Shown piece by piece: positions 1-64,000 of a stretch of 64,000 nucleotides of DNA. A program made the position numbers and the translations under genes. The stretch comes from Candidatus Angelobacter sp. Gp1-AA117. GTDB taxonomy: Bacteria > Acidobacteriota > Terriglobia > Terriglobales > Acidobacteriaceae. The stretch's first letter is position 1. Each line of letters starts with the position of its first letter. Under the pieces are notes generated by a model. It was not told the origin of the DNA and did no database searches. It saw only the letters and a list, made by a program, of their open reading frames with translations. The stretch is taken from assembly GCA_003223515.1 (NCBI GenBank), contig QHVI01000013.1:1-64000 (forward strand). The letters run 5' to 3'.

Positions 1-161
1 GAATCAAAGTTCCGATGGGCGTGGTCGAAGCTGTGAATGGAAACATCAAGAATTTGCTACGGCGCGGGCGCGGTTACAAGAATCTGCACTATCTGCTGCT
101 CAAGGCCCAGCGTATGGCGGTTACCAGGACGGAATTCGTAGCTTTCAGGAAAGCAGCCTAA
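1..161 (+). mobile_element. Transposase C-terminal fragment (ISL3-like), cut by window edge
   Basis: An open frame enters from the left edge and stops at 159-161. It encodes about 52 residues, including a stretch read as VEAVNGNIKNLLRRGRGYKN, the basic NxxIKxxxRRxxGYxN signature at the end of DDE transposases of the ISL3 type. The rest of the element lies outside the window, so family and intactness cannot be confirmed. The gene after it (180-392) has lost its 5' end, which fits an insertion-sequence border between about 162 and 180. No terminal inverted repeat was identified with confidence. Confidence 0.65.
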
Positions 162-179
162 AATGCCTATTCCCACTAA

Positions 180-392
180 TTCTCGCGCAGAGCCGGAAAA
201 ACGAGCGATTTTAAGAACACATCTGGCACGCGCTATGTCGTCGTCACTGCGGCACCATCTGTTCAGGAGGACGAAGACAAAGATTCAGAGTTTTACAAAA
301 GTGCACTCGCTGCTTATAGAGAGCACACATCTAGCCTCATCACCCAAGGAATCGTGGTGGACGAAGTTACAGATGGGGCCTTGCAACATTGA
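180..392 (+). pseudogene. 5'-truncated remnant of an unknown gene before the ATPase
   Basis: This frame is open from just after a TAA at 177-179 to a TGA at 390-392, giving 70 residues. It has no ATG, GTG or TTG, so it cannot start on its own. The composition is protein-like (acidic segment EDEDKDSEFY followed by KSALAAYREHTSS and a GIVVDEVTDGALQH tail). The stop lies 5 bases before the probable ATG of the ATPase at 398, the spacing of translationally coupled genes. I infer the C-terminal end of a partner gene whose 5' part was removed by the neighbouring transposase element. The family is not recognised. Confidence 0.45.
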
Positions 393-397
393 ATTTA

Positions 398-1624
398 ATG
401 ACAATTATGCGGGAGGATGGTTCAAGTCGCTTTCCGTTCCAGCCGAACAGCCCGGTTGATCCGCGCTTCTTTGTTGGGCGCAAGGAACTGGTGGAAAAGG
501 TTACACGCTATTCCGCTGGCGCATTTTCCCGCCGAAATATCCGCATCGTTTATTTGAGTGGCTACCGCGGGATTGGTAAGACGTCATTAGCTCGCTACTG
601 CCGCAGGGTGATAGAACAGCGAATGGATAGTTGGGGATTCCATGTCTATTTGGGTGGCATTCAATCAGGACCGAAGAAATTAGAAGACTTTTTGGTGAAA
701 ACTATCAGAGGTATTTTGGAAGCCAAGAGTAATGAAGCTCTGCCAATGAAAAAGATTAAGGAAATTTTCTCTCATTGGATCCTTGAAATTAAAGTTGGTG
801 TAGTGACAATTAAACAAAAAGAGTTAGCAGAATCTGCACCGAAGGACGCCTCACAATTAGTTACCTTCTTCACAGAGTTTGGATCTCGTTTGTACAACCG
901 GAAACAACAGGGATTTGTTTTAGTGTTCGATGAGCTTGATGGAGTGGCGTTAGAGCCATTTTTTGCTGATTTCTTGAAGGAGCTTCTCGATTCCTATAGG
1001 GCTGTTCCATTAATCATATTGCTTTGTGGCACACGCGATCGCTTCGATGCGATTAAAAGAAATAATAGCAGGGCAGCGCAACAGATGGACCTCTTGGAAT
1101 TGGGGCTCCTGAAGGACAGAGAAGTCGAAGAGTTTTTTTACAATGCCTTTAATGTGGCCGCACAGAGCGTGACTGCAAAGGGAATGGACATTCTGATTCA
1201 CTTCAGCGGCGGCCACCCGCATGTCATGCACCTCATCGGGGAGACGGCTTTATTAACTGCCGAAAGAGACAAGCCAATTGGTGAGAAAGAGGCGTACGAA
1301 TGCGCGAACGTGGCCAGTGATGAGTGGGGACACAAGTTTGTGGGTGCGAAACTCATGTCGCTGTTCCAGGATTCAAGGCACGAGAATGTTCTGCGAGAGT
1401 TATGCCGGCCTAACGTTGACGCAGTATTCTCTCGGTCAGACTTATTGAAGGCCATTGGTGTCGATGAGGACCGTCACGTTGACCAGTTGCTTCAAAGGCT
1501 GCACGAATATGAGGTGCTGGAGCGTGGCCGAACTCGTGGTGAATGGCGTTTTTCAAATCCGCTTACAAGCCTCTATATGCATAGAACATGGGCATCGTTT
1601 AGATCTGGTTTGAAACGTGGATAG
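398..1624 (+). CDS. AAA/STAND-type P-loop ATPase (Orc1/AAA_16-like)
   Basis: The 408-residue protein starts with a 'PRFFVGRKEL' box typical of AAA_16/Orc1-like ATPases. A Walker A motif, GYRGIGKTS, follows around residue 60, then a Walker B, LVFDELDG, around residue 175, and a sensor-1-like strand, IILLCGTRDR, about 30 residues later. The C-terminal third has a predicted winged-helix look (RSDLLKAIGVDED to ERGRTRGEWRFSNP). ATPases of this kind act in signalling, defence or DNA-associated complexes. The partner is unknown because the upstream gene is truncated. ATG codons at 398 and 407 and a TTG at 389 are all possible starts; none has a clear ribosome site. It stands alone on the plus strand and converges with the polysaccharide operon. 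Confidence 0.8.
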   Translation: MTIMREDGSSRFPFQPNSPVDPRFFVGRKELVEKVTRYSAGAFSRRNIRIVYLSGYRGIGKTSLARYCRRVIEQRMDSWGFHVYLGGIQSGPKKLEDFLVKTIRGILEAKSNEALPMKKIKEIFSHWILEIKVGVVTIKQKELAESAPKDASQLVTFFTEFGSRLYNRKQQGFVLVFDELDGVALEPFFADFLKELLDSYRAVPLIILLCGTRDRFDAIKRNNSRAAQQMDLLELGLLKDREVEEFFYNAFNVAAQSVTAKGMDILIHFSGGHPHVMHLIGETALLTAERDKPIGEKEAYECANVASDEWGHKFVGAKLMSLFQDSRHENVLRELCRPNVDAVFSRSDLLKAIGVDEDRHVDQLLQRLHEYEVLERGRTRGEWRFSNPLTSLYMHRTWASFRSGLKRG

Positions 1625-1818
1625 CACTGTAGGCAATTCTGTAGCTGCCGAAGTCTCAAGGAACCGCAAAGCTCAATAGCATTCCATAAGCGACCCACAA
1701 CAGGGTTCAATATCAATCATAACGAGCCCTAAAATTCAACAGCTTTCAACAGAGTTGCAATCTGGTTCGGGACCAAAAGGTGCACCCGACGCCCCATCGG
1801 AATGTTTTTAATAGGCAC

Positions 1819-3015
1819 CTACTGTTGATCTTTCTTTCCCCGCAGACAATCCTTATACACTTCCAGCAGGTCTTCCATCATGCGCTCCGGAGTGAATCGC
1901 AATTCTACGGTTCGGCGGGCGGCTTGGCCCATTTCTTTGGCCCTGATGGGGTCGCTTAGCAGAAATGAAATCGCGTCCGCCAAGGGCGCTTCGTCCTCCG
2001 GTTCTACGATCAGGCCATTCAGGCCGTTTTGGATGGCTTCGCTGTTGCCGCCTACGTCCGTTGCTACGCATGGCAACTCGGCGGCCATGGCTTCCAGCAG
2101 GGCGTTGGAAAAGCCTTCACTGCGGGACGGCAGCGCAAACACATTGCTCATTTGCAGAAACGGCGTGGCTGATTGGTGCCGGCCTGCGAACCTGATGTTT
2201 GTTGAGATGTTGAGGGTTTCCGCCAAGCCTTGCAGTTCTGCGAAGTAGTCCTGCTCCAAGATGCCGCCTACAATGACAAAGACGGCTTTCTTGTTTGTCC
2301 TGCTTATTCTCTCTGCCGCCCTCAGAAGCACGTCAATTCCCTTCACTCTCCTGATATTGGCCACGGTCACAACTACCTGGGCATCTTCCGGAATATTCAA
2401 CAGCCTGCGGGTCTCTGCGTTCTGCCATGTATCCGGACGGGGTGGAAGCTCTACGCCGTTATAGATGGTCATGACTTTAGCCGGCTTTATGTGATCGGTG
2501 GCAATGCAGAAGTGGCGCACCTGGCCTGATACGGTGAGGACTTTGTCGGGCATCCATGAAAGCAGGCGGTAGGCCAGCCTGTGCTTGGTCGAGCGGAGAA
2601 TTCCCATATCGCGGCGGCTGGAGATAAGACGCGCTGAAGTAAGCAGTTTTGCAACTGAGCCACCCCAGATATCAGAGGATTCAAAGAAGGTATGCACAAT
2701 GTCCACGGATTCTGAGCGGATGAGTTTTGCCAGACGCCAGGCCATTTTGACCGCGTTCCAATCGTAGGTCTTCTTCATCGGAAGCAGATGCACAGGGCAA
2801 TCTAAATCAGAAAAAGCTGAATCCGGCTCAAGATCGAATGTGAGGACAGAGCAACGAAACCTGTCTTTCGGAAGCGAGCCGATCATTTTGAGCAGGACGC
2901 TTTCGCCGCCGCCGAGCGTGCGCGGCAGACGGTCCATTACATAGAGGACGTGCCGGGGCGCTGCGGGCGTGGGTGTCTCGTCCGGGTGTGTGACAGGCAG
3001 AAGCTCTACATTCAC
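1819..3015 (-). CDS. GT4-family glycosyltransferase
   Basis: The 398-residue protein has the GT-B fold of family GT4. The N-terminal Rossmann half opens with HVLYVMDRL and a glycine-rich loop (LGGGESVLLKM). The C-terminal donor-binding half carries the retaining-enzyme E-x7-E signature in SRSEGFSNALLEAMA, followed by PCVATDVGG. It should transfer a sugar from a nucleotide donor onto the growing repeat unit at the inner face of the cytoplasmic membrane. The start is GTG at 3013-3015, overlapping the TGA of the upstream beta-helix gene (GTGA), so translation is probably coupled. It is the last gene of the exopolysaccharide operon. Sugar specificity cannot be read from the sequence. Confidence 0.9.
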   Translation of the reverse strand: MNVELLPVTHPDETPTPAAPRHVLYVMDRLPRTLGGGESVLLKMIGSLPKDRFRCSVLTFDLEPDSAFSDLDCPVHLLPMKKTYDWNAVKMAWRLAKLIRSESVDIVHTFFESSDIWGGSVAKLLTSARLISSRRDMGILRSTKHRLAYRLLSWMPDKVLTVSGQVRHFCIATDHIKPAKVMTIYNGVELPPRPDTWQNAETRRLLNIPEDAQVVVTVANIRRVKGIDVLLRAAERISRTNKKAVFVIVGGILEQDYFAELQGLAETLNISTNIRFAGRHQSATPFLQMSNVFALPSRSEGFSNALLEAMAAELPCVATDVGGNSEAIQNGLNGLIVEPEDEAPLADAISFLLSDPIRAKEMGQAARRTVELRFTPERMMEDLLEVYKDCLRGKKDQQ

Positions 3016-4754
3016 AGCTTTTCTGCCTCCGCGGTGGGATGCTCTGCTGCCGCAGACCTCATGCCACTCCTATAGGAATAGGCCCCAATGTCATGGTGTG
3101 CGGGCCCACGTGGTGTATTCACGATGTCGGCGTTTATCTCGGTAATCGCGATACCTGCTCCTCTGGCTGGGCTGTCTGCCCCAAGATGAAAATCGAGAGT
3201 GTTGATGTCAGCCTGCGACACAAGCCTGGGAGCAGCATTGCAGATCTCTCCTTTTGATCCCGGCCCGCCGCAGGCAATGGGATTGGCGCTGCGGGTGTGA
3301 AACATCAGGTTGTTTCGGCGGCTGCCATCTGCCTGAGCAAAATAGTTGGTGGATTCGGCGCTGTCGAGCGCCGGGACGTAGACGCTGTTTTCCCGGCTGT
3401 AATCCAGAAAACCGATAATCAGGTTGTTGTCAAAGCGCACACTCGCGGTAGTACACGTTCCGGATCCACTCAGGCAATCAGCCAGATAGACCGGCGCGCC
3501 ATTCATTCCGGCAAAGCTATTGTTCTGGATGATGTCTTTCCCGCCGTTCTGCATCTGCTTGAGAAAGGCATTGCCGCCGGCGCGGCAGAAGTCGGAAAGA
3601 TGGGAGTTGTGGCCCCGCGGCAATTCCGGATGATTCGCGCTCAGGTAGCGGCAATTGCCAATGACAACATTGTTGCGGAAGACGCTTGCCTGCACTCCGC
3701 CCAGTTTTACCTGGTTGCCCATGTTTCCATAGAAGCGGGAGCTGGTGATGGTGACCCTCGAGTTCGCGCCATGCACGTGCAGCAGGTCAAGGCCATCCTG
3801 GGTGTTATAGCGGAAGATTGAATGGTCTATGCTCCATTGCCAGCCCAGCGGAGAGTTTTTTGATGCAGTGCCCAGGCCATCACCATACCCGGCGCTGTTA
3901 TCGTCGGCGCAGTTGTTGTAAGGCAAGGAATGCGTGATGGGATATTCTTCGCTACAGCCATTCCATTCCACTGTTATTTCTGACAATGTGATCGTTCCCT
4001 GGCTGGGCGTACCTGTGCCATCGTCGAAATTCCATCCCGCAACGGAATTTCCGGCGAGGCGCACACGCATGGCAGTAATGTTTCCACCTGTGGGGCCGCG
4101 AATCCCGTTGGAACTCAGGCCATGAATATCCAAGTCAATCAACTGCACGTCATGGGTCTCGCGGCTGGTGACTATGCCATTGCCGGCGTAATCGTCCAGT
4201 GGATAATCCGAACGGCACTGGTTGAAGTTTCCAATGCGCGCACAGGAGCCGTGATCGGTAATCTCCAGACACTGCACATCCACATAGGCAGAGCCGGACA
4301 AATCAACTATGCGGTCTGCTCCATAGCCTCCCAGCAATACAGGCTTGCTGCCGCAATGCTGATAATGTTCTCCGAGCAACCGGGTGTGATGTCCGGCATT
4401 GCCGCTGGGAAGTGGAGGCATGTGACACCCGAACGGATCACCGGGGCAAAACTGCCATGAATCATGCGCCTGCGGCCCTTTATAGCCGACCCGGTATTCT
4501 CCGTTGCGGACAATGACCGTGTCACCACCGGCGATGATCCACTTTGGTTTTTCGCCATACTTCTGGTCTGCCGTAAATAAGAAATAAGGATGACGGAACG
4601 CACAGGGCTGGTCGATTCCTGTTCCGGGCCATGCAGCATCGCTCTGGCCGGTACACTGCGTCCGGTCTCCGCCGTCAGGACGGACGTACCATGTGGCTGC
4701 TGCGCAACAATTTGAAAGCAGCAACAGGAACACGATCTTTTTGATCAGCAGCAT
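3012..4754 (-). CDS. Secreted right-handed parallel beta-helix protein
   Basis: The 580-residue protein has a signal peptide (MLLIKKIVFLLLLSNCCAAA) and then repeated short strands with Asn/Gly turns (for example GNGIVTSRETHDVQLIDLDI and RYNTQDGLDLLHVHGANSRV). This is the pattern of right-handed parallel beta-helix proteins such as pectate lyases and polysaccharide epimerases or lyases. The N-terminal ATWYVRPDGGD motif is typical of such secreted proteins. Many cysteines suggest disulfides and a periplasmic or outer location. In an exopolysaccharide operon it may trim, epimerise or bind the polymer; that role is inferred from context only. The ATG at 4752-4754 has a weak GGAG upstream. It overlaps the following glycosyltransferase by 4 bases. 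Confidence 0.8.
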   Translation of the reverse strand: MLLIKKIVFLLLLSNCCAAATWYVRPDGGDRTQCTGQSDAAWPGTGIDQPCAFRHPYFLFTADQKYGEKPKWIIAGGDTVIVRNGEYRVGYKGPQAHDSWQFCPGDPFGCHMPPLPSGNAGHHTRLLGEHYQHCGSKPVLLGGYGADRIVDLSGSAYVDVQCLEITDHGSCARIGNFNQCRSDYPLDDYAGNGIVTSRETHDVQLIDLDIHGLSSNGIRGPTGGNITAMRVRLAGNSVAGWNFDDGTGTPSQGTITLSEITVEWNGCSEEYPITHSLPYNNCADDNSAGYGDGLGTASKNSPLGWQWSIDHSIFRYNTQDGLDLLHVHGANSRVTITSSRFYGNMGNQVKLGGVQASVFRNNVVIGNCRYLSANHPELPRGHNSHLSDFCRAGGNAFLKQMQNGGKDIIQNNSFAGMNGAPVYLADCLSGSGTCTTASVRFDNNLIIGFLDYSRENSVYVPALDSAESTNYFAQADGSRRNNLMFHTRSANPIACGGPGSKGEICNAAPRLVSQADINTLDFHLGADSPARGAGIAITEINADIVNTPRGPAHHDIGAYSYRSGMRSAAAEHPTAEAEKL

Positions 4755-4785
4755 AGCTGTGCTTCACTCCGGTTTCGGGCTTTTG

Positions 4786-6150
4786 TCACGATCTGGCTCT
4801 TTCCCACAATCCAACACTGGCGGTGAGAGGCTTTACGTCAGCATCGACATCGGCGAGGACCACCGGTTCCGGCTGGGCAGCGCTATTGAAGATGAAAGTC
4901 TGGGCGGCAATGGCAAACAGCACCCACACGAGGCCATTCACCTCTATATATGTCCAGCGGTCACCAAAGAGATTGGCGACCAGCAGGCATCCCAGAAGCG
5001 ACAAGAGTCCAAGCGCCAGCCCGTTGCTGAAGGCGTCTCCGGATTGGCGAAACAGCCGCCAGGCAGTGCTGAAAAGCCGGGCCAGCAGCCATAGAAAAAC
5101 CACCATGCCGATTACGCCGGTTTCCACCAGGACCTTTACATAAATGTTGTGAGTGTCCTTGAGGCCTTCAACTCTTCCCATGTACATATAGGTGGCATAA
5201 CCGGTGCCCAGCGCAGGATTGCTGCGGACCAACTCCTGAGCATCAGTCCACAACTGCACCCGCTGATTGGCAGACTCCTCCAGGTGCTGGTCCTCATCCA
5301 CGGTCATGTTAATGCGCTCCTGAACCGCCACCGGAACAATAAGTTGCCACGTGAGCAGCAGACCAGCGACCACCAGGACCATCTTTCGGTTTTTAAGAAT
5401 CCCGATCACCAGCAAGCCTGCAAGCAATGCGACATAGCCGCCGCGTGAAAATGAGTAGAGCAGGCAGTAAAGAGTGATGGCCACCAGGCCATAGAGCGCG
5501 AATTTACGCAAGCGGCGTTTTTCATAAGCCGCAAATCCCAGCAGAAAGCAACTGCATTGCGCCTCGAAGGCTGCAAGACCATTGGATCCGGCGTAGCCGA
5601 GCGGGCCTCCATCGCGCTTGCCCTCATCGAAGTGGCTGAAGTTGTGAGACAGCACGTTCATTAATGCGCTGCGGTCCACGACTAGAATAGAAAAGCACAC
5701 CAGCAGCAGGACAAGCTGGACTTGCCGGCGTGTGCGAATGGCCGCCATGGTGACCACGAACAGCAGCGGCATGGCCATATAGTCTTTCCATACTGAAAAG
5801 CGCGGATCGGTAGGCAGCAATGGAAAATCACTGCGCAGATAGAGAGCGCCCTGCCATAGCGACACATATAAGAATGCTGCAAAAGCCAGCAACGCGCGGT
5901 TCACTGGAGTACGCGGGATGGGAAGCTGTCCCTTCAGCGCCACTCCCACCAACACACTTATAAGCAGCAGGTAGATAACATGAGAACCGGCAGGATAGTC
6001 CACCAGCTTTTCACGCAGGGCCTCGTAGGGCAGCAGCGGAATCAGCACATAAACGCCGGCCTGCGGCTTCCAGAAGACTGAAAGCACACAGGTGCAAATG
6101 ACGCCAGCGTACAAAACAAGCGGAACCAATTGGCCAATGCCTGTGCCCAT
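4786..6150 (-). CDS. O-antigen ligase / Wzy-type polymerase family membrane protein
   Basis: The 454-residue protein is strongly hydrophobic with about a dozen membrane segments. The signature loop near residue 325 (LGTGYATYMYMGR followed by KDTHNIYVKVLVETGVIGM) is characteristic of the O-antigen ligase/Wzy polymerase superfamily, where the TGYATYM and THNIYV segments form the periplasmic active loop. It probably polymerises or ligates the exopolysaccharide repeat unit. An in-frame extension upstream to 6219 exists, but the ATG at 6148-6150 has a strong GGAGG eight bases upstream and removes a 44-base overlap with the acyltransferase gene. Polymerase and ligase cannot be told apart by sequence alone. 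Confidence 0.85.
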   Translation of the reverse strand: MGTGIGQLVPLVLYAGVICTCVLSVFWKPQAGVYVLIPLLPYEALREKLVDYPAGSHVIYLLLISVLVGVALKGQLPIPRTPVNRALLAFAAFLYVSLWQGALYLRSDFPLLPTDPRFSVWKDYMAMPLLFVVTMAAIRTRRQVQLVLLLVCFSILVVDRSALMNVLSHNFSHFDEGKRDGGPLGYAGSNGLAAFEAQCSCFLLGFAAYEKRRLRKFALYGLVAITLYCLLYSFSRGGYVALLAGLLVIGILKNRKMVLVVAGLLLTWQLIVPVAVQERINMTVDEDQHLEESANQRVQLWTDAQELVRSNPALGTGYATYMYMGRVEGLKDTHNIYVKVLVETGVIGMVVFLWLLARLFSTAWRLFRQSGDAFSNGLALGLLSLLGCLLVANLFGDRWTYIEVNGLVWVLFAIAAQTFIFNSAAQPEPVVLADVDADVKPLTASVGLWERARS

Positions 6151-6175
6151 TAATGGGCCTCCGCTACCGGGTGCA

Positions 6176-7384
6176 TCATTTCGCCACCTCAAGCAACGAA
6201 CTGCCGTGGCTGGGAGCATTGACGCTGATCACTTCACGGCGCGAGCTTCGGGCAGCAGCAGGCGCAAACCGGCGCTTCAACTGCAGGAAATATTTTTCTA
6301 CGAGGTAAAAGGATGCGCTGGCCATCACAATCGTAAATGCAATGCCCGCGAGGAGTTGGATGACCACCGGGAACCGTGACAGCAGGCGGTGAGCAGGATG
6401 AAGCGTGATCTGCTGGTAAAGATAGAGCGAGTAGGAGATGCGTCCCAGCCAGCGCAAGGCGCTGATGTTTGTCCACTTCCATAATGCAGTGGATTCAAAA
6501 TAGATGAGTTGGACCAGCAGTGCTGCGATCAGCAATGGCTCAACAATGAACCCAATCGAATCGCGGTAGTCAGGAGATTGGCCAAATACGCAAGCGGAAA
6601 TAAACAGGAGACAGATGGGAACCAGCGGCGCCCAAATATACCGGCAGCATTTCGAAAGCAGCGCGCTAGCTGTTCCCTGCCTGATCAAGAGCGCGAGCAG
6701 GCAGCCGACCATGAGATGGTCAATTCTGGTCTCGAAAGCGCGGTAGATATAGCTCTGGTTTACATGCAAGACAAACTGGAGGGCCAGTCGCCAAGTCCAG
6801 GCGCATACGATGATGGTTCCTGTCAGTAAGGTAAGGGCCTTCAGCCTCTTCCGAAATGCGTAGAATATGCCCGGCCACACAAGATAGAACTGCTCTTCAA
6901 TGGCAAGCGACCATGTATGACTGACAAAGCTATCAGGAGGTTTAACGATTCCCTGATAGTAGTTGCTGGTATAGAACAGCGCGCTGAACGCATGAGGCCA
7001 GTCAATATGGCGGTGGGTCATGGCCAGCAATGCCACTGTTCCCAACCAGAAGCAGTAAAAAGCGGGAAAGATCCTGAGGGCGCGGCGTATGTAAAACCCG
7101 CGGATAGAAACCTGGCCTGTGCTGTCATTTTCTTTGAGCAGAAGCCAGGTAATCAGAAAACCGCTGAGCACGAAGAAGATGAGCACACCCAATCCGCCGG
7201 GCACGCGGTCAAAGCCAAAATGATAGATGATGACAAGAAAGACGGCCACGGCCCTCATGCCATCCAGTGCGGGTATATTGGGGAGGTTTAGCTTGGCCCG
7301 CAAGGCATGAATGAATTGCGTCTGCTCTGAAGGGCGCAACTCAAGCTCGCTGCTCCGCTCCGCCATGGTCTGCACGGCGCTCAT
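6176..7384 (-). CDS. OafA-type acyltransferase 3 family protein
   Basis: The 402-residue integral membrane protein carries the acyltransferase-3 signature IPALDGMRAVAVFLVIIYHF near residue 40, with the catalytic His in YHFGF, followed by FFVLSGFLITWLLLKE. About ten hydrophobic segments follow, with the second conserved motif HTWSLAIEEQFYLVWP near residue 155. The family transfers acetyl or other short acyl groups to sugars, so this protein probably decorates the exopolysaccharide. The start chosen is ATG 7382-7384, which overlaps the TGA of the upstream GT2 gene (ATGA) and has GGAG ten bases upstream. The longer frame to 7420 is less likely. Confidence 0.88.
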   Translation of the reverse strand: MSAVQTMAERSSELELRPSEQTQFIHALRAKLNLPNIPALDGMRAVAVFLVIIYHFGFDRVPGGLGVLIFFVLSGFLITWLLLKENDSTGQVSIRGFYIRRALRIFPAFYCFWLGTVALLAMTHRHIDWPHAFSALFYTSNYYQGIVKPPDSFVSHTWSLAIEEQFYLVWPGIFYAFRKRLKALTLLTGTIIVCAWTWRLALQFVLHVNQSYIYRAFETRIDHLMVGCLLALLIRQGTASALLSKCCRYIWAPLVPICLLFISACVFGQSPDYRDSIGFIVEPLLIAALLVQLIYFESTALWKWTNISALRWLGRISYSLYLYQQITLHPAHRLLSRFPVVIQLLAGIAFTIVMASASFYLVEKYFLQLKRRFAPAAARSSRREVISVNAPSHGSSLLEVAK

Positions 7385-8526
7385 TGAATGTGCTCCGCCT
7401 GGAGTGGACGAGCGGCCCACACATCTTTACTGCCGGTCATGAACTTGATCAATCCAACAACGGCGGCAGCGTTCAACAGCGTGAAGGTGAATGACAGACT
7501 GGCTAAGCGTGGGAGCTTACGTTTAGGCCGCAAGACTGCCAGCAAGCCTAAGCTGTAGAAACAAAGCTGGAGAACAAACGCAGAGCGGTAGAACCAGCCA
7601 TGCAGCACCAATGAAGCTACCAACATGACTATCAGCAGGAAGGGCACGAGCAAGCGCAGAAACTTATGGCTGAAGAGTTCAAAGCGAAGAGGATTCTCGC
7701 TGGTGACCAGCCAGGGTGAAAGCTGGAGCAGTTGATAGTTTCCCGCCAGAGTTCGCACTTTGCGGCGAAACTCGCGCTTCCAGTCGGAAAAGATCGCGTC
7801 GAAGGCCACTGCCCGCGATTCAAAAACCACGCGCTTACGCTGGCGCACGACCTGAAGCGGAATATAAAGATCATCGCAGAGAGTGCCAGAAGGAACCTGG
7901 GGAAGCAATTCGCGGCGCACAGCATACAGCGCACCCGTGGCCCCGATTACGGAACCGGTTTCTGACTCCAGTTTCCTGACCAGCTTTTCTATCCTCCAGT
8001 AAAGCCCAACCGCCCGGGCTTTGCCTGAAGCCACATCATCCGTGAGGGTGAGTTCTCCACTCACGCAGCCCACATCCGGGTCAGCGAAATTGCCGGCCAG
8101 AAATTTGAGGGCTGAAGGTCCGATTCGCTGGCGCACATCCACAAACAGCACGATCTCGCCTTGGGCCAGAGCTATGGCATGATTGAGGGCAGAAGCTTTT
8201 CCACGGGACTTGCCCAGCAGAATGGAACGCACGCGGGAAAACCGAATAAGGATTTCATTGGTCCGATCTGTGGAACCATCGGAGACCACGATGATTTCCA
8301 TGCGCTCGGGCGGATAATCCAGAGCGGCAAGATTTTCGAGTTTGCGCGGCAACAGGGCAGCTTCATTTCTGACCGCCATAATGATGGAGACGAACGGAGT
8401 CACCGGCGCCCATACGACCTGGCAGGCACGCCACTGGCGCCGCAGAAACAACCAAAGTGGATAACCTGCGTAGGCGTAAAACACCGCCACCGCCGCTGCC
8501 CAGAAGATCCATTGCACAACCTTCAT
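7381..8526 (-). CDS. Membrane-bound GT2-family glycosyltransferase
   Basis: The 381-residue protein has an N-terminal membrane helix and then a GT-A domain starting at FVSIIMAVRNEAA near residue 45. The nucleotide-binding VSDGSTD is at about residue 82. The metal/donor position normally DxD reads FVDVRQR, a common variant in processive-type GT2 proteins. A late QVVRQRKRV stands where QxxRW lies in chitin synthase-like enzymes. C-terminal membrane segments follow. It may elongate or initiate a polysaccharide strand at the membrane. The linkage formed is unknown. It overlaps the acyltransferase downstream by 4 bases and follows the beta-barrel gene by 3 bases. Confidence 0.87.
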   Translation of the reverse strand: MKVVQWIFWAAAVAVFYAYAGYPLWLFLRRQWRACQVVWAPVTPFVSIIMAVRNEAALLPRKLENLAALDYPPERMEIIVVSDGSTDRTNEILIRFSRVRSILLGKSRGKASALNHAIALAQGEIVLFVDVRQRIGPSALKFLAGNFADPDVGCVSGELTLTDDVASGKARAVGLYWRIEKLVRKLESETGSVIGATGALYAVRRELLPQVPSGTLCDDLYIPLQVVRQRKRVVFESRAVAFDAIFSDWKREFRRKVRTLAGNYQLLQLSPWLVTSENPLRFELFSHKFLRLLVPFLLIVMLVASLVLHGWFYRSAFVLQLCFYSLGLLAVLRPKRKLPRLASLSFTFTLLNAAAVVGLIKFMTGSKDVWAARPLQAEHIQ

Positions 8527-8529
8527 AAA

Positions 8530-9885
8530 TCAATGTAACCGTACCGGCTGGGGATGGAAGACCAGTCCGATGGTCAGCAAGTGCCGCGTAGGATAAGCCA
8601 CGCTGGCGCCCACAGTCTGCGAGCCCTGCACCTGGACGCCGTAGCTGATGAACCCATCCATGTTGCGGCCAAGGTTGCGGTCAAGCTTCACGATGGCATA
8701 GAGCGCGTTATAGCTCTGCTGCAGCGCAGCAGGGAATGATTCGATCCCGGAAGTGTGCGCGTAAGCCATAGAGAGTGCGCCATGCAAGGCCCGGCCCAGG
8801 CGGCGGTCCGCGCTGATGCTGAACTGGTCCACCAGCGCGCCCACCAGCACACCTGAACCGCTGGTGGTTTGGCGCAGATAGCCAAGATCAATATGCGTCT
8901 TCTTCAGTTGGACATCGAGATCGGCGCTGCCTGCCATAGCGACCCGCAGCCCCGTCCGCTCGCCAGCAATGTTCTGGAAGTCGCGAATCTGAGGTCCGGC
9001 AGAAAGTTTCAGCCCAAAACGCGGGCCCAGGCGGTGCTGGAAGAAAAATTGAATGCTGTGAGTCAACAATTGCGCTTGAGTGTTGTCAAAATCAAACTCG
9101 CTGAAAGAGTAAGAGACCGCCATGGCATCGCGCCGGTTTAACGCATGGTTGTATGCCACTGTCAGGTCAATCTGATTGGTGTTCAGCAGGTTGCGATTGT
9201 CAAAGCTCTGGCGGCTGAAAATGCCGTACATGGTGAGGGATGACAGGCGGCCCAACTGGTAGTCCACTTCAGAGACAGCGGTTTCGTGCATCTGGGTGGT
9301 GGGCTGAGTGAAGACAGTCTGCCCCGGCAAGCCCGCCGAATTCAGCGAGGCATTGGCATCAGGAATAGAGCGAAAGACGTTGAAGCCGAAATTGGATTCC
9401 GGCAGATAGGTGAAGTGGCCGCCCGCCATGAAGTGCCAGCGTCCATGCCAGTAAAGCTGGGTGACGCCAACTTCCTGGTAGTTCTGGCCGAGATTGGCGG
9501 TGTCACCAGTGCTAACGCCTCCCGCATATTGGGTGAGAAACGATGCCTGTCCCCACGTATGCCGGAACTTGACCTGGCCGCCAACCTGGGAAGCATAGCC
9601 AAATTGTGAGCCTTGAGCTGTCTGGCGGGCGCGACTGTCGGCGAAGCCGACAACTTGTCCGGCGAGCGAGAACTCGTCTGTAGTTTCGCTGCCGCCTTCA
9701 GCTTGCAGTCCCGCTAAAGAAGGCATTTGCTGCGAAGCTTTCGTATTTTCCGAATCAGATGTTTTGTCTGTGCCTGGAGTAGTTGCGGCAGACGCAGAAC
9801 TTGCCGGCGCATCGATTCGAGTATCAATCTGCGCCTGCAAAAAGCTGGCTGCAAGCAGTAACGAGATGAAGGTAAGAGTTCTCAT
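8530..9885 (-). CDS. Outer-membrane beta-barrel protein of the EPS operon
   Basis: The 451-residue protein has a signal peptide (MRTLTFISLLLAASFLQAQ), a Ser/Thr/Ala-rich linker to about residue 60, and then alternating amphipathic strands with aromatic girdles (for example FGYASQVGGQVKFRHTWGQA and SYSFSEFDFDNTQAQ) typical of an outer-membrane barrel. In exopolysaccharide operons such proteins often sit with Wza/Wzz components and may assist outer-membrane export. No precise family is recognised. Its ATG at 9883-9885 has AGGAAA upstream. The gene lies between the Wza-like gene (8 bases upstream) and GT2. Confidence 0.7.
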   Translation of the reverse strand: MRTLTFISLLLAASFLQAQIDTRIDAPASSASAATTPGTDKTSDSENTKASQQMPSLAGLQAEGGSETTDEFSLAGQVVGFADSRARQTAQGSQFGYASQVGGQVKFRHTWGQASFLTQYAGGVSTGDTANLGQNYQEVGVTQLYWHGRWHFMAGGHFTYLPESNFGFNVFRSIPDANASLNSAGLPGQTVFTQPTTQMHETAVSEVDYQLGRLSSLTMYGIFSRQSFDNRNLLNTNQIDLTVAYNHALNRRDAMAVSYSFSEFDFDNTQAQLLTHSIQFFFQHRLGPRFGLKLSAGPQIRDFQNIAGERTGLRVAMAGSADLDVQLKKTHIDLGYLRQTTSGSGVLVGALVDQFSISADRRLGRALHGALSMAYAHTSGIESFPAALQQSYNALYAIVKLDRNLGRNMDGFISYGVQVQGSQTVGASVAYPTRHLLTIGLVFHPQPVRLH

Positions 9886-9893
9886 GTTATTTC

Positions 9894-10541
9894 CTACGGA
9901 ACGACAACGGTGTCACCGGGAGCAAGCAGAAGGTCGTCGTCCGTTTGTCCACCTCGGAGGGCGCGTTTGTAGTTGAATGCGATCCTACGGCTCTTGCCCC
10001 CCGGCTCTTTGCGCAAGATGTAGATCTTTTTGGGATTGGCGTATTGCTGAAGGCCTCCGGCACTGGAAAGCGCCTGCAGCACGGTCATGTTTGGCACCAT
10101 GGGAAACACGCCTGCACGCACCACTTCACCCAGCACATAAATGCGTTTGCTGTTGATGGTGGTCACAACTACGGTGACACGCGGATCAGAGACATACTTC
10201 TTCAGCTTTTCGGTAATGGCTTCAGCCAGCCGCATGGGAGTCATGTCGGAGGCCTGGACATCATTCAGCAAGGGCAGCGAAATCTTTCCATCAGGCCGCA
10301 CCGGCACAGTGGGCGCAGATAATTCAGGCTGCCGCCACACAGTAACGCTGAGCACATCTTCAGGGCCGATGGAGTATGTGTTATCGGCATCCATGGCCGG
10401 GGCGCCCGCCGGTGTGCCGGAATCTTTGTGCACGGCGGCCACCGTGACCGGGTGATCGTCTTTGGCCTGCTGTGCCGAAACACCCAGGCAGGCAGCCAGA
10501 AGCAGAATGACGAATACAGCATTTCGATTTTTGAATCTCAT
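9894..10541 (-). CDS. Wza-like polysaccharide export protein (Poly_export + SLBB)
   Basis: The 215-residue protein has a signal peptide ending near VSAQQA. A Poly_export domain follows, starting at YSIGPEDVLSVTVWRQPELS and running through PVRPDGKISLPLLNDVQASD, about residues 55-135. An SLBB-like domain (KRIYVLGEVVRAGVFPM) follows at residues 140-195. This is the small form of the outer-membrane export protein that works with Wzz/Wzc-type proteins to carry exopolysaccharide across the periplasm and outer membrane. There is no clear lipobox cysteine, and the usual C-terminal amphipathic helix is missing or very short, so it may need the neighbouring barrel protein. Confidence 0.88.
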   Translation of the reverse strand: MRFKNRNAVFVILLLAACLGVSAQQAKDDHPVTVAAVHKDSGTPAGAPAMDADNTYSIGPEDVLSVTVWRQPELSAPTVPVRPDGKISLPLLNDVQASDMTPMRLAEAITEKLKKYVSDPRVTVVVTTINSKRIYVLGEVVRAGVFPMVPNMTVLQALSSAGGLQQYANPKKIYILRKEPGGKSRRIAFNYKRALRGGQTDDDLLLAPGDTVVVP

Positions 10542-10554
10542 ATAAGTACTCCAA

Positions 10555-12078
10555 TTAAAGTAATGGCCTGGTCCAGAACAACATCAGCACTTCAACGCCA
10601 CAGGCCACCAGTGCCACAGTGGCAGCTGTTAGCGCCAGCAGCTTGCGGCGGCGCAGAGTTGCTGCTGAATCAATCGCAGGAATTACGGCCAGCAGAGGCA
10701 CTCCCGCTGGCAGAATCTTCAACAATTCCTGTTCACCCTGGACTGTTCTGCTCAGGAGATTTTTGGCAATGGCAGCGAATAGTGACAGGCCCAGCCCACC
10801 CGCAAATGCCATCAACATCAGCAATGGACGATTGGGTTTGAACGGATGTTCGGGTACGGTCGCCGGATCAATGATGGTGAAGCGCTCGCCCTTCTGCCGC
10901 TTCTCCAGTTCGGCAGCCAGTTGAGAAGCCGTGGTCTTTTCCAGCAACGAAGCATAGTCATTGCTGGAAACCTGGTAATTGCGGGAGAGGTCCAGCATCT
11001 CCTGCTGCCTGACGGGAGCGGCATCCATGCGGCCGCGATAGCTGTTCATCTGTGCCTTGATCTGCCTTTGCTCTTCGTTCAAGCGGCTGATCTCACGTTC
11101 AAGCAATGAAAGCTGGACATTGTCAGTATTCCGGGCAATTTCCTGCGGTTTGTCTGCCGGCAACTGTTGCAGGCGCGCATTGACCTGGTCAAGCCGTTTG
11201 CTCAAGCTAACAATGTCTGGAAATTCTGACGTATAAGTCTTTCGCAGTTCAGATAGTTTGTGGTCCAGATCGCGTTTTTCGGCCAGCAGTTGTTGCCGTT
11301 CACTGACAGGCGCTGTGGGCACTCCGGCTGTGCTTGTGCCTGGTTCTCCGGAAAGCAGCATCGTCTTTTGCATATCAAGCCTGTTCAGGGCTTCACGGTT
11401 GGCCTGCAGTGAAGACTGCAATTGCCCCAGCATCTGCAGGTTGGCTGTCTGGTCGTCCGGCATTTCACCGGCGTGGGCAATCTTGAACTGGCTCAGTTTG
11501 CTTTCCTGGTCTTTCAATGATTGCCGGGCGCGGTCCAATTCCGAGCGAAGAAAGTCAGTGGTATCTACCACGATCTGCTCGCGGTTTTTCAGGTTCCATT
11601 CGATAAATCCGGCGGCGAGTTGGTTGGTCACCTGGGCAACGGCTTTGCGGTCAGTACTCCGATAGCTGATCGTGAAAGAGCCCAGCGAGGAGCCACCTTC
11701 TTTGACCTTGAGATCAATGTCTTTCACCATGGCGGCAATGATCTCTTCACGGCTGCGCTTGTTCCGCATTTCAGCATAGAGGCCATATTGATCAATGATC
11801 TGCTGCAACCGGGTTGCGCTGAGCACCTGCTGCGAGATGGTATTCAGCCTGTACCGGGGATCTTCCACCACAGTGGAAGTTACATAGCGGTCGGGAATCT
11901 GCTGCGGATCAACCAAAATGGTGGTGGTCGCCTGGTAATAATCAGGAATCATCGCCACCACATTGAAACCAGCCAGAGTAATCACCAGCGTTCCCAGACA
12001 TATCCACCAGCGATACCTGCGGATGCGTTTCCAGTAGCGAAAAATCTGTTCGAATGGATTTTGCTCTTTGTTGCTCAC
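10555..12078 (-). CDS. Wzz/GumC-type chain-length determinant without kinase domain
   Basis: The 507-residue protein has two membrane helices, one near residues 22-45 (WWICLGTLVITLAGFNVVAM) and one at the very C-terminus. Between them is a long periplasmic coiled-coil region (roughly residues 160-400), and a proline-rich motif PEHPFKPNRPLLMLM precedes the C-terminal cytoplasmic part. It should set chain length and couple polymerisation to export. No Walker A or tyrosine-rich tail follows, so the CpsD/Wzc kinase is absent here and may be encoded elsewhere. The start is GTG at 12076-12078 with AGGTGG upstream. Confidence 0.88.
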   Translation of the reverse strand: MSNKEQNPFEQIFRYWKRIRRYRWWICLGTLVITLAGFNVVAMIPDYYQATTTILVDPQQIPDRYVTSTVVEDPRYRLNTISQQVLSATRLQQIIDQYGLYAEMRNKRSREEIIAAMVKDIDLKVKEGGSSLGSFTISYRSTDRKAVAQVTNQLAAGFIEWNLKNREQIVVDTTDFLRSELDRARQSLKDQESKLSQFKIAHAGEMPDDQTANLQMLGQLQSSLQANREALNRLDMQKTMLLSGEPGTSTAGVPTAPVSERQQLLAEKRDLDHKLSELRKTYTSEFPDIVSLSKRLDQVNARLQQLPADKPQEIARNTDNVQLSLLEREISRLNEEQRQIKAQMNSYRGRMDAAPVRQQEMLDLSRNYQVSSNDYASLLEKTTASQLAAELEKRQKGERFTIIDPATVPEHPFKPNRPLLMLMAFAGGLGLSLFAAIAKNLLSRTVQGEQELLKILPAGVPLLAVIPAIDSAATLRRRKLLALTAATVALVACGVEVLMLFWTRPLL

Positions 12079-12366
12079 CTATCCACCTGTGTTGACGGTT
12101 GTTCAATATCTATGAGGAGCATTTTTGCAGCCACTCGCAACCACTGTTGCGGATGAAAAATAGATAGATCTTCCCTGTTTTCAGCGGCTTGCATCCGCAA
12201 TCGAGGAGTGGGATTGTTGTCCATGCAGCCGCCGGTGAGCAGCACAGCAGAGGGAAGTGAAAACATTTTCACAATGAAGGCAACGAGCTAACCAGAAGAG
12301 CAGACCGGACAACAATCGGCCTGTACTGGAATTGAGGAGGGCCGATGCGGGACAGAAACCCTAAAT

Positions 12367-13806
12367 CTACTTGGCGCCGCGTCCCAGCAAAACCACTTTC
12401 ACGGTTTCGAAGATGATGGAGAAGTCCAGCAATAAGGAGAGATGCTTGATGTAGAAGAGGTCAAATTCAAATTTGATTTTGGCTTCTTCCAGGCTGGCGC
12501 CATATTGATATTTCACCTGCGCCCAGCCTGTGAGTCCCGGACGCACACTGTGCCGCTGATTGAAAAACGGAATTTCACGCTCCAGCAGTTCACAGAAATA
12601 TGGCACTTCGGGCCGTGGACCGACCAGGCTCATCTCTCCGCGAAGAATGTTGAATAACTGCGGCAATTCATCCAGACGAAACTTCCTGATGAAGCCGCCG
12701 ACGCGGGTAATACGCGGATCGCCGTTGGCTGTCCACTTGGGCGTGCCTTGCTCTGAACCCTGGCGCATGGAACGGAACTTGAACATCTGGAAAGTGCGTC
12801 CGCCTAGGCCAATGCGCTCCTGCTTGAAGAGCACCGGAGTGCCGCTTTCCAGAAAAATGGCCAGGGCCGTCAGCAGCATGACTGGCAGGCTGATCAGGAT
12901 CAACACTGTCGAAACCATGATATCTACAGCGCGTTTCACGGAAAGCAGAAGGCGGGATTTATAGAATCCGTCCGAAAGAATCAGCCAGCTTGGCTGCAGT
13001 TGTTCCAGCATGATGCGGCCGGTAATGCGCTCATAAGCAGAGTGGGCGTCCTCAATAGGAAGCCCCTGGAGTTTGAGTTCCGCCAGTTGCTGAATGGGCA
13101 TTACCCCCCGGCGCTCGCCCAGCGAGATTACCACCCGGTCAATCTGCTCGGTCTCCACGATCTCTTCCAACTGCGAAACGCCTCCAAGAATCCCGGGACT
13201 TACCAGCGGTTTAGCGCACGCTTCTCCGCCTTCATCGAGAAAGCCTACTACCTTATATTGCAGTTCAGGGGCACGCATCATCTCGCGGGTAAGCCCAATT
13301 CCCTGCGCTCCAGTGCCCAGAAAGAGCACGCGTTCCACCGGACGGCTAAAGCCTTTGTGCATTTCCATGGTCAGCCGCCATCCAATCATCAAAGCCACAA
13401 GGATGGGTGCAGCCAGAATGAGAATGCCTCGTTCTACGCGGATGGAAGGCAATACGTAATACAAGACGGTCAAACTAAGAAAAGAAACTCCTGTGGACTT
13501 TAATATCCGGGCGAATAGAAAACTGCGTTTGCGGATGGCGCGGAGATCATACAAATCATTGTAGTAAAAGGCCAGCTGGCACACGGCTGTAACACAGATA
13601 AACCGGGGCCACTGTTGCGTAATGTAGTAATGCACAGCGCTGAGGTCGAAAGCGCGCAAGCCAATCGCCAGTACCAGCGCCGTCATGATAAACAGGCTTT
13701 CAGAAGCGACCAGCAGCAGTGTCTTACGATGAATATAATGGCCACCGATCCGGACTAGTGTCTGGCCATAGGTTCGATGAATCAGCTTGAATTCAGATGT
13801 TGCCAT
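12367..13806 (-). CDS. Undecaprenyl-phosphate sugar phosphotransferase (WbaP/ExoY-like)
   Basis: The 479-residue protein has four or five N-terminal membrane segments, a Rossmann-like middle (VLFLGTGAQGIGLTREMMRA, about residues 150-170) and the C-terminal bacterial sugar transferase domain. That domain shows KRAVDIMVSTVLILISLPVM, then FKQERIGLGGRTFQMFKFRS and LSLVGPRPEVPYF-type motifs (here MSLVGPRPEVPYF) with RPGLTGWAQVKYQYG. It transfers a hexose-1-phosphate to undecaprenyl phosphate and so starts the repeat unit. It is the first gene of the operon. I chose ATG 13804-13806; an in-frame TTG at 13890 would add 28 residues with no better ribosome site. Confidence 0.9.
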   Translation of the reverse strand: MATSEFKLIHRTYGQTLVRIGGHYIHRKTLLLVASESLFIMTALVLAIGLRAFDLSAVHYYITQQWPRFICVTAVCQLAFYYNDLYDLRAIRKRSFLFARILKSTGVSFLSLTVLYYVLPSIRVERGILILAAPILVALMIGWRLTMEMHKGFSRPVERVLFLGTGAQGIGLTREMMRAPELQYKVVGFLDEGGEACAKPLVSPGILGGVSQLEEIVETEQIDRVVISLGERRGVMPIQQLAELKLQGLPIEDAHSAYERITGRIMLEQLQPSWLILSDGFYKSRLLLSVKRAVDIMVSTVLILISLPVMLLTALAIFLESGTPVLFKQERIGLGGRTFQMFKFRSMRQGSEQGTPKWTANGDPRITRVGGFIRKFRLDELPQLFNILRGEMSLVGPRPEVPYFCELLEREIPFFNQRHSVRPGLTGWAQVKYQYGASLEEAKIKFEFDLFYIKHLSLLLDFSIIFETVKVVLLGRGAK

Positions 13807-14337
13807 TGCTGAAGCTGCTATATTGCATTCTTTCTGCCAAACAATCTGAATGTGTGGGCCCGTCTTATTTTCGTAGATAGTTAGGTGCAAACAGTCGGAA
13901 GTAGCTGCTTTCTTGTGAAAACCGTTTCACGTCTGCGCTGGAGAGGGGTTTCAGGAGAATGCAAAAGATTGCACCTGCGGCGCTGTGGCAGTCTAGGGAA
14001 TTATCGTAATGTAAGCGACTGAATCCCCACCAGTATTAAAGCCCTGCTGTTTATCTCCTGCGTTTACGTGGCTTAGTGATCAGAAGTCCAATATGGGCAG
14101 AGTGGCAGGGAAAATGCAAAACATCTTACAATCTACCTTCTGTGGACTGCTCCAGAGAAGGCTTGTATGGGCTGTGAATGTCCCGCGTGGTTCGCAGCCG
14201 CGAGCGTCGTCCTCCGCTGCCTTCCCCAGTGCAACATGGCGGACGACGAAGAACAATACCGGCCCAGACCGCTCAACCAGGCTGTTAGGGCCGGTTATTG
14301 CTATCGAATGAATTGTTCCTGTAATTGTGATGGAAAC
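13807..14337. promoter_or_regulatory. Intergenic region upstream of the EPS operon
   Basis: About 530 bases without a convincing gene. It must hold the promoter of the minus-strand exopolysaccharide operon. I could not fix -35/-10 boxes with confidence. A plus-strand open frame at 14093-14311 has no recognisable features and is not accepted as a gene. Confidence 0.4.
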
Positions 14338-14394
14338 ATGCGAATTCTCGTGACTCGCGGGGCTGGATACACAGGAAGCGCGGTTTCCCTGAAC
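14338..14394 (+). pseudogene. N-terminal fragment of an NAD-dependent sugar epimerase
   Basis: The ATG at 14338 opens MRILVTRGAGYTGSAVSL, which matches the first residues of GalE-type epimerases (normally MRILVTGGAGYIGS) including the NAD-binding glycine pattern, here with G-to-R and I-to-T changes. After about 19 residues the similarity ends and the frame runs into recombinase-like sequence. It is a scar of a lost sugar-nucleotide gene next to the polysaccharide operon. Confidence 0.55.
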
Positions 14395-14399
14395 TCAAA

Positions 14400-14730
14400 G
14401 GCGCAGTCCCTACACCCGCGGCTGGCCGATTTCTTGCTCGCTCGGCGGGAGAAAACGCTGTAGACCAAAGAAGATGATTTCGTTTCCCAGCACTCGTCTC
14501 AAAAGTAAGAAGCGTTGCCGGCTTCGATCCTAGTGCAGAAGTATCTCCGTCCCGCCGCAGTGAAGGCAGGAGTACTCGTGAACGGACAGAAGATACGCTT
14601 CGGGTTCCACAACTTCCGCATTCATTGGCTTTGGCTGGTGAAGATGAAAGTGGCTCCAAAAGCTGTTCAGGATTCTTGCGTCAGGCACCCGTCACGACGA
14701 CGCTTTAGCTCTATGCTCAATCGGATATGA
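14400..14730 (+). pseudogene. Decayed C-terminal part of a tyrosine recombinase (integrase)
   Basis: Pieces in shifting frames read LADFLLARREKTL, TKEDDFV, FPSTRLKSKK, ILVQKYLRPAAVKAGVLVNG, then IRFGFHNFR followed by a run resembling WLVKMKVAPKAVQ and a degenerate HPSRRR tail. This is the order seen near the C-terminus of phage-type integrases (HNFRHSxxxWLVxxxxDPKxVQxxLRHS). The conserved HxxR has become HNFRIHWLW, the second catalytic His and Tyr are not recoverable, and stop codons and at least two frameshifts are present. It is therefore inactive. It lies about 150 bases from a tRNA 3'-tail, consistent with an old integration site. Confidence 0.65.
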
Positions 14731-15173
14731 AGTAAAAGCGTGACGCCCAAGACAGGTCCTTGGAGCAGTTTGCTTTGAGACAGAATTCATCGCCTCAGGG
14801 AGCGAATTCAGTGATTATCTTGAGACCCTTAGTTGGGAAAAAATCGGTGAAATCGTGTAACTCCCTTTGGAATGATGGTGGCCAGGGACGGAATCGAAGA
14901 CCAACGGGGGGTATTGATAACACGCAAGTTGTTGATTTTGCGTTCTGCAAGAAGGCTAAAAGGGCCACTCTGCAGGGTCGGCGATGTATCTGCCAGGATA
15001 CTATGATTGCCAAAGACCGTGTGGACAGAACAGAAACGTGCATAACCGATACCATTGCGGAAATCGGCTCTGCGTTCCTTTGCGCACATACGGGCATCAG
15101 TTAAGCCGGAGATCGAGACCAACACCACGGCATAATTGCGATGTTCACGCATCTCAATGCGGGTTTGCAACAT
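14731..15173. other. Intergenic stretch with a tRNA tail and no clear gene
   Basis: Apart from the tRNA 3'-tail at 14876-14898, this stretch shows only short open frames on both strands (for example minus 14829-15173, 114 residues) that lack recognisable motifs or ribosome sites. It probably contains one junction of a former mobile element. Confidence 0.4.
14876..14898 (-). other. tRNA 3'-end fragment, candidate attachment site
   Basis: Read on the minus strand, these 23 bases give a T-loop TTCGATT, the 3' T-stem strand CCGTC, a seven-base acceptor strand CCTGGCC, discriminator A and encoded CCA. That is the exact tail of a bacterial tRNA, most like tRNA-Phe by its acceptor sequence. Upstream on the same strand the 5' T-stem strand does not pair (TGGTC against CCGTC) and no D or anticodon arm follows, so only the tail is present. 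Such tails are left when integrative elements recombine into tRNA genes. The recombinase remnant about 150 bases away supports this, but the assignment is inferential. Confidence 0.55.
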
Positions 15174-15485
15174 TCATGCAACGGCAAAACCGCAACCTGC
15201 TATGACCTCTTTGAGCTTATCTTCCGAAGTAAGATTTTCGTCAAATTCGATGACAACTCTGGCATCAGGATAACTCGCAGCGGCTCGCACCACCCCTCTC
15301 TCGCGGAGCAGTATCACCTCGAGCCCCGTTGCACAGGTAATACACGTGAATCCTTTTACCTGATATGTTACCTTCAGCGTGGGTTTTGGAGAGGCAGTCA
15401 GGTCAAGCCCCGCTTTGACCATTCCAAGTCCAATCGTGGTTCCGGCCATTCCGGTTACTACACTTAAGAACTTCCTTCTATCCAT
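15174..15485 (-). CDS. Small exported HMA (heavy-metal-associated) domain protein
   Basis: The 103-residue protein has an N-terminus resembling a twin-arginine signal (MDRRKFLSVVTGMAG) and then an HMA fold of about 65 residues with the metal site GFTCITCATGLE (CxxC) and the usual beta-alpha-beta ending (LTSEDKLKEVIAGCGF). It probably binds a soft metal ion such as Hg, Cu or Cd outside the cytoplasm, like MerP. The ATG at 15483-15485 has a strong AGGAGGG upstream and lies 9 bases after the stop of the broken binding-protein copy. The two were therefore one operon, which hints that this NitT/TauT-type transporter is linked to metals or metal-organic compounds. Confidence 0.8.
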   Translation of the reverse strand: MDRRKFLSVVTGMAGTTIGLGMVKAGLDLTASPKPTLKVTYQVKGFTCITCATGLEVILLRERGVVRAAASYPDARVVIEFDENLTSEDKLKEVIAGCGFAVA

Positions 15486-15494
15486 GTGGCCCTC

Positions 15495-16004
15495 CTAATT
15501 TGCTTCACTACTTCCAGGTTCATAATTCCATGCTGTTTTGATGGAAGCACGGTCAGCGAAACGAAGATCAACATATTCTCGAATTCGATTTTGGTGTTGA
15601 GCACACCGGTTTCGATCATAAGGTCGCGCACCATAGCGAAGTCCACCTTGCGGGGAGCAAGCGGGTTGTAGACTACGCGGTTCAGCGGATTGGTGAGGGC
15701 TCAACGCAACAATGCAGGATTCTGGTGATAATAGAAGCGTCCCACAAAATCAGCCGCATCCTCACGATACAGCTTGCCTTTTCCAGCCAGAGACCGGAAC
15801 GAGCGATGCCATCAACCAGGATTTGCACCGCCTCCGGCCGCTGGTCAATCATGTCCTGCCGCACCACCAGGACACAGGACATGTAGTCGGGCCAATATTC
15901 CCGCGCATGAACAAGACGCGGCCATAGCCACTCATTTCAGCTTGCGATGGAAACGGCTCTCCCATGGAGAATGCATCGATGGCCTTGGCGGCCAAAGCTC
16001 CAGC
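15495..16004 (-). pseudogene. Broken second copy of the ABC substrate-binding protein
   Basis: The encoded pieces MSCVLVVRQDMIDQRPEAVQ, MVRDLMIETGVLNTKIEFE and EYVDLRFADRASIKTAWNYE match the C-terminal half of the intact binding protein at 18523-19578. They are spread over several frames, with shifts near 15590 and 15700 and at least one upstream. Similarity ends abruptly at 16004, so the N-terminal half is gone. The last 56 bases (15949-16004) are identical to 18980-19035 in the intact copy. The gene is not functional. It is followed by the HMA-domain gene. Confidence 0.85.
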
Positions 16005-16070
16005 CACAAAACAGTTCTCATTCATGCCCAGAACTCCAGAGACACAATCAACCCGCCTTTCAAAGGCTCA

Positions 16071-17711
16071 TCAGGTCGGTCTCGATTGGGGATACGCAAC
16101 TGGCGCAGCGTGAGCTTTGTGGTATATCTCTTTCTTCCGCCCGTTATCTTGATAAAGCGACGCGAGATACTCGTAGGTTGATGGAAGTGTTGCCACCAGA
16201 TATTCCGACCGGCTTCTGAGGTTTTCGAACTGCTTCAGCGCCGGTGCGTGGCCACAGTAGTCAAGGATCGGCAGGCCTTCAGTGGGCCGGAAGCCGAGGC
16301 CCAGCAACATAACACTATAGGAGTATGCTTCAAACCCGTGAAACTGTGGATTGATGGTCCGGTTCGTAGGCAAACGCCGTTTCCATAACTCAAGGTTCTC
16401 CGCCAGATTTTCCGGTATCCTGATCTCTGTTTTGGTCGCTTTCCAAAACGCGGAATCTGCCCTGGTGCTGGCAACATAGTGGAGCACAAGAAAATCGCGG
16501 ACGCCATCAATGCAACCAGCAATGGCTTTGTTGTAGCTCTTCACCGTCGCCGGATCAATCGAGTTGCCGGGAAAATGATTGACCAGTTCTTCGATGGCAT
16601 GCTGAATAAAAAATATTCCGGTTGATTCCAGAGGCTCGACAAAACCGCTCGCCAGCCCCACTGCCACACAATTTTTGACCCATGAGTTGCGGTTCCTGCC
16701 TATGCGCATCTTGATGTGGTTCGGTTTGCAGCCCTTCGAGCGTTCGCCCAGGTGCTCTCTAAATTCCCTCTCTGCTTCTTCCGGAGAGATGAAGGCGCTG
16801 GAGTAAACATAGCCCGTTCCGGTCCGGTGAAATAGTGGTATGTTCCACACCCATCCGGCAGAAAGCGCAGTGGCAGAGGTGTAAGGATTAATTCCTTCGT
16901 TCTGAGGATCGCTCGGCACCTGCATGGCAACGGCGCGGTCGCACAGGAGAGACTCCGAAAATGGAATAAACGGCTCTCCCAGCGCCTTATTGATGAGCAG
17001 GCTGCGGAACCCGGTGCAATCCACGAACAAATCTGCGTCAAGCCGCCCATGAGCCCTCGTCTGCACGCCCAGAATACTTCCATCTTCCGCCAGCACCACG
17101 TCATCCACCTCGTCCAGTATTTCTGTAACACCCCTCTCCTGCGCGTATTTAGCCATGAACTTTGCAATCAGGCTTGCATCGAAATGATAGCCGTATGGAT
17201 ACTGGACTTTTAATTCGCGCAGCAAAAATGAATCATTGGGACAATCGGCAACTTGCTTGGCAAAGAGGTTATCGTAGACCCGGCCATCCATATACCGTGG
17301 TGATCTCTGGGCCTCGCAAATTGCCGGGATGACAAAACAGGATTCATCAAAACATTCTTCCCGGTCGCCCTTCAGCCACCACTCAGCAACATTATGTCCC
17401 TGAACCACTTCATACCTCTGAAATGGGTGGTAGAAGTGGCGACGCTCAGCGTTCCAATTTACAAACTTGATAGCGAGCTTGTAACTGGCGTTGCACGCCG
17501 GCATCCAGTCTTCCTCTTGCAGGCCAAGGAACTTGAAAAAGAGGTGGATGGTGCTAAACGTGGCTTCACCCACGCCAATGGTGCCTATAGTGGCGGATTC
17601 CACCAGGCTGATATTGACCTGGCGGCCGAATACTTTGCTCAGGTATGCTGCTGTCATCCATCCAGCAGATCCACCTCCAACAATCAGGACTTTCTTTGGT
17701 TTACTCTCCAT
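16071..17711 (-). CDS. Flavin-dependent tryptophan-type halogenase
   Basis: The 546-residue protein has the full set of family motifs. The FAD-binding VGGGSAGW is near residue 11. The catalytic Lys sits in NASYKLAIKF (Lys78, aligning with Lys79 of PrnA). GWVWNIP supplies the WxWxIP motif. SGFVEPLESTGI contains the Glu that assists chloride attack. The length is that of PrnA/RebH-type enzymes, which use FADH2, O2 and halide to halogenate an aromatic ring such as tryptophan. No flavin reductase is adjacent. The ATG at 17709-17711 has AGGAGA upstream; an upstream in-frame start at 17768 is less likely. It lies between two copies of a binding-protein gene, so its link to the NRPS cluster is by proximity only. 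The substrate is unknown. Confidence 0.93.
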   Translation of the reverse strand: MESKPKKVLIVGGGSAGWMTAAYLSKVFGRQVNISLVESATIGTIGVGEATFSTIHLFFKFLGLQEEDWMPACNASYKLAIKFVNWNAERRHFYHPFQRYEVVQGHNVAEWWLKGDREECFDESCFVIPAICEAQRSPRYMDGRVYDNLFAKQVADCPNDSFLLRELKVQYPYGYHFDASLIAKFMAKYAQERGVTEILDEVDDVVLAEDGSILGVQTRAHGRLDADLFVDCTGFRSLLINKALGEPFIPFSESLLCDRAVAMQVPSDPQNEGINPYTSATALSAGWVWNIPLFHRTGTGYVYSSAFISPEEAEREFREHLGERSKGCKPNHIKMRIGRNRNSWVKNCVAVGLASGFVEPLESTGIFFIQHAIEELVNHFPGNSIDPATVKSYNKAIAGCIDGVRDFLVLHYVASTRADSAFWKATKTEIRIPENLAENLELWKRRLPTNRTINPQFHGFEAYSYSVMLLGLGFRPTEGLPILDYCGHAPALKQFENLRSRSEYLVATLPSTYEYLASLYQDNGRKKEIYHKAHAAPVAYPQSRPT

Positions 17712-17814
17712 TTTAGGTTCTCCTTTTGCAAATAGAGCAGCAGCAATTACCGGCAAGGTCGCCGGCACTGCTTTCCCGCTTGGTTGAAGTTCATTGAATG
17801 GGAAACGAAGAAAA

Positions 17815-17905
17815 AGCTATGTAGCAGCTAGCAATTAGCAACTGGCAAAAACCGAACAACACCTAAATCTTTAACCGCAGAGCACGCCAAGGCCGCAGAG
17901 GAATT
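17815..17905. repeat. Low-complexity and CGCAGAG-type dispersed repeat
   Basis: The stretch contains a TAGC/AACT-rich run (TAGCAGCTAGCAATTAGCAA) followed by ACCGCAGAGCACGCC and GGCCGCAGAGG. Such CGCAGAG-containing runs are dispersed repeats in several soil bacteria. Here they sit in a scar zone between the halogenase and a broken SIR2-like gene. The function is unknown. Confidence 0.3.
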
Positions 17906-17943
17906 GCGGAAAAGAAAGCTAACCATTTGCTCGGCTTTCGCCT

Positions 17944-18375
17944 TTGACACGCGAAATATCGCCATTCGACAAGGTCGATCCCGAGCTGGTTGAATCAATC
18001 GAACTTGATCTCATAATGGGCCTTAAGAAACTGTGGCTCACACTTCACCCGCAACGTCTTGAATATTTGGAATTCCTCGTTAGACTCGAGTCATTATATG
18101 CAGATGAACCTATGAGAATTTTCACTCTCAATTATGATCTTTTAATTGAAGAGATCTGTCGCAAAATCAGATTAGGCTGCACTGATGGCTCTCGAGATGG
18201 GACATTCAGCTTGAACGCGGTGCAGGTATTCGCTCACGCGGGCAAGATACATTTGCAGAAGCACCGACGCGAGTAATTTTGTGGGAAGGAGACGAAGAAC
18301 CGAAGAATCCGCGCATCGAACTTTTCAAGCTTCATGGCTCAGTAAATTGGTTTGAGTATAATCGGGCCCTGAGTC
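17944..18375 (+). pseudogene. Fragment of a SIR2-like domain protein, frameshifted
   Basis: Two overlapping frames carry hallmark pieces of the SIR2-like NADase domain family. The first reads RIFTLNYDLLIEEICRK followed by DGSRDGTF. The second, after a shift near 18230, reads RVILWEGDEEPKNPRIELF then KLHGSVNWFEY. The order 'TLNYDLLIE ... LFKLHGSVNW' is typical of SIR2_2 proteins found in bacterial defence loci. No good start codon is present (only TTG at 17944), the N- and C-terminal ends are missing, and one frameshift interrupts the core. It is a remnant. Confidence 0.65.
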
Positions 18376-18522
18376 AATACTCAACACCTCTTAATCTAGT
18401 GATTTCCCTCTTCCGTCCGGCAAGATTTAAGCCAGGTTTGGAAAGGCCAATCCCTGCTGCAGTTCCGGCGGTGGTGCCCATCACTCGATTCAGAAATTCT
18501 CTTCAATCCATCAAATCTTCTC

Positions 18523-19578
18523 CTACTGCGCCTGACTGCTTCCAGGCTCGTAATTCCACGCTGTCTTGATTGAAGCGTGATCCGCAAAGCGCAGATCAAC
18601 ATACTCATCAAATTCAATTTTCGTAGCCAGCACACCCGTTTCGATCATCAGATCCCGCACCATGTCAAAATCGGCTTTTCGCGGCGCCAGCGGGGAATAC
18701 ATCACGCGATCCAGTGGCTTGGTGAGGGCCCATCGCAGCAAAGCGGGATTCTGATTGTAGTAGAGGCGTGCCACAAAATCAGCCGCGTCCTCGCGATAGG
18801 GTTTCCCTTTTTCAAGCCACAAACCGGAACGAGCAATACCGTCCACCAGGGTTTGCACCGCATCCGGCCGCTGATCGATCATATCTTGTCGAACTACAAG
18901 AACGCAGGACATGTAGTCCGGCCAATACTCGCGCGCGTGAAACAACACGCGGCCAAAACCACCCATCTCCGCCTGCGACGGAAACGGCTCTCCCATGGAG
19001 AATGCATCGATGGCCTTGGCGGCCAAAGCTCCAGCGACGTCGGGAGGCGCCATTTCTACCATTCTGATTTCGTTGGGCTGGATACCAAATGCCTTCATGG
19101 CACGAAACACAATCAGGCGCTCATCCGAGAACCGGCTCGGAATCGCGATCAGTTTGCCTCTCATGTCTGCGAACGTCTTGATGGGACCATCTTTTTGGAC
19201 AACGACGGCGCTGCCGTAACGATGTCCGAGATACACAACTTTGATCGGCACTCCCTGTGACTTCAAAGCAATCGCAAGCGGCGCAACAATGAATGCAGCC
19301 TGTACCCTATTGGAGATCAGGGCTTCCTTGATTTCAGGAAAGCCTTGAAACATCTTGGGAAGAAAGATCTCTCCTGACCTGGAGAACCTGGAGATGTAAT
19401 CCGTGACGGGGCACGCCAGATGGCAAGTGACCGGTATGTAGGCCACGGTGAACTTTCGTTTTTCCGGCGGCCTATAGTCGTTCAGGACGAACGACCAATT
19501 TATGTTCAGGCAGGCGTGCAATGCGGAAATCATCCCCAGCCATCCGAGTGCTATCAAGAAGATACGTCCTCTACTCAT
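18523..19578 (-). CDS. NitT/TauT-family ABC transporter substrate-binding protein
   Basis: The 351-residue protein has an N-terminal membrane/signal segment (FLIALGWLGMISALHAC; the Cys could be lipidated, but the lipobox is imperfect). An NMT1/SsuA-like periplasmic binding fold follows (VAYIPVTCHLACPVTDYISR, then QGFPEIKEALISNRVQAAFI and DMRGKLIAIPSRFSDE). The family binds nitrate, sulfonates, taurine, pyrimidines and related small ligands; the ligand here is unknown. It overlaps the preceding permease by 8 bases and ends the ABC operon. A broken second copy lies at 15495-16004, next to an HMA protein. Confidence 0.88.
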   Translation of the reverse strand: MSRGRIFLIALGWLGMISALHACLNINWSFVLNDYRPPEKRKFTVAYIPVTCHLACPVTDYISRFSRSGEIFLPKMFQGFPEIKEALISNRVQAAFIVAPLAIALKSQGVPIKVVYLGHRYGSAVVVQKDGPIKTFADMRGKLIAIPSRFSDERLIVFRAMKAFGIQPNEIRMVEMAPPDVAGALAAKAIDAFSMGEPFPSQAEMGGFGRVLFHAREYWPDYMSCVLVVRQDMIDQRPDAVQTLVDGIARSGLWLEKGKPYREDAADFVARLYYNQNPALLRWALTKPLDRVMYSPLAPRKADFDMVRDLMIETGVLATKIEFDEYVDLRFADHASIKTAWNYEPGSSQAQ

Positions 19579-20350
19579 GGCGAAACCCCCATCGCAGAGA
19601 TTTAAGCTTTTCGACGCTGCGGAATACTGTATCCAGCCCCAGTCCTATCAAACCGATGAGAATCATGGCGGCAACCACCAGATCGTAGCGTTTTCCGGAG
19701 TTGCGGGCATCAATGACCAGATAGCCAAGTCCGGAATCGATAGCGATCATCTCCGCGGCAACAACCACCAGCCAAGCGATTCCAAGCGCGATGCGCAATC
19801 CGACAATAATCTGGGGCAAAGCGGCAGGAAAAACCACTCTGATAATAAGCTTTGCGCGAGAAAGTCCAAAGTTCCTTCCCGCCCGGCGGTATATCGAAGG
19901 AACATTACGAACGCCGTTCATGGCGGCAACCATGATGGGAAAAACAGAGGCAAGAAAGATCAAGAAGCTGGCGGCCACCTCGCCTATGCCGAACAATACA
20001 ATCGATACCGGAATCCAGGCTATCGGGCTAATCGGTCTCATGATCTGGATGGCCGGATTCACCACGCTTGCAGCCGCCGGGTACCATCCCAGCAGCAATC
20101 CGGCCGGAACACCAACAGTCGCCGCGATTCCATAACCGCAAGCAACGCGCCGCAAGGAATCGAGAGCATAGCGCCACAGCACACCGTTATGCACTAACTC
20201 CCGCATTCCCCGTTCCACATCCAAAGGCGATGGAAAAACCTTTGTGCCACTCCACCTTACGGAGAGATGCCATAAGGCAAGTACCGTTCCGGCAGCGAAA
20301 AGCGGCAAAACGTATTTCTCCCAACTGCGGAATTGTACAGAAGTACTCAT
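19571..20350 (-). CDS. ABC transporter permease (SsuC/TauC-like), second of two
   Basis: The 259-residue protein has about six membrane helices and the BPD_transp_1 core with the cytoplasmic EAA-type loop (NVPSIYRRAGRNFGLSRAKL then ALPQIIVGLRIALGIAW). It is a paralog of the permease at 21147-21911; the motifs PISPIAWIPVSI, GLGYLVIDARNSGKRYDLVV and the C-terminal LKSLRW recur there. Two permease genes on either side of one ATPase gene suggest a heterodimeric channel. It overlaps the ATPase gene by 4 bases upstream and the binding-protein gene by 8 bases downstream. Confidence 0.9.
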   Translation of the reverse strand: MSTSVQFRSWEKYVLPLFAAGTVLALWHLSVRWSGTKVFPSPLDVERGMRELVHNGVLWRYALDSLRRVACGYGIAATVGVPAGLLLGWYPAAASVVNPAIQIMRPISPIAWIPVSIVLFGIGEVAASFLIFLASVFPIMVAAMNGVRNVPSIYRRAGRNFGLSRAKLIIRVVFPAALPQIIVGLRIALGIAWLVVVAAEMIAIDSGLGYLVIDARNSGKRYDLVVAAMILIGLIGLGLDTVFRSVEKLKSLRWGFRHE

Positions 20351-21168
20351 ACCTTGTGGGCCAAGCCGATCTCCTCAAAGATTCCGTCACGCAACTCGAG
20401 GTAGCGGCGGGAACTGATGTCCCTTGGATGGGGAATATCAACATGGACAATGCGTTGGATTCTCGCCGGGCGCGTACTCATCACTACCACGCGGTCGGCA
20501 AGCTGGACGGCCTCCTCTATGTCATGGGTTACAAAGATGATGGTCTTACGTTCGGCTTCCCAGATGCGAAGCAGCTCGCTCCGCATGGTCAAACGTGTAA
20601 TAGAATCGAGCGCACCAAACGGCTCATCCAGGAAGAGCATGTCAGGATTCACAGCCAGGGCTCGAGCTACTTCAAGGCGCTGCTTCATACCTCCTGAAAG
20701 TTCCCAGGGATAGGCTTTTTCAAAACCCTGGAGTCCAACCAGTTCGATGTAATGGGTTATGCGGCTCTCTCGTTCCGCCTTGGAGAGCTTGAAAAGTCCG
20801 AAGCCGATATTTCCCTCTACCGTAAGCCAGGGAAAGACTCCCCGCTCCTGGAAGACAAAGATCCGACGTGGATCGGGACCAGAAACCGCTTCCTCATCTA
20901 TGAAAACGCGTCCTTCCGTCGGCAGGAGGAATCCGGCAATGATGTTCAAGAACGTGGATTTGCCGCAACCTGAAGGCCCAAGCAGGCAAACAAATTCTCC
21001 TTCCGTCACCTCGAGGTTCACGTCTTCCAGAACTGCTACGCTGTTGCCATCGCGATTGAAGGTCATGGTCACGCCTTCGGCTCGCAGCTTGACATTCACA
21101 GCGAGAGCGTGGGGTACCGCCAAAGCAGATTCGAAGTGATTTGTTCTTACTCCTCGGAATAATGCCAT
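20347..21168 (-). CDS. ABC transporter ATP-binding protein (SsuB/TauB-like)
   Basis: The 273-residue protein has Walker A LLGPSGCGKSTFLN near residue 65, a Q-loop (VFQERGVFPWLT), the ABC signature LSGGMKQRLEVARAL, Walker B MLFLDEPFGALD and the switch His in FVTHDIEEAV. It powers the two adjacent permeases. The start at 21166-21168 overlaps the upstream permease by 22 bases. Only a weak AAGGG lies upstream, so a slightly later start cannot be excluded. Confidence 0.92.
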   Translation of the reverse strand: MALFRGVRTNHFESALAVPHALAVNVKLRAEGVTMTFNRDGNSVAVLEDVNLEVTEGEFVCLLGPSGCGKSTFLNIIAGFLLPTEGRVFIDEEAVSGPDPRRIFVFQERGVFPWLTVEGNIGFGLFKLSKAERESRITHYIELVGLQGFEKAYPWELSGGMKQRLEVARALAVNPDMLFLDEPFGALDSITRLTMRSELLRIWEAERKTIIFVTHDIEEAVQLADRVVVMSTRPARIQRIVHVDIPHPRDISSRRYLELRDGIFEEIGLAHKV

Positions 21169-21911
21169 TGTAAAGATTTAACCCTTTCGAGAGACCTCAT
21201 ACCGATATCAAGGAACAATCCGATCAGTCCGATCAACACCATGCCGGCCACCACCAGGTCGTAACGGTTGCCGGCGTTTCGGGCATCCACGATGAGGAAT
21301 CCAAGACCGGAATTCACTGCTATCATTTCGGCAGCTACTACCACCAACCAGGCGATACCCAGCGTGATGCGCAACCCGACGATGAGCTGGGAAATTACAG
21401 CTGGGTACAAAACTCGACGGACGAGCTGGCTCGGGGTTAGTCCGAAATTGCGCCCTGCGTTAATGTAGACGGACGGAATTCCAGCCACCGCATTCATGGC
21501 GGTCACTGTGAGGGGCAGGAACGAGGCCAGAAAGATGAGGAATATCGCCGCCATATCCCCCAGACCGAACCACAGAATGCTGATTGGAATCCAGGCAAGC
21601 GGGGAAATAGGCCGGAGAATCTGGATCAAAGGATTCAATCCCAGCTCCAACCGCCTATACCAGCCCAGCGCCAACCCGAATGGGATCGCCAGTACCGCAG
21701 CGGCGGTAAAACCCCACGTGACCCGAAAGAGCGATGCCACGACGTACTTCAGCAGCAAGCCGTGTTGCGCAAGTTCAGCGATGCCGCCTGCTACCGCCAG
21801 AGGCCCGGGCAGCAGTTGCGTCTTCTGAGATTTAGCGGCAACGTGCCAGATCACGAGAAGCAGCGCAATGAATGCGGCAGATCTAACATGAACCATGAGT
21901 TTCCGGTTCAT
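21147..21911 (-). CDS. ABC transporter permease (SsuC/TauC-like), first of two
   Basis: The 254-residue protein has six predicted helices and the BPD_transp_1 signature (GIPSVYINAGRNFGLTPSQL then VISQLIVGLRITLGIAWLVV). It is clearly related to the second permease of the operon. The chosen ATG at 21909-21911 overlaps the TGA of the flavoprotein gene (ATGA), indicating coupled translation; the frame to 22022 lies wholly inside that gene. The position directly after a flavoprotein suggests that the imported compound is oxidised, but this is inference. Confidence 0.9.
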   Translation of the reverse strand: MNRKLMVHVRSAAFIALLLVIWHVAAKSQKTQLLPGPLAVAGGIAELAQHGLLLKYVVASLFRVTWGFTAAAVLAIPFGLALGWYRRLELGLNPLIQILRPISPLAWIPISILWFGLGDMAAIFLIFLASFLPLTVTAMNAVAGIPSVYINAGRNFGLTPSQLVRRVLYPAVISQLIVGLRITLGIAWLVVVAAEMIAVNSGLGFLIVDARNAGNRYDLVVAGMVLIGLIGLFLDIGMRSLERVKSLQWHYSEE

Positions 21912-23521
21912 GACACGAGGGCAGCCTTGCGAGCGGAACTGGCGCCGGAAGGAGACATACCCATCGAAAATTCGCCGGCCATCAACTCCGCAAGCGGGCG
22001 TACATGGACCTGCTCCCGCCACTCGCTGGCGAAATCTTCAATGACGTGATGAACCCGAAGCAATCTACCGCCATCGTAGCGGCGTACGATGGGATGAATC
22101 CCCGTGCTCATATGGGCTTGGGACACGTCGTTCTTATGGGGTCTTGAAACCTGAAAGACATCGGGCGCGGCATCAATTCTTTCCTGCCCGAACTCAAGCG
22201 TAATTGTGTAGTAATGCTCTTCTTTTGCGAAGTTGTCCTGCACATAATCCACTGTCAGATCCTCGTAGTATTCCACTTCAGCCTGCCCGCGGTGCGCGAC
22301 AATCAAATCGCACATGTATCCGGTTTGCTGCCACAAAGCTGAAGTCACATTAACCCGCTTGATTATCGCGTCTGTGATGGCCTCCGGAGTGGCCGGAATC
22401 GAACGGTGAAACAGCGGCCTTCCCTCGTACTTGAGTTCAAGAAGCGTGTGCAGCATCTTGACGTTATAACGAAAACCATGGATGAATCCCGATTGTTTCT
22501 TCTTGAAGTCACGCATATGCATGAGAGTCCCCGCGAAGTACAATCCAGGAATGTTGACAGATTCCCACTCGCTGGTTTGGGCCGGATAGCGATCGTCGAT
22601 GGCGGTAAGGGGACGGCAGGTATCGTCGAAGATGGAATGGTCCCAGCGAAATCCCGCGCACAGGATGATACGGTCGTAAAGGATCTCTTCTATTTCCGCA
22701 TCGGCGTGCGCGTATCCATAGCTAACGCAAAGTTGTCCATTTGCGCGTTGAATTCTTTCTATTTTGGCATCCACCAGGGCATTCTGGCCCTTCAAGAGAT
22801 ACGTATCCAGGAGTTCGTTGTTCACGGCCCTGAGATGTCCTACGTAGTGGGATTTCCAGGCCATCTGGAGCGGATGACGACTGGCGAGATGAATCAGAGA
22901 CGCCGCTGGAATCAGGTTCTCTGCGGTCTCAAAGGCAGAGTTTCCTTTGCCAATGATCAGTACGCGCTGGCCGACAAAGTCCTTCGGGTCGATGGAAACG
23001 CGGCTGTAAAGCTCCGCGTAGTTGATCCCTGAAATGGGGGGGACGTATTGGTAAGGCACTCCAGTAGCAACAATCACCACGCGACTGAAGAACTGATTGC
23101 CGTGCTGGTCCGTGACCACGAACCTGTCATCGGGTTTACTGATCCGCACCACCCGGGAGTCACATCGGAGATTGAGCTTCAACAGGGAGGCAAAGTCCCC
23201 CAGGTATTTCACCATGGTGTCGGCTTTTGGAAAGTATTCCTGGCTGTAGTGCTAGAACAACAGACGCTGGTCATCCGCCAGAAGGGAGTTCCAATCCCAG
23301 CGAAGGTTCAGTTCCAGATCATCGAAGCCGGTATGTACTTTGTTGTTGGAAATAAGCTTTCGATGACGAGGGAAGGTAGTAAAGAAATGCCCTGGAGCAT
23401 TGGCCTCCAGGATGAGATAATTCCGCTTTGCGCGATCCAGAAAGTATCCTAGCTGTAGCCCTGCCGGACCCGCTCCAATCACCAGATATTCAACTTCAAG
23501 TGGTTTAATGTTTTCGCTCAT
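21908..23521 (-). pseudogene. FOXRED2-like FAD-dependent oxidoreductase with in-frame amber stop
   Basis: The frame encodes 537 codons. An N-terminal FAD-binding [16 protein letters not shown] lies near residue 13. [15 protein letters not shown] follows, and [14 protein letters not shown] leads into a TAG at 23254-23252. The same frame continues HYSQEYFPKADTMVKYLGDF, a second Rossmann motif VLIIGKGNSAFETAEN, and a long C-terminal part (GFIHGFRYNVKMLHTLLE). The order and these motifs match the FOXRED2 family as I recall it, including the segment spanning the stop (where that family has LLFRHYS). Because no frame change is involved, this is a nonsense mutation, a readthrough codon or a base-call error. 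The two halves are otherwise well preserved. It heads the ABC operon. Confidence 0.8.
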
Positions 23522-23770
23522 TTAATTCTCGTCCTCCGTTGGATCTTTTTAAATTCGGCTTTGTCTTTTTCGTAAGCCGCCCCGGATCTCACCCGGACGG
23601 CCGGGGAAACACCGTTTCCAATCTTGGCGCAATGCGGCGAGGCAATCACCCATTCTCACCAAGAACGGTGGTTATAGTTACACCGGTTGGAAATCGCGAG
23701 CATGCGCGCTTGAAATCATTCGGGTTGCAGCCCAAATCCATAATTCGGGATGCTCATAGCAGGAAGTGCT
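23522..23770. other. Intergenic gap before the flavoprotein/ABC operon
   Basis: About 250 bases between the first LanB-like gene and the flavoprotein gene. It contains GC-rich inverted segments (CCCCGG with CCGGGG near 23580-23607) but no convincing gene. It probably holds the promoter of the flavoprotein/ABC operon and possibly a terminator for the NRPS operon. Confidence 0.3.
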
Positions 23771-26365
23771 TTATGAGTTCTGTTCGGCCAGGTCCCAAGC
23801 CACCATACGGAGTTCACTGGTATAGCGGTGTCCCTGACTATCAGACAGCCAAACCTCATCTGGGGTGGGAAGCATTTCAGTCAGTGTGACTTTTCCTTCC
23901 TTGCTATCGCTGGCTAGCATGCGCCGGACCATCTTGATGAAGATCTCCATATAAATGGGACTCTCGAAATCAAGATAGAAAGGCTTTACCTCTGTTCGGA
24001 CACGCACGAAAACGAAGCGCGGCAAGCGATGACGATGCATCCAGCGCCGCACCGCGAGAAAACGTTCGTGTTCTGCTTCCAGGCTGATGAAGTCCAGTTC
24101 GCTTACCGGGAAAGTCCATGATTCGCGGACTATGACCAGCTTGTCGATAGTGATGCGCGGCACATGCGGCTGAGGACTGATGATTTTCATCAACTCAATC
24201 GTTGCCCCGGAAAAGAACTCTCCGAAAAATTCGATGACGTCGAATTGCAGGCTTCCGTCCCAGCTTCGTACGATCAGACCTTCCGGGGATTGCTCCACCG
24301 CAAGAGCCCCGATTGGAATCACCCGTGACCGCGGCTTATCGGCGACCGGGTTGCTCGATATTTCCACGTAATAATCATGAGGAGACACCAGTGCCAGGGA
24401 AGTGCGATTGGTAATGCGGGGCCAGTGCCGGGGCGGAACGGGCACTACACGGGATTGGGGAAGATCAGTCTGGAAAGCCTCGAATAGCTCTTCAGGGTTG
24501 TCATGCTGAGAAACGTCAAAGGAGAAGCGCAGGGTGTTTTCCCCCATGTGCACTTCACCAAGCACAAACATGTAATCACCGCGACGGACTGCTTCCACGC
24601 TGGAAGCGGCGATCATTACGTCAGGGCTGTGATAACGTGCAAGCTGCCAGCCGGCTCCGGAGATCGCGAAGGAATTTTCCACCAGCGGTTTGAGCATGGC
24701 ACTTGTGTACTCCACCTTCTGCTTCTCCCATGGTACCTGCAGAATCGTTTCCCAGCGGCTCTGAAATTCCGGAACGATATCATTGAATAGCCTCTTTACC
24801 GGATCAAAAATCAGCGGTTCGACCCTGGCAGAGAACTGCAGCATATCTACTTTCCGGGTCTGGTTCTTGTGCGTGAGTTCTTCATAAATCTCGCGGAACC
24901 TTTCGCGGAAGGCAGCGGCAGCTTGATAACTGAACCAGCGCGCGCTGTTCAACAGAAGAGCGAGAGGAGCACCGAGTCTTGCCAGAACTTCCGGACCAAT
25001 CTCCACCTGCACGTCCCTCTGGCAGTCCTGATAGACCAGAGTACGCGAGGCATACATTGATCCAGCAGATTTGGTGGCCGGACGATTGGTCAGTCGAGTG
25101 AAGGTAGCGTCGAGTTCTTCGAGCGCCTGATCGAGTTGCTGCGGGTCGCCGAGCGAACGGCTGATCTTTTCCCGTCCGCACTCCAGTTGCTGCAATTCAT
25201 CTAAGAGCGGGCGGCGTAGCTCTTCTCTCTCGATCTTCTGCAGCAGTTCTCGCAATTTCTGCTCCGGTCGCAAACAATACGGAAGTTCCAGCGCCCAGGA
25301 GATGATGCCGCGCGCGGCGTAAACCTGCAGGATTCCATAGACCTGTCCTTCCGTACGCATTCCATACTCGGAAAACGCAATTACCGCCTGCGCGATTTCC
25401 CTGGCAGTGGACTCTCCAGTGCATCTTTCCAGAATAGCCGCATGGACAGCCGAGAGCTGAGAGACCGGCGCTGAGGAATACAGCATGCCAGCTTCAATAC
25501 GGAAGAAGGGCAGCAGGCGAGGCGCAAACCAAGGCCGCAGTGACTTGATGCCGGAGATCTTCTCGGCGAGGGTTTCAATACACCAGTTTTCAAAGAAGAC
25601 TGAAGATTTTGCTACTAAATCAGGTCCCGTGCAGACGGTTAATGGGGATTGGCTGCTGACCAGTCTGGCCCAGCCGACCGGGCCGAAGAAACCGATGGTA
25701 TCGTTTTTCAGGCAATAGCGCTGAAGATAATTGGCAACCATCTCTTCTTTCTGTCTCAGGTCTGAATTGCGCAGCTTGTCGGAGGATTTCCTCAGCAAAG
25801 GATCAAGGGCGGTGTGAATGGCGGTCCGGTTCTGCCACATCACCGCTTCGCGAAAACGGGGAGAGACTGCGAATTCGCGAGTAATCTTCGAGGTGAGGGC
25901 CGAAGCGGCAGCAAACTTTTGCTGAAAAATACCGCGTGACTCGCGGAGCTTTTCGAGCGTCTCACAAAAATACTCGATGATCTTCGGACCGTTGATTTCC
26001 GGCAATCGTTTCGGCGCTTCGCCGGATTTGATTCGATCCCGGGCTTTCAACAATGGGAGTCGGCGGGTTTTATCGTTCCACTGGTTCTGCTCACGCAAAG
26101 CATCAAGCGCGGCGTTCACCTGGGCGAGCGCATTTTGTTGCGCCATCGAGGCAGCGCTCTCCGCTTCCAGAACAGCATCTGAAGCATCTATGATTTCCCT
26201 GGGAGCGGAAAGTTGCTGGGGCAGATCAAAAGGAAAACCGGCACCCCGCAGGCATATCCATCGCCAGAGCGCCCATGGTTCTCCAGGTATTTTTACGAGA
26301 TGCTGCGGCAATGCATCGGTAATATCTATTGCCAGGCTGGCATGCTGCCCGGTGGCAGGGTTCAT
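23771..26365 (-). CDS. LanB-like dehydratase N-domain protein (copy 1)
   Basis: The 864-residue protein belongs to the lantibiotic dehydratase N-terminal (Lant_dehydr_N) family. Supporting segments are LVKIPGEPWALWRWICLRGA near the start, RYCLKNDTIGFFGPVGWARL around residue 215, a long helical middle, and the C-terminal RLPRFVFVRVRTEVKPFYLD followed by LTEMLPTPDEVWL. Full-length LanB enzymes are about 1000 residues with a separate elimination domain. That domain is missing here, as in split LanB glutamylation subunits and peptide aminoacyl-tRNA ligases. It would then use a charged tRNA to aminoacylate a peptide or carrier. The ATG at 26363-26365 has AAAGGA upstream, 16 bases after the NRPS stop. 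It closely resembles the 863-residue copy at 31785-34376. The function here is unproven. Confidence 0.82.
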   Translation of the reverse strand: MNPATGQHASLAIDITDALPQHLVKIPGEPWALWRWICLRGAGFPFDLPQQLSAPREIIDASDAVLEAESAASMAQQNALAQVNAALDALREQNQWNDKTRRLPLLKARDRIKSGEAPKRLPEINGPKIIEYFCETLEKLRESRGIFQQKFAAASALTSKITREFAVSPRFREAVMWQNRTAIHTALDPLLRKSSDKLRNSDLRQKEEMVANYLQRYCLKNDTIGFFGPVGWARLVSSQSPLTVCTGPDLVAKSSVFFENWCIETLAEKISGIKSLRPWFAPRLLPFFRIEAGMLYSSAPVSQLSAVHAAILERCTGESTAREIAQAVIAFSEYGMRTEGQVYGILQVYAARGIISWALELPYCLRPEQKLRELLQKIEREELRRPLLDELQQLECGREKISRSLGDPQQLDQALEELDATFTRLTNRPATKSAGSMYASRTLVYQDCQRDVQVEIGPEVLARLGAPLALLLNSARWFSYQAAAAFRERFREIYEELTHKNQTRKVDMLQFSARVEPLIFDPVKRLFNDIVPEFQSRWETILQVPWEKQKVEYTSAMLKPLVENSFAISGAGWQLARYHSPDVMIAASSVEAVRRGDYMFVLGEVHMGENTLRFSFDVSQHDNPEELFEAFQTDLPQSRVVPVPPRHWPRITNRTSLALVSPHDYYVEISSNPVADKPRSRVIPIGALAVEQSPEGLIVRSWDGSLQFDVIEFFGEFFSGATIELMKIISPQPHVPRITIDKLVIVRESWTFPVSELDFISLEAEHERFLAVRRWMHRHRLPRFVFVRVRTEVKPFYLDFESPIYMEIFIKMVRRMLASDSKEGKVTLTEMLPTPDEVWLSDSQGHRYTSELRMVAWDLAEQNS

Positions 26366-26381
26366 AAAAGTCCTTTTATGG

Positions 26382-29300
26382 TCAGGCTGATTGAGCGTGA
26401 GCTTCTTTTCGCATTTCGACAAATCGCGCCAGGGAGGCGATTGTAGGTTCCTGGAAGAACAGGGCGAGTAATGGCATATCGCTTGGATACTCCTGCTGAA
26501 TCTGGGTGATCAGCCTGGTAGCCTGGAGGGAATCGCCTCCCAGCGAAAAGAAATTGTCGTGAATGCCGATGGGTTGAACGCGCAGCGCATTCGTCCAGAG
26601 GTTGACGAGATACTGCTCCAGAGCTGATCGGGGCGGCGCGATATCATCGCGCTCGAGTTCTGCGACCTCAGGAACGGGCAGTGCGGAGTAATCTTTTTTC
26701 CCGTGAGCATTCACCGGGATACTGGGAACAGATACGACAATGGCGGGCAGCATATAGTCGGGAAGGGTCTGCGCAAGCAGTTGACGATAGTGGTTTGATG
26801 CCTTGTTTTCTGTCGAAGCAATGTAACCGACCAGTTGCTTACTCCCGGTCGGCAAATTCATAGGAACAACTGCTGCATCCTGTACGCCGGGCAGGCAACG
26901 CAGAGCAGCTTCGATTTCGCCCGGCTCAATACGGAAACCGCGAACCTTTATCTGACGGTCTGCTCGTCCGATAAAATAAATGCTGCCATTCGCCAGCCAG
27001 CGTGCACGATCACCGGTACTGTACATGCGTGAACCTGCTACAGTGCTCAATGAATCGGGCAAAAATCTTTCAGCGGTCAGGTCCGGCCGGTTCAAATATC
27101 CTCTGCCCACGCTGTGCCCTCCGATGAAGATTTCACCGGGTGCACCCACTGGCACTGGCTCAAGGTGCGGATCGAGAATGTACACATTTGTTCCAGCCAG
27201 AGGCTTGCCGATGGAAGGACTGGAGTGCGGGCCAATGACGCACGAAGTAGCATCTACCGTGCATTCTGTGGGGCCATACACGTTATGGCATAGCTTCGAC
27301 TTGCGCGCGCCAAGCAGCTCCCACACGTGTTCCGGAACCGGCTCTCCGCCCAGCAGAAGACTGGTGGAATCCGCAGCTTCTCCCAATCCTGCTTTCAAGA
27401 GCAGTTGCACTTGGGTGGGTGTGCAATCGAGAACATCGAGATGCTTTGCCTGCATGTAAGCCAACAGCGCCTGGCCATTACGGCGGATTTCCTCCGGGAT
27501 AAGGCACAAACAATGTCCCATAGCCAGCGTGATGAGCTGTTTCATGGAGGAATCGAAGGTAAACGGAGCATTCAGTCCCACTGTTAAATGGCGATCCTGC
27601 GCCGCATAAACCGCTTCGCTCAAGCCTGCAATGAGATTATTCAGACAGCGGTGCTCAATCATCACGCCTTTGGGAGTGCCCGTTGATCCGGATGTATGAA
27701 TCACGTAAGCGAGATTGCACCGGTCGAGAGGAAGATTGAGATTGCTGTCACTTTCCCCGGCAATTACGTCCAGGTCAAGATCGAGCAGCACCACGGGCGG
27801 CAACTGCTCCGGCAAACGGTCAAGCAGTTGCTCATGAGTGATAAAGGCCTGCAAAGGCGTGCGTTTCATCAGCGCGTTAAGGCGGGCTTGTGGATCACGC
27901 GTATCCAGTGGCACGTAGACTCCGCCGCACTTCCATATGCCGAGCACCGCTGCAATGAATTCGGCCGAGCGCTCCAGACAGATGCCGACCAGGCCCTCGG
28001 GCTTTATATCGAGCGTCTGGAGATAGCGCGCGAACTGGTTGGCATGCGCATTGAGCTGGGCAAAGGTCATTTGTCTTTCGCCGGCAATCAAAGCAATCGC
28101 TGAAGGATCAGCTTCCACCTGTATTTCAAACAATTCGTGAACCAGATTCTCTCCGGAAGATTGAGAATGACCTCCCATGCTGTATTGCAGCAACACCTGG
28201 TCGCGTTCAGCCGGAGCCATTAAAGGCAATGCCGAGAGTGGCTGCCGGCAATCCTCTGTGATGGCCGCCAGCAACACGGAAAGCTGGCCAGCCACACGCT
28301 GGATCGTAGTCCGGTCGAACAGATCAGTGCTGTATTTGAGAGAGCCCAGCAGATCTGCTCCGCTTGAACTCATGAGAAGGGTGAGGTCGAATTGCGATCC
28401 ATGATTATCAAGCGGAACCAATTCGGCCAGTGCACCGGCAAAACGGAGTGGTTTCCGCGCATCGCCAATGGAGGCGGCTGAGAGAGCTTCACCTTCACTT
28501 CCGGGCAGCTCCTGCCAGACAAACATAGCCTGGAAAATCGGGGAAATTCCGCCTTCGCGTTTCGGATGCAAATCCTCTACGAGCAGTGGAAAAGGATAAT
28601 CCTGATGCCTGAGAGCCTGGAGCGCCGTCTGCCTTACCTGTGCCAGGTAGGCACTGAATGAGAGCGATCCTTCGTAGTAGGAGCGCAATACAATGGGATT
28701 TACAAAATACCCAACCACCCCGGCGAACTCTGGCTCGTTACGGCCATTGTTGGGTGATCCGAGCAGTACATCGTCTTGTCCGGAAATGCGGTGTAAGAGG
28801 ACCTGGAATGCGCCGGCCAGCAGCATGAAGGGCGTGACATTTTCGCGACGGGCAATGACTTGAATCTTGTGGTAGAGATCCGGCTGCAAGTAAACACTTT
28901 CAGAGGCTCCGCGATAGGAAAATAGAGGTAGACGCGGACGGTCTGCCGGAAGCTGGAGCACGGGAAGATCGCCGGACAACTGTGTGCGCCAATAATTAAG
29001 GAGGGACTCACCTTCAGGCCCGTCAACTTTCCCAGATTGCCAGGAAATGAAATCCAGATAGCTGAAATTGAGTTCCGGCAACACCGCAGCCTGTCCATTG
29101 CAGTGCGCCAGATACGCCGCACTGATTTCCTGCAGAAGAATTGCGATAGACCACAAATCGGCAATGATATGGTGCAGCAGCAGCATGAGCACGTCTTCAC
29201 CCGTGGGAAGACCGAAGACGAGAAGCCGGATGGGAGGCGCCTGTTCCAGAAGAAATGGTTGTTGCACCTCTGCTGCCAGGAGGTCGCGCAGGCGGCTGGC

Positions 29301-31682
29301 TTCAGTTACCGTAAGATCAACGCGCCGCACGTGCTGAGCGGGGTTGATATCTTTCATGAATTGAACCCGTTGCGCGGGTTCACCCTTTTCCCCGGAGAAA
29401 ACTACGCGCAACATTCCATGACGCTCGATGATTTGCAGGAATGCCTTTTCCAGCGCAGAAAAATCCAATCTTCCCTGGACGCGAATAGCACTCGCCAGGG
29501 TATAAGCTACCGAGTTGGGCGCAATCTTGTGGAGAATCCACAGCCCCTTCTGCCCGTGTGAGAGCGGCCAGGTTTCGAACTTTGCTGAATTCACCGAACA
29601 GTGCCGTGTTTTTTCCATGCCAAGTTGATCCACAATCATCGCAGCCACGCCGCTAAGGGAGAGGCCTTCAAGCAGACTGGCAATATCAATTTGAACTCCC
29701 ATTTCCGTGGCGATGCGGCTGGCGAGTTCGCTGGCGCCAACGGAATCAAGACCAACGCCGATGAGAGGCTGCTCTGAATTGATTTCAAAGGGACTGACCT
29801 GTGCGATACGCGCAACCTCTTCCCGCAAATGAGATTCAAGCAGTTCCAACCGCAGTCCTGGCTCTGTCTGTAGCAGGCCAGTTCCGGTTAAACATTCATC
29901 GGGAGATGCTGGCTCCAGGCCTGTTAGCGGCAGAGTGCTGCTGGCCAGCACTTCCATCTCTTCTGCAAGCAAGGCGGCCCGGCAGGTGGCACGCTTAATT
30001 TTTCCGCTGGTTGTTTTGGGAATGCTTCCAGGCTTCAGCAGCGCCACGGTGTAGACCTGAATGCCATGCTCCAGGAGCACCGCTTTCCGAATCTCTGCAA
30101 AGAGCATTTCCGGCGGCACCTCAGAGTGGCGCTCAATTTCGTTGATGACCGCCAGTACCTCCTGGCCATTGACTTCGATAGCGAAGGCTGCTCCAGCACC
30201 AAAACGCAAACTGGAGTGGCATTGCTGTACCGTTAGTTCGATATCGTGTGGATAGAGATTACGGCCATGGAGAATAATCAGATCCTTCAGACGACCAGTG
30301 ATGAAAAGCTGCTGGCCGGCGGAAAAACCTAAATCCCCGGTCCGAAGAAAACGAGTTTCATTGTCAGAGGAGAGTCGCGCATGAAATGTAGCGGTTGTTT
30401 CTTCCAGCCGGTTCCAATATCCTTTCGCCACGCTGGGACTGCTGATCCAGATTTCTCCAACATGTTCTTTCCTGCATTCCTGAAGTGTCTGAGGATCGAC
30501 AATCCTAAGCTGCTGGCCGGGGATTGCTGTACCGCATCCTGCAAGAACCCGCGCTGGTTCATTGCCTGAAGCTTCCCGAACGGTGTTTTGCTCCAATGCC
30601 TCACTGGAAATGCGCATCAGCATTGACTGGCCGGCAGGGCGGCCTCCAGTGACCATAAGCGTAGATTCAGCCAGACCATAGGAGGGATGAAAAGCTTCGG
30701 CGCGAAATCCGCATTCGCTGAAAGCAGCGGCAAAGCACTCCATTGTCTCAGGCCGTACGGGTTCAGCTCCGTTCACAGCCACGCGCCAGCTTGAGAGATC
30801 CAGCCGTGCTTTTTCGGCCAGTGAAGTCTTGCGCGCGCAGAGCTCATAGGCAAAATTGGGCGCACTGCTGCTATGTGCCCGGTATTCGGAAATGGCCTGC
30901 AACCAGCGCGAAGGTTTCTGCAGAAACGCGGTGGGGGCCATCAGTACGCACCGGGCTCCCTGATGAAGCGGGTGGAGCACAGTCCCGATCAAACCCATGT
31001 CGTGATACAGCGGCAGCCACGTAACCACGGTGGAATCTTCACCTGTATTGCAGGCAGCCTGGATGACCGTCATGTTGTGCAGCAGGTTCTCGTGAGAAAT
31101 CATTACTCCTTTGGGCGACGAGGTAGAACCGGAGGTGTATTGCAGGAATGCAATTGTTTCTTTTTCTATAGAAGGTTTGCACCATTCGTCCGCAAGTGAT
31201 GAATCGATGGACTGCACATTGAGCCAGTTCATAGCCGAAACCCGCGAATCGTTTTCAGCCCGGGGCAATCTGGCGATCATTTCAGGTGAAGCAAAGGCCA
31301 CCTGCGGCTCAGCATCGGCGACGACGGCTCGAAACCAAGCCTGGCCTCTGCGCGAACCTTCGAAGTGAACTGGAAACGCGGGAACAGCAATGATACCGGC
31401 GTATAGACATCCCCAGAAAGCAGTGATGAATTCAATCCCTGAGGGCAGCAGCAGGATCGCCCTTTGCCCCTGCATTTCCTGCTGCTGCAGGAAAGCAGCA
31501 ATGGCGCGTGCGCGGCGATCCAGTTCCGCGAAGGTAATACTCTCGCTTTCCCGTTCACCATTTTCCAGGAATGTAATTGCCGTCCGCGAAGGATGATGTT
31601 CAGCATGACTGCGCAGCACATCGATGAATGTGGTCCAGGAACCAACTCGAGCTACTGGGGAATCAAGAGCATGGGATTTCAA
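26382..31682 (-). CDS. Lipopeptide-initiating NRPS: FAAL-ACP-C-A-T
   Basis: The 1766-residue protein starts with a fatty acyl-AMP ligase (residues 1 to about 590) showing LQYTSGSTSSPKGVMISHEN and WLPLYHDMGLIGTVLHPL. A carrier domain follows (GVGLDSVGASEL, near 650), then a condensation domain with intact HHIIADLWS (near 845), an adenylation domain with YVIHTSGSTGTPKGVMIEH (near 1300) and a carrier domain with FFSLGGDSLQATRL (near 1720). It should activate a fatty acid and join it to one amino acid. Pocket residues read by hand (D-S-K-D-L-G-V-V-D plus K) resemble glutamate codes. The start is TTG at 31680-31682 with a strong GGGAGGA six bases upstream. There is no epimerase or thioesterase. 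It lies between the two LanB-like genes. Confidence 0.92.
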   Translation of the reverse strand: MKSHALDSPVARVGSWTTFIDVLRSHAEHHPSRTAITFLENGERESESITFAELDRRARAIAAFLQQQEMQGQRAILLLPSGIEFITAFWGCLYAGIIAVPAFPVHFEGSRRGQAWFRAVVADAEPQVAFASPEMIARLPRAENDSRVSAMNWLNVQSIDSSLADEWCKPSIEKETIAFLQYTSGSTSSPKGVMISHENLLHNMTVIQAACNTGEDSTVVTWLPLYHDMGLIGTVLHPLHQGARCVLMAPTAFLQKPSRWLQAISEYRAHSSSAPNFAYELCARKTSLAEKARLDLSSWRVAVNGAEPVRPETMECFAAAFSECGFRAEAFHPSYGLAESTLMVTGGRPAGQSMLMRISSEALEQNTVREASGNEPARVLAGCGTAIPGQQLRIVDPQTLQECRKEHVGEIWISSPSVAKGYWNRLEETTATFHARLSSDNETRFLRTGDLGFSAGQQLFITGRLKDLIILHGRNLYPHDIELTVQQCHSSLRFGAGAAFAIEVNGQEVLAVINEIERHSEVPPEMLFAEIRKAVLLEHGIQVYTVALLKPGSIPKTTSGKIKRATCRAALLAEEMEVLASSTLPLTGLEPASPDECLTGTGLLQTEPGLRLELLESHLREEVARIAQVSPFEINSEQPLIGVGLDSVGASELASRIATEMGVQIDIASLLEGLSLSGVAAMIVDQLGMEKTRHCSVNSAKFETWPLSHGQKGLWILHKIAPNSVAYTLASAIRVQGRLDFSALEKAFLQIIERHGMLRVVFSGEKGEPAQRVQFMKDINPAQHVRRVDLTVTEASRLRDLLAAEVQQPFLLEQAPPIRLLVFGLPTGEDVLMLLLHHIIADLWSIAILLQEISAAYLAHCNGQAAVLPELNFSYLDFISWQSGKVDGPEGESLLNYWRTQLSGDLPVLQLPADRPRLPLFSYRGASESVYLQPDLYHKIQVIARRENVTPFMLLAGAFQVLLHRISGQDDVLLGSPNNGRNEPEFAGVVGYFVNPIVLRSYYEGSLSFSAYLAQVRQTALQALRHQDYPFPLLVEDLHPKREGGISPIFQAMFVWQELPGSEGEALSAASIGDARKPLRFAGALAELVPLDNHGSQFDLTLLMSSSGADLLGSLKYSTDLFDRTTIQRVAGQLSVLLAAITEDCRQPLSALPLMAPAERDQVLLQYSMGGHSQSSGENLVHELFEIQVEADPSAIALIAGERQMTFAQLNAHANQFARYLQTLDIKPEGLVGICLERSAEFIAAVLGIWKCGGVYVPLDTRDPQARLNALMKRTPLQAFITHEQLLDRLPEQLPPVVLLDLDLDVIAGESDSNLNLPLDRCNLAYVIHTSGSTGTPKGVMIEHRCLNNLIAGLSEAVYAAQDRHLTVGLNAPFTFDSSMKQLITLAMGHCLCLIPEEIRRNGQALLAYMQAKHLDVLDCTPTQVQLLLKAGLGEAADSTSLLLGGEPVPEHVWELLGARKSKLCHNVYGPTECTVDATSCVIGPHSSPSIGKPLAGTNVYILDPHLEPVPVGAPGEIFIGGHSVGRGYLNRPDLTAERFLPDSLSTVAGSRMYSTGDRARWLANGSIYFIGRADRQIKVRGFRIEPGEIEAALRCLPGVQDAAVVPMNLPTGSKQLVGYIASTENKASNHYRQLLAQTLPDYMLPAIVVSVPSIPVNAHGKKDYSALPVPEVAELERDDIAPPRSALEQYLVNLWTNALRVQPIGIHDNFFSLGGDSLQATRLITQIQQEYPSDMPLLALFFQEPTIASLARFVEMRKEAHAQSA

Positions 31683-31784
31683 GGAGTCCTCCCGAAAATG
31701 GAATCAGTAGTGCTTCTCAAATAATGAAGAAGGTTTTTAGGAATTACACGAACTGCGAATCCGCGCAGTTCAACTGGAGAGACC

Positions 31785-34376
31785 TCAATTTGCGAGATCC
31801 CAGGCCACGATGCGAAATTCGCTGGTGTAGGTGCGTCCATCCACGTCCGGCAGCCACACCTGTTCCGGAGTGGGAAGCATTTCGGTGAGTGTAACTCTTC
31901 CTTCTGTGCTGTCGCTGGACAGCATTCTGCGCACCATCTTGATGAAGATTTCGACATAAACAGGGCTGTCGAAATCGAGATAAAAAGGTTTTACTTCAAC
32001 GCGGACACGAACAAACACGAACCGCGGCAAATTGTTGCGGCGCATCCAGCGTCTCACTGCGAGAAAACGCTCATGTTCGGTTTCCGGATGAACGAAACCC
32101 AGCTCACTTACCAGGAAAGACCATGATTCGCGAGCCACAACCAGCTTGTCGATGGTGATGCGGGGTACGTGCGGCCGGGGGCGAACGATCTTTATCATTT
32201 CAATAGCCGCATGCGAAAGAAGTTCTGAGACAAATTCGATCACATCAAACTTCAGCCTTCCGTCCCAGCTTCTTACGGCCAGGGTCTCTCCGGAATGCTC
32301 CACTGCAAACCCCGCGATCGAGACCACGCGGGACCTTGGAGCATTCGCAACGGGCGCGCTGGATACTTCGAGATAGTAATCTTGCGGGGATGTCAAGGCC
32401 GGAGAAGTACGATTTGTGACCCTGGGCCAATGCCGTGGAGGAACCGGTACGGCACGGGCGTCCGGCAGATCGGCTTGAAATGCTTCGAATAGCTCTTCAG
32501 GCCTGTCGTGCTGGGAAGCGGCGAAGGAGAAGCGCAGCGTGTTTTCGGCCATGTGTACTTCACCCAGCACGAACATGTAATCACCACGACGAATTCCCTC
32601 AACGCTGGAGGCGGCGATCATTACATCGGGGCTCTGGTATCTGGCAAACTGCCAGCCAGCGCTGGGGGCAGCAAAGGAATTCTTTATCAGCGGTTTCAAA
32701 ATGGCGCTGGCATATTCCATCCGCTGCTTGTCCCAGTCAACGCCCAGAATGGCTTCCCATCGGCTTTGGAATTCCGGTGCTACCTGATTGAACAGCTTCT
32801 GCACCGGATCGAAGATCAGTGGCTCGATCCTGGCCCAGAACTGCAGCAGGTCCACTCTGGGACTGTTATTCTTCTGCGCGAGTTCTTCATATATCTCGTG
32901 GAATCTGTTGCGATAGGCGGTCGCTGCCTGATAGCTGAACCAGCGTGCGCTGTTGAGCAGCAGTGACAGCGGCGCGCCCAGAGATGCAACCAACTCCGCG
33001 CCAATCTCCACCTGCACGTTACGCCGGCAATCCTGGTAGACCAACGTACGGGAAGCATACATAGCTCCGGCAGATTTCATGGCTGAGCGGTTGGTCAGCC
33101 GTGTGAAGGTGTCGTCCAACTCTGAAAGCGCGTTCTCCAGTAATTCGGGGTGGCCGGCCGCGCGACAGACCTTTTCCCTGATATTTTCAAGTTGCTGTAG
33201 CTCCTTCAGCCATGGCTGGCGCAACTCTTCTCTTTCAATTTTCTCCAGCAGTTCCTGCAATTTCTGCTCTGGATGCAGACAATAAGGAAGTTCCAGGGCC
33301 CAGGAGATAATTCCGCGGGCGGCATAGGCCTGCAGGATGCCATAGACCTGCCCTTCAGTGCGCAGGCCGTATTGAGATATGGCAATCACCTTCTGGGCAA
33401 TCTCCCTGGCGGTAGACTCTCCATTGCAACATTCGAGAATAGCGGCGTGAACCGCTGATAAATGGGAGACTGGCCCAGAGGAGTAAAGCACGCCTGTTTC
33501 CAGGCGGAAGAAGGGCAGCAGGCGGGGCACGAACCAGGGCCGCAGTGACTTGATAGCAGAGATTTTTTCGGCCAAGGCCTCAATGCACCAGTTTTCAAAG
33601 TAGACGGAAGATTTTGATAACAGAGCAGGGCCGGGACGGACTGACAGAGGGTCTTTACTATCAACTAGTTTTGCCCAGCCTACCGGGCCGAAGAAGCCAA
33701 TCGTGTCATTCTTCAAGCAATACCGCTGGAGATAACTGGCGATGAGTTCTTCATTCTGCCTCTCCTTGAAGCCGCGTTTTGCCGGCACATCCTGCCGGGC
33801 TGCAAACGCTGCCATAACACGGCGCAGCGCAGCGCGATTCTGGAGAAGAACGGCCTGGCGGAATTCAGAATCAGCAGCGATTCTTCTGATCTTTGCTGAT
33901 AATTCCAGCCTCTCCATTTGGAATTGGCCGATGAACTGTACCTTTGCTTCTTCTATCCGGGCAAAGAGCATGGCAAGTTCCTGCGTGATGCTATCGGCTG
34001 CAGTCCCCGTTGGTTCCGGAGCTTTTCCCTTGTTCAGTTGTTTGAGGGCGCGCTGAAGAGATTTTCTGTGTGCCTGGTCAGTGGTGTTATCCAGCAGAAG
34101 CCGAAGTGCAGCAATGTTTTTGTTGATCTTGTCAGTGCCCCCCTGCTCCAATAAAAACAGGTGATTTGTGGCCGCTACGATTGCAGGAGTGGCCAGTTGT
34201 TGCGGTAGATCGAAAGGAAATCCGGCGCTGCGCAGGCAGATCGATCGCCAGAATGCCCACTGTTCACCTGGTATTTTGACCAGGTGCGGCGGCAGCGAAC
34301 CAGTCGCTGAAACCACCGCTGCCTCTTGTGTGACAGCAGAGTTCATGAAGGAAGCCATTGCCCGTGGAGAGTTCAT
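31785..34376 (-). CDS. LanB-like dehydratase N-domain protein (copy 2)
   Basis: The 863-residue paralog of the protein at 23771-26365 has the same motifs in the same order: LVKIPGEQWAFWRSICLRSA, RYCLKNDTIGFFGPVGWAKL, SAGAMYASRTLVYQDCRRNV, SPDVMIAASSVEGIRRGDYM and LTEMLPTPEQVWL. The two proteins differ mostly in the N-terminal 60-200 residues, where copy 2 has a longer helical stretch. It also lacks the C-terminal elimination domain. It lies 102 bases before the FAAL-NRPS gene. Two such genes suggest two separate aminoacyl transfers or a heterodimer. In-frame ATGs at 34376, 34358 and 34346 are all possible starts and none has a clear ribosome site. No precursor peptide gene was seen beside it. 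Confidence 0.82.
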   Translation of the reverse strand: MNSPRAMASFMNSAVTQEAAVVSATGSLPPHLVKIPGEQWAFWRSICLRSAGFPFDLPQQLATPAIVAATNHLFLLEQGGTDKINKNIAALRLLLDNTTDQAHRKSLQRALKQLNKGKAPEPTGTAADSITQELAMLFARIEEAKVQFIGQFQMERLELSAKIRRIAADSEFRQAVLLQNRAALRRVMAAFAARQDVPAKRGFKERQNEELIASYLQRYCLKNDTIGFFGPVGWAKLVDSKDPLSVRPGPALLSKSSVYFENWCIEALAEKISAIKSLRPWFVPRLLPFFRLETGVLYSSGPVSHLSAVHAAILECCNGESTAREIAQKVIAISQYGLRTEGQVYGILQAYAARGIISWALELPYCLHPEQKLQELLEKIEREELRQPWLKELQQLENIREKVCRAAGHPELLENALSELDDTFTRLTNRSAMKSAGAMYASRTLVYQDCRRNVQVEIGAELVASLGAPLSLLLNSARWFSYQAATAYRNRFHEIYEELAQKNNSPRVDLLQFWARIEPLIFDPVQKLFNQVAPEFQSRWEAILGVDWDKQRMEYASAILKPLIKNSFAAPSAGWQFARYQSPDVMIAASSVEGIRRGDYMFVLGEVHMAENTLRFSFAASQHDRPEELFEAFQADLPDARAVPVPPRHWPRVTNRTSPALTSPQDYYLEVSSAPVANAPRSRVVSIAGFAVEHSGETLAVRSWDGRLKFDVIEFVSELLSHAAIEMIKIVRPRPHVPRITIDKLVVARESWSFLVSELGFVHPETEHERFLAVRRWMRRNNLPRFVFVRVRVEVKPFYLDFDSPVYVEIFIKMVRRMLSSDSTEGRVTLTEMLPTPEQVWLPDVDGRTYTSEFRIVAWDLAN

Positions 34377-34533
34377 GGGGTTTCGCTATTGCAGATTAGA
34401 AATGAACGAACAAATAGAGGCCATTAGCAGCGAGAGGAACAACAGGGCATAACCTCATTCAGTCGCGCCGGAAGGTACACCCTCATCAATGCAATTCCGA
34501 ACACATAACCGGAAGCTTCGTCAATCCGATGTT

Positions 34534-36984
34534 TTATTCATAGCGCAGCACCACCAGCGGGTCCACTCGTGTGGCGCGCAGCGCAGGAATGTAGCTGGCC
34601 AGCAGGCCAACCGAAGCCAGAGCCACACAAGCAATCAGGTAACACAATGGAGCGCGGGACGGCACTTCATAAAGCAGGGCTGCGACAAAACCGCCCAGCG
34701 CCAAAGCGCCGGCTATTCCTATACTCACTCCCGCGAGTACCAGCTTGATGCCACGTTCCATTACCAGCCATAATACGTCTTTACGGGTGGCGCCCAACGC
34801 CTGGCGAACGCCAATCTCGTGTAAGCGCTGGACCACCACATAGGCTATGACGCCGTACAAGCCCACAGCAGTGAGAAACAGAGCAATTCCGGCAAAAATA
34901 GTTAACAGGATTGTCTGAAAACGGGCGAGACCCAGGTCCAGCGCCAAGTGATCCTCCATGCTGCGCGCGTTATACAAAGCGGTCGCTGGATCCATTCCGG
35001 AGAGGACTTTGCGTACCTCAGAAGCGAGATTGCCGGAATCAGTGGACGTCCTTATCACCAGCGTTGGCGGTCCTGCCATGAGCTGGGGCAGCGGAAGATA
35101 ATAAGAAGGTGTGGGCGCGGCCCGAAGATTGCTTCTCCGGATATCACCAACTACGCCGACTATCTCTCGTGTCCTGTAGTTCTCGCGTCCAGCCTCAGCT
35201 ATCTCGACTGTGATGCGTTTGCCGATAGGATTTTCGTCAGGGAAGTACTTCCTGGCGAACTCCTGGGTGATGATCGCAACCGGGAGTGAGTCGCGCCGGT
35301 CGCGTTGGTCGAAGGTCCTGCCGCTAATGAGCGGAATCTGCATCGTTTCGAAATATCCCGAAGCAACCAGATAGAACCCGGAAGTGGGTTGGTTTTGTTT
35401 GGGTGCAGGATGGTCCACCAGGTCGAAAGTGGAAGCGTACACATCGTTATACAGCGGAAGAGGGCGTGTGCCGGACGCCGAAACCACACCGGGCAATACC
35501 CGCAAGCGGTTGAAAAGCTCTCCAACAAAGCGGTCTGCCTGGTCGTGGGTATACCGAGTTTCAGACAGATCAAATCTGGCGGTCAACAGGCCGGTAGGAT
35601 TGAATCCCAGGTTCGCATGGGAGAGGCGCTGGAAGCTACGTACCAGAAGACCTGCAACGATCACCAGCATGACACCTAGCGCAGTTTCAGCAACGACCAG
35701 GGTGGAACGAAGCCGGTGCTGGCCCGGCCCCGCAGTACTGGTCCTGCCGCCCTCACGCATGTTTTCCGTCAAATCGGGTTTGGAGACATGCAACGCGGGC
35801 GCCAGACCAAAAAGGATGCCGGTCAGCAGGGCGATAGCAGTTGTAAAAAGCAGGACACGCAGGTCTATCCCAATGTCTTGAGCACGTGGCAAGTTGCTGG
35901 GATAAAGGTGGAGGAATCCGGAGAGAGCCCCATAGGCCACACCAATTCCCGCCGCTGCCCCGATAAGCGCAAGCACGAGAGATTCCGTGACAAGCTGGCG
36001 GACAATCCGAGAACGGCTCGCTCCTATCGCCAGGCGCAAAGCGATCTCACGAGCCCGTCCGGTGCTGCGGGCCAACAGCAGATTGGCCACATTGGCGCAG
36101 GCAATCAAAAGCACCAGGCTCACGGCTGCGAACAAAATCATCAAGGGAGTACGCGTATCACCCACGATGAATTCGAGCTCCGGCCGGACAGCAATACTCA
36201 TAGAGCTGTTGGAATCCGGATATTCCCCTGCCAAAGCGCGTGCAATGGACGCCATTTCAGCATTTGCCCGTTCCTGTGTAACCCCGGGCCGCAGACGGGC
36301 AATTGCGCCCAGATGATGGTTGTCGCGCTGCCTTGCCGGTGGGTATTTCTTTTGCTGTTCAAGGTAGTGGGCGAATGTGAACCACAAATCAATGGGTTCA
36401 GCACGGACAGGGAATTGGAAGCCCTGAGGCATCACGCCGACAATGGAAACAGCCACGCCATTCAGGTTGACTGTTTTTCCAAGAACATCACGACCAGCAT
36501 TGAAATGAGAGCGCCAGAAACGATCGCTCAGAACAGCCACATATGGTCCGGCCAGATCTTCATTGTCAGTGAAACCGCGTCCCAGGGAGGGACTCACCCC
36601 CAACAGGTCGAACAGGCTCGCAGATACAGTTTCGACCTGTACATGGGCTGCCCGCGGACCTTCAGTCATGGTGAGGCTGCTGCTGTAAAACGCAGCGGCC
36701 TGAAGAGTGCGGCTGCGCGCGCGCACATCTTCGAAATCAGGATAGGAGAAGGTTCCTCCGGAGGGAGCAGGGGCGCCATACCTGGGATCAGACTCGCTCA
36801 CGTCCACCAATTGCTGCGGATCATGAAATGGCAGTGGCCGCAGTAATACTGCATTCACTACGCTGAACATCGCAGTAGTCGCCCCAATCCCGACCGCCAG
36901 AGTAATGATGGCAACGGCGGTGAAACCTCCAGCATGGAGCAAGCTACGGATGGCATAGCGAACTTCTCGTACGAAGGTTTCCAC
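34534..36984 (-). CDS. ADOP-type MacB/FtsX ABC permease
   Basis: The 816-residue permease has the family opening VREVRYAIRSLLHAGGF with TLAVGIGATTAMFSVVNAVL in the first helix. A MacB-like periplasmic domain and an FtsX core of three helices (around residues 285-410) follow. A second periplasmic domain and C-terminal FtsX helices ending VDPLVVLRYE complete it. These fused permeases (ADOP, Acidobacteria-duplicated orphan permease) are highly multiplied in Acidobacteriota and usually lack an adjacent ATPase, as here. They probably export or sense peptides or antibiotics; a role in self-resistance is inferred. I chose the GTG at 36982-36984 because GGGAGGA lies five bases upstream; the longer frame to 37026 runs into a repeated sequence. 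Confidence 0.88.
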   Translation of the reverse strand: METFVREVRYAIRSLLHAGGFTAVAIITLAVGIGATTAMFSVVNAVLLRPLPFHDPQQLVDVSESDPRYGAPAPSGGTFSYPDFEDVRARSRTLQAAAFYSSSLTMTEGPRAAHVQVETVSASLFDLLGVSPSLGRGFTDNEDLAGPYVAVLSDRFWRSHFNAGRDVLGKTVNLNGVAVSIVGVMPQGFQFPVRAEPIDLWFTFAHYLEQQKKYPPARQRDNHHLGAIARLRPGVTQERANAEMASIARALAGEYPDSNSSMSIAVRPELEFIVGDTRTPLMILFAAVSLVLLIACANVANLLLARSTGRAREIALRLAIGASRSRIVRQLVTESLVLALIGAAAGIGVAYGALSGFLHLYPSNLPRAQDIGIDLRVLLFTTAIALLTGILFGLAPALHVSKPDLTENMREGGRTSTAGPGQHRLRSTLVVAETALGVMLVIVAGLLVRSFQRLSHANLGFNPTGLLTARFDLSETRYTHDQADRFVGELFNRLRVLPGVVSASGTRPLPLYNDVYASTFDLVDHPAPKQNQPTSGFYLVASGYFETMQIPLISGRTFDQRDRRDSLPVAIITQEFARKYFPDENPIGKRITVEIAEAGRENYRTREIVGVVGDIRRSNLRAAPTPSYYLPLPQLMAGPPTLVIRTSTDSGNLASEVRKVLSGMDPATALYNARSMEDHLALDLGLARFQTILLTIFAGIALFLTAVGLYGVIAYVVVQRLHEIGVRQALGATRKDVLWLVMERGIKLVLAGVSIGIAGALALGGFVAALLYEVPSRAPLCYLIACVALASVGLLASYIPALRATRVDPLVVLRYE

Positions 36985-36997
36985 GTTTCCTCCCAGG

Positions 36998-37073
36998 TTC
37001 CAGTAACGCCGGTGTAGATTGTACATGTGCCGGCAAGCGTCTGGTGTAGCTGTAACTAGAGTTGTTTCATAAA
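36998..37073. repeat. 76-bp repeat, copy A (upstream of the ADOP permease)
   Basis: This segment matches 39178-39252 with one indel and roughly 84 percent identity by eye. It begins TTCCAGTAACGC, contains AAGCGTCTGGTGT and ends AACTAGAGTTGTTTCATAAA. It lies just upstream of the ribosome site of the permease gene. A shared promoter or leader, or a recombination scar, would both fit. Confidence 0.75.
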
Positions 37074-37222
37074 TAGCTTTGCACAGCAGAATATTTGCTC
37101 GGGGGCATTATAGCCCCGACCTATTGGAACCGCTATTTTCGCGTGGTCTAAAGATTCTCTGAATCTCGCACGGATATAACGGGTGCAGCCCTTGCCAGGT
37201 TAGAAGAGGCTGACAGGAAGAT

Positions 37223-37258
37223 AAAGAGTGGCGAACCCGCAGTGGCTCGCCACTCTTT
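37223..37258 (-). terminator. Strong hairpin terminator after the DUF1111 gene
   Basis: A perfect 12-bp stem (AAAGAGTGGCGA with TCGCCACTCTTT) encloses a 12-base loop and begins 3 bases beyond the stop codon of the DUF1111 gene. It is followed on the minus strand by an A/T-rich stretch but not a long T run. The position is right for ending the DUF1111 transcript and separating it from the ADOP/LanB/FAAL genes. Confidence 0.75.
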
Positions 37259-37261
37259 CAG

Positions 37262-39055
37262 TTACAGTGAACGCAGGAAGTTGAGAACATCCTGCTTTTG
37301 AGTCACGGTAAGGCTATTGAATTTAGAGACGACCGTGCAGGCCTCCGACGCCGACATCTGCTGGTCGCCGGACATGTCGCCAGCAGGGGCAATGCAGTGG
37401 TCCTTAATCGCCTGGACCAGGTTGTTATCCCGGCCATCGTGGAGAAAGAAGAGCCGCTGGCCAAGACCCCAGAGCGGCGCTGTTCGGAATTGGTCTCCGG
37501 CAGCTCGGCCCTGCTTCACGCCATCAGCGAGTCCGCCCATGTGGTGCAGCGCAAAGTCGGAGAAGGGATGGAACTCTGCGTTGTCCATGCTCGGAGTAGT
37601 AGATGGTCCTGTGTGCAGGGTTTGCGAATGGCAAAGGGCACAGCCAATATTCGGCATCCCCGATGTCGCTGGTGCACCGAGAATGGTGGTTCCGAATATA
37701 GCCGCTCCATCCAGCACAGTTGCGTCCACTTTATTACAGTTCGCAAATCCAGTCGTAGGGTTGACGTCGCTGTTGAAGTTACAGATTGCGGGAGCGGCGT
37801 TGAGGCGCATGAAGATCGCGAAGTTCTCGATATTGGTTGAGATCTTCGAGGTCACTCCCGGCTCGTCGGGCGATGGTTCTGACGTTGGAAGCGGGCCTGT
37901 GAGGGCTTCGATCTGGTTTCCGGTGAGGGACTGCGTCACGTCCTCTGGCAATTGGTTGACGTTGGTGCAATTGGGAAAGTTCCCGTATGTTCTCTCCGTG
38001 GGAAACATCTCATTGGTCACACCCATCTCCACATTGGAAGCCTCGCCAGAGAACGTGAGCAAAGACTTGATCTGCGCCTTCCATCCGAAACGGGTGATGG
38101 TTTGATCGTTTTCGCTGCGATTGAACACGCCAAATTTGATGTCTGTAATGCCCAAATTCGAGGCGAGGGTTTTTGCTGCGCCGGCGTTACTTTCCAGGAT
38201 AGGTTCTGGCACGTTCTCGACAAAGCCAACTCCGAAAGTTGGGGTGGGAATCCGGAATATAAGATTGTTGTTCTTCTCCTGAGTCTGAAAGTCCACCTGG
38301 CTGATGGCGCAACTTGAGGGGGCGTCCGTGCGTCCGGCAATGACAAAAAGTTGTGCCACAGCGCCGGGTGGCACAGCAGCGGCGTTGCCGTTGGCTGCAG
38401 CTCCCCTGGGGAAGCGCACCTCGACTAACGGGCCGGTTGCCTGCCGCTCCAGGAGGAAGTCGGGGATGGAATTGGTTGCATTTCTGTCTCTTGCAGCCAC
38501 GATCTGCGGGTTAGTTTCCGATGAGAACTTTACCCCCGTCGGGGACAACGAAGTACAGAAGGAACCAACGCAACCTGGGCTGCTGCCGCCAATGGCGGGC
38601 TGGGAGTGGCAATCGAAGCAGCTTAAGGCATTGAAGGACGGCCCAAGGCCCCTGATAAATTTACCTGCGGTCCCTGAATTATCTGTTCCGTTGACGCTGG
38701 CGGGCGTTTCGAAGACGCTCAGACCTTCGAACCACGTAGCCAACAGGTTGCCTGCGGTGGCCAAGTTAAGGGTGGCGCCAAAGACTTGACCAGCGCCGTC
38801 GGCAGGGGGTGCGGGTGCCACGGATCGAGGTTGCACAAAGTCTATACAAGGTGTCTCCGGAAACTTGGCTCCGACTACTGGACAATCCGCGAGAAGATCA
38901 GTGGCGAATTGCATTTTGCCAGTGGGCCGTACTCCTGGGTCAGTAACCGTCGCCGCCGTTGTTTGAGCCTGGAGCGCATTCACCAGGATTGCAAATGTCA
39001 ATAGCGCTATAGCAATACAAGCGCGTTGCAGAAAGCTGTTTTTTTTGCAAGACAT
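37262..39055 (-). CDS. DUF1111 di-heme c-type oxidoreductase, exported
   Basis: The 597-residue protein has a signal peptide (CIAIALLTFAILVNALQAQ). The family motif GLGPSFNALSCFDCHSQPAI carries a first CxxCH heme site near residue 145, and CALCHSQTLHTGPS carries a second near residue 475. The segment LWGLGQRLFFLHDGR with a late His is typical of DUF1111 'thiol oxidoreductase/di-heme' proteins related to MauG and cytochrome c peroxidases. It should act in the periplasm; the substrate is unknown. The ATG at 39053-39055 has GGGAG upstream; the longer frame to 39259 runs back through the repeated leader. Its presence inside an NRPS locus is unusual. Confidence 0.85.
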   Translation of the reverse strand: MSCKKNSFLQRACIAIALLTFAILVNALQAQTTAATVTDPGVRPTGKMQFATDLLADCPVVGAKFPETPCIDFVQPRSVAPAPPADGAGQVFGATLNLATAGNLLATWFEGLSVFETPASVNGTDNSGTAGKFIRGLGPSFNALSCFDCHSQPAIGGSSPGCVGSFCTSLSPTGVKFSSETNPQIVAARDRNATNSIPDFLLERQATGPLVEVRFPRGAAANGNAAAVPPGAVAQLFVIAGRTDAPSSCAISQVDFQTQEKNNNLIFRIPTPTFGVGFVENVPEPILESNAGAAKTLASNLGITDIKFGVFNRSENDQTITRFGWKAQIKSLLTFSGEASNVEMGVTNEMFPTERTYGNFPNCTNVNQLPEDVTQSLTGNQIEALTGPLPTSEPSPDEPGVTSKISTNIENFAIFMRLNAAPAICNFNSDVNPTTGFANCNKVDATVLDGAAIFGTTILGAPATSGMPNIGCALCHSQTLHTGPSTTPSMDNAEFHPFSDFALHHMGGLADGVKQGRAAGDQFRTAPLWGLGQRLFFLHDGRDNNLVQAIKDHCIAPAGDMSGDQQMSASEACTVVSKFNSLTVTQKQDVLNFLRSL

Positions 39056-39177
39056 GAAGTCTCCCTTTTTCGCAGTGCCCCTTTTTGGCACTTGTGGGTT
39101 TCTTGGACAGATTGGTTGGAGATAGAGAGGTGCAAACACCCACTGAAGGGTCGGGAGGCAGAGTGTTTGCTCCTGAG

Positions 39178-39252
39178 TTCCAGTAACGCTGGCGTAGATC
39201 TGCATGTGCACGTAAGCGTCTGGTGTGGCCGTAACTAGAGTTGTTTCATAAA
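39178..39252. repeat. 75-bp repeat, copy B (upstream of the DUF1111 gene)
   Basis: Partner of the repeat at 36998-37073 in the same orientation, ending with the same AACTAGAGTTGTTTCATAAA. It lies about 120 bases upstream of the DUF1111 start and just after the FkbH-like gene, so it could hold a promoter for a separate transcript. The distance between copies is about 2.2 kb and covers exactly the DUF1111 gene and its terminator. Confidence 0.75.
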
Positions 39253-39267
39253 CTGCCATAATCGGGC

Positions 39268-40344
39268 TTACTCATCTTTGTCCAACTCGACTTGCACGTA
39301 GTGAGGAAAGCAGCAGTCCGTCTGAAAGGTATTATCAAAAAGAATTGTTCCTTCCTCCCGCTGTATCTCTTTAAAGCCTGTCATTTTGTAGGTGATGAGC
39401 ATCATGCGGTTGCGGTCGGTAGGTTTAAACTCCGCAAACACCCGGCACCCGGCATCGCGGGCTTTTTGAAGAATATGATTGATCATGATTGTGCCGACTC
39501 CGCGTGCCATGACCCGGCAGGACATCAACAAGAGTTTTATGATCCAGGCTTCTCTGGTCATGTGTACCAGTGCCAGACCTATGGTGCCGTACGTCCCCCA
39601 TTTGTCTTCGAGGCTGGAGACGAGCAATAAATGGTCATCAGAGACACTTAGCTGGGCCAATTCGTCGTAGGAATAGGTTCGCCCGGTGGTATTGAGTTGA
39701 TGGGTTCGGACCGTGAGTTCTTCCGCGCGCTGCAGATCTGCTTCGCGGGCCCGGCGAATGGCAAACTTCATTTGCAATGACGCAAGGAATTCCTCCTGGG
39801 GACCTGCAAACTCCACCTCAGCCCGGTTTCGCGCTGCATCTGCGAGATACATTTTCCTGCGTTGCGCGCTCTCTTCTGTAATGAACCGGGGAGTAAATTC
39901 GGGCCGCTCGATAAGCCCATCCAACTCCGAGGCGTCGAGCGTGAGGACCTCAGGGAGAGAAGATTCCACTTCTTCTCTCTCGAAGTTTTGATCGTCAATG
40001 AATGCCACCGCGTCCATGCCTATATTCACCTGTTTTACGATGCCGGCAATGTTCGAAGACTTGGAGTTCCAGTTGATTTCCGGATAGATAAAGAACTCGT
40101 CAATGCCGAATTCGCGGAGCTTTGCCATGGCCAGATCATGCTCATTCCTGCTGGCGATAGAATTCAGTATTCCCCGGGAGTCCAGGACTTGAAGCACCTG
40201 TTGAACTTTGTCGCGCAGGCGGACCTTTTCATCTTCCAGGAGCGTTCCATGCCACACGGTTTCATCCAGATCCCAGATAAGAAGCTTTACTTTCTGTCGT
40301 GCCGCCACAGGGGCAGTGGGTGCGGCTACATCCGGCATTTGCAT
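39268..40344 (-). CDS. FkbH-like HAD-IIIC phosphatase/acyltransferase
   Basis: The 358-residue protein opens with the HAD motif LLIWDLDETVWHGTLL near residue 20 (nucleophile and acid/base Asp in DLDET). It continues with the FkbH-type SIASRNEHDLAMAKL and AVAFIDDQNFEREEV, then a GNAT-like C-terminal half. In FK520-type pathways this enzyme dephosphorylates 1,3-bisphosphoglycerate and loads a glyceryl unit onto a free ACP, the first step to hydroxy- or methoxymalonyl-ACP. It groups with a free ACP, an acyl-CoA dehydrogenase and a broken hydroxyacyl-CoA dehydrogenase. The ATG at 40342-40344 has GAGG upstream; the frame to 40410 overlaps the upstream gene. Confidence 0.9.
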   Translation of the reverse strand: MQMPDVAAPTAPVAARQKVKLLIWDLDETVWHGTLLEDEKVRLRDKVQQVLQVLDSRGILNSIASRNEHDLAMAKLREFGIDEFFIYPEINWNSKSSNIAGIVKQVNIGMDAVAFIDDQNFEREEVESSLPEVLTLDASELDGLIERPEFTPRFITEESAQRRKMYLADAARNRAEVEFAGPQEEFLASLQMKFAIRRAREADLQRAEELTVRTHQLNTTGRTYSYDELAQLSVSDDHLLLVSSLEDKWGTYGTIGLALVHMTREAWIIKLLLMSCRVMARGVGTIMINHILQKARDAGCRVFAEFKPTDRNRMMLITYKMTGFKEIQREEGTILFDNTFQTDCCFPHYVQVELDKDE

Positions 40345-40348
40345 AACC

Positions 40349-41479
40349 TCAGATCTCCGATGGGGGGGAATTGACGATGGCGATCTGCTGAATCTGAGTG
40401 CTGCCTTCAATGATCTCCATTACTTTGGCGTCGCGAAGGAATCGCGATACCGGATAATTTTCCGTGAGCCCGTTGGCGCCGTGCAGTTGCACGGCATCAT
40501 TGGCTGCACGGGTGGCGATCCTGGAAGCAAAGTATTTGGCGACCAGCGCCTCACTGATGGCCTGCGGATCACTCATTTGGCGCGCATATCCCGCGCGGCA
40601 ACACAGCAGGCGCGCAGCGTGGGTACCGGCTATCATTTCTGAAAGCTTGCGCTGCACAAGCTGATGCTTGTTGATGGTGACTCCAAACTGCTTTCTCTTG
40701 CTGCAATAGTCCAGAGAGGCAGATAAGCACGCCTGGGCAATCCCAACGCATCCCCACGCCACGCTGTAGCGGCCGAAATCCAGTGCGGTGGCTACTGCCT
40801 GAAGATGAGCGAAGCCGGATTTTCCGACCAGAGAATCCATTGGCACCCGGCATTCCGATAAGTCCAATTCGGCAACCAATGAGGCGCGCGTACCCACAAC
40901 CTGAATCTTGCGGCGAGTCAGACCAGGCGTTTCACCGGGAACAAGAAACGCAGAAACCCCACTGTCTTCACGGGCAATCACAAGAAACAGATCTGCGATC
41001 TGGCCATAGGTGATCCAGCATTTCTTTCCGTTCAGGATGTAGTGGTCCGAATCACGCCGGGCGGTTGTCTCGACGCTGGAGCTGTCACTTCCGACATTGG
41101 GTTCGGAGAGCGCCAGGGCGCATAGCAACTCACCGCGTGACATCCGGGGAAAAAACTTCTCCTTCAGCGATGGCCTGGCCCAGCGCAACACAGTAAGGGT
41201 CACCATGTCATGCACCGTGAGAAGAGAGCGGACTGAGGAGCACGCGCGGCCTATTTCTTCCGTCAACACGCCGTAAGTAATCGCGTCCATGCCGCCTCCG
41301 CCAAACTCCGCCGGCACAGGAGCGCCCAGGTACCCATGTTCCCGCAGCTCGGCAAAGATATGGGATGGAACCCGTTGTTTGTTGTCCCATTGTCCGGCAT
41401 AAGGAGCAATCTTTTGCTCCGCAAAACTCCGGAACCTGCTTCGGGCTTCCTTCTGCCGATTGGACAACTCAATTTGCAT
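40349..41479 (-). CDS. Acyl-CoA dehydrogenase family protein (FkbI-like)
   Basis: The 376-residue protein has the acyl-CoA dehydrogenase fold: N-terminal helices, the middle domain (CALALSEPNVGSDSSSVETT then YILNGKKCWITYGQIADLFL) and the C-terminal FAD-binding part (DAVQLHGANGLTENYPVSRF then EIIEGSTQIQQIAI). In extender-unit sets the homologous enzyme oxidises the ACP-bound glyceryl-derived unit. It follows the ACP gene with an 11-base overlap and precedes the FkbH-like gene by 4 bases. The ATG at 41477-41479 is preferred over the TTG at 41494. Confidence 0.9.
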   Translation of the reverse strand: MQIELSNRQKEARSRFRSFAEQKIAPYAGQWDNKQRVPSHIFAELREHGYLGAPVPAEFGGGGMDAITYGVLTEEIGRACSSVRSLLTVHDMVTLTVLRWARPSLKEKFFPRMSRGELLCALALSEPNVGSDSSSVETTARRDSDHYILNGKKCWITYGQIADLFLVIAREDSGVSAFLVPGETPGLTRRKIQVVGTRASLVAELDLSECRVPMDSLVGKSGFAHLQAVATALDFGRYSVAWGCVGIAQACLSASLDYCSKRKQFGVTINKHQLVQRKLSEMIAGTHAARLLCCRAGYARQMSDPQAISEALVAKYFASRIATRAANDAVQLHGANGLTENYPVSRFLRDAKVMEIIEGSTQIQQIAIVNSPPSEI

Positions 41480-41759
41480 CAACAGCGCTCGCAAGCCTTT
41501 CGTAATCGTTTGGTTGTGATTTCGCGGCGGTCTTTTTCTCGATGAATGCCAGGATGTTGTTCACACTGCGAAAGTTGGAGAGTTCAAGATCTTCGTCTTC
41601 AATGGTGATCGAGAAGTTATTTTCAAGAAAGCTGACCAATTGCACGATGACCAGCGAGTTTACGAATCCGGCCTCAAATATGTCGTCATCGCCGTTCAGA
41701 GTTTCGCAGCGAAAGAAACGGCCTAAAAACGCCATGATGTGCTGCCTGGGATTTTCCAT
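41469..41759 (-). CDS. Free acyl carrier protein (FkbJ-like)
   Basis: The 96-residue acidic protein has the four-helix carrier pattern with the phosphopantetheine serine in DIFEAGFVNSLVIVQLV (usual form GFVDSL; the Asp is Asn here). The helix-III segment ITIEDEDLELSNFRSVNNIL is typical of stand-alone ACPs in methoxymalonyl/hydroxymalonyl sets. It should carry the glyceryl unit loaded by the FkbH-like enzyme. It ends inside the start of the dehydrogenase gene, indicating coupled expression. Confidence 0.88.
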   Translation of the reverse strand: MENPRQHIMAFLGRFFRCETLNGDDDIFEAGFVNSLVIVQLVSFLENNFSITIEDEDLELSNFRSVNNILAFIEKKTAAKSQPNDYERLASAVDAN

Positions 41760-41809
41760 AAGTGCTTTCCTCCACCGGTGTGCGTCGTTCGCGAAGAGTC
41801 TTTCCTGCG

Positions 41810-42120
41810 CTACGCCGAATGAGAGTTCACTACTACGGCACAGGAGTCGGAGACATAGTCGTAGAAGCCACGGCCATTCTTCCGGCCATGCAGGCCTGCC
41901 CTGCCCAGACCATCTTTTTCAAAAGTGGGCAGGGTCTGTATTTGTCATCGTTATAGCTTGAACAGCCGCTGCATCCGCAAATCCTGCCGAATCTGATCTC
42001 TCGCATTCTGCAGCTGTGCCGCCTCTGTATCTATGAGTATTACCTGGTCCGCCGCCAGTGCAGCACATTGGGCCACACCGCTGCCCATGACGCCAGCGCC
42101 TAAAACACCAGTTTTTTCAT
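41810..42120 (-). pseudogene. Internally deleted 3-hydroxyacyl-CoA dehydrogenase (FkbK-like)
   Basis: The minus strand has an ATG at 42118-42120 with GAGGTG upstream, but that frame stops after MKKLVF. One base off, it reads TGVLGAGVMGSGVAQCAALA with the NAD-binding GxGxxG, then ends at a TAA near 41953. The next stretch encodes a piece resembling LGRAGLHGRKNGRGFYDY, the C-terminal signature of the same family, and stops at 41810. The roughly 200 residues between are missing, and the run of six A after ATG is one base short. The gene is thus broken twice. It occupies the expected place for the fourth gene of a hydroxymalonyl-ACP set. Confidence 0.8.
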
Positions 42121-42131
42121 GCTCACCTCTC

Positions 42132-45100
42132 TTAGTTGGCGGGGTGGATCAGCTCTTTAATCTTTATTGAAGGGTTTTCTGCAATTGCGGTCAGGATAGC
42201 TTTCCAGTCCCTCATTACGCGGACTATGGTGGCTTGGTCGAACTCTCTTACGTGATACGAAATGTGGAGTTCCGTCCCAAGACGGGTGGTGCGGGGATAG
42301 ACATCTAGACGCAACGGGACGGCAGTTTTTGCATAGAACCACCCCATCGTTTGTTGCATGACTGCAGCTTTGAGATTCTGGTAATAAATAACGCTTTCAA
42401 ATAGCAACTGATGAGGTGCAATGCCCATCCATGATTTTAAGCTCTGGGGTGGCAAATGCTCGTAACTGATGATTTGCCATTGTTTTTGCTGCATTCGTGC
42501 CAGGCATGAAAGCAAATCTTCCTCCTCATTGATCTGCAGGCGGACTGGAAGGAAGTTCAAGGTGCAGCCCACCATTTGGGTGATGTCGCCAAAATCTACC
42601 GATCTGCCGTTCATAGCCAGTCCAAAGACAACATCGCGCAGTCCGGAATAACGGCTGACAAGGAAACCCCATGCGGCCTGATAGACGACACTCTCCGTGA
42701 GCCGGTGAGAGCGGGCCAGTGCCCTGAGTCGCCCGGTCACCGGACCTGACAGAGGGCTTGTTTCCCGCTCAAAAATATCTCCACTTGTCGGAATGTTCCC
42801 GGGAATAGCTTTCACCAGTGGAGTGGGAAGAACGGCACCATGCAGTTCTTGCTGCCAGAACAGCTTTGCCTTGCTCCAATCCCGCTTGTGCAACCACTCG
42901 ATGTATTCGCGGTAGGTGACCGGCGGTTTCTCATCAACTACCTGATTGTTCCGCAATGCTGCGTACAGCGCCTGATGGTGGTCGGTAACTATATTTGCAC
43001 TCCATCCTTCCAGGCACATATAGTTGAATGCCCTGCAGACCACAAAAACGTCATCGCCGACCTGTCCCAGGAAAAGACGGGCGGAAGGGGGATTTCGAAG
43101 TTCAAGGCCACGCACTGCATTGTGCTGAACGAAGCGTCTTGTTGTTTCCCTTAGTTCATCAGCCGGTAAACCCCGCCAATCCTCGTACTCTACAGGTATA
43201 GTTGCCTTCCGATGCACAACTTGCAAAGGCCGATCCAGTCCTTCCCACAGAAATGATGTGCGAAGCACCGCATGACGTGCGCCAAGCATCTGGTAAGTTT
43301 CGACAAAGAGGTCCAGATCGATTCCGCGCTCCAATTCAGCTCCCCAGACCATGTTGAGCGAAGGATCACCAATATCCAGGTGGTGCACCAGCATGTCCGC
43401 AGGCAGGCTGCCCAGCGGGTAGAACTCTTCAATATCAGCAGCGGGCAAATAGCGGTCAATAACGGACTGGTCAAGGTGGACGGGAGCAATATCCGAGACC
43501 TGCAATTCAGGTGTCGAGCTGGTCGCCGAGCCCAGTTCTGGATCCCCAGGCTCTGAGCCGCGCTCGATCACCTCGGCCAACTCGGCGATAGTCTGATATT
43601 TGAACATTTCCTGCACAGTTGTTCTGTAACCGGCCTTTTGTATGGCGGCCACCACGCGGATACTTTGAATGGAATCCCCACCCAACTCAAAGAAGTTGTC
43701 GTTGGTGCTGACCTCTTCCAGATGCAACGTTTCTTTCCATATTGCAGCCAAAGATTCCTGCACCGGCGTCTGAGGCAGTACTAATTCTGACTGTCTCCTG
43801 GGAACAATGGTCGGACATGGCAGAGCCTTACGGTCCAGTTTGCCGCTGGGAGTAAGAGGCAGGGTCTCAAGCACGACAAAAAGCGCTGGGGTCATGAAGT
43901 CCGGCAGCTTTTCTTTCAAATGCTGACGCAACTCGGTCGTCAGGGACTGGGCCAGTTTGTGCCGCAGGGGGTTATTAAAGAGGTGCGAAGGTGGAGCCGC
44001 GCCTGCGGGACCTTCCGACAGGTTGGCCAAAGCCGCGCTGCTATCCGGAATATCTTTGCGGCACATAATTAGACTGAACTCGGTCGGAACTTCATGTGGC
44101 CGCCAGCCAGCTCTTACTGCATACCCTGACTCTTCGCCCAGACGCCATACTGTTTCAGGATCGAGTCCTTCCCGATAGAGACTAGCTGCAGCATTGCGCA
44201 ATTCATCCACTGTGGTGCCTTGCCCCACAGATTGAGCCAGGGTCTCTGCCATTCGCATTTCTTGTTCGATCCGGCCATTCACAATTCCAGTCATTGCCAG
44301 CAGCGGCGGCTGCACGGTTTTGAGCTGTTGTCGCAAGCTATCGAGATCTGTGCCGGCTTCATGGAAGCGGACCCACGGTACTGTATTGCGTGCAGGCCGC
44401 TCTCCTCTGACCTGAAGGATTGCATCGAAGCGGAACTTTGCCATTTCGTTCCCCCCCAGGCCACGCCGCAGCCAGATTTGGGCAGAACTCACTCCGGGAA
44501 GATTTTCCGGCAGGGAATAGAAGAACTCAGGGGCAACCACCAGTTCGGATTCCTGCTCTATCTGGGCAAGTGCCCTCTGGCGGACGGTTTCGACCGGAGT
44601 GCTCGCTGGGCTCCGAGAAATTTCCAGAGAAGAATGGAAGATTTCCAGGAGCCCGAGGTGCCGCACATCACCGACAAAAATGTGTCCGCCATCACGTACC
44701 ACTTTGACTGCGGCTTGCAGCACCTGGGTGAGATATTCAGCATTGGGAAAATACTGGATGACCGAGTTCAAGACCACGAGATCGAAGCTTTTTTCCTTTT
44801 CCTGGGAAAGTGCTTCATGTGCGGGTTGCCGTCTGACTTCTACTCCTGCATATTCCTTGTTGGCGCGAATCACATTGGAAATGTGCCGCAGGCCGCGCTC
44901 CGAAATATCCGTGCCCACATACTTGCTGCACTTTGGAGCGATTGAGAGCAGCAACAGGCCAGTTCCGCAGCCTAACTCCAGCACCGATTCCGGTTTGAGA
45001 TCCAGAATCCGGTTTACCGTTTGACCGAGCCATTCTTCCATTTCCCACCGATCAATAGGTTCTCCTGTAAAGCTGCTGACCCATCCGGCGAAATCCAGGG

Positions 45101-48062
45101 AATTGTTCCACTCTGCAATCGTGGGTGCTCCGTTGTATGTCTCGTTAAACACCTCCCGCCATTGCTGGACGGCCTCCACTGACAGGCCTTCACTTACAGG
45201 TTTGGGTGGCGCAGCAGGGACCACATAGGCGATGAGCTGCTTGTCTCCATTTTCATCTTCTCGCGCCACCACGGCGGCATCTTCTACTGAAGGATGGTCC
45301 CGCAGGTGAGATTCAATCTCACCAAGTTCAATGCGGTACCCGCGGAGCTTCACCTGGTTATCAATGCGGTCAAGGAACTCGATGGCTTCCAGAGGCAGCC
45401 AGCGCACCAGATCACCGCTTCTGTACAGCCGCGCTCCTGGCTGTGTGGACAAAGGATCGGGAACGAACTTCGCGGCAGTGAGATCGGGCCGGTTCAGATA
45501 GCCGCGTCCCACCCCGATGCCGCCAATATAGAGTTCTCCCGCCACGCCTACGGGCAACGGCATCATTTCTTTATCAAGTACATAGGTTTGGATATTTGCG
45601 ATTGGGCGGCCGATGGGTACCGTGGATCCTGCATCATCACCGCAACGCCATGCCGTCACGTCAATTGCAGCCTCAGTGGGACCATAAAGGTTGTAGAGTG
45701 GAACACGCGGTAAACGTGCAGCAAACTGCCGGACAAACTCTTGCGGCAGCGCTTCACCACTGCAAATGACCCGCCGCAGAGAACTGCAATGCTCAATGCC
45801 GTCCACTTCTAAGAACAAGCGGAGCATGGATGGCACAAAATGCATGGTCGTGACCTTCTGTGCCTGAATCAGTTGGACAAGATATTCGGGATCTTTATGT
45901 CCTTCAGGACGCGCCAGCACGATGCACGATCCTGTGACCAACGGCCAGAAGACCTCCCACACAGAGACATCAAAACTGAAAGAGGTCTTTTGCAGGACAC
46001 GATCTTCCGGGGTGAGCTCGAACATTTCTTGCATCCACAGTAGGCGGTTGCAGATACCCTCGTGGGTATTCATTCCTGCTTTGGGATTGCCGGTGGAACC
46101 TGACGTGTAGATCGCATAAGCAAGCTGAAGAGGGGCGACAGGGACTTCAAAATCACTGTGATCCCAGCTGCTGTCATTGCTAACTTCTTCGAGCGAGATC
46201 AGACGCGGGTTGTCTCCAGAAAACCGCTCGGCCACTGCTGATTGGACCAGCAATATTGAGATCCCGGAATCCTCAGTCATGAAGTTCAGGCGGGCAGGCG
46301 GATATTCAGGATCGAGAGGCAGGTAAGCGCCACCGGCCTTCAGAATTCCCACCATTCCGATCACCATTTCCGGTGAGCGGCGGCATGCGATACCTACAAT
46401 GGAATCCGCCTTGACTCCGCGCTCGCGCAGGCAACAGGCAACGCGGTTGGCCCGCTGGTTGAGCTCTTGATAGCTCAGGGCAGAATTCTCGAAAATACAT
46501 GCTGGGACATGTGGCGATTTCCGGGCCTGCAGTTCAAAGAGTTGATGCAGCCCCTGCTGCAGATCGTATTCAGCAGCAGTCTTGTTCCAGGCGCAGACTA
46601 CCTCTTCGATTTCAGCAGTGGTCAGGAGTGAGATTTTCGAGATTGGTTGATCGGGCGCTTCGACAAGCTGTTGCACCACTCGCGTCAGATGACCGAGCAT
46701 CCGGGTCACTGCAGCATCGCTGAACAGGTCAGTGCTGTATTCCAGTTCTCCGCCGAAGTTGTCAGGGAACTCGGCAATCGTCATCCATAAATCGAACTTC
46801 GAAACGGCTTGGCGCAGGATCACTGGCTCAATTTTCAGGCCGGTGATCTCGCTGTTCCTGAGGCTTCGTGAGCCCTCGAAATTAAGCATCACCTGAAACA
46901 GCGGGTTGCGGCTCATGTCCCGCTCAAGCTTGAGCTCGTTCACAAGCTTCTCAAAAGGCAAGTCCTGGTTCTCGTAAGCAGCCACTGTCATCTTCTCGAT
47001 GCGGCCAAGTAGCTCACGGAACGTCGGGTTGCCACTCAAATCGGTGCGTAAAACCAGCGTATTAGCGAAATTACCAATCAAGCCTTCTAATTCCGGGTAG
47101 TTGCGGTTCGCGATAGGGCAGCCAACAAGGATATCCTCCTGTCCGTAGTACCGGTGCAGCCACACATTGAAAGCAGCGAGTACAAGCATGAAGCTCGTAA
47201 CACCTGTTTCATCAGAAAGCCGGTGCATTGGCTTCGTCAGATCCTCCCCAAAGCTGAAAGGAAGGCTTGACCCCCTGAAAGACGAAACCAGAGGACGCGT
47301 CTTGTCAGCCGGTAATTGCAGGACCGGGCGCTCGCCACTCATCTGAGTTTTCCAGTAGTCGAGCTGCCGCTGTAACCTTTCACCTTCCAGCCATGTGCGC
47401 TGCCATTCTGCATAATCCGGGTATTGAATGGGGAGTTTAGGTAGCCTTGCCTGCCGGTTCGCGGTAAATGCGCGGTAGCACTCGAAAAATTCAGACTGGA
47501 ACACGCCAACCGACCAGCCGTCAAACACAATATGGTGGACGATACCCAGCATCACATATTCGGATTCTGCCAGCTGCAACAGCGTGACGCGCAGGAGCGG
47601 GAGCCGCGTGAGATCGAACGGCCGCATCGTCTCATCGGCGCCAATTCGTTCAATGGTTGCCTGTTGCTCCATGGCTGGAGTGTGCCGGAGATCTGTTTCT
47701 AAAATATTAAGTTCAAAGGGCTCTTCAACGACCTGATGGGCATTGCCGTCCTCTGACCGGAAGACCGTTCGCAGCGCTTCATGACGGCGAATGACTTCAT
47801 TGAATGAAGCTCGCAACGCTGCCAGGTCGAGATTGCCACTCAAGCGCATAGCGAAGGTGATGTTGTACGCGGTGTTTTCAGGAACCAATTGGTCAAGAAA
47901 CCAGAGCCTTTGTTGTGCAAAGGAAAGAGGAGCAGGCCCTTGCGCGGTCCGGACTGGAATCGTCTGCCGTTTCTGTTGTTCTCCCTTTTTCCACTTCTCA
48001 AGCAATAACTGCTTGGCAGAAGAAATCACGCGAGGTGCAACGGTCTGATCGGGTGCAGCCAT
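42132..48062 (-). CDS. NRPS module C-A-MT-T with degenerate terminal C domain
   Basis: The 1976-residue protein has a condensation domain with HHIVFDGWS (near 160) and an adenylation domain with YTSGSTGNPKAGMNTHEGI (near 640). A SAM-dependent N-methyltransferase (VLELGCGTGLLLL, NSVIQYFPNAEYL) is inserted between core A8 (KLRGYRIELGEIE) and A10 (LTPSGKLDRKALP). A carrier domain (FFELGGDSIQSIRV, near 1500) and a final condensation-like domain follow. In that last domain the catalytic HHxxxDG is replaced by FNYMCLEGWS, so it cannot act by the usual mechanism. Pocket residues D-V-W-H-I-S-L-I-D match serine codes, so an N-methyl-serine is likely. The ATG at 48060-48062 has AAGGAG. No thioesterase is fused. 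Confidence 0.92.
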   Translation of the reverse strand: MAAPDQTVAPRVISSAKQLLLEKWKKGEQQKRQTIPVRTAQGPAPLSFAQQRLWFLDQLVPENTAYNITFAMRLSGNLDLAALRASFNEVIRRHEALRTVFRSEDGNAHQVVEEPFELNILETDLRHTPAMEQQATIERIGADETMRPFDLTRLPLLRVTLLQLAESEYVMLGIVHHIVFDGWSVGVFQSEFFECYRAFTANRQARLPKLPIQYPDYAEWQRTWLEGERLQRQLDYWKTQMSGERPVLQLPADKTRPLVSSFRGSSLPFSFGEDLTKPMHRLSDETGVTSFMLVLAAFNVWLHRYYGQEDILVGCPIANRNYPELEGLIGNFANTLVLRTDLSGNPTFRELLGRIEKMTVAAYENQDLPFEKLVNELKLERDMSRNPLFQVMLNFEGSRSLRNSEITGLKIEPVILRQAVSKFDLWMTIAEFPDNFGGELEYSTDLFSDAAVTRMLGHLTRVVQQLVEAPDQPISKISLLTTAEIEEVVCAWNKTAAEYDLQQGLHQLFELQARKSPHVPACIFENSALSYQELNQRANRVACCLRERGVKADSIVGIACRRSPEMVIGMVGILKAGGAYLPLDPEYPPARLNFMTEDSGISILLVQSAVAERFSGDNPRLISLEEVSNDSSWDHSDFEVPVAPLQLAYAIYTSGSTGNPKAGMNTHEGICNRLLWMQEMFELTPEDRVLQKTSFSFDVSVWEVFWPLVTGSCIVLARPEGHKDPEYLVQLIQAQKVTTMHFVPSMLRLFLEVDGIEHCSSLRRVICSGEALPQEFVRQFAARLPRVPLYNLYGPTEAAIDVTAWRCGDDAGSTVPIGRPIANIQTYVLDKEMMPLPVGVAGELYIGGIGVGRGYLNRPDLTAAKFVPDPLSTQPGARLYRSGDLVRWLPLEAIEFLDRIDNQVKLRGYRIELGEIESHLRDHPSVEDAAVVAREDENGDKQLIAYVVPAAPPKPVSEGLSVEAVQQWREVFNETYNGAPTIAEWNNSLDFAGWVSSFTGEPIDRWEMEEWLGQTVNRILDLKPESVLELGCGTGLLLLSIAPKCSKYVGTDISERGLRHISNVIRANKEYAGVEVRRQPAHEALSQEKEKSFDLVVLNSVIQYFPNAEYLTQVLQAAVKVVRDGGHIFVGDVRHLGLLEIFHSSLEISRSPASTPVETVRQRALAQIEQESELVVAPEFFYSLPENLPGVSSAQIWLRRGLGGNEMAKFRFDAILQVRGERPARNTVPWVRFHEAGTDLDSLRQQLKTVQPPLLAMTGIVNGRIEQEMRMAETLAQSVGQGTTVDELRNAAASLYREGLDPETVWRLGEESGYAVRAGWRPHEVPTEFSLIMCRKDIPDSSAALANLSEGPAGAAPPSHLFNNPLRHKLAQSLTTELRQHLKEKLPDFMTPALFVVLETLPLTPSGKLDRKALPCPTIVPRRQSELVLPQTPVQESLAAIWKETLHLEEVSTNDNFFELGGDSIQSIRVVAAIQKAGYRTTVQEMFKYQTIAELAEVIERGSEPGDPELGSATSSTPELQVSDIAPVHLDQSVIDRYLPAADIEEFYPLGSLPADMLVHHLDIGDPSLNMVWGAELERGIDLDLFVETYQMLGARHAVLRTSFLWEGLDRPLQVVHRKATIPVEYEDWRGLPADELRETTRRFVQHNAVRGLELRNPPSARLFLGQVGDDVFVVCRAFNYMCLEGWSANIVTDHHQALYAALRNNQVVDEKPPVTYREYIEWLHKRDWSKAKLFWQQELHGAVLPTPLVKAIPGNIPTSGDIFERETSPLSGPVTGRLRALARSHRLTESVVYQAAWGFLVSRYSGLRDVVFGLAMNGRSVDFGDITQMVGCTLNFLPVRLQINEEEDLLSCLARMQQKQWQIISYEHLPPQSLKSWMGIAPHQLLFESVIYYQNLKAAVMQQTMGWFYAKTAVPLRLDVYPRTTRLGTELHISYHVREFDQATIVRVMRDWKAILTAIAENPSIKIKELIHPAN

Positions 48063-48072
48063 GCTTGCTCCT

Positions 48073-51000
48073 TTATCCAAGGTTCTCGGCTAATTTGGCG
48101 GCTTCCTCATCGGAGAGTTCTTCGAGCTTCTGCAGAAGCAAACCTTCAATGATCTCCGACAGGCTGGCAATGGTTGGGTTTTCGATTAATTGCCGTAAAG
48201 GCAACTCGATTGGAAATGTTCCTGAGAGACGTGAGATGAGGCGGGTCCCGAGCAAAGAATCTCCGCCGATTTTGAAAAAATTATCATGGATGCTGATTTG
48301 CTCAATGCCCAGCAGCTCATACCAGAGGGCGGCGACTTTTCGTTGCAACTCGGTTTCCGGTAAAACAAGCTGCTCACCCTCCGCCGCGTCATCATCAATT
48401 CCGCGCATGGTTTGGGAATTGGTCTCAAGCGCAGCAGCAATGCTTTTTTGGGGGGAAGCTTTGTCCTGGGAAGACGCAGGCTGCGGGTAAATCGCAAAGG
48501 CCGTTTTGGGTATACCAATCGACGTACCCACCGGCTGCACCCGGTACACTTTTCGCTCAAAGGGATAGGTTGGTAGCCACATGCGCGAACGGCGATCTTG
48601 TTCGTGAAACGACTCCCAGTCCGGGGTCCAGCCTTCCAACCAGAGCTTTCCAAGACTTGAGAGCAGGACAGCACTGTCGTCGGCAGCGTCGTAAATACTG
48701 GAGAGCGACTGTAATGCTACAGCGCGTTCTCCACTGTGGCAGGCGGGGTGTTGTAGTACGAGACTGCACAGCGTCTGGCCGGGGCCTGCTTCGACAAAGA
48801 TCTGCGTTCCGTTTTGGCGGAGCTTTTCAACACCTGCTCCAAAGCGCACTGTTCCGCACAGATGCCGGGCCCAATACGCGGGATCACGTGGCTCCTCCGG
48901 CTTGATCCAATCCCCTGTGACGTTTGAGACATAGGGTATCTGCGGAGGCTGCGTCGGGAATTGCTTCAGTACCTCCATGAACGCTTCTGTGATGGGTGCC
49001 ATCGCATGCGAATGCAGCGCGTGACTGGTATGGACGTGGCGTGTCTCTATACCCTTAGATTTAAGCCGCGACTGCAACTCCGCAATGCTTTCAACCGGCC
49101 CGCTTAAAACGGTGAGTGCTGGTCCATTGATTGCAGCCACACCCAACTCGGCGCCCTTAAGTTCCCGCACTTCCTGTTCCGGCAAAGGCACAGCCAGCAT
49201 GGCTCCGGGAGGAAGCGACTGGACCAGTTTCGCGCGCGCGGCTACGATCTTGATTGCATCCGGAACGGAAAAAACGCCCGCCACACAGGCGGCAGAGAAT
49301 TCTCCGAGACTGTAACCGATCAGGGCTTTGGGTTTGAGTCCCCAGTGCATCCACAGCCGTGCCAGAGCAAGTTCCGTGATAAACAGGGCAATCTGGGCGA
49401 AATCCGTGCGCATGCGCTCGGCTGGTGTGCCATTCGTTCTACCAGCCCGGCCCAGCATTCGACGAAGGTCGGGCCCGTTGTTTACTGCTGAAGTCTTTGT
49501 GTTGGCGGAAGCGGAATCTACTCGCAAGATGGTACGAAAATCCACATTCAGTTCCTGCTTCAGCAATTCGAAACAGCGGTCTAACTCCGTACGGAAAAAC
49601 GGTTCTGTCTGATAGAGCGTGGCGGCCATGCCGGGGTGATCATCGCCGAGGCCGGAAAACATAATCGCGATATTCGGGGCTTCCAGGGGTGGCCTGACGC
49701 TGGAATAGATCCTCTGCCGGTCGCGGCCTTTCAGGGATTGGACTGCATCATCCACACTGTCGCAGACAAGCACCCTGCGGTAATCGAAAGACTTCCTGCC
49801 TGTCTGAAGGGTGAAAGCTGCGTCCGGCAGAGAAGCAATCGGGTTTTCGGATAGGAAGGTGCGGATCTGATCGGTATATGTCTCCAGTGCAGACGCTGTC
49901 CTGGCAGACAAAGTGAGCATGCTGTATTTGCGGTGTGATCCATGGACAACCGTTTGAGGCGCCTCTTCGAGCACCACGTGCGCGTTCGTTCCTCCGATGC
50001 CAAATGAGCTCACTCCGGCGCGCAATGGTGGACCCTGTGACTTCCAATCTTTTAGCTTGTCATTCACATAGAAGGGACTATCTTCCAGTCCGAGCTTGGG
50101 ATTCGGCTTAGTGAAATGCAAGCTTGCCGGGATCTTCCGATGCCTGAGGGACAGGGCAGTCTTAATTAATCCCGCAATACCCGAAGCCTCAGCCGTATGT
50201 CCGATATTGGTTTTGACTGAACCTATCGCGCAGGAATTTTTTTGAAGAGGTGAATTTGCGGATGCTTCTATCAGTGCCTGCACCTCGATGGGATCGCCGA
50301 TTGGCGTTGCCGTGCCATGGGTCTCGATATAACTGATAGAACTGGCATCGACGCCTGCCATCAGACGCGCCAGGGCGATTACTTCAGATTGCCCTTCAAT
50401 GCTCGGCGCAGTAAAGCCGACTCTGCGCGATCCATCATTATTGGTCGCCGATCCTTTGATGACCGCATAAATGGGATCGCGGTCCTTAAGAGCGTCCTCC
50501 AGTCGCTTGAGAAGCACAACCCCAATCCCGCTGCCGAAAACGCTGCCTTTCCCACATTCGTCGAAGGTACGGCAGTGGCCATCGGGTGACACAACTCCAC
50601 CTTCTTGAAAGTTGTACCCGCTTTTGATTGGAAAGTGGATGGAGACGCCACCTGCCAGTGCCATATCGCACTCTCCAGCCAGCAGGGACTTGCAGGCAAT
50701 GTGAGTTGCCACCAGCGAACTTGAGCATCCGGTACCCACGGCAACACTGGGTCCTCTCAAATTCAGCTTGTAAGACAAGCGGGTAGGCAGGAAATCTTTG
50801 TCGTTGCTCAATATAGACATGGCGTCGCTGAACGCGAAGCCGCTTCCCATCGCAGGTATGATCTGCCAAAAGAAATAGGTGCTGGTAGCGACAGCGGCAA
50901 ACACCCCGATCAGCCCCGCAAATGCGTCGGGAACATAACCGGCATCTTCAAAAGCTTCCCATGCGCACTCCAGGAAGAGGCGCTGCTGGGGATCAATAAA

Positions 51001-51270
51001 CTCTGCTTCCCTGGGCGTGATTCTGAAAAATCCAGCATCGAACGATTCGCAATCCTCAAGGATTCCGCGGGCTTTCACATACCCTGGACGCCTGATCTCT
51101 TCAAGTCCCAGGCCGGATGCCAACAGTTCTTCCTCTGCGAAGAACGAAATGCACTCCCGCCCTTCTGCTAGGTTTTGCCAAAACCGGCGCAGGTCTCCCG
51201 CGCCGGGAAAACGTCCTGCCATGCCGATGATGGCAATCTCCAGACCAGTTAGTTTGTTGTCGGATGCCAC
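48073..51270 (-). CDS. Type I PKS module KS-AT-ACP
   Basis: The 1065-residue protein has a ketosynthase (residues 10-430) with its catalytic Cys in VGTGCSSSLVATH and the two His in ETHGTATPIGDPIE and KTNIGHTAEASG. An acyltransferase (about 535-860) has active Ser in GYSLGEFSAAC and a specificity motif SHALHSHAM, close to the HAFH form of malonyl-specific ATs. A C-terminal carrier domain follows (FFKIGGDSLLGTRL). No ketoreductase, dehydratase or methyltransferase is present, so the extension leaves a beta-keto unit unless another enzyme acts. The start is GTG at 51268-51270 with GGAGA upstream. It lies between two NRPS genes on one strand. Confidence 0.92.
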   Translation of the reverse strand: MASDNKLTGLEIAIIGMAGRFPGAGDLRRFWQNLAEGRECISFFAEEELLASGLGLEEIRRPGYVKARGILEDCESFDAGFFRITPREAEFIDPQQRLFLECAWEAFEDAGYVPDAFAGLIGVFAAVATSTYFFWQIIPAMGSGFAFSDAMSILSNDKDFLPTRLSYKLNLRGPSVAVGTGCSSSLVATHIACKSLLAGECDMALAGGVSIHFPIKSGYNFQEGGVVSPDGHCRTFDECGKGSVFGSGIGVVLLKRLEDALKDRDPIYAVIKGSATNNDGSRRVGFTAPSIEGQSEVIALARLMAGVDASSISYIETHGTATPIGDPIEVQALIEASANSPLQKNSCAIGSVKTNIGHTAEASGIAGLIKTALSLRHRKIPASLHFTKPNPKLGLEDSPFYVNDKLKDWKSQGPPLRAGVSSFGIGGTNAHVVLEEAPQTVVHGSHRKYSMLTLSARTASALETYTDQIRTFLSENPIASLPDAAFTLQTGRKSFDYRRVLVCDSVDDAVQSLKGRDRQRIYSSVRPPLEAPNIAIMFSGLGDDHPGMAATLYQTEPFFRTELDRCFELLKQELNVDFRTILRVDSASANTKTSAVNNGPDLRRMLGRAGRTNGTPAERMRTDFAQIALFITELALARLWMHWGLKPKALIGYSLGEFSAACVAGVFSVPDAIKIVAARAKLVQSLPPGAMLAVPLPEQEVRELKGAELGVAAINGPALTVLSGPVESIAELQSRLKSKGIETRHVHTSHALHSHAMAPITEAFMEVLKQFPTQPPQIPYVSNVTGDWIKPEEPRDPAYWARHLCGTVRFGAGVEKLRQNGTQIFVEAGPGQTLCSLVLQHPACHSGERAVALQSLSSIYDAADDSAVLLSSLGKLWLEGWTPDWESFHEQDRRSRMWLPTYPFERKVYRVQPVGTSIGIPKTAFAIYPQPASSQDKASPQKSIAAALETNSQTMRGIDDDAAEGEQLVLPETELQRKVAALWYELLGIEQISIHDNFFKIGGDSLLGTRLISRLSGTFPIELPLRQLIENPTIASLSEIIEGLLLQKLEELSDEEAAKLAENLG

Positions 51271-51426
51271 AAAAAAGTCTCCACCTATTCAGGTGTTCAA
51301 TGCACTGTGTTAGGAAGTGTGTGCCTTTTTAAGAAATGCTGTGTAGTTTTCGCGAGACGTATCAGCTCCCGATTTTGGAAAGGGGCGCAATGTAAAGATT
51401 CCGGCTTACAGCCATTGTTGCCTGCT

Positions 51427-54400
51427 CTAGTTGATGGTGTTTACCGATGCTCTTTGCGATTTCTGGTGTGCGCGTTGTGCCAGTTGCTTTTGCAATCGTT
51501 CCTTACCAGCATCGAGTGAAGCTGATGGGATCTGCTTGCTTTTTGAAGTGGTGGATTCTGTGGTTTTTTCCGCAAGGTGTTCTGCCAGCGCCCTGATGGT
51601 CGGGAACCTGAACAACTCAAGTACTTTGATCTCTCGCCCCAGAATTTTCACTAACTCGCTTTGTACACGAACGCTTAAAAATGAGTCGCCGCCGAGGTCA
51701 AAAAAGTTATCGTGAACTCCAACTTTTTCGAGCCGCAACACCTCACTCCAGACGCGCGCAATCGTCTGCTCCATTTCTGTTGCGGCATCTGTTACAGCCG
51801 GCTCTACAGGGGCCTTGGGGTTTGCAGGTGCAGGCAGTTGGCGGCGGTCAATCTTGCCGCTCGCACTGATGGGCAGCGCACTCATGACCACGAAATGCGA
51901 CGGCACCATATAGGAGGGCAATTCTTCACGCAGGCCTGCCCGCAATTCGCCAGGAAGCCGGGCTTCTTCTACATCCGCTTCCGGCACTACATATGCCACC
52001 AAACGCTTATCGCCCGGCTGGTCCTCACGGACGATGACCTTAACATCGCGAATGCCTTTATGCTGGCGCAATACTGTCTCGATCTCTCCGAGTTCAATGC
52101 GCTGCTCCCGGATTTTTACTTGCTCATCTACCCGGGCGACAAATTCCAGCTTTTTGTCTGAGCGCCACCTCACGATGTCTCCCGTCCGATAAAGACGTTC
52201 TCCTCCACTTGTCGAAAATGGATTGGGCAGGAAGCGGCCAGCCGTCATGTCAGGACGTTTCCAGTATCCACGGGTGACCCCAGCGCCTCCCAGGTATAAC
52301 TCACCTCTCATACCCGGGGGCACGGGATTCATCTCTTTGTCCAGCACGAATGCTTTAACGTTATCCAGCGGCTGTCCGATGGGAGCAGAGCCGTCAAATT
52401 CCGAAAGCTGGGTCATGGTTGCGGATATAGTAGCTTCAGTGGGGCCATATATATTGAACATCTTGCGACCCTTGCCCCAGCGGCACACCAGCTCTTTTGG
52501 ACTCGGTGCTCCTCCCGTCAATAGCACGCGTATCCCTCGCAGCTCGGCATCGTTCGGAAGGGAAGTCAGGACTGAGGGAGGCAAGCCCGCGCAACTGATG
52601 CGCTTCTCTTCAAGCAATTGCGCCAGGTCAGATCCAAGCATTCGCCGAGGGTCGGCACTCAGCACCAGTGTAGCTCCAGCCAGCAGAGTAGTCGTCCATT
52701 CGGCAACCGCAGGATCGAAGCTCGGAGCAAGAAACTGCAAGAACCTGTCTTGTGGGGTAACACCGAAAAATTTCTGCTGACATCGCGTCACGTTGACCAG
52801 CGCACCGTGTGTAGCAACGACTGCTTTAGGCTTTCCTGTGGAACCTGAAGTATAGATGCAGTAAGCGGAATTCTCAGATTGAACCCCAGATACAAGATTT
52901 GTATGTTGTTCTTGCAACAACAATTTCTGAAAGGAGGGATCGTCTATGCACACGATCCGGCCTTGCAACTGTAGTCTTGCTGCCAACTCGGTCTGCATGA
53001 GAACCACCGGAGCCTCAATGTCACTGAGCATCCACTTAAGGCGTTCTTTTGGCAACCCAGGGTCAAGAGGCACATACGCGGCGCCGGCCTTCAATACTCC
53101 TAATATGGAAACCATGAATTCCAGGCAGCGCTCCATGCACAAAGCTACCCGCGTCTCGGGGCCTACCCCCAAGCTTCTCAAGTGACGTGCCATTTGATTG
53201 GCCCGGCTATTCAATTGGTCATATGTCAAGGCCGATTCTTCATATTCAACGGCAGTTGCTGATGGAGTCTTCTCTACTTGTTGCTCAAAGACTGTATGAA
53301 CGGATTGGCCGAGCAACTCGGGGACGCTTGCACCGTTCCATTCCACCAAAACCTGATGCAACTCTTCCTGTGTCAACAAAGAGAAATCTAAGGTCCTGAG
53401 GTCAGGTGTTGCTGCCATCTGTTCCATTACGCGATTCAGATGATCGAGAAAACGCAAAGCGGTTTCCGGGGTATAGAGATCGCGCACATATGACAAGCGG
53501 CAGTTGAATCCTTGCGTCTCGAGCATCTGCAGGGTGAAATCGAAAGGAGCTGATTCACTCAAATCAACCCATTCGATGAAACGCAAACCGTGAAGCCGGG
53601 GTCTTGTAACCTCCATGTTTTGCAATACCAGCATAACGTCAAAAAGAGGTGTGCGGCTGACGTCGCGCTCAATGTGCAATTCCTGCACGATCTTTTCAAA
53701 GGGAATATCCTGGTAGCGGTAAGCTTCTACGGCTGTCCGGCGGGCTCGGTGGATCACTTCTCTAAACGTGGGGGCCCCGCTCAAGTCTGTGCGCAACGTG
53801 AGCATGTTGATGAAGCAGCCCAGGACGTTTTCGAGTTCTTTCCTTGTACGTCCTGCAATCGGAGCGCCGACAGGTATGTCGTCCTGGCCGGAATACTTGC
53901 TTAATAAGACCTGCAAAGCGGCTAGTACCACCATGAATAACGTCGCGCCTTCATGCCGGGCCAACGCTTTCAGATCCTCAGTCAATTTGTTAGAGAACTG
54001 GAATCTGGCGCTGCCGCCACAGTAGCTTTTGATTGCGGGGCGCGGATAGTCAGTAGGTAGATCCAATGGCACCAGCCCAGTCAGTTGCGTGCGCCAGTAT
54101 GACAGTTGTTCTTCCAGGATTTCGCCCGCAAAATAATCTCTTTGCCAGACCGCATAATCTCCATACTGGAGAGGCAGGTGTAGCAGCGCCGGAGATTGGT
54201 TCTGCAGGTATGCTTCATAAAACTTGTTGATCTCCCGCAACATGATGCCCTGCGACCAGCCATCGCTCACAATGTGGTGAAGGTTTCCGAGCAGCACGTG
54301 GTTGTTATCATCCAGGCGCAGCCATGTCATGCGCCAAAGCGGGCCTTGTGCCAGATCGAAACGCCACATCATTTCCTGTTGGGCAATCTTTTTGACCTGA

Positions 54401-55884
54401 GCCTCTTGCTCTTCTGGAGGGAAACCCTGCAAGTCAATTTCTCCCAGCTTCAATTCCAATTCAGCCGCTATCTTCTGTGTCGGCATGCCGTTCCGCACAG
54501 GAAAGGTAGTGCGCAATATCTCGTGCCGCCGGACCATTTCATTGAGCGCATACTGCAATCCCGAACGGTGCATCTTGCCTTCAAATCGCCACTGGAAGGG
54601 CATGTTATAGACTGTATTGCCTGGCTCGAGTCGATCAGCAAACCACAAGCGCTGCTGGGCATAGGAAAGCGGCATTTCCTCTCGCCGTGGCGCGGGAACC
54701 AAAGCGGGTGCTTGGACTTGTATTTTGTCGTTTGCCGGAGCGTTCTGCTCAAGTTCGCTCGCGCGGTTCTTGTGGGTCTCAACAAACTCCTCAATCAGTT
54801 TTCTTGCTGTCTGTATTCCAGCTTCGGAGCGAATCTGCGCTGCGAGCTCTGTGGCTGCCTGCTGGAGTTGTGTCGAAGCCAGAGAACTTCTGATGGCTGC
54901 AGCCAGCCTGGCGGGATTTAAATGAGGGAGTGGAATGATGTTTTTTACGCAGCCTTTGGCCCGGATCATTCCCAACCAGGCCGGTGGATTAGGGCCTTCG
55001 GAGATAATTATGGCGGGCACACCTGCCTTTAAACAACGTGCCGTTGTGAGTGCGTCGCCGTGATGCACCACAAGTGCCGCTCTTGGAAAAAGCCATTCAG
55101 AGGGCGCAAAGCTGCTGAGGTAAATGTTGGCTGGCAGATGAAGATTCTGTTCTTTTGATTCGTGCTGAAGGATCATCCGGCATGGAACCTGCCGCGCCGC
55201 CTCTGTAAGAAAAGGAATCGGTGCAGCCCCTTTGCGCAGGCTTACAACTACAGGACGCCCAACGCCGGAGCAAAACCGCTCGAGTCCCGAATCTGGCTGC
55301 CAGTCACTCTCATCATGAATTAAAAATCCCACTACTTTGCAGTGGCTGGGCCAGCTTACCGGAGGTTGAAAAACATGCCGGCTCACAGCATACAAAGCAA
55401 GCTGACGGGAGTTCCCATCATTTGTCACCGCGCCATCCAAGGGAGGTAATCCAGCCTGAATACGGTAAGGGTTGAGGAGAAAGGCGCTCAACTCATCTGT
55501 TTCACGTGCGCCAACATCTGTAGTGAGGGAAATATAAGGCACCAGACTTGTTTCATGCACGAGCTGGCAGGCTGGCTGATAAGGTGATCCAACCAGCACA
55601 TCTGCGTTGCGGCAGGCCTCCCGTAACGTCTGGCAGACCTCAGGCAGAAACGGAAGGGCGGCCTCCCAGACATGGCGGAGCTGTCCTGCTGAGGTGATTT
55701 GTATTTCCTGCGAAATGTCTGGGTCTGTTGGAACAAAATCGATTCCGTGGCATCTGGCGCTGTCTCTGTAACTGGAAGACAGGGCCAATACCGTTTCGTG
55801 TCCGGCACGGCGAAGTTCGATGGCCAGGGCGATCATCGCCTGGACATCATCAACTGGTCCCAATGTACTTAGAACTGCTCGCAT
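51427..55884 (-). CDS. Glycosyltransferase-NRPS fusion: GT1-C-A-T
   Basis: The 1485-residue protein has a GT-B glycosyltransferase of the GT1/UGT type at its N-terminus (to about 365). It opens AVLSTLGPVDDVQAMIALA, and the donor loop reads APSEWLFPRAALVVHHGDAL followed by KAGVPAIIIS. An NRPS module follows: condensation with HHIVSDGWS (near 540), adenylation with YTSGSTGKPKAVVATHG (near 1000) and a carrier domain with FFDLGGDSFLSVRV. The pocket residues (D-P-A-G-L-G-I-I-S) match no code I recognise. The ATG at 55882-55884 shares one base with the stop of the MFS gene. The fusion suggests that a sugar is added to the peptide while it is on the assembly line, or to a tailored substrate. Confidence 0.9.
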   Translation of the reverse strand: MRAVLSTLGPVDDVQAMIALAIELRRAGHETVLALSSSYRDSARCHGIDFVPTDPDISQEIQITSAGQLRHVWEAALPFLPEVCQTLREACRNADVLVGSPYQPACQLVHETSLVPYISLTTDVGARETDELSAFLLNPYRIQAGLPPLDGAVTNDGNSRQLALYAVSRHVFQPPVSWPSHCKVVGFLIHDESDWQPDSGLERFCSGVGRPVVVSLRKGAAPIPFLTEAARQVPCRMILQHESKEQNLHLPANIYLSSFAPSEWLFPRAALVVHHGDALTTARCLKAGVPAIIISEGPNPPAWLGMIRAKGCVKNIIPLPHLNPARLAAAIRSSLASTQLQQAATELAAQIRSEAGIQTARKLIEEFVETHKNRASELEQNAPANDKIQVQAPALVPAPRREEMPLSYAQQRLWFADRLEPGNTVYNMPFQWRFEGKMHRSGLQYALNEMVRRHEILRTTFPVRNGMPTQKIAAELELKLGEIDLQGFPPEEQEAQVKKIAQQEMMWRFDLAQGPLWRMTWLRLDDNNHVLLGNLHHIVSDGWSQGIMLREINKFYEAYLQNQSPALLHLPLQYGDYAVWQRDYFAGEILEEQLSYWRTQLTGLVPLDLPTDYPRPAIKSYCGGSARFQFSNKLTEDLKALARHEGATLFMVVLAALQVLLSKYSGQDDIPVGAPIAGRTRKELENVLGCFINMLTLRTDLSGAPTFREVIHRARRTAVEAYRYQDIPFEKIVQELHIERDVSRTPLFDVMLVLQNMEVTRPRLHGLRFIEWVDLSESAPFDFTLQMLETQGFNCRLSYVRDLYTPETALRFLDHLNRVMEQMAATPDLRTLDFSLLTQEELHQVLVEWNGASVPELLGQSVHTVFEQQVEKTPSATAVEYEESALTYDQLNSRANQMARHLRSLGVGPETRVALCMERCLEFMVSILGVLKAGAAYVPLDPGLPKERLKWMLSDIEAPVVLMQTELAARLQLQGRIVCIDDPSFQKLLLQEQHTNLVSGVQSENSAYCIYTSGSTGKPKAVVATHGALVNVTRCQQKFFGVTPQDRFLQFLAPSFDPAVAEWTTTLLAGATLVLSADPRRMLGSDLAQLLEEKRISCAGLPPSVLTSLPNDAELRGIRVLLTGGAPSPKELVCRWGKGRKMFNIYGPTEATISATMTQLSEFDGSAPIGQPLDNVKAFVLDKEMNPVPPGMRGELYLGGAGVTRGYWKRPDMTAGRFLPNPFSTSGGERLYRTGDIVRWRSDKKLEFVARVDEQVKIREQRIELGEIETVLRQHKGIRDVKVIVREDQPGDKRLVAYVVPEADVEEARLPGELRAGLREELPSYMVPSHFVVMSALPISASGKIDRRQLPAPANPKAPVEPAVTDAATEMEQTIARVWSEVLRLEKVGVHDNFFDLGGDSFLSVRVQSELVKILGREIKVLELFRFPTIRALAEHLAEKTTESTTSKSKQIPSASLDAGKERLQKQLAQRAHQKSQRASVNTIN

Positions 55885-57233
55885 CAATCTGCTCCCCGGC
55901 CGTCTGCTTTCGGCATGTTCAATCGCTCTGTGGTCTTGAGTGCTTCTGCCGCCAGGAGATTTGAAGGAGCGGTCTCGGCAGATCGGGAAGATGACACCAG
56001 ATAAGCCGTGAGAGTCATTACCAAATATCCGATTCCCACAACGATGAACATGAACGCGCTGCCTCTACCGGGTCCAGTGCCGATGACTTGGCCAATACTG
56101 GGACTCAGCGGGCCTCCCGGCCGCAGCCACGGTTCGAAAATTTTATCCACGATCGGCCCGGCAATAGCCTGGCCTGTGGGTACGGACCACGCTCCTGCCA
56201 TCTTTACGAAGCTGAATATGCGTCCTTGCATTTCCGGCGCTACCGATTGTTGCAACAGGGCCTGTACGGTCCCTGCCACCAGCGGATAGCAAAAAAAGAA
56301 GGCGAAACCGGAAACGGCAATGAGGACTGCCGAAGCTTTCATCCCCCCAGCCATCAGGCAAAAGCTGCAAATCACGTTCAGTGCCATGATGCCTCGAAAC
56401 CGGCGCTTGGGTCCTCCCCAGAGTGACATGATTATGCTGCCTCCCAGCATGCCCAGCGCTCCAATGGTTGCCACGCGTCCAACCACAGTAGGCGTGGTGA
56501 ATGCGAGCATCATGGGCTGAAATAAAATACCAACAATTCCAGCCGCCAGGTTCAGGCCACTCAGAAAAACACAGAGGAGAAGCAACGAAGGTGCCTTTAC
56601 GTATTTTGCGGCCACGATTATGTCATTGAGCAATATTCGCGGGCCCAATTTTCCTTGATCTGTGGCGCTCCGCTCAGGATTGGGAATGGTGATAGTGAGA
56701 TACGCACCAATCGCGATAAAAAAGCTGACGCAGTCAATCACGAGTATCTGAGCAAGGCCCCAATGCGCAAGCATGATGCCGGCAATGACTGGAGCAGCCA
56801 CCTGCGCAAATGCCCATATAAATTGCTGCATTCCGTTGGCGCGTCCCAGCTTATCTTTGGGCAGGACCATCGTCATGGAAGCCAGAAAGGCTGCGCTGCC
56901 GATGGAACCACTGACCCCGATGACGGCTGTGGCGATGCAGATGGCCAGCAGTGACAATTTGCCCAGAGAGAGAAGCAAAAGGAAGAAAAGCACCCGTGCT
57001 GCGCCCACAACTTCTACCAGAATTAACAGGCGGCGGCGGTCAAAGCGGTCTACAATCGCGCCTGCCAGCGGCGACATGAAAATAAGCGCAGCAGTCCAGG
57101 AGATCGAAACCGCGGCAAATTGGGAAACAGATCCTGTGTGCTGATACACCCAGATGCCTAGAGCAAAAGTGGTCAGGGCATTTCCAAGCTGAGAGAAAAG
57201 CTGGCCCGTCCACATGATTGCGAACTTTTTCAT
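55884..57233 (-). CDS. MFS exporter (MFS_3/EntS-like)
   Basis: The 449-residue protein has about 12 membrane helices. The opening FAIMWTGQLFSQLGNALTTF and the loop GAIVDRFDRRRLL are those of the MFS_3/EntS group that often exports siderophores and non-ribosomal peptides. It probably exports the product of the cluster and may give self-resistance. The start at 57231-57233 has AAAGG upstream; the longer frame to 57395 runs into the peptidase gene. It overlaps the GT-NRPS start by one base. Confidence 0.88.
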   Translation of the reverse strand: MKKFAIMWTGQLFSQLGNALTTFALGIWVYQHTGSVSQFAAVSISWTAALIFMSPLAGAIVDRFDRRRLLILVEVVGAARVLFFLLLLSLGKLSLLAICIATAVIGVSGSIGSAAFLASMTMVLPKDKLGRANGMQQFIWAFAQVAAPVIAGIMLAHWGLAQILVIDCVSFFIAIGAYLTITIPNPERSATDQGKLGPRILLNDIIVAAKYVKAPSLLLLCVFLSGLNLAAGIVGILFQPMMLAFTTPTVVGRVATIGALGMLGGSIIMSLWGGPKRRFRGIMALNVICSFCLMAGGMKASAVLIAVSGFAFFFCYPLVAGTVQALLQQSVAPEMQGRIFSFVKMAGAWSVPTGQAIAGPIVDKIFEPWLRPGGPLSPSIGQVIGTGPGRGSAFMFIVVGIGYLVMTLTAYLVSSSRSAETAPSNLLAAEALKTTERLNMPKADGRGAD

Positions 57234-57325
57234 ACTGTGTACCTTTTGAATCGGATCAATGCGAGTATCTTCTGAGTGCCGGGAGAGCTTGATTCCGTTT
57301 GAAGACCAGGGCACCAGGGAGGAGC

Positions 57326-59059
57326 TCAGGCTGTTACCATGGCGGTAACCAGGAACACCAGCCCTGCAATCCAACAACAAGCTGGCAGCAGCCACGGTCT
57401 TGAAGTTGTCTCCAGAGCAATGGGCCCGATGATTAAAGACACCACAACGGCAAAGAGCCCGCTCACGACTGCGGTAGCGCCTGCCGCAAAGGCCCAGTAA
57501 ATCTTATGGATCATGGGAACCACGATTACGATTGCGGGTAAGCTGCCGAGGAAAAGAATTCCTCGCGCAGTTCCGGGTGATATCTGCTTGTTCGCGAAAA
57601 CTATAAGCGATGCAAGCGCACTAAAGAAAAGTGGCCATAGGAAAAGGTAGGTTCCGCCAGGCACGAAGATAGCCAAAGCAATCACAAGGCCTATCCACAC
57701 CAGGAAACTGCCGCTTATCAGGTTTTCTGCGCTAATCCGCTTCGATATCTGCAGATAAAACGCTATGCCGCACCCCAGTCCAATAGCGCAAAAAGATGCT
57801 ACATACCATCCCGCCTCAGGAATCGGCCCAAGATCCATCCTTGAAGGATGTGGGTTGCGTGGCATGATCATCCGGGCCAGAACTCCGGAAACCAGGAGAG
57901 TCATGACCGCGCCCCCAAGGATCGTTATAAGCCCAATCAGGCTCGCGCCTGCATGCAGGCGCTTTGTTCGCAATCCGAAGAACAGCGCAGCCGCCGCTAA
58001 GATGATTGTGAGTACTAGAAATACCGTGGCTTCGGTGTGCCCGTATACTACCAGCAGTTTTCCGAACAGATCAAAGTAGATGACATTTGCAGGTCGCGGA
58101 TCATCAGATTCAGCATTGCCGAACTGGCGCACCATGGCCAGCATATAGTTTCCATGTTGCTGGATGCTGCCCTGGTTTGCGTTCTCCGGGGAGTCGTGAG
58201 GACTGTGATAGTAAGCGAAGCCGTCAATGAAGGCAAAATTGAGCCCCGTATATCCGGCCCGCCTGAAGATGGTGAAATCTGTATTGCCCGGCAAACGCTT
58301 ATAGATTTCATAGGAAAGGGAATTAGCTACGGGATCCGAGGCAGCTTGGCTGAAGTTTCTGATGAGCCAGCCATTGTGATCGCTGGTTTCAAACATAATG
58401 GAAGGACCTCTAGTGCCGCGTGCCTCGAAGTTCAGCACTATTCCCACATCGTGTGCCCAGGGGTGTTCGGACACAAATGCTTGTGCGCCGAGCAGGCCCC
58501 GTTCCTCCCCATCGGTAAACAGAAAGATTGCATCTCTCTTAAGTTGCGGAGCCGATTTGAGGCTCCGAATGGTTTCGAGCATAGACGCCACTGCAACTCC
58601 ATCATCACTCGCTCCCGGTCCGGCGGGGACCGAATCATAGTGCCCGGCCACAAGCACCGCTTTTCCAGTACCGGTTCCCTTGAGCCGGCAGATAATGTTG
58701 CACAGTGCGCCTGGGATCTTGCGCCGCTCGTTTATGTCTGTTGTCTTCTGTATCTCCGGAGTGAGCCCAAAATTCTGGAGGGTGCGAACAATGTAATCCC
58801 GCACGGCATCATGCTCAGGAGAATTAATGGGATGTGGAGCCCTGGCAATCACCGCCAGATATTCCGCTGCTCTCGCCGCCGAAAATACAGATGAGGGGAC
58901 TTGTTCCGCCAGTGGATGAGGAGGCCTGTCTAAGAACCAGACACTCGCTGCACATATCAACAAGCCAATCCATATTATGGGAAAGCCGTTTTGAAGCGCT
59001 TTAATCTGGCTTGCTTCCTGGTGATTCAAAGATATCGGCTTTGAAGCGGTAACTTGCAT
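57326..59059 (-). CDS. Membrane-anchored M28-family metallopeptidase
   Basis: The 577-residue protein has one N-terminal membrane helix (FPIIWIGLLICAASVWFL), an extracytoplasmic M28 zinc peptidase domain (about residues 60-330) and a C-terminal block of about eight helices. Zinc ligands are visible in AGHYDSVPAGPGASDDG (His, Asp), TDGEERGLLGA (Glu) and later HSPHDSPENA (His). M28 enzymes are aminopeptidases or glutaminyl-cyclase-like. Inside this operon it may trim an N-terminal acyl or amino-acid cap from an exported pro-compound; this is inferred from position. The ATG at 59057-59059 has AGGA upstream. Confidence 0.87.
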   Translation of the reverse strand: MQVTASKPISLNHQEASQIKALQNGFPIIWIGLLICAASVWFLDRPPHPLAEQVPSSVFSAARAAEYLAVIARAPHPINSPEHDAVRDYIVRTLQNFGLTPEIQKTTDINERRKIPGALCNIICRLKGTGTGKAVLVAGHYDSVPAGPGASDDGVAVASMLETIRSLKSAPQLKRDAIFLFTDGEERGLLGAQAFVSEHPWAHDVGIVLNFEARGTRGPSIMFETSDHNGWLIRNFSQAASDPVANSLSYEIYKRLPGNTDFTIFRRAGYTGLNFAFIDGFAYYHSPHDSPENANQGSIQQHGNYMLAMVRQFGNAESDDPRPANVIYFDLFGKLLVVYGHTEATVFLVLTIILAAAALFFGLRTKRLHAGASLIGLITILGGAVMTLLVSGVLARMIMPRNPHPSRMDLGPIPEAGWYVASFCAIGLGCGIAFYLQISKRISAENLISGSFLVWIGLVIALAIFVPGGTYLFLWPLFFSALASLIVFANKQISPGTARGILFLGSLPAIVIVVPMIHKIYWAFAAGATAVVSGLFAVVVSLIIGPIALETTSRPWLLPACCWIAGLVFLVTAMVTA

Positions 59060-59272
59060 AAGAATTCCTGAGCGGATTGGAGAACAGTGTGGCCGAGCAG
59101 GCATAGCCCAAACTTTGATTTAGCTCCAGCGCAAGCTCTGAGGCAAGGAGTGACGTTATTCCTGGTTTCCCGAAGTGGTGCACTGGTGTTGAGAGCAGCA
59201 GGATCAGGAAATTTCAAACCTTAGCGGCAGTTCGTTGCAAATGGTACAGCAAGACTTAGGCGCCTGGTGAAG

Positions 59273-59779
59273 TTAGGCGGCCAGTAAGGAGACTTGGTCC
59301 AAATCAATCTCAACTGCAACAGACCTCATAAGTATTTCGATAGAAACTACCAGCTGCCGCTTCTTGTTACCGCTGATTATTCCCACCACTCCAGCTAAGG
59401 GGCCGTCAACAATGCGGACTTTTGCGCCTAGATTCTGGAAAGGGCAGGGTTTTACATTGGCAGCGCTGGATGAAAGTTTCTGTAAGCTGGCAACTTCATC
59501 GCTGGCGAGGGGATAGGGCTTTCCTCCGAAACTCACGATGCGGATAACGCCATAAGTGGAAACCGCCAAACCATGTGTGCCATCAACAAACCTGCAAAAT
59601 ACATAACCTGGAAATAATGGTAACCCCAGCATTTTAATGCGATCAGACCAGGTCCGCTTCACTTTGTATCTGGGAACTAGCTGCTCGAACCCCTTAGCCT
59701 CCAATGCCAAAGCAACTTTCCCCTCCATGTTCGGAGCTACTTGCAAGGCAAACCAAAGACCTGACGTTAGGTACGGCAC
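59273..59779 (-). CDS. UpxY/LoaP-type NusG paralog (specialised antiterminator)
   Basis: The 168-residue protein has the NGN domain (LWFALQVAPNMEGKVALALE, then RTWSDRIKMLGLPLFPGYVF) and a C-terminal KOW-like part (VRIVDGPLAGVVGIISGNKK). This is the UpxY/RfaH-like branch used for long polysaccharide or antibiotic operons, compare TaA of myxovirescin. As the first gene on the minus strand it probably keeps RNA polymerase processive through the roughly 18-kb run of megasynthase genes behind it. The start is GTG at 59777-59779 with GGGAG upstream. A 213-base gap separates it from the peptidase gene. Confidence 0.9.
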   Translation of the reverse strand: MPYLTSGLWFALQVAPNMEGKVALALEAKGFEQLVPRYKVKRTWSDRIKMLGLPLFPGYVFCRFVDGTHGLAVSTYGVIRIVSFGGKPYPLASDEVASLQKLSSSAANVKPCPFQNLGAKVRIVDGPLAGVVGIISGNKKRQLVVSIEILMRSVAVEIDLDQVSLLAA

Positions 59780-60447
59780 GGAGAACTCCCAGAGTGCTCT
59801 TTCCTTCTATAAATAAGTGGGCAGACTGCCGCCTTGGTAAGACCCAGATAGAGTCATACAGGAGAGGCGACGGCAGAGCATACGATATCCCATTTTTTTT
59901 CCCAGACAAGAGGCACGCTGTACACGGTTGGACAGAATTGGACAAATTATTTTGGAAGCAGATCTGCTTAGAACCGGTCTCATAAATGCCATAACCGGCA
60001 GACCCTACAGAATCATTGGCCTGCCACGGAGCATAAAACCCTGGGCTTACATCCCAGTACAGAGTCCGCTTTTGCCGGTTGAGCCATTGATGAGATGGCT
60101 TCTAGAATCTTCTGATAAAAAGCATTCCCGTTTTGGGAATGATTATTTGTTAATTCTTTGGAAAAAAGGCTCGTTTGATAAATCTTATATTAGAATAAAT
60201 TCGCTTCTGAGAAGGTTAAGCACGAAACTGGTGTTTCGTTTCATTCGCGTCACGATTTCTTATATCGGACCCGCAAGTGAGCTTCATAAGATACTCTGGC
60301 CCGCTCATTTGCAGGACTCAAACACAACCAACGTAGCGTAAGCGGCACTCAATCGCTTGGCCTGAAAAGAAGCAACGCTTCATATTTCGGTGCCGACCAC
60401 TTTCATCGAGTCATTTGTGCCTTCAGTGGCGAAGAGAGGAATAGGCC
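59780..60447. promoter_or_regulatory. Divergent leader between UpxY and the HTH gene
   Basis: About 670 bases without an accepted gene. The sequence is more A/T-rich than its neighbours around 60100-60200. It should hold the promoter and leader of the NRPS operon (minus) and of the HTH gene (plus). A 137-residue plus-strand frame at 59928-60341 has no motif and a shadow-like composition. No operator or antiterminator-recruitment element could be fixed by eye. Confidence 0.45.
60123..60141 (+). terminator. Possible hairpin in the UpxY leader
   Basis: A perfect 7-bp stem (CATTCCC with GGGAATG) around a GTTTT loop is followed by an A/T-rich stretch. It could be a weak terminator or an RNA structure in the leader. 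The orientation is uncertain because the stem is symmetric. Confidence 0.3.
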
Positions 60448-60696
60448 ATGCCTACGGGTTTCTGCGATAAATGTGGGCGGATGAAAGAGCTAGTGACGAT
60501 TCGAACAGCACTTGTTTTAACTGAGGTTAGCAGATCTACTCTTTATTACTGGATGAAAAAAGATTGGGTGCACTGGCTTAACATTCCAAGTGGTCGACGT
60601 GTTATTTGCCGTGATTCTTTATTTCAGATTTCCGGATCACCCGAGGTACTCAATCCGCAAGACACCATTGAAGGTAAAGTTGCTAAGATTTCCTGA
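60448..60696 (+). CDS. Small HTH DNA-binding protein (excisionase/MerR-like fold)
   Basis: The 82-residue protein has a CxxC pair at the N-terminus (MPTGFCDKCGRM) and a helix-turn-helix region, TIRTALVLTEVSRSTLYYWM, followed by a wing HWLNIPSGRRVICRDSLF. This is the layout of excisionase-type (HTH_17/MerR-like) domains. A good ribosome site (GAGAGG) precedes the ATG. It lies 200 bases from a tRNA-Ala 3' half. It could regulate the divergent NRPS operon or be an accessory gene of a former integrative element. Confidence 0.7.
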   Translation: MPTGFCDKCGRMKELVTIRTALVLTEVSRSTLYYWMKKDWVHWLNIPSGRRVICRDSLFQISGSPEVLNPQDTIEGKVAKIS

Positions 60697-60898
60697 AATA
60701 AACCCTGAAGTACGGATATTTTCGCAAGCCCGCGAGGCGCTCGAAAGGGAAATAACCAAGCAACTCGGACAAGCAGGGAACGGAGCCAAAGTCATGAACG
60801 ACGGCTTATAGCGTTACCAAACCATGGAAGCCGTCAAAGAGTTTGACACCATCTGACACCAAGCGGGAAACCGGGGTGTCTGTAAGTGATTGAAAAGA
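60697..60898. other. Short gap before the tRNA-Ala fragment
   Basis: About 200 bases. A plus-strand frame overlapping the HTH gene continues to 60811 (EINPEVRIFSQAREALEREI then TKQLGQAGNGAKV), which could be a frameshifted tail of that gene. There is no independent support. Confidence 0.25.
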
Positions 60899-60947
60899 TG
60901 GTGGACCTGGTCGGGATCGAACCGACGACCTCTTCCATGCCATGGAA
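60899..60947 (-). other. tRNA-Ala(GGC) 3'-half fragment, candidate attachment site
   Basis: On the minus strand this 49-base segment begins in the anticodon stem (TTCC), shows the loop ATGGCAT with anticodon GGC, the 3' anticodon stem GGAAG, the variable loop AGGTC, a perfect T-arm (GTCGG, TTCGATC, CCGAC), an acceptor strand CAGGTCC, A and CCA. The 5' half (acceptor, D-arm and first stem base) is absent; the sequence diverges exactly at the anticodon stem. The anticodon loop-to-3'-end segment is the common crossover site of tyrosine integrases. This is therefore probably an att site of an integrated or excised element, not a working tRNA. Confidence 0.8.
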
Positions 60948-61065
60948 CGAAGAAAACACCAAGTTGTTGTCGGTAAAGGACTTAAATAGTCGGCTTGGTG
61001 GCACAAAACCGGCCAAATCGGCGCTATTTGCGCCCAATTTGCGCCCAAAAATTAACCGGTGGGTT
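60948..61065. other. Sequence between the tRNA-Ala fragment and the terminator
   Basis: It contains a short duplicated motif (TTTGCGCCCAATTTGCGCCC) near 61028-61047. Translation of the minus strand here gives a run ending in the tRNA (GMEEVVGSIPTRST), which is a known artefact of reading through a tRNA tail and not a gene. It could be the 3' end of a lost integrase region. Confidence 0.3.
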
Positions 61066-61096
61066 AAAAGGCTGACCTGTGGGGGATCAGCCTTTT
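61066..61096 (+). terminator. Rho-independent terminator
   Basis: A perfect 10-bp stem (AAAAGGCTGA with TCAGCCTTTT) with an 11-base loop is followed by a T-rich end on the plus strand. The A run on the 5' side also makes it usable in reverse. It lies beyond the tRNA-Ala fragment. Confidence 0.7.
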
Positions 61097-61099
61097 TGT

Positions 61100-61966
61100 A
61101 CTTCGTTTTCATTTACTAGGTCTGTTTGCAAATGGCGCAGGATTCCTGATGCTTCAGCAGGCAACTACTGGTGCGCTTTCTCGACGCACGCGACAGCACC
61201 TTCTCAGACTTGGTGCTGTTACTCTGTTGTCGTTCTCCGTATCCGTCTGCCAGCGAGGCGGCGGCACCGCTTCTTCGAGAACTGTGTTTTTTCGTTCACG
61301 ATCACTGTCACCTGCTTGTCTGCGTTGTTGTGACGGTGATTGAGCTCTTTTCGATTTTGGATACGGCCCCGATGACATGCTCTTCTCTGCCGTCAGGGCA
61401 ATCGCATTTGGAATTTCACAGCCAGTGGAGTCATCCGTCCTGCGCCATAGGCATGGAACGGCCATGGATCAGCGGCACGACAAAGACATTTGGCACGATA
61501 GAGATTACTCGATTGGTTCATCCTGACGGCGTTTCGTGGATGTTTTGCGTCGTCGGCACGTTCTTCAACGCGCCCTTCACGCATATGCACGTCCTGGATG
61601 ATGACCACCACTCGGTGATCCATTCGCATTTTTGCGGTTCATATTGAAGAATTTGATTTCCCATGACGGCGCAGCCATCCAAGCGAACCAACACGGGGCT
61701 CATTATCTCGACATCTTCAGTGTGCAGACAGAAAACGTAAGAGACACGCTGTCTTTTGCGATCACCCAGGCAGACGCATCCGAACCTGCGATTCGCGTTC
61801 TGGGTGCTGCTCTGAGCAGAGAGGCCCGCGCTCATGGGCCGCCGTTATTGAAGCAAATCCCGGCCAGATCCCCTCCCTCAGCCTCCAGTTCTTTCTTGGC
61901 CTGAAGCTAGGCCTCCGTCTATTTCCCTTACTCCGTGCGTGTCGTTGCACACGTCCATGTGTGCTC
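61100..61966 (+). other. Degraded stretch upstream of the metal-efflux remnant
   Basis: Several overlapping plus-strand frames are open, none with a clean gene. One (61171-61647, 158 residues) has a hydrophobic N-terminal third and a His-rich end (HMHVLDDDHHSVIHSH); another (61632-61904) ends with a Pro/Ser-rich tail. Given the frameshifts that follow in czcC/czcB-like sequence, this may be a broken small gene of the same efflux operon. No family is recognised. Confidence 0.35.
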
Positions 61967-63169
61967 ATGAAAAAAAGCTTGTTTACTTTTTTGTTGATGT
62001 TCGACGGCAGTTGCCTCGCGCAACAACCTCTAGCCTGGCTGATGCGATTCAGCAAGGCCTGAGTCGCCGACCTGAACTGAAAGCCGCCGCCCGGACCAAG
62101 AGGCAGTGAGTCCCTCATTCGACAAGCGGGTCTGTTGCCAAATCCGCGACTGATCTTCCAGTCCGAAAACCTGCGGACAACAAACTTCAACTATGGCCAA
62201 AATGCCGACACCTTTCTTTATGCCTCCCCAGCCATAGAAACCTCCGGACGCCGCGGCGCCAGGATCGATTTAGCCAAGTCAGCGGCTGGCCGAATGCGGC
62301 TTGAGGAGCAACAGCTCAGGCGCGACGTTGCCTTGCAGGTGGCGCAGGCTTATTGGAACGCAGTCACCACTGAAGCTGTCTTCACGCGTTACAAGGAGAA
62401 CGCTGAGTATTTTCGGCAGATCGTCGAGTATCACGAAGCCCGGCTCCGGGAAGGAAAGGCCGCAGAGGTAGACGTCATCCGCGTCCGACTGGAGGGCCAG
62501 CGGCTTGCGGCGGCTGCCGATAATGCGAAGCTTGATGCAGAGAAAGCCAGACTGGAACTGGCGCGCAACATCGGGTCTGGCAGCTACGATTGGCAGTTGA
62601 CGGAAGACCTCACCAGGCTTGAAAGCCCTGCACAGTCAACGATGACCCGACCGCAGCAAGAGTCGAGAGGAAGTTGGCAGCACAGTTCCTCTTACAAGCC
62701 CGAAGCGCACTGAAGCTCGAACGAGCGAATGGACGTCCGGATTTGGATGCCCTGTTTGGCTACAAGCGCACCCAGGGGCCCAATACAGCACTGGCTGGAC
62801 TGCAATTGAATCTTCCTTTATTTAATCGCAATCAAGGCGCTACCGGCGCGGCACAGGCCAACGTTCAGGCTGGGGAGCAAGATGCCGAGAGCACTCAATT
62901 GCTCCTGAGAAGCGAGCTGGAAATTGCGCGTCGCGAGTATGAGACGCAGCGCAGACAGGTAGAAAGCTCATTCCGTCCGCTGCGGGAGCAGGCGCCGCAG
63001 ATCTCGAACATAAGCCGCGCGGCCTACAGAGAAGGGCGGAATATATCTGCTTCGCCTCATTGACGCTGAACAGTTGCGGATCGAATCCGAAATTGCTCTC
63101 ATTCAATCACTGAACGGTTACCACAGAAGTGTTGCTGCACTTGAGCGCGATGAAGGAATTGAGCCATGA
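61967..63169 (+). pseudogene. CzcC/TolC-like outer-membrane efflux protein, frameshifted
   Basis: The ATG at 61967 opens a signal peptide (MKKSLFTFLLMFDGSCLAQQ). The coding sense then passes through at least four frame changes (near 62020, 62108, 62650 and 63035). The pieces read SLADAIQQGLSRRPELKAAA, LLPNPRLIFQSENLRT, RRDVALQVAQAYWNAVTTEA, LNLPLFNRNQGATGAAQANV and YLLRLIDAEQLRIESEIALI, the repeat-type helices and order of CzcC-family outer-membrane factors. The stop overlaps the next ATG (ATGA). It is either a pseudogene or a region with sequencing indels. Confidence 0.85.
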
Positions 63170-64000
63170 GCTCACGATGGCTTGTTGCAGCATTCATCTT
63201 TTCTGTCTGCTGGATCGTCGGCTGCAATCACAGCAATGGCGGAACACCGGCACAGGCGTCCGGAGCTGAGAAACCCAAGGGTGCCAAGGAGATCGTACTG
63301 CCGGCCTCCCAGCAGGGTGATGGGCTTCTCCAGTTTGAAGCAGTCCAATTGGCCAACCAAGCGGAATATAAACCCTACCGGGAAAAATTGTTCTTGCTGA
63401 TGATAGAAGCTGGCACGTGGGAGTAGTCAGCGCCGGCCGAGTGGAACAAGTCTATGTCAAGGCCGGCGCCGCAGTTCGCAAAGGACAGGTGCTGGCCCGG
63501 ATGCACAGCCATGACGTCCACGACATGCGTGCGGCTTACCTCAGCGCCCAGTCAGAACTCTCCAGGGCTCAAGCTGCTTCGGCCCTGGCGCACAAGAATG
63601 TTGAATGTACTCAGCGACTCTACGACCTGAAAGCCGCTTCGTTGGAGGAACTGGAACGTGCGCGCCAGGAGTCTACCAATGCAGATACAACGGTGCGAGG
63701 CGCACAGATTGTGATTGAACGCGAACGAGTCCATCTCCAGGAGACATTGGGTGTTCCTGCGGAAGCCAAACCCGGACAAGAACAAGAGTCGGAACTGATT
63801 CCAATTCGCTCTCCGGGAGATGGCTATGTGCTGGAGCAAGACATCAGCCGAGGTGCGGGTGGCCGATCGTGCCAAAGATGTATTCATGATTGGCGACATC
63901 CGGCTCCTCTGGATGCTCGCCTCGGCCAATGAAAGCTCTATTGCTCAGTTGAAGCTTGGGCAGGAAGTGATCGTGACAACCAGAGCGTTCCCCAATGAGC
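63166..64000 (+). pseudogene. CzcB-like membrane-fusion protein, frameshifted, cut by window edge
   Basis: A lipoprotein-like signal (WLVAAFIFSVCWIVGCNHSN) is followed, after a shift near 63410, by the barrel-sandwich segment GRVEQVYVKAGAAVRKGQVL, a coiled-coil hairpin (YLSAQSELSRAQAASALAHK) and the returning lipoyl half (IPIRSPGDGYVLEQDISRGA). A second shift near 63850 leads to the beta-barrel part (VFMIGDIRLLWMLASANESS). This is the order of RND-type periplasmic adaptor proteins. The RND pump itself would lie beyond the window. Confidence 0.85.

Follow-up and report, generated by a model that had tools for sequence, protein, structure and literature searches.

What are two LanB-like proteins doing on either side of a gene for a lipo-initiating nonribosomal peptide synthetase (NRPS)? 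The question is raised by three genes in a 64,000-nucleotide stretch of DNA from Candidatus Angelobacter sp. Gp1-AA117, referred to here as the window. The original prediction described two LanB-like paralogs of 864 and 863 residues that flank a FAAL-ACP-C-A-T gene on the same strand, placed them in a tRNA-using family, proposed an acceptor made by the NRPS rather than a ribosomal peptide, and knew of no described system of this kind. The reading that we favor, with moderate confidence and from sequence comparison, is that a lipopeptide NRPS/PKS pathway has recruited the two proteins, LanB1 and LanB2, as PEARL-type amide ligases.

Gene order and key residues

Coordinates and domain scans agree with the predicted trio, all of it on the minus strand (Table 1), and the intergenic gaps are as predicted, 102 bases between LanB1 and the NRPS gene and 16 bases between that gene and LanB2. 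The NRPS gene starts at a TTG with GGAGGA in front, and the mechanical open reading frame of LanB2 is longer than the ATG-started gene, extending up to a TTG at 26422 (883 aa). The trio is part of a larger same-strand NRPS/PKS cluster that includes GT-like/C-A-T, KS-AT-ACP and C-A-MT-T-C genes, an ACP, an acyl-CoA dehydrogenase, an FkbH-like protein and an ADOP-family permease. Permeases resembling this one are also present in the stretches of four related loci (G002, G004, G171 and G484C9), and the M28-family peptidase has BLAST matches in those of G002, G004 and G484C60, the G484C60 reading frame having no Pfam family.

Table 1. Features of the window discussed in the text.
Feature	Coordinates	Strand	Remarks
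LanB2, PEARL-like ligase (predicted)	23771..26365	-	864 aa from ATG; PF04738 only; 12/12 tabulated positions kept
LanB2 segment matching LanB1 57-205 (883-aa ORF residues 67-222)	25757..26224	-	closest to G002, G484C9
FAAL-ACP-C-A-T NRPS	26382..31682	-	1766 aa; probable N-acyl-glutamate loader, A code DSKDLGVVDK
A domain of FAAL-NRPS, residues 1185-1662	26697..28130	-	ten-residue code DSKDLGVVDK, Glu/Gln-type
LanB1, PEARL-like aminoacyl-tRNA-dependent ligase (predicted)	31785..34376	-	863 aa; PF04738 only; 12/12 tabulated positions kept
LanB1 residues 57-205, divergent N-terminal segment	33762..34208	-	closest to L017, L018 segments
Duplicated permease of the ADOP family, MacB-like; lies upstream of LanB1	34534..37026	-	TIGR03434, 934.7 bits, above cut-off
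Di-haem oxidoreductase-like protein (DHOR)	37262..39259	-	PF06537; pathway role uncertain
FkbH-like protein	39268..40410	-	TIGR01686, above cut-off
Acyl-CoA dehydrogenase-like enzyme	40349..41494	-	PF00441/PF02771/PF02770
Small free-standing acyl carrier protein	41469..41759	-	ACP models, every one below cut-off
NRPS C-A-MT-T-C	42132..48080	-	Ser-like A code DVWHISLID.; motif of the terminal C domain degenerate
PKS KS-AT-ACP	48073..51270	-	domain scan
NRPS C-A-T, glycosyltransferase-like region at N-terminus	51427..55887	-	domain scan
MFS transporter	55884..57395	-	domain scan
M28-family peptidase, upstream end of cluster	57326..59104	-	domain scan

LanB1 and LanB2, which are 65-66% identical overall, match only PF04738 (Lant_dehydr_N) in Pfam, with E values of 2.6e-30 and 2.4e-35 and scores of 105.6 and 122.3 bits against a cut-off of 28; the same family is matched by 12/12 members of alignment A1. 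PF14028, the elimination domain by which a class I LanB is recognized, is absent in either fused or split form from the 19 window proteins scanned. Both proteins fall within Lant_dehydr_N and have no elimination domain, as predicted; a profile placement outside that family would have spoken against the prediction. The residues are, as mapped, those of a PEARL (an ATP-using amide ligase) and not those of a glutamylating LanB.

The residue table has 22 PEARL-like rows including both window proteins, and its positions come from PMC11962472 and PMC11117183, mapped by spacing and conservation and not by alignment to the TglB or BhaB7 sequences. R49, R218, D584, E606, H608, R749, F788 and R855 are conserved in 22/22 rows, E853 and R443 in 21/22, Y215 in 20/22 and Y440 in 18/22, and neither LanB1 nor LanB2 has lost any of the 12, so that a second outcome named as contrary to the prediction, loss of key residues in both copies, does not occur. 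Both retain the ATP-site set D584, E606-x-H608 and E853-x-R855, mapped by spacing. The ATP-grasp-like residues of TglB are D542, E564 with a His two positions further on, E801 and R803, and the spacings D542-22-E564 and E801-x-R803 equal D584-22-E606 and E853-x-R855 exactly; the D558-E575 spacing of BhaB7 is given as 17, not 22. Named contacts of BhaB7 with the tRNA 3'-CCA end are R197, Q201, Y205, R208 and R429, and 3/5 map in both copies (Y215, R218 and R443), R197 and Q201 being without counterpart by spacing (Q207 and L211 in LanB1). R218 is non-discriminating, because it occurs in LanBs too. In a HMMER alignment R743/F783 of TbtB align with R749/F788, given an inferred construct offset of 3. 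The genome's own 1089-aa LanB keeps only R49, Y215, R218, Y440 and E853 among the 12 positions and has V, V, V, E and V at D584/E606/H608/E853/R855, in an alignment that is less certain because the protein is only 16-20% identical. A candidate RRE/PqqD-like domain is matched by a PDB profile downstream of the CCA helix (E 0.014), no Pfam PqqD match is seen in the 12 A1 members at E 5, and phmmer with LanB1 alone finds no PDB match at E 1. Since the mapped ATP-site set and three of the five CCA contacts are kept, LanB1 and LanB2 are probably not dehydratases but amide ligases that depend on ATP and aminoacyl-tRNA, and we regard PEARL chemistry for the pair as likely.

Acceptor and donor

In Pfam the NRPS between the paralogs has two stretches of AMP-binding and two of PP-binding type, and a single condensation stretch. 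The first adenylation unit is FAAL-like: a DIP2-like AMP domain lies above cut-off, PDB entries 7r7f and 3kxw, which we take to be FAAL structures, match across residues 13-581, and NCBIfam fatty-acyl-AMP ligase models match strongly, below their curated cut-offs. This putative FAAL domain is fused to an ACP and an NRPS module, the arrangement expected of a FAAL-initiated NRPS. The code of the A domain, DSKDLGVVDK, shares 8/10 residues with the published Glu/Gln code DAQDLGVVDK, the ten positions having been placed by motifs, and the enzyme is a probable N-acyl-glutamate loader. With such a code, lipo-Glu could supply a free carboxylate without the ureido chain reversal of threopeptin, whose carboxylate is attributed to a ureido-forming C domain with the motif EHHXXHDG (PMC11212132). 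We reject such a reversal in the window, where the C motifs found are HHIIADLW, HHIVFDGW and HHIVSDGW; EHHXXHDG is also absent from the C motifs matched in related loci, two motifs among them (both at G106) starting with EHH and missing the second His.

In the pathway that we propose, the FAAL would charge its ACP with a fatty acid, to be coupled to glutamate by the C-A-T module, giving an N-acyl-Glu with one carboxylate off the assembly line. With ATP, each PEARL would phosphorylate this carboxylate or else the acid at the C-terminus of the later product; the amine of an aminoacyl-tRNA would attack, and hydrolysis of the tRNA would leave one extra amino acid. Two copies using different aminoacyl-tRNAs or acceptor forms would make two additions. 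It is likely that the bracketed FAAL-NRPS makes the acceptor; the Glu side chain is a plausible acceptor site that falls somewhat short of probable.

Of the 18 loci compared, window included, 16/18 have an NRPS C or A domain within the stretch fetched, and 2/18 have a FAAL. Acid/amide-type A codes are clear at four of the 16 loci with a readable code (the window, G171, G397 and G004) and possible at three more: G106 (DTKDLALVDK), G484C60 (DARHFALLVK, 7/10) and L021, where EVRHLALLAK shares 8/10 with the published DPRHLALLAK ('AMA', which we take to be alpha-aminoadipate) in a domain only 23% identical to the template. No such code is present at G002, G428, G484C9, G003, G006, L019, L020, L022 or L023, and some readings depend on the alignment, G428 giving DPTGFGVIDK in one and DPWGFGVIDK in another. 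A rule that places PEARLs beside acid-type A domains fails, with clear codes at 4/16 loci only, and since acid/amide codes are not found at every PEARL-NRPS locus, a side-chain carboxylate is no general requirement.

This distribution bears on an alternative that we consider possible but doubtful, in which PEARL chemistry extends a released NRPS/PKS product at its C-terminal carboxylate, or at another free one, rather than at the Glu side chain, and operon history alone accounts for the place of the FAAL module between the two genes. It would accommodate relatives near NRPSs without acid-type codes, such as G002, whose A codes are presumably Ser- and Ala-like, and the G484C9 PEARL near a FAAL-NRPS with the Leu-like first code DAWFLGHVVK, and PEARLs are described as extending C-termini (PMC11117183). 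However, none of the 19 window proteins scanned is a thioesterase, which leaves no evident way of releasing a C-terminal acid, and the Glu-like code sits in the very module flanked by both genes. We also think it improbable that the donor is a carrier-protein-bound aminoacyl thioester, with the LanB-like proteins acting on ACP/PCP partners. On two Streptomyces plasmids (L019 and L020) a pair of PEARL-like genes encloses an A domain, a PLP enzyme and an ACP, on a third ACP and A genes lie close to a single PEARL-like gene, and 2/5 CCA contacts fail to map in the window proteins, all in keeping with this donor; yet R218 and R443 persist in 22/22 and 21/22 rows, and the ATP-site set would be superfluous were a thioester the activated partner.

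N-terminal segments of the paralogs

Amino acid identity between LanB1 and LanB2 is 24% (35/148) in LanB1 residues 57-205 versus 75% (485/643) from residue 221 on (Fisher p 1e-31), and codons for shared residues are identical at 10/35 positions in the segment versus 237/463 after it (p 0.013). An AU test of a tree that keeps the two segments together gives p 0.042, for a grouping picked after the identities had been seen, and the group of the LanB1, L017 and L018 segments has support of only 73/72. L017, which matches the LanB1 segment best and comes from a Rhodanobacter MAG (G483), has no NRPS domain in the 35 kb covered, on a contig that starts 3.3 kb upstream of the gene.

The two segments thus resemble different outside relatives, and a mosaic of this kind suggests that the paralogs share their chemistry and differ in the tRNA or acceptor that they choose. 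Given a common catalytic body with differing N-terminal segments, different aminoacyl-tRNAs or acceptor forms are probable, and on balance we lean towards a difference in specificity between LanB1 and LanB2. A swapped front segment that distinguishes the paralogs looks new. The basis of aminoacyl-tRNA choice in PEARLs is described as an outstanding question (PMC11117183), and the pair, with a single catalytic body and two N-terminal segments, resembles a natural chimera experiment that bears on it.

Two enzymes whose N-terminal segments have been exchanged would account for the duplication better than an obligate heterodimer would. Having one copy catalytic and the other serve as partner or scaffold, with no second addition, would suit neighboring paralogs that run in one direction, but we give it little credence: all 12 tabulated positions are present in both copies, and a single copy is found at 14/18 loci, the paired copies at the remaining 4/18 representing three separate duplications. 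A bolder proposal for two active enzymes, which we hold to be less likely than not, is a tRNA-fed branching station on a lipo-glutamyl intermediate, at which two PEARLs differing mainly in an exchangeable N-terminal segment might add different amino acids to the free carboxylate, the segment selecting the aminoacyl-tRNA or acceptor. Different amino acids would then be added to a carboxylate left free by the assembly line, so that one lipopeptide would grow in two directions.

Comparison with known systems

In the bha, amm and tgl pathways PEARLs act on ribosomal carrier peptides, and a RiPP/pearlin pathway whose carrier peptide has escaped notice would follow that precedent. No conserved precursor peptide family is present among 599 small open reading frames outside large genes at 16/18 loci (G003 and G006 left out); the 12 cross-locus pairs at E 0.01 comprise one carrier-protein pair, one MbtH-looking pair (G171 and G004) and ten that are short or arginine-rich. 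As far as that comparison reaches we reject an ordinary RiPP pathway and consider an unseen carrier peptide very improbable; a conserved precursor gene, the third outcome named as contrary to the prediction, was sought there and not found, and an acceptor made by the NRPS is supported as the likeliest reading. A ribosomal carrier peptide is not required in the NRPS-linked PEARL subgroup (PMC11212132). Least likely of all is that Ser/Thr residues of the NRPS product receive glutamyl esters in the manner of a split LanB, a reaction that PF04738 and the Ser-type module of the cluster might allow, but no PF14028 partner occurs among the 19 window proteins scanned, and the ATP-site Asp and Arg, replaced by Tyr and Leu in split LanBs (PMC11117183), are Asp and Arg in 22/22 rows.

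The split LanB TbtB (PDB 6EC7/6EC8) has an adenine-contacting Arg and Phe that align with the window proteins, but it makes glutamyl esters and is without the Asp and Arg that PEARLs have at their ATP site (PMC11117183), both of which the window proteins have. As mapped, the ATP-site residues and most of the named tRNA contacts are common to LanB1, LanB2 and the PEARLs TglB, BhaB and AmmB, whereas the carrier peptides that the last three extend have no counterpart found in the window. The Streptomyces plasmids L019 and L020 resemble the window in that two PEARL-like genes bracket adenylation and carrier genes; they differ in having arisen by a separate duplication (57-58% pair identity), in a segment about 60-70 residues shorter, and in a free-standing A and ACP with no FAAL match. 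For the NRPS itself the nearest parallel considered is PvdL, in which we know of no PEARL involvement. The first two modules of PvdL, led by a FAAL, have the same FAAL-ACP-C-A-PCP order and join myristic acid to glutamic acid in vitro (PMC11855355); acyl-Glu formation by the window enzyme is suggested by its Glu-like A code.

The closest comparison for the pair is SnaE of Stackebrandtia nassauensis, a LanB-like enzyme that, by gene deletion, adds Thr to the NRPS-PKS product threopeptin (Yu and van der Donk 2024; PMC11212132). The same report counts about two thousand NRPS/PKS clusters with such LanB-like annotations, so the view that no such system had been described does not hold for the general kind; the exact arrangement, a FAAL-NRPS between two LanB-like genes, was not found in the literature searched and looks new. 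Like SnaE, the putative ligases of the window are LanB-like N-domain enzymes in an NRPS-PKS cluster with an acyl-CoA dehydrogenase and no precursor peptide or elimination domain found. Amide formation on a free carboxylate, dependent on ATP and aminoacyl-tRNA, is proposed for the window enzymes as it is for SnaE, where dependence on ATP and Thr-tRNA was proposed from homology (PMC11212132). In place of threopeptin's ureido-forming C domain, the window has a FAAL-started line and two paralogs, and would extend the 2024 finding to a lipo-initiated line that dispenses with ureido chain reversal, with Glu suggested as another source of the free carboxylate. 'Lantibiotic dehydratase' annotations in lipopeptide clusters may likewise hide residue additions that no adenylation domain predicts.

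The PEARL-like pair and its gene cluster

The original prediction placed two Lant_dehydr_N proteins on either side of a FAAL-ACP-C-A-T NRPS on one strand, and both the coordinates and the Pfam matches agree: 102 bases separate LanB1 (863 aa) from the NRPS gene and 16 bases separate the latter from LanB2 (864 aa), the two paralogues being 65-66% identical. Upstream of LanB1 on the same strand are genes for an ADOP-family permease (TIGR03434), a di-haem oxidoreductase, FkbH, an acyl-CoA dehydrogenase and a small ACP, and further upstream three assembly-line genes (C-A-MT-T-C, KS-AT-ACP and a glycosyltransferase-like C-A-T) followed by MFS and M28 peptidase genes. A Pfam scan of 19 window proteins, a subset of the ORFs, found neither a thioesterase nor PF14028. 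The contig that carries the window is 76.6 kb long; the genome (6.48 Mb, 206 contigs) has one other PF04738 protein, a full-length LanB of ~1,090 aa on a different contig.

A short ORF between the C-A-MT-T-C and ACP genes resembles a 3-hydroxyacyl-CoA dehydrogenase N-terminus, FkbK-like, and because the remainder of the protein was not seen, a hydroxymalonyl route may have decayed in this cluster. The flavin-dependent oxidoreductase gene downstream of LanB2, severed by an in-frame stop from a same-frame N-terminal part, is a pseudogene or an assembly error. We note also a PF04820 protein resembling tryptophan halogenases, which may belong to the pathway; it shares 64% identity with a protein encoded within the PEARL-NRPS locus of G428, a genome of the same phylum.

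Coordinates of features in the window and at related loci
Locus	Feature	Position	Strand	Remarks
Window	LanB1	31785-34376	-	Pfam: PF04738 only
Window	FAAL-ACP-C-A-T NRPS	26382-31682	-	
Window	LanB2	23771-26365 (from ATG)	-	Pfam: PF04738 only
Window	Glycosyltransferase-like C-A-T	51427-55887	-	First ~390 aa EryCIII C-terminal-like, fused to NRPS C-A-T module
Window	C-A-MT-T-C NRPS	42132-48080	-	Terminal C domain degenerate, NYMCLEG replacing HHxxxDG (sequence reading)
Window	FkbK-like short ORF	41951-42088	-	
Window	Flavin-dependent oxidoreductase	21908-23521	-	
Window	Tryptophan-halogenase-like protein	16071-17768	-	
L018	PEARL	9941-12607		
L018	2-oxoacid dehydrogenase E1- and E2-like genes	6558-9891		Near PEARL and NRPS genes
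L069	2-oxoacid dehydrogenase E1- and E2-like genes	6364-9607		Near PEARL and NRPS genes
L078	PEARL-like gene to FAAL-NRPS	3740-15411		
L017	PEARL-like gene and flanks	1802-7620		
L021	PEARL-like gene and neighbours	17981-27662		Methylaspartate mutase, ACP, A domain, ATP-grasp, C domain
L019	Paired LanB-like row	19980-27580		LanB-like, A domain, PLP enzyme, ACP, LanB-like
L020	Paired LanB-like row	14623-22184		Same row
L066 (G171)	Tandem PEARL pair and genes after it	~1092-11934		After the pair: PALP, radical SAM, SbnB-type (TIGR03944 over cut-off)

Markers of peptide aminoacyl-tRNA ligases (PEARLs), as described in PMC11962472 and PMC11117183, comprise the ATP-site residues D542, E564, E801 and R803 of TglB, together with a conserved His in the position held by N283 in GSH synthase; R34, R197, Q201, Y205, R208, Y426 and R429 of BhaB7; and an adenine-contacting Arg/Phe pair common to PEARLs and TbtB (R743, F783). 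These were placed on LanB1 by motif spacing and not by alignment to the TglB or BhaB7 sequences, an indirect mapping that yields 12 positions (D584, E606, H608, E853, R855, R49, Y215, R218, Y440, R443, R749 and F788). The TglB D-to-E distance of 22 (17 in the BhaB7 counterpart) and the E-x-H and E-x-R motifs are matched exactly in LanB1; BhaB7 R197 and Q201 are not mappable, the same spacing putting Q207 and L211 of LanB1 there. The R749/F788 pair was placed also by HMMER alignment with TbtB, read with an inferred three-residue construct offset. Eight of the 12 positions are invariant in 22 PEARL-like rows (LanB1 and LanB2 included) and the other four are kept in 18-21 rows; the genome's own LanB retains five, in an alignment to be read with caution at only 16-20% identity. 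The loss of conserved residues from both copies that the original prediction had named as telling against it was not found, and conservation of the mapped positions suggests that LanB1 and LanB2 are both PEARL-like and that neither looks dead. In one relative, L018 on contig 60 of the Acidobacteria MAG G484, the last ~50 residues fail to align and no E853 equivalent is present, likely reflecting a frameshift in the MAG.

Mosaicism of the N-terminal segment

LanB1 and LanB2 are identical at 485 of 643 positions in the body of the protein (residue 221 onward), versus 35 of 148 in the segment comprising residues 57-205 (Fisher p 1e-31). Shared residues have identical codons at 237 of 463 body and 10 of 35 segment positions (p 0.013); measured against the 0.36-0.37 expected by chance from codon usage, the segment looks saturated whereas the body does not. 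After self, the LanB1 segment matches L017, from a Rhodanobacter MAG (E 6e-24), and then L018, with LanB2 seventh; the LanB2 segment matches G002, of the same genus (2e-35), contig 9 of G484, G428 and G171b, with LanB1 eleventh. The segment tree groups LanB1 with L017 (96/88) and pairs LanB1 with LanB2 in 0% of bootstrap trees, with 73/72 support only for the group of LanB1, L017 and L018; the body tree joins LanB1 and LanB2 at 100/100. A segment tree constrained to unite LanB1 and LanB2 is only weakly rejected (p-AU 0.042), for a grouping picked after the identities were known.

An exchange of segments fits this mosaic best, and fast divergence of LanB2 alone would fit less well because other proteins carry segments closer to that of LanB2. 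In the G171 pair, too, this region is less alike than the body (115/156 versus 579/644 identical, p 6e-7), and Streptomyces segments are ~60-70 residues shorter (54-83 versus 136-153 residues in non-Streptomyces PEARL rows). It precedes the CCA-contact helix. In PMC11962472 a bundle of helices is modelled, at low confidence, at the tRNA anticodon loop, and the segment might correspond to it.

Distribution, NRPS linkage and paired copies

Eighteen loci with full-length relatives were compared: the window; G002, G003, G004 and G006 from the same genus; G171, G428, G397 and G106 from the same phylum; contigs 60 (L018) and 9 (L078) of G484; the Rhodanobacter MAG G483 (L017); G697; and, from 15 matching plasmid records, five Streptomyces loci (L019-L023). 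NRPS C or A domains lie within the fetched stretch at 16 of the 18, the window included, the exceptions being G483 and G697. A FAAL domain (best BLAST match to that of the window) occurs at two, the window and contig 9 of G484, where 2.3 kb separate the PEARL gene from a FAAL-C-A-T-C gene. Between them are an ORF that matches no Pfam family and a gene of the ornithine cyclodeaminase/mu-crystallin family, and the contig stops inside the FAAL-NRPS gene. L017 has an ATP-grasp protein on one side and a PLP decarboxylase on the other; no NRPS domain was found in 35 kb. The A code at L021 is similar to a published acid-type code, and a lipoyl-synthase-like gene is present at one of L018 and L069.

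Full-length matches are sparse, with five of 396 genomes sampled phylum-wide at E < 1e-100 (own genome included); 26 of the 396 have any match at E 1e-3, those beyond the five being short C-terminal matches. A class-wide sample gave 2/399 at E 1e-20, and the class of G483 gave 2/369 full-length and 6/369 of any kind. With a single-protein query, six of 100 relatives matched at E 1e-3, one of them short.

Paired copies occur at four loci: the window, G171, L019 and L020. LanB1 and LanB2 are sisters in the tree (100/100), G171a and G171b share 87% identity, and in Streptomyces the a copies of the two species group together, as do the b copies, with a and b 57-58% alike within a species. As read from the tree, the pairs probably arose by three separate duplications; an apparently late duplication could also be produced by gene conversion. 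The genes after the G171 pair suggest a supply of diaminopropionate.

The candidate acceptor and known systems

The A domain encoded between LanB1 and LanB2 is read as DSKDLGVVDK, and Lys at A-domain position 239 goes with Glu. The same reading of other A domains returns a Ser-like DVWHISLID. (published DVWHLSLVDK), a Leu-like DAWFLGHVVK (published DAWFLGNVVK) and further codes that are Gly- and Thr-like, which supports the placement of the code positions. DAQDLGVVDK is given as a Glu and Gln code in PMC12283262, and in PMC11855355 the FAAL-led unit of PvdL, with a Glu module, yields N-acyl-glutamate. A FAAL-led Glu module would make acyl-Glu, one carboxylate of which would remain off the assembly line and would suit a PEARL as acceptor. 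Of the 16 loci where a code could be read, just four have a clear acid- or amide-type code and three more a possible one, which tells against a general rule of such codes near PEARLs. A real rival to the off-line carboxylate is that the acceptor is the C-terminal carboxylate after release. The free carboxylate of threopeptin arises, according to PMC11212132, via a ureido-type C domain route; none of the C motifs detected in window proteins is of ureido type, and this route is thus not at hand in the window cluster.

Among the papers listed in the literature searches, which take in a minority of subscription papers, none describes a FAAL-NRPS flanked by two PEARL-like enzymes, or exchanged N-terminal segments, a result that falls short of proving absence. 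SnaE of the threopeptin NRPS/PKS cluster is a PEARL-like enzyme already described (PMC11212132), and the Streptomyces plasmid rows of L019 and L020 present a second bracket arrangement.
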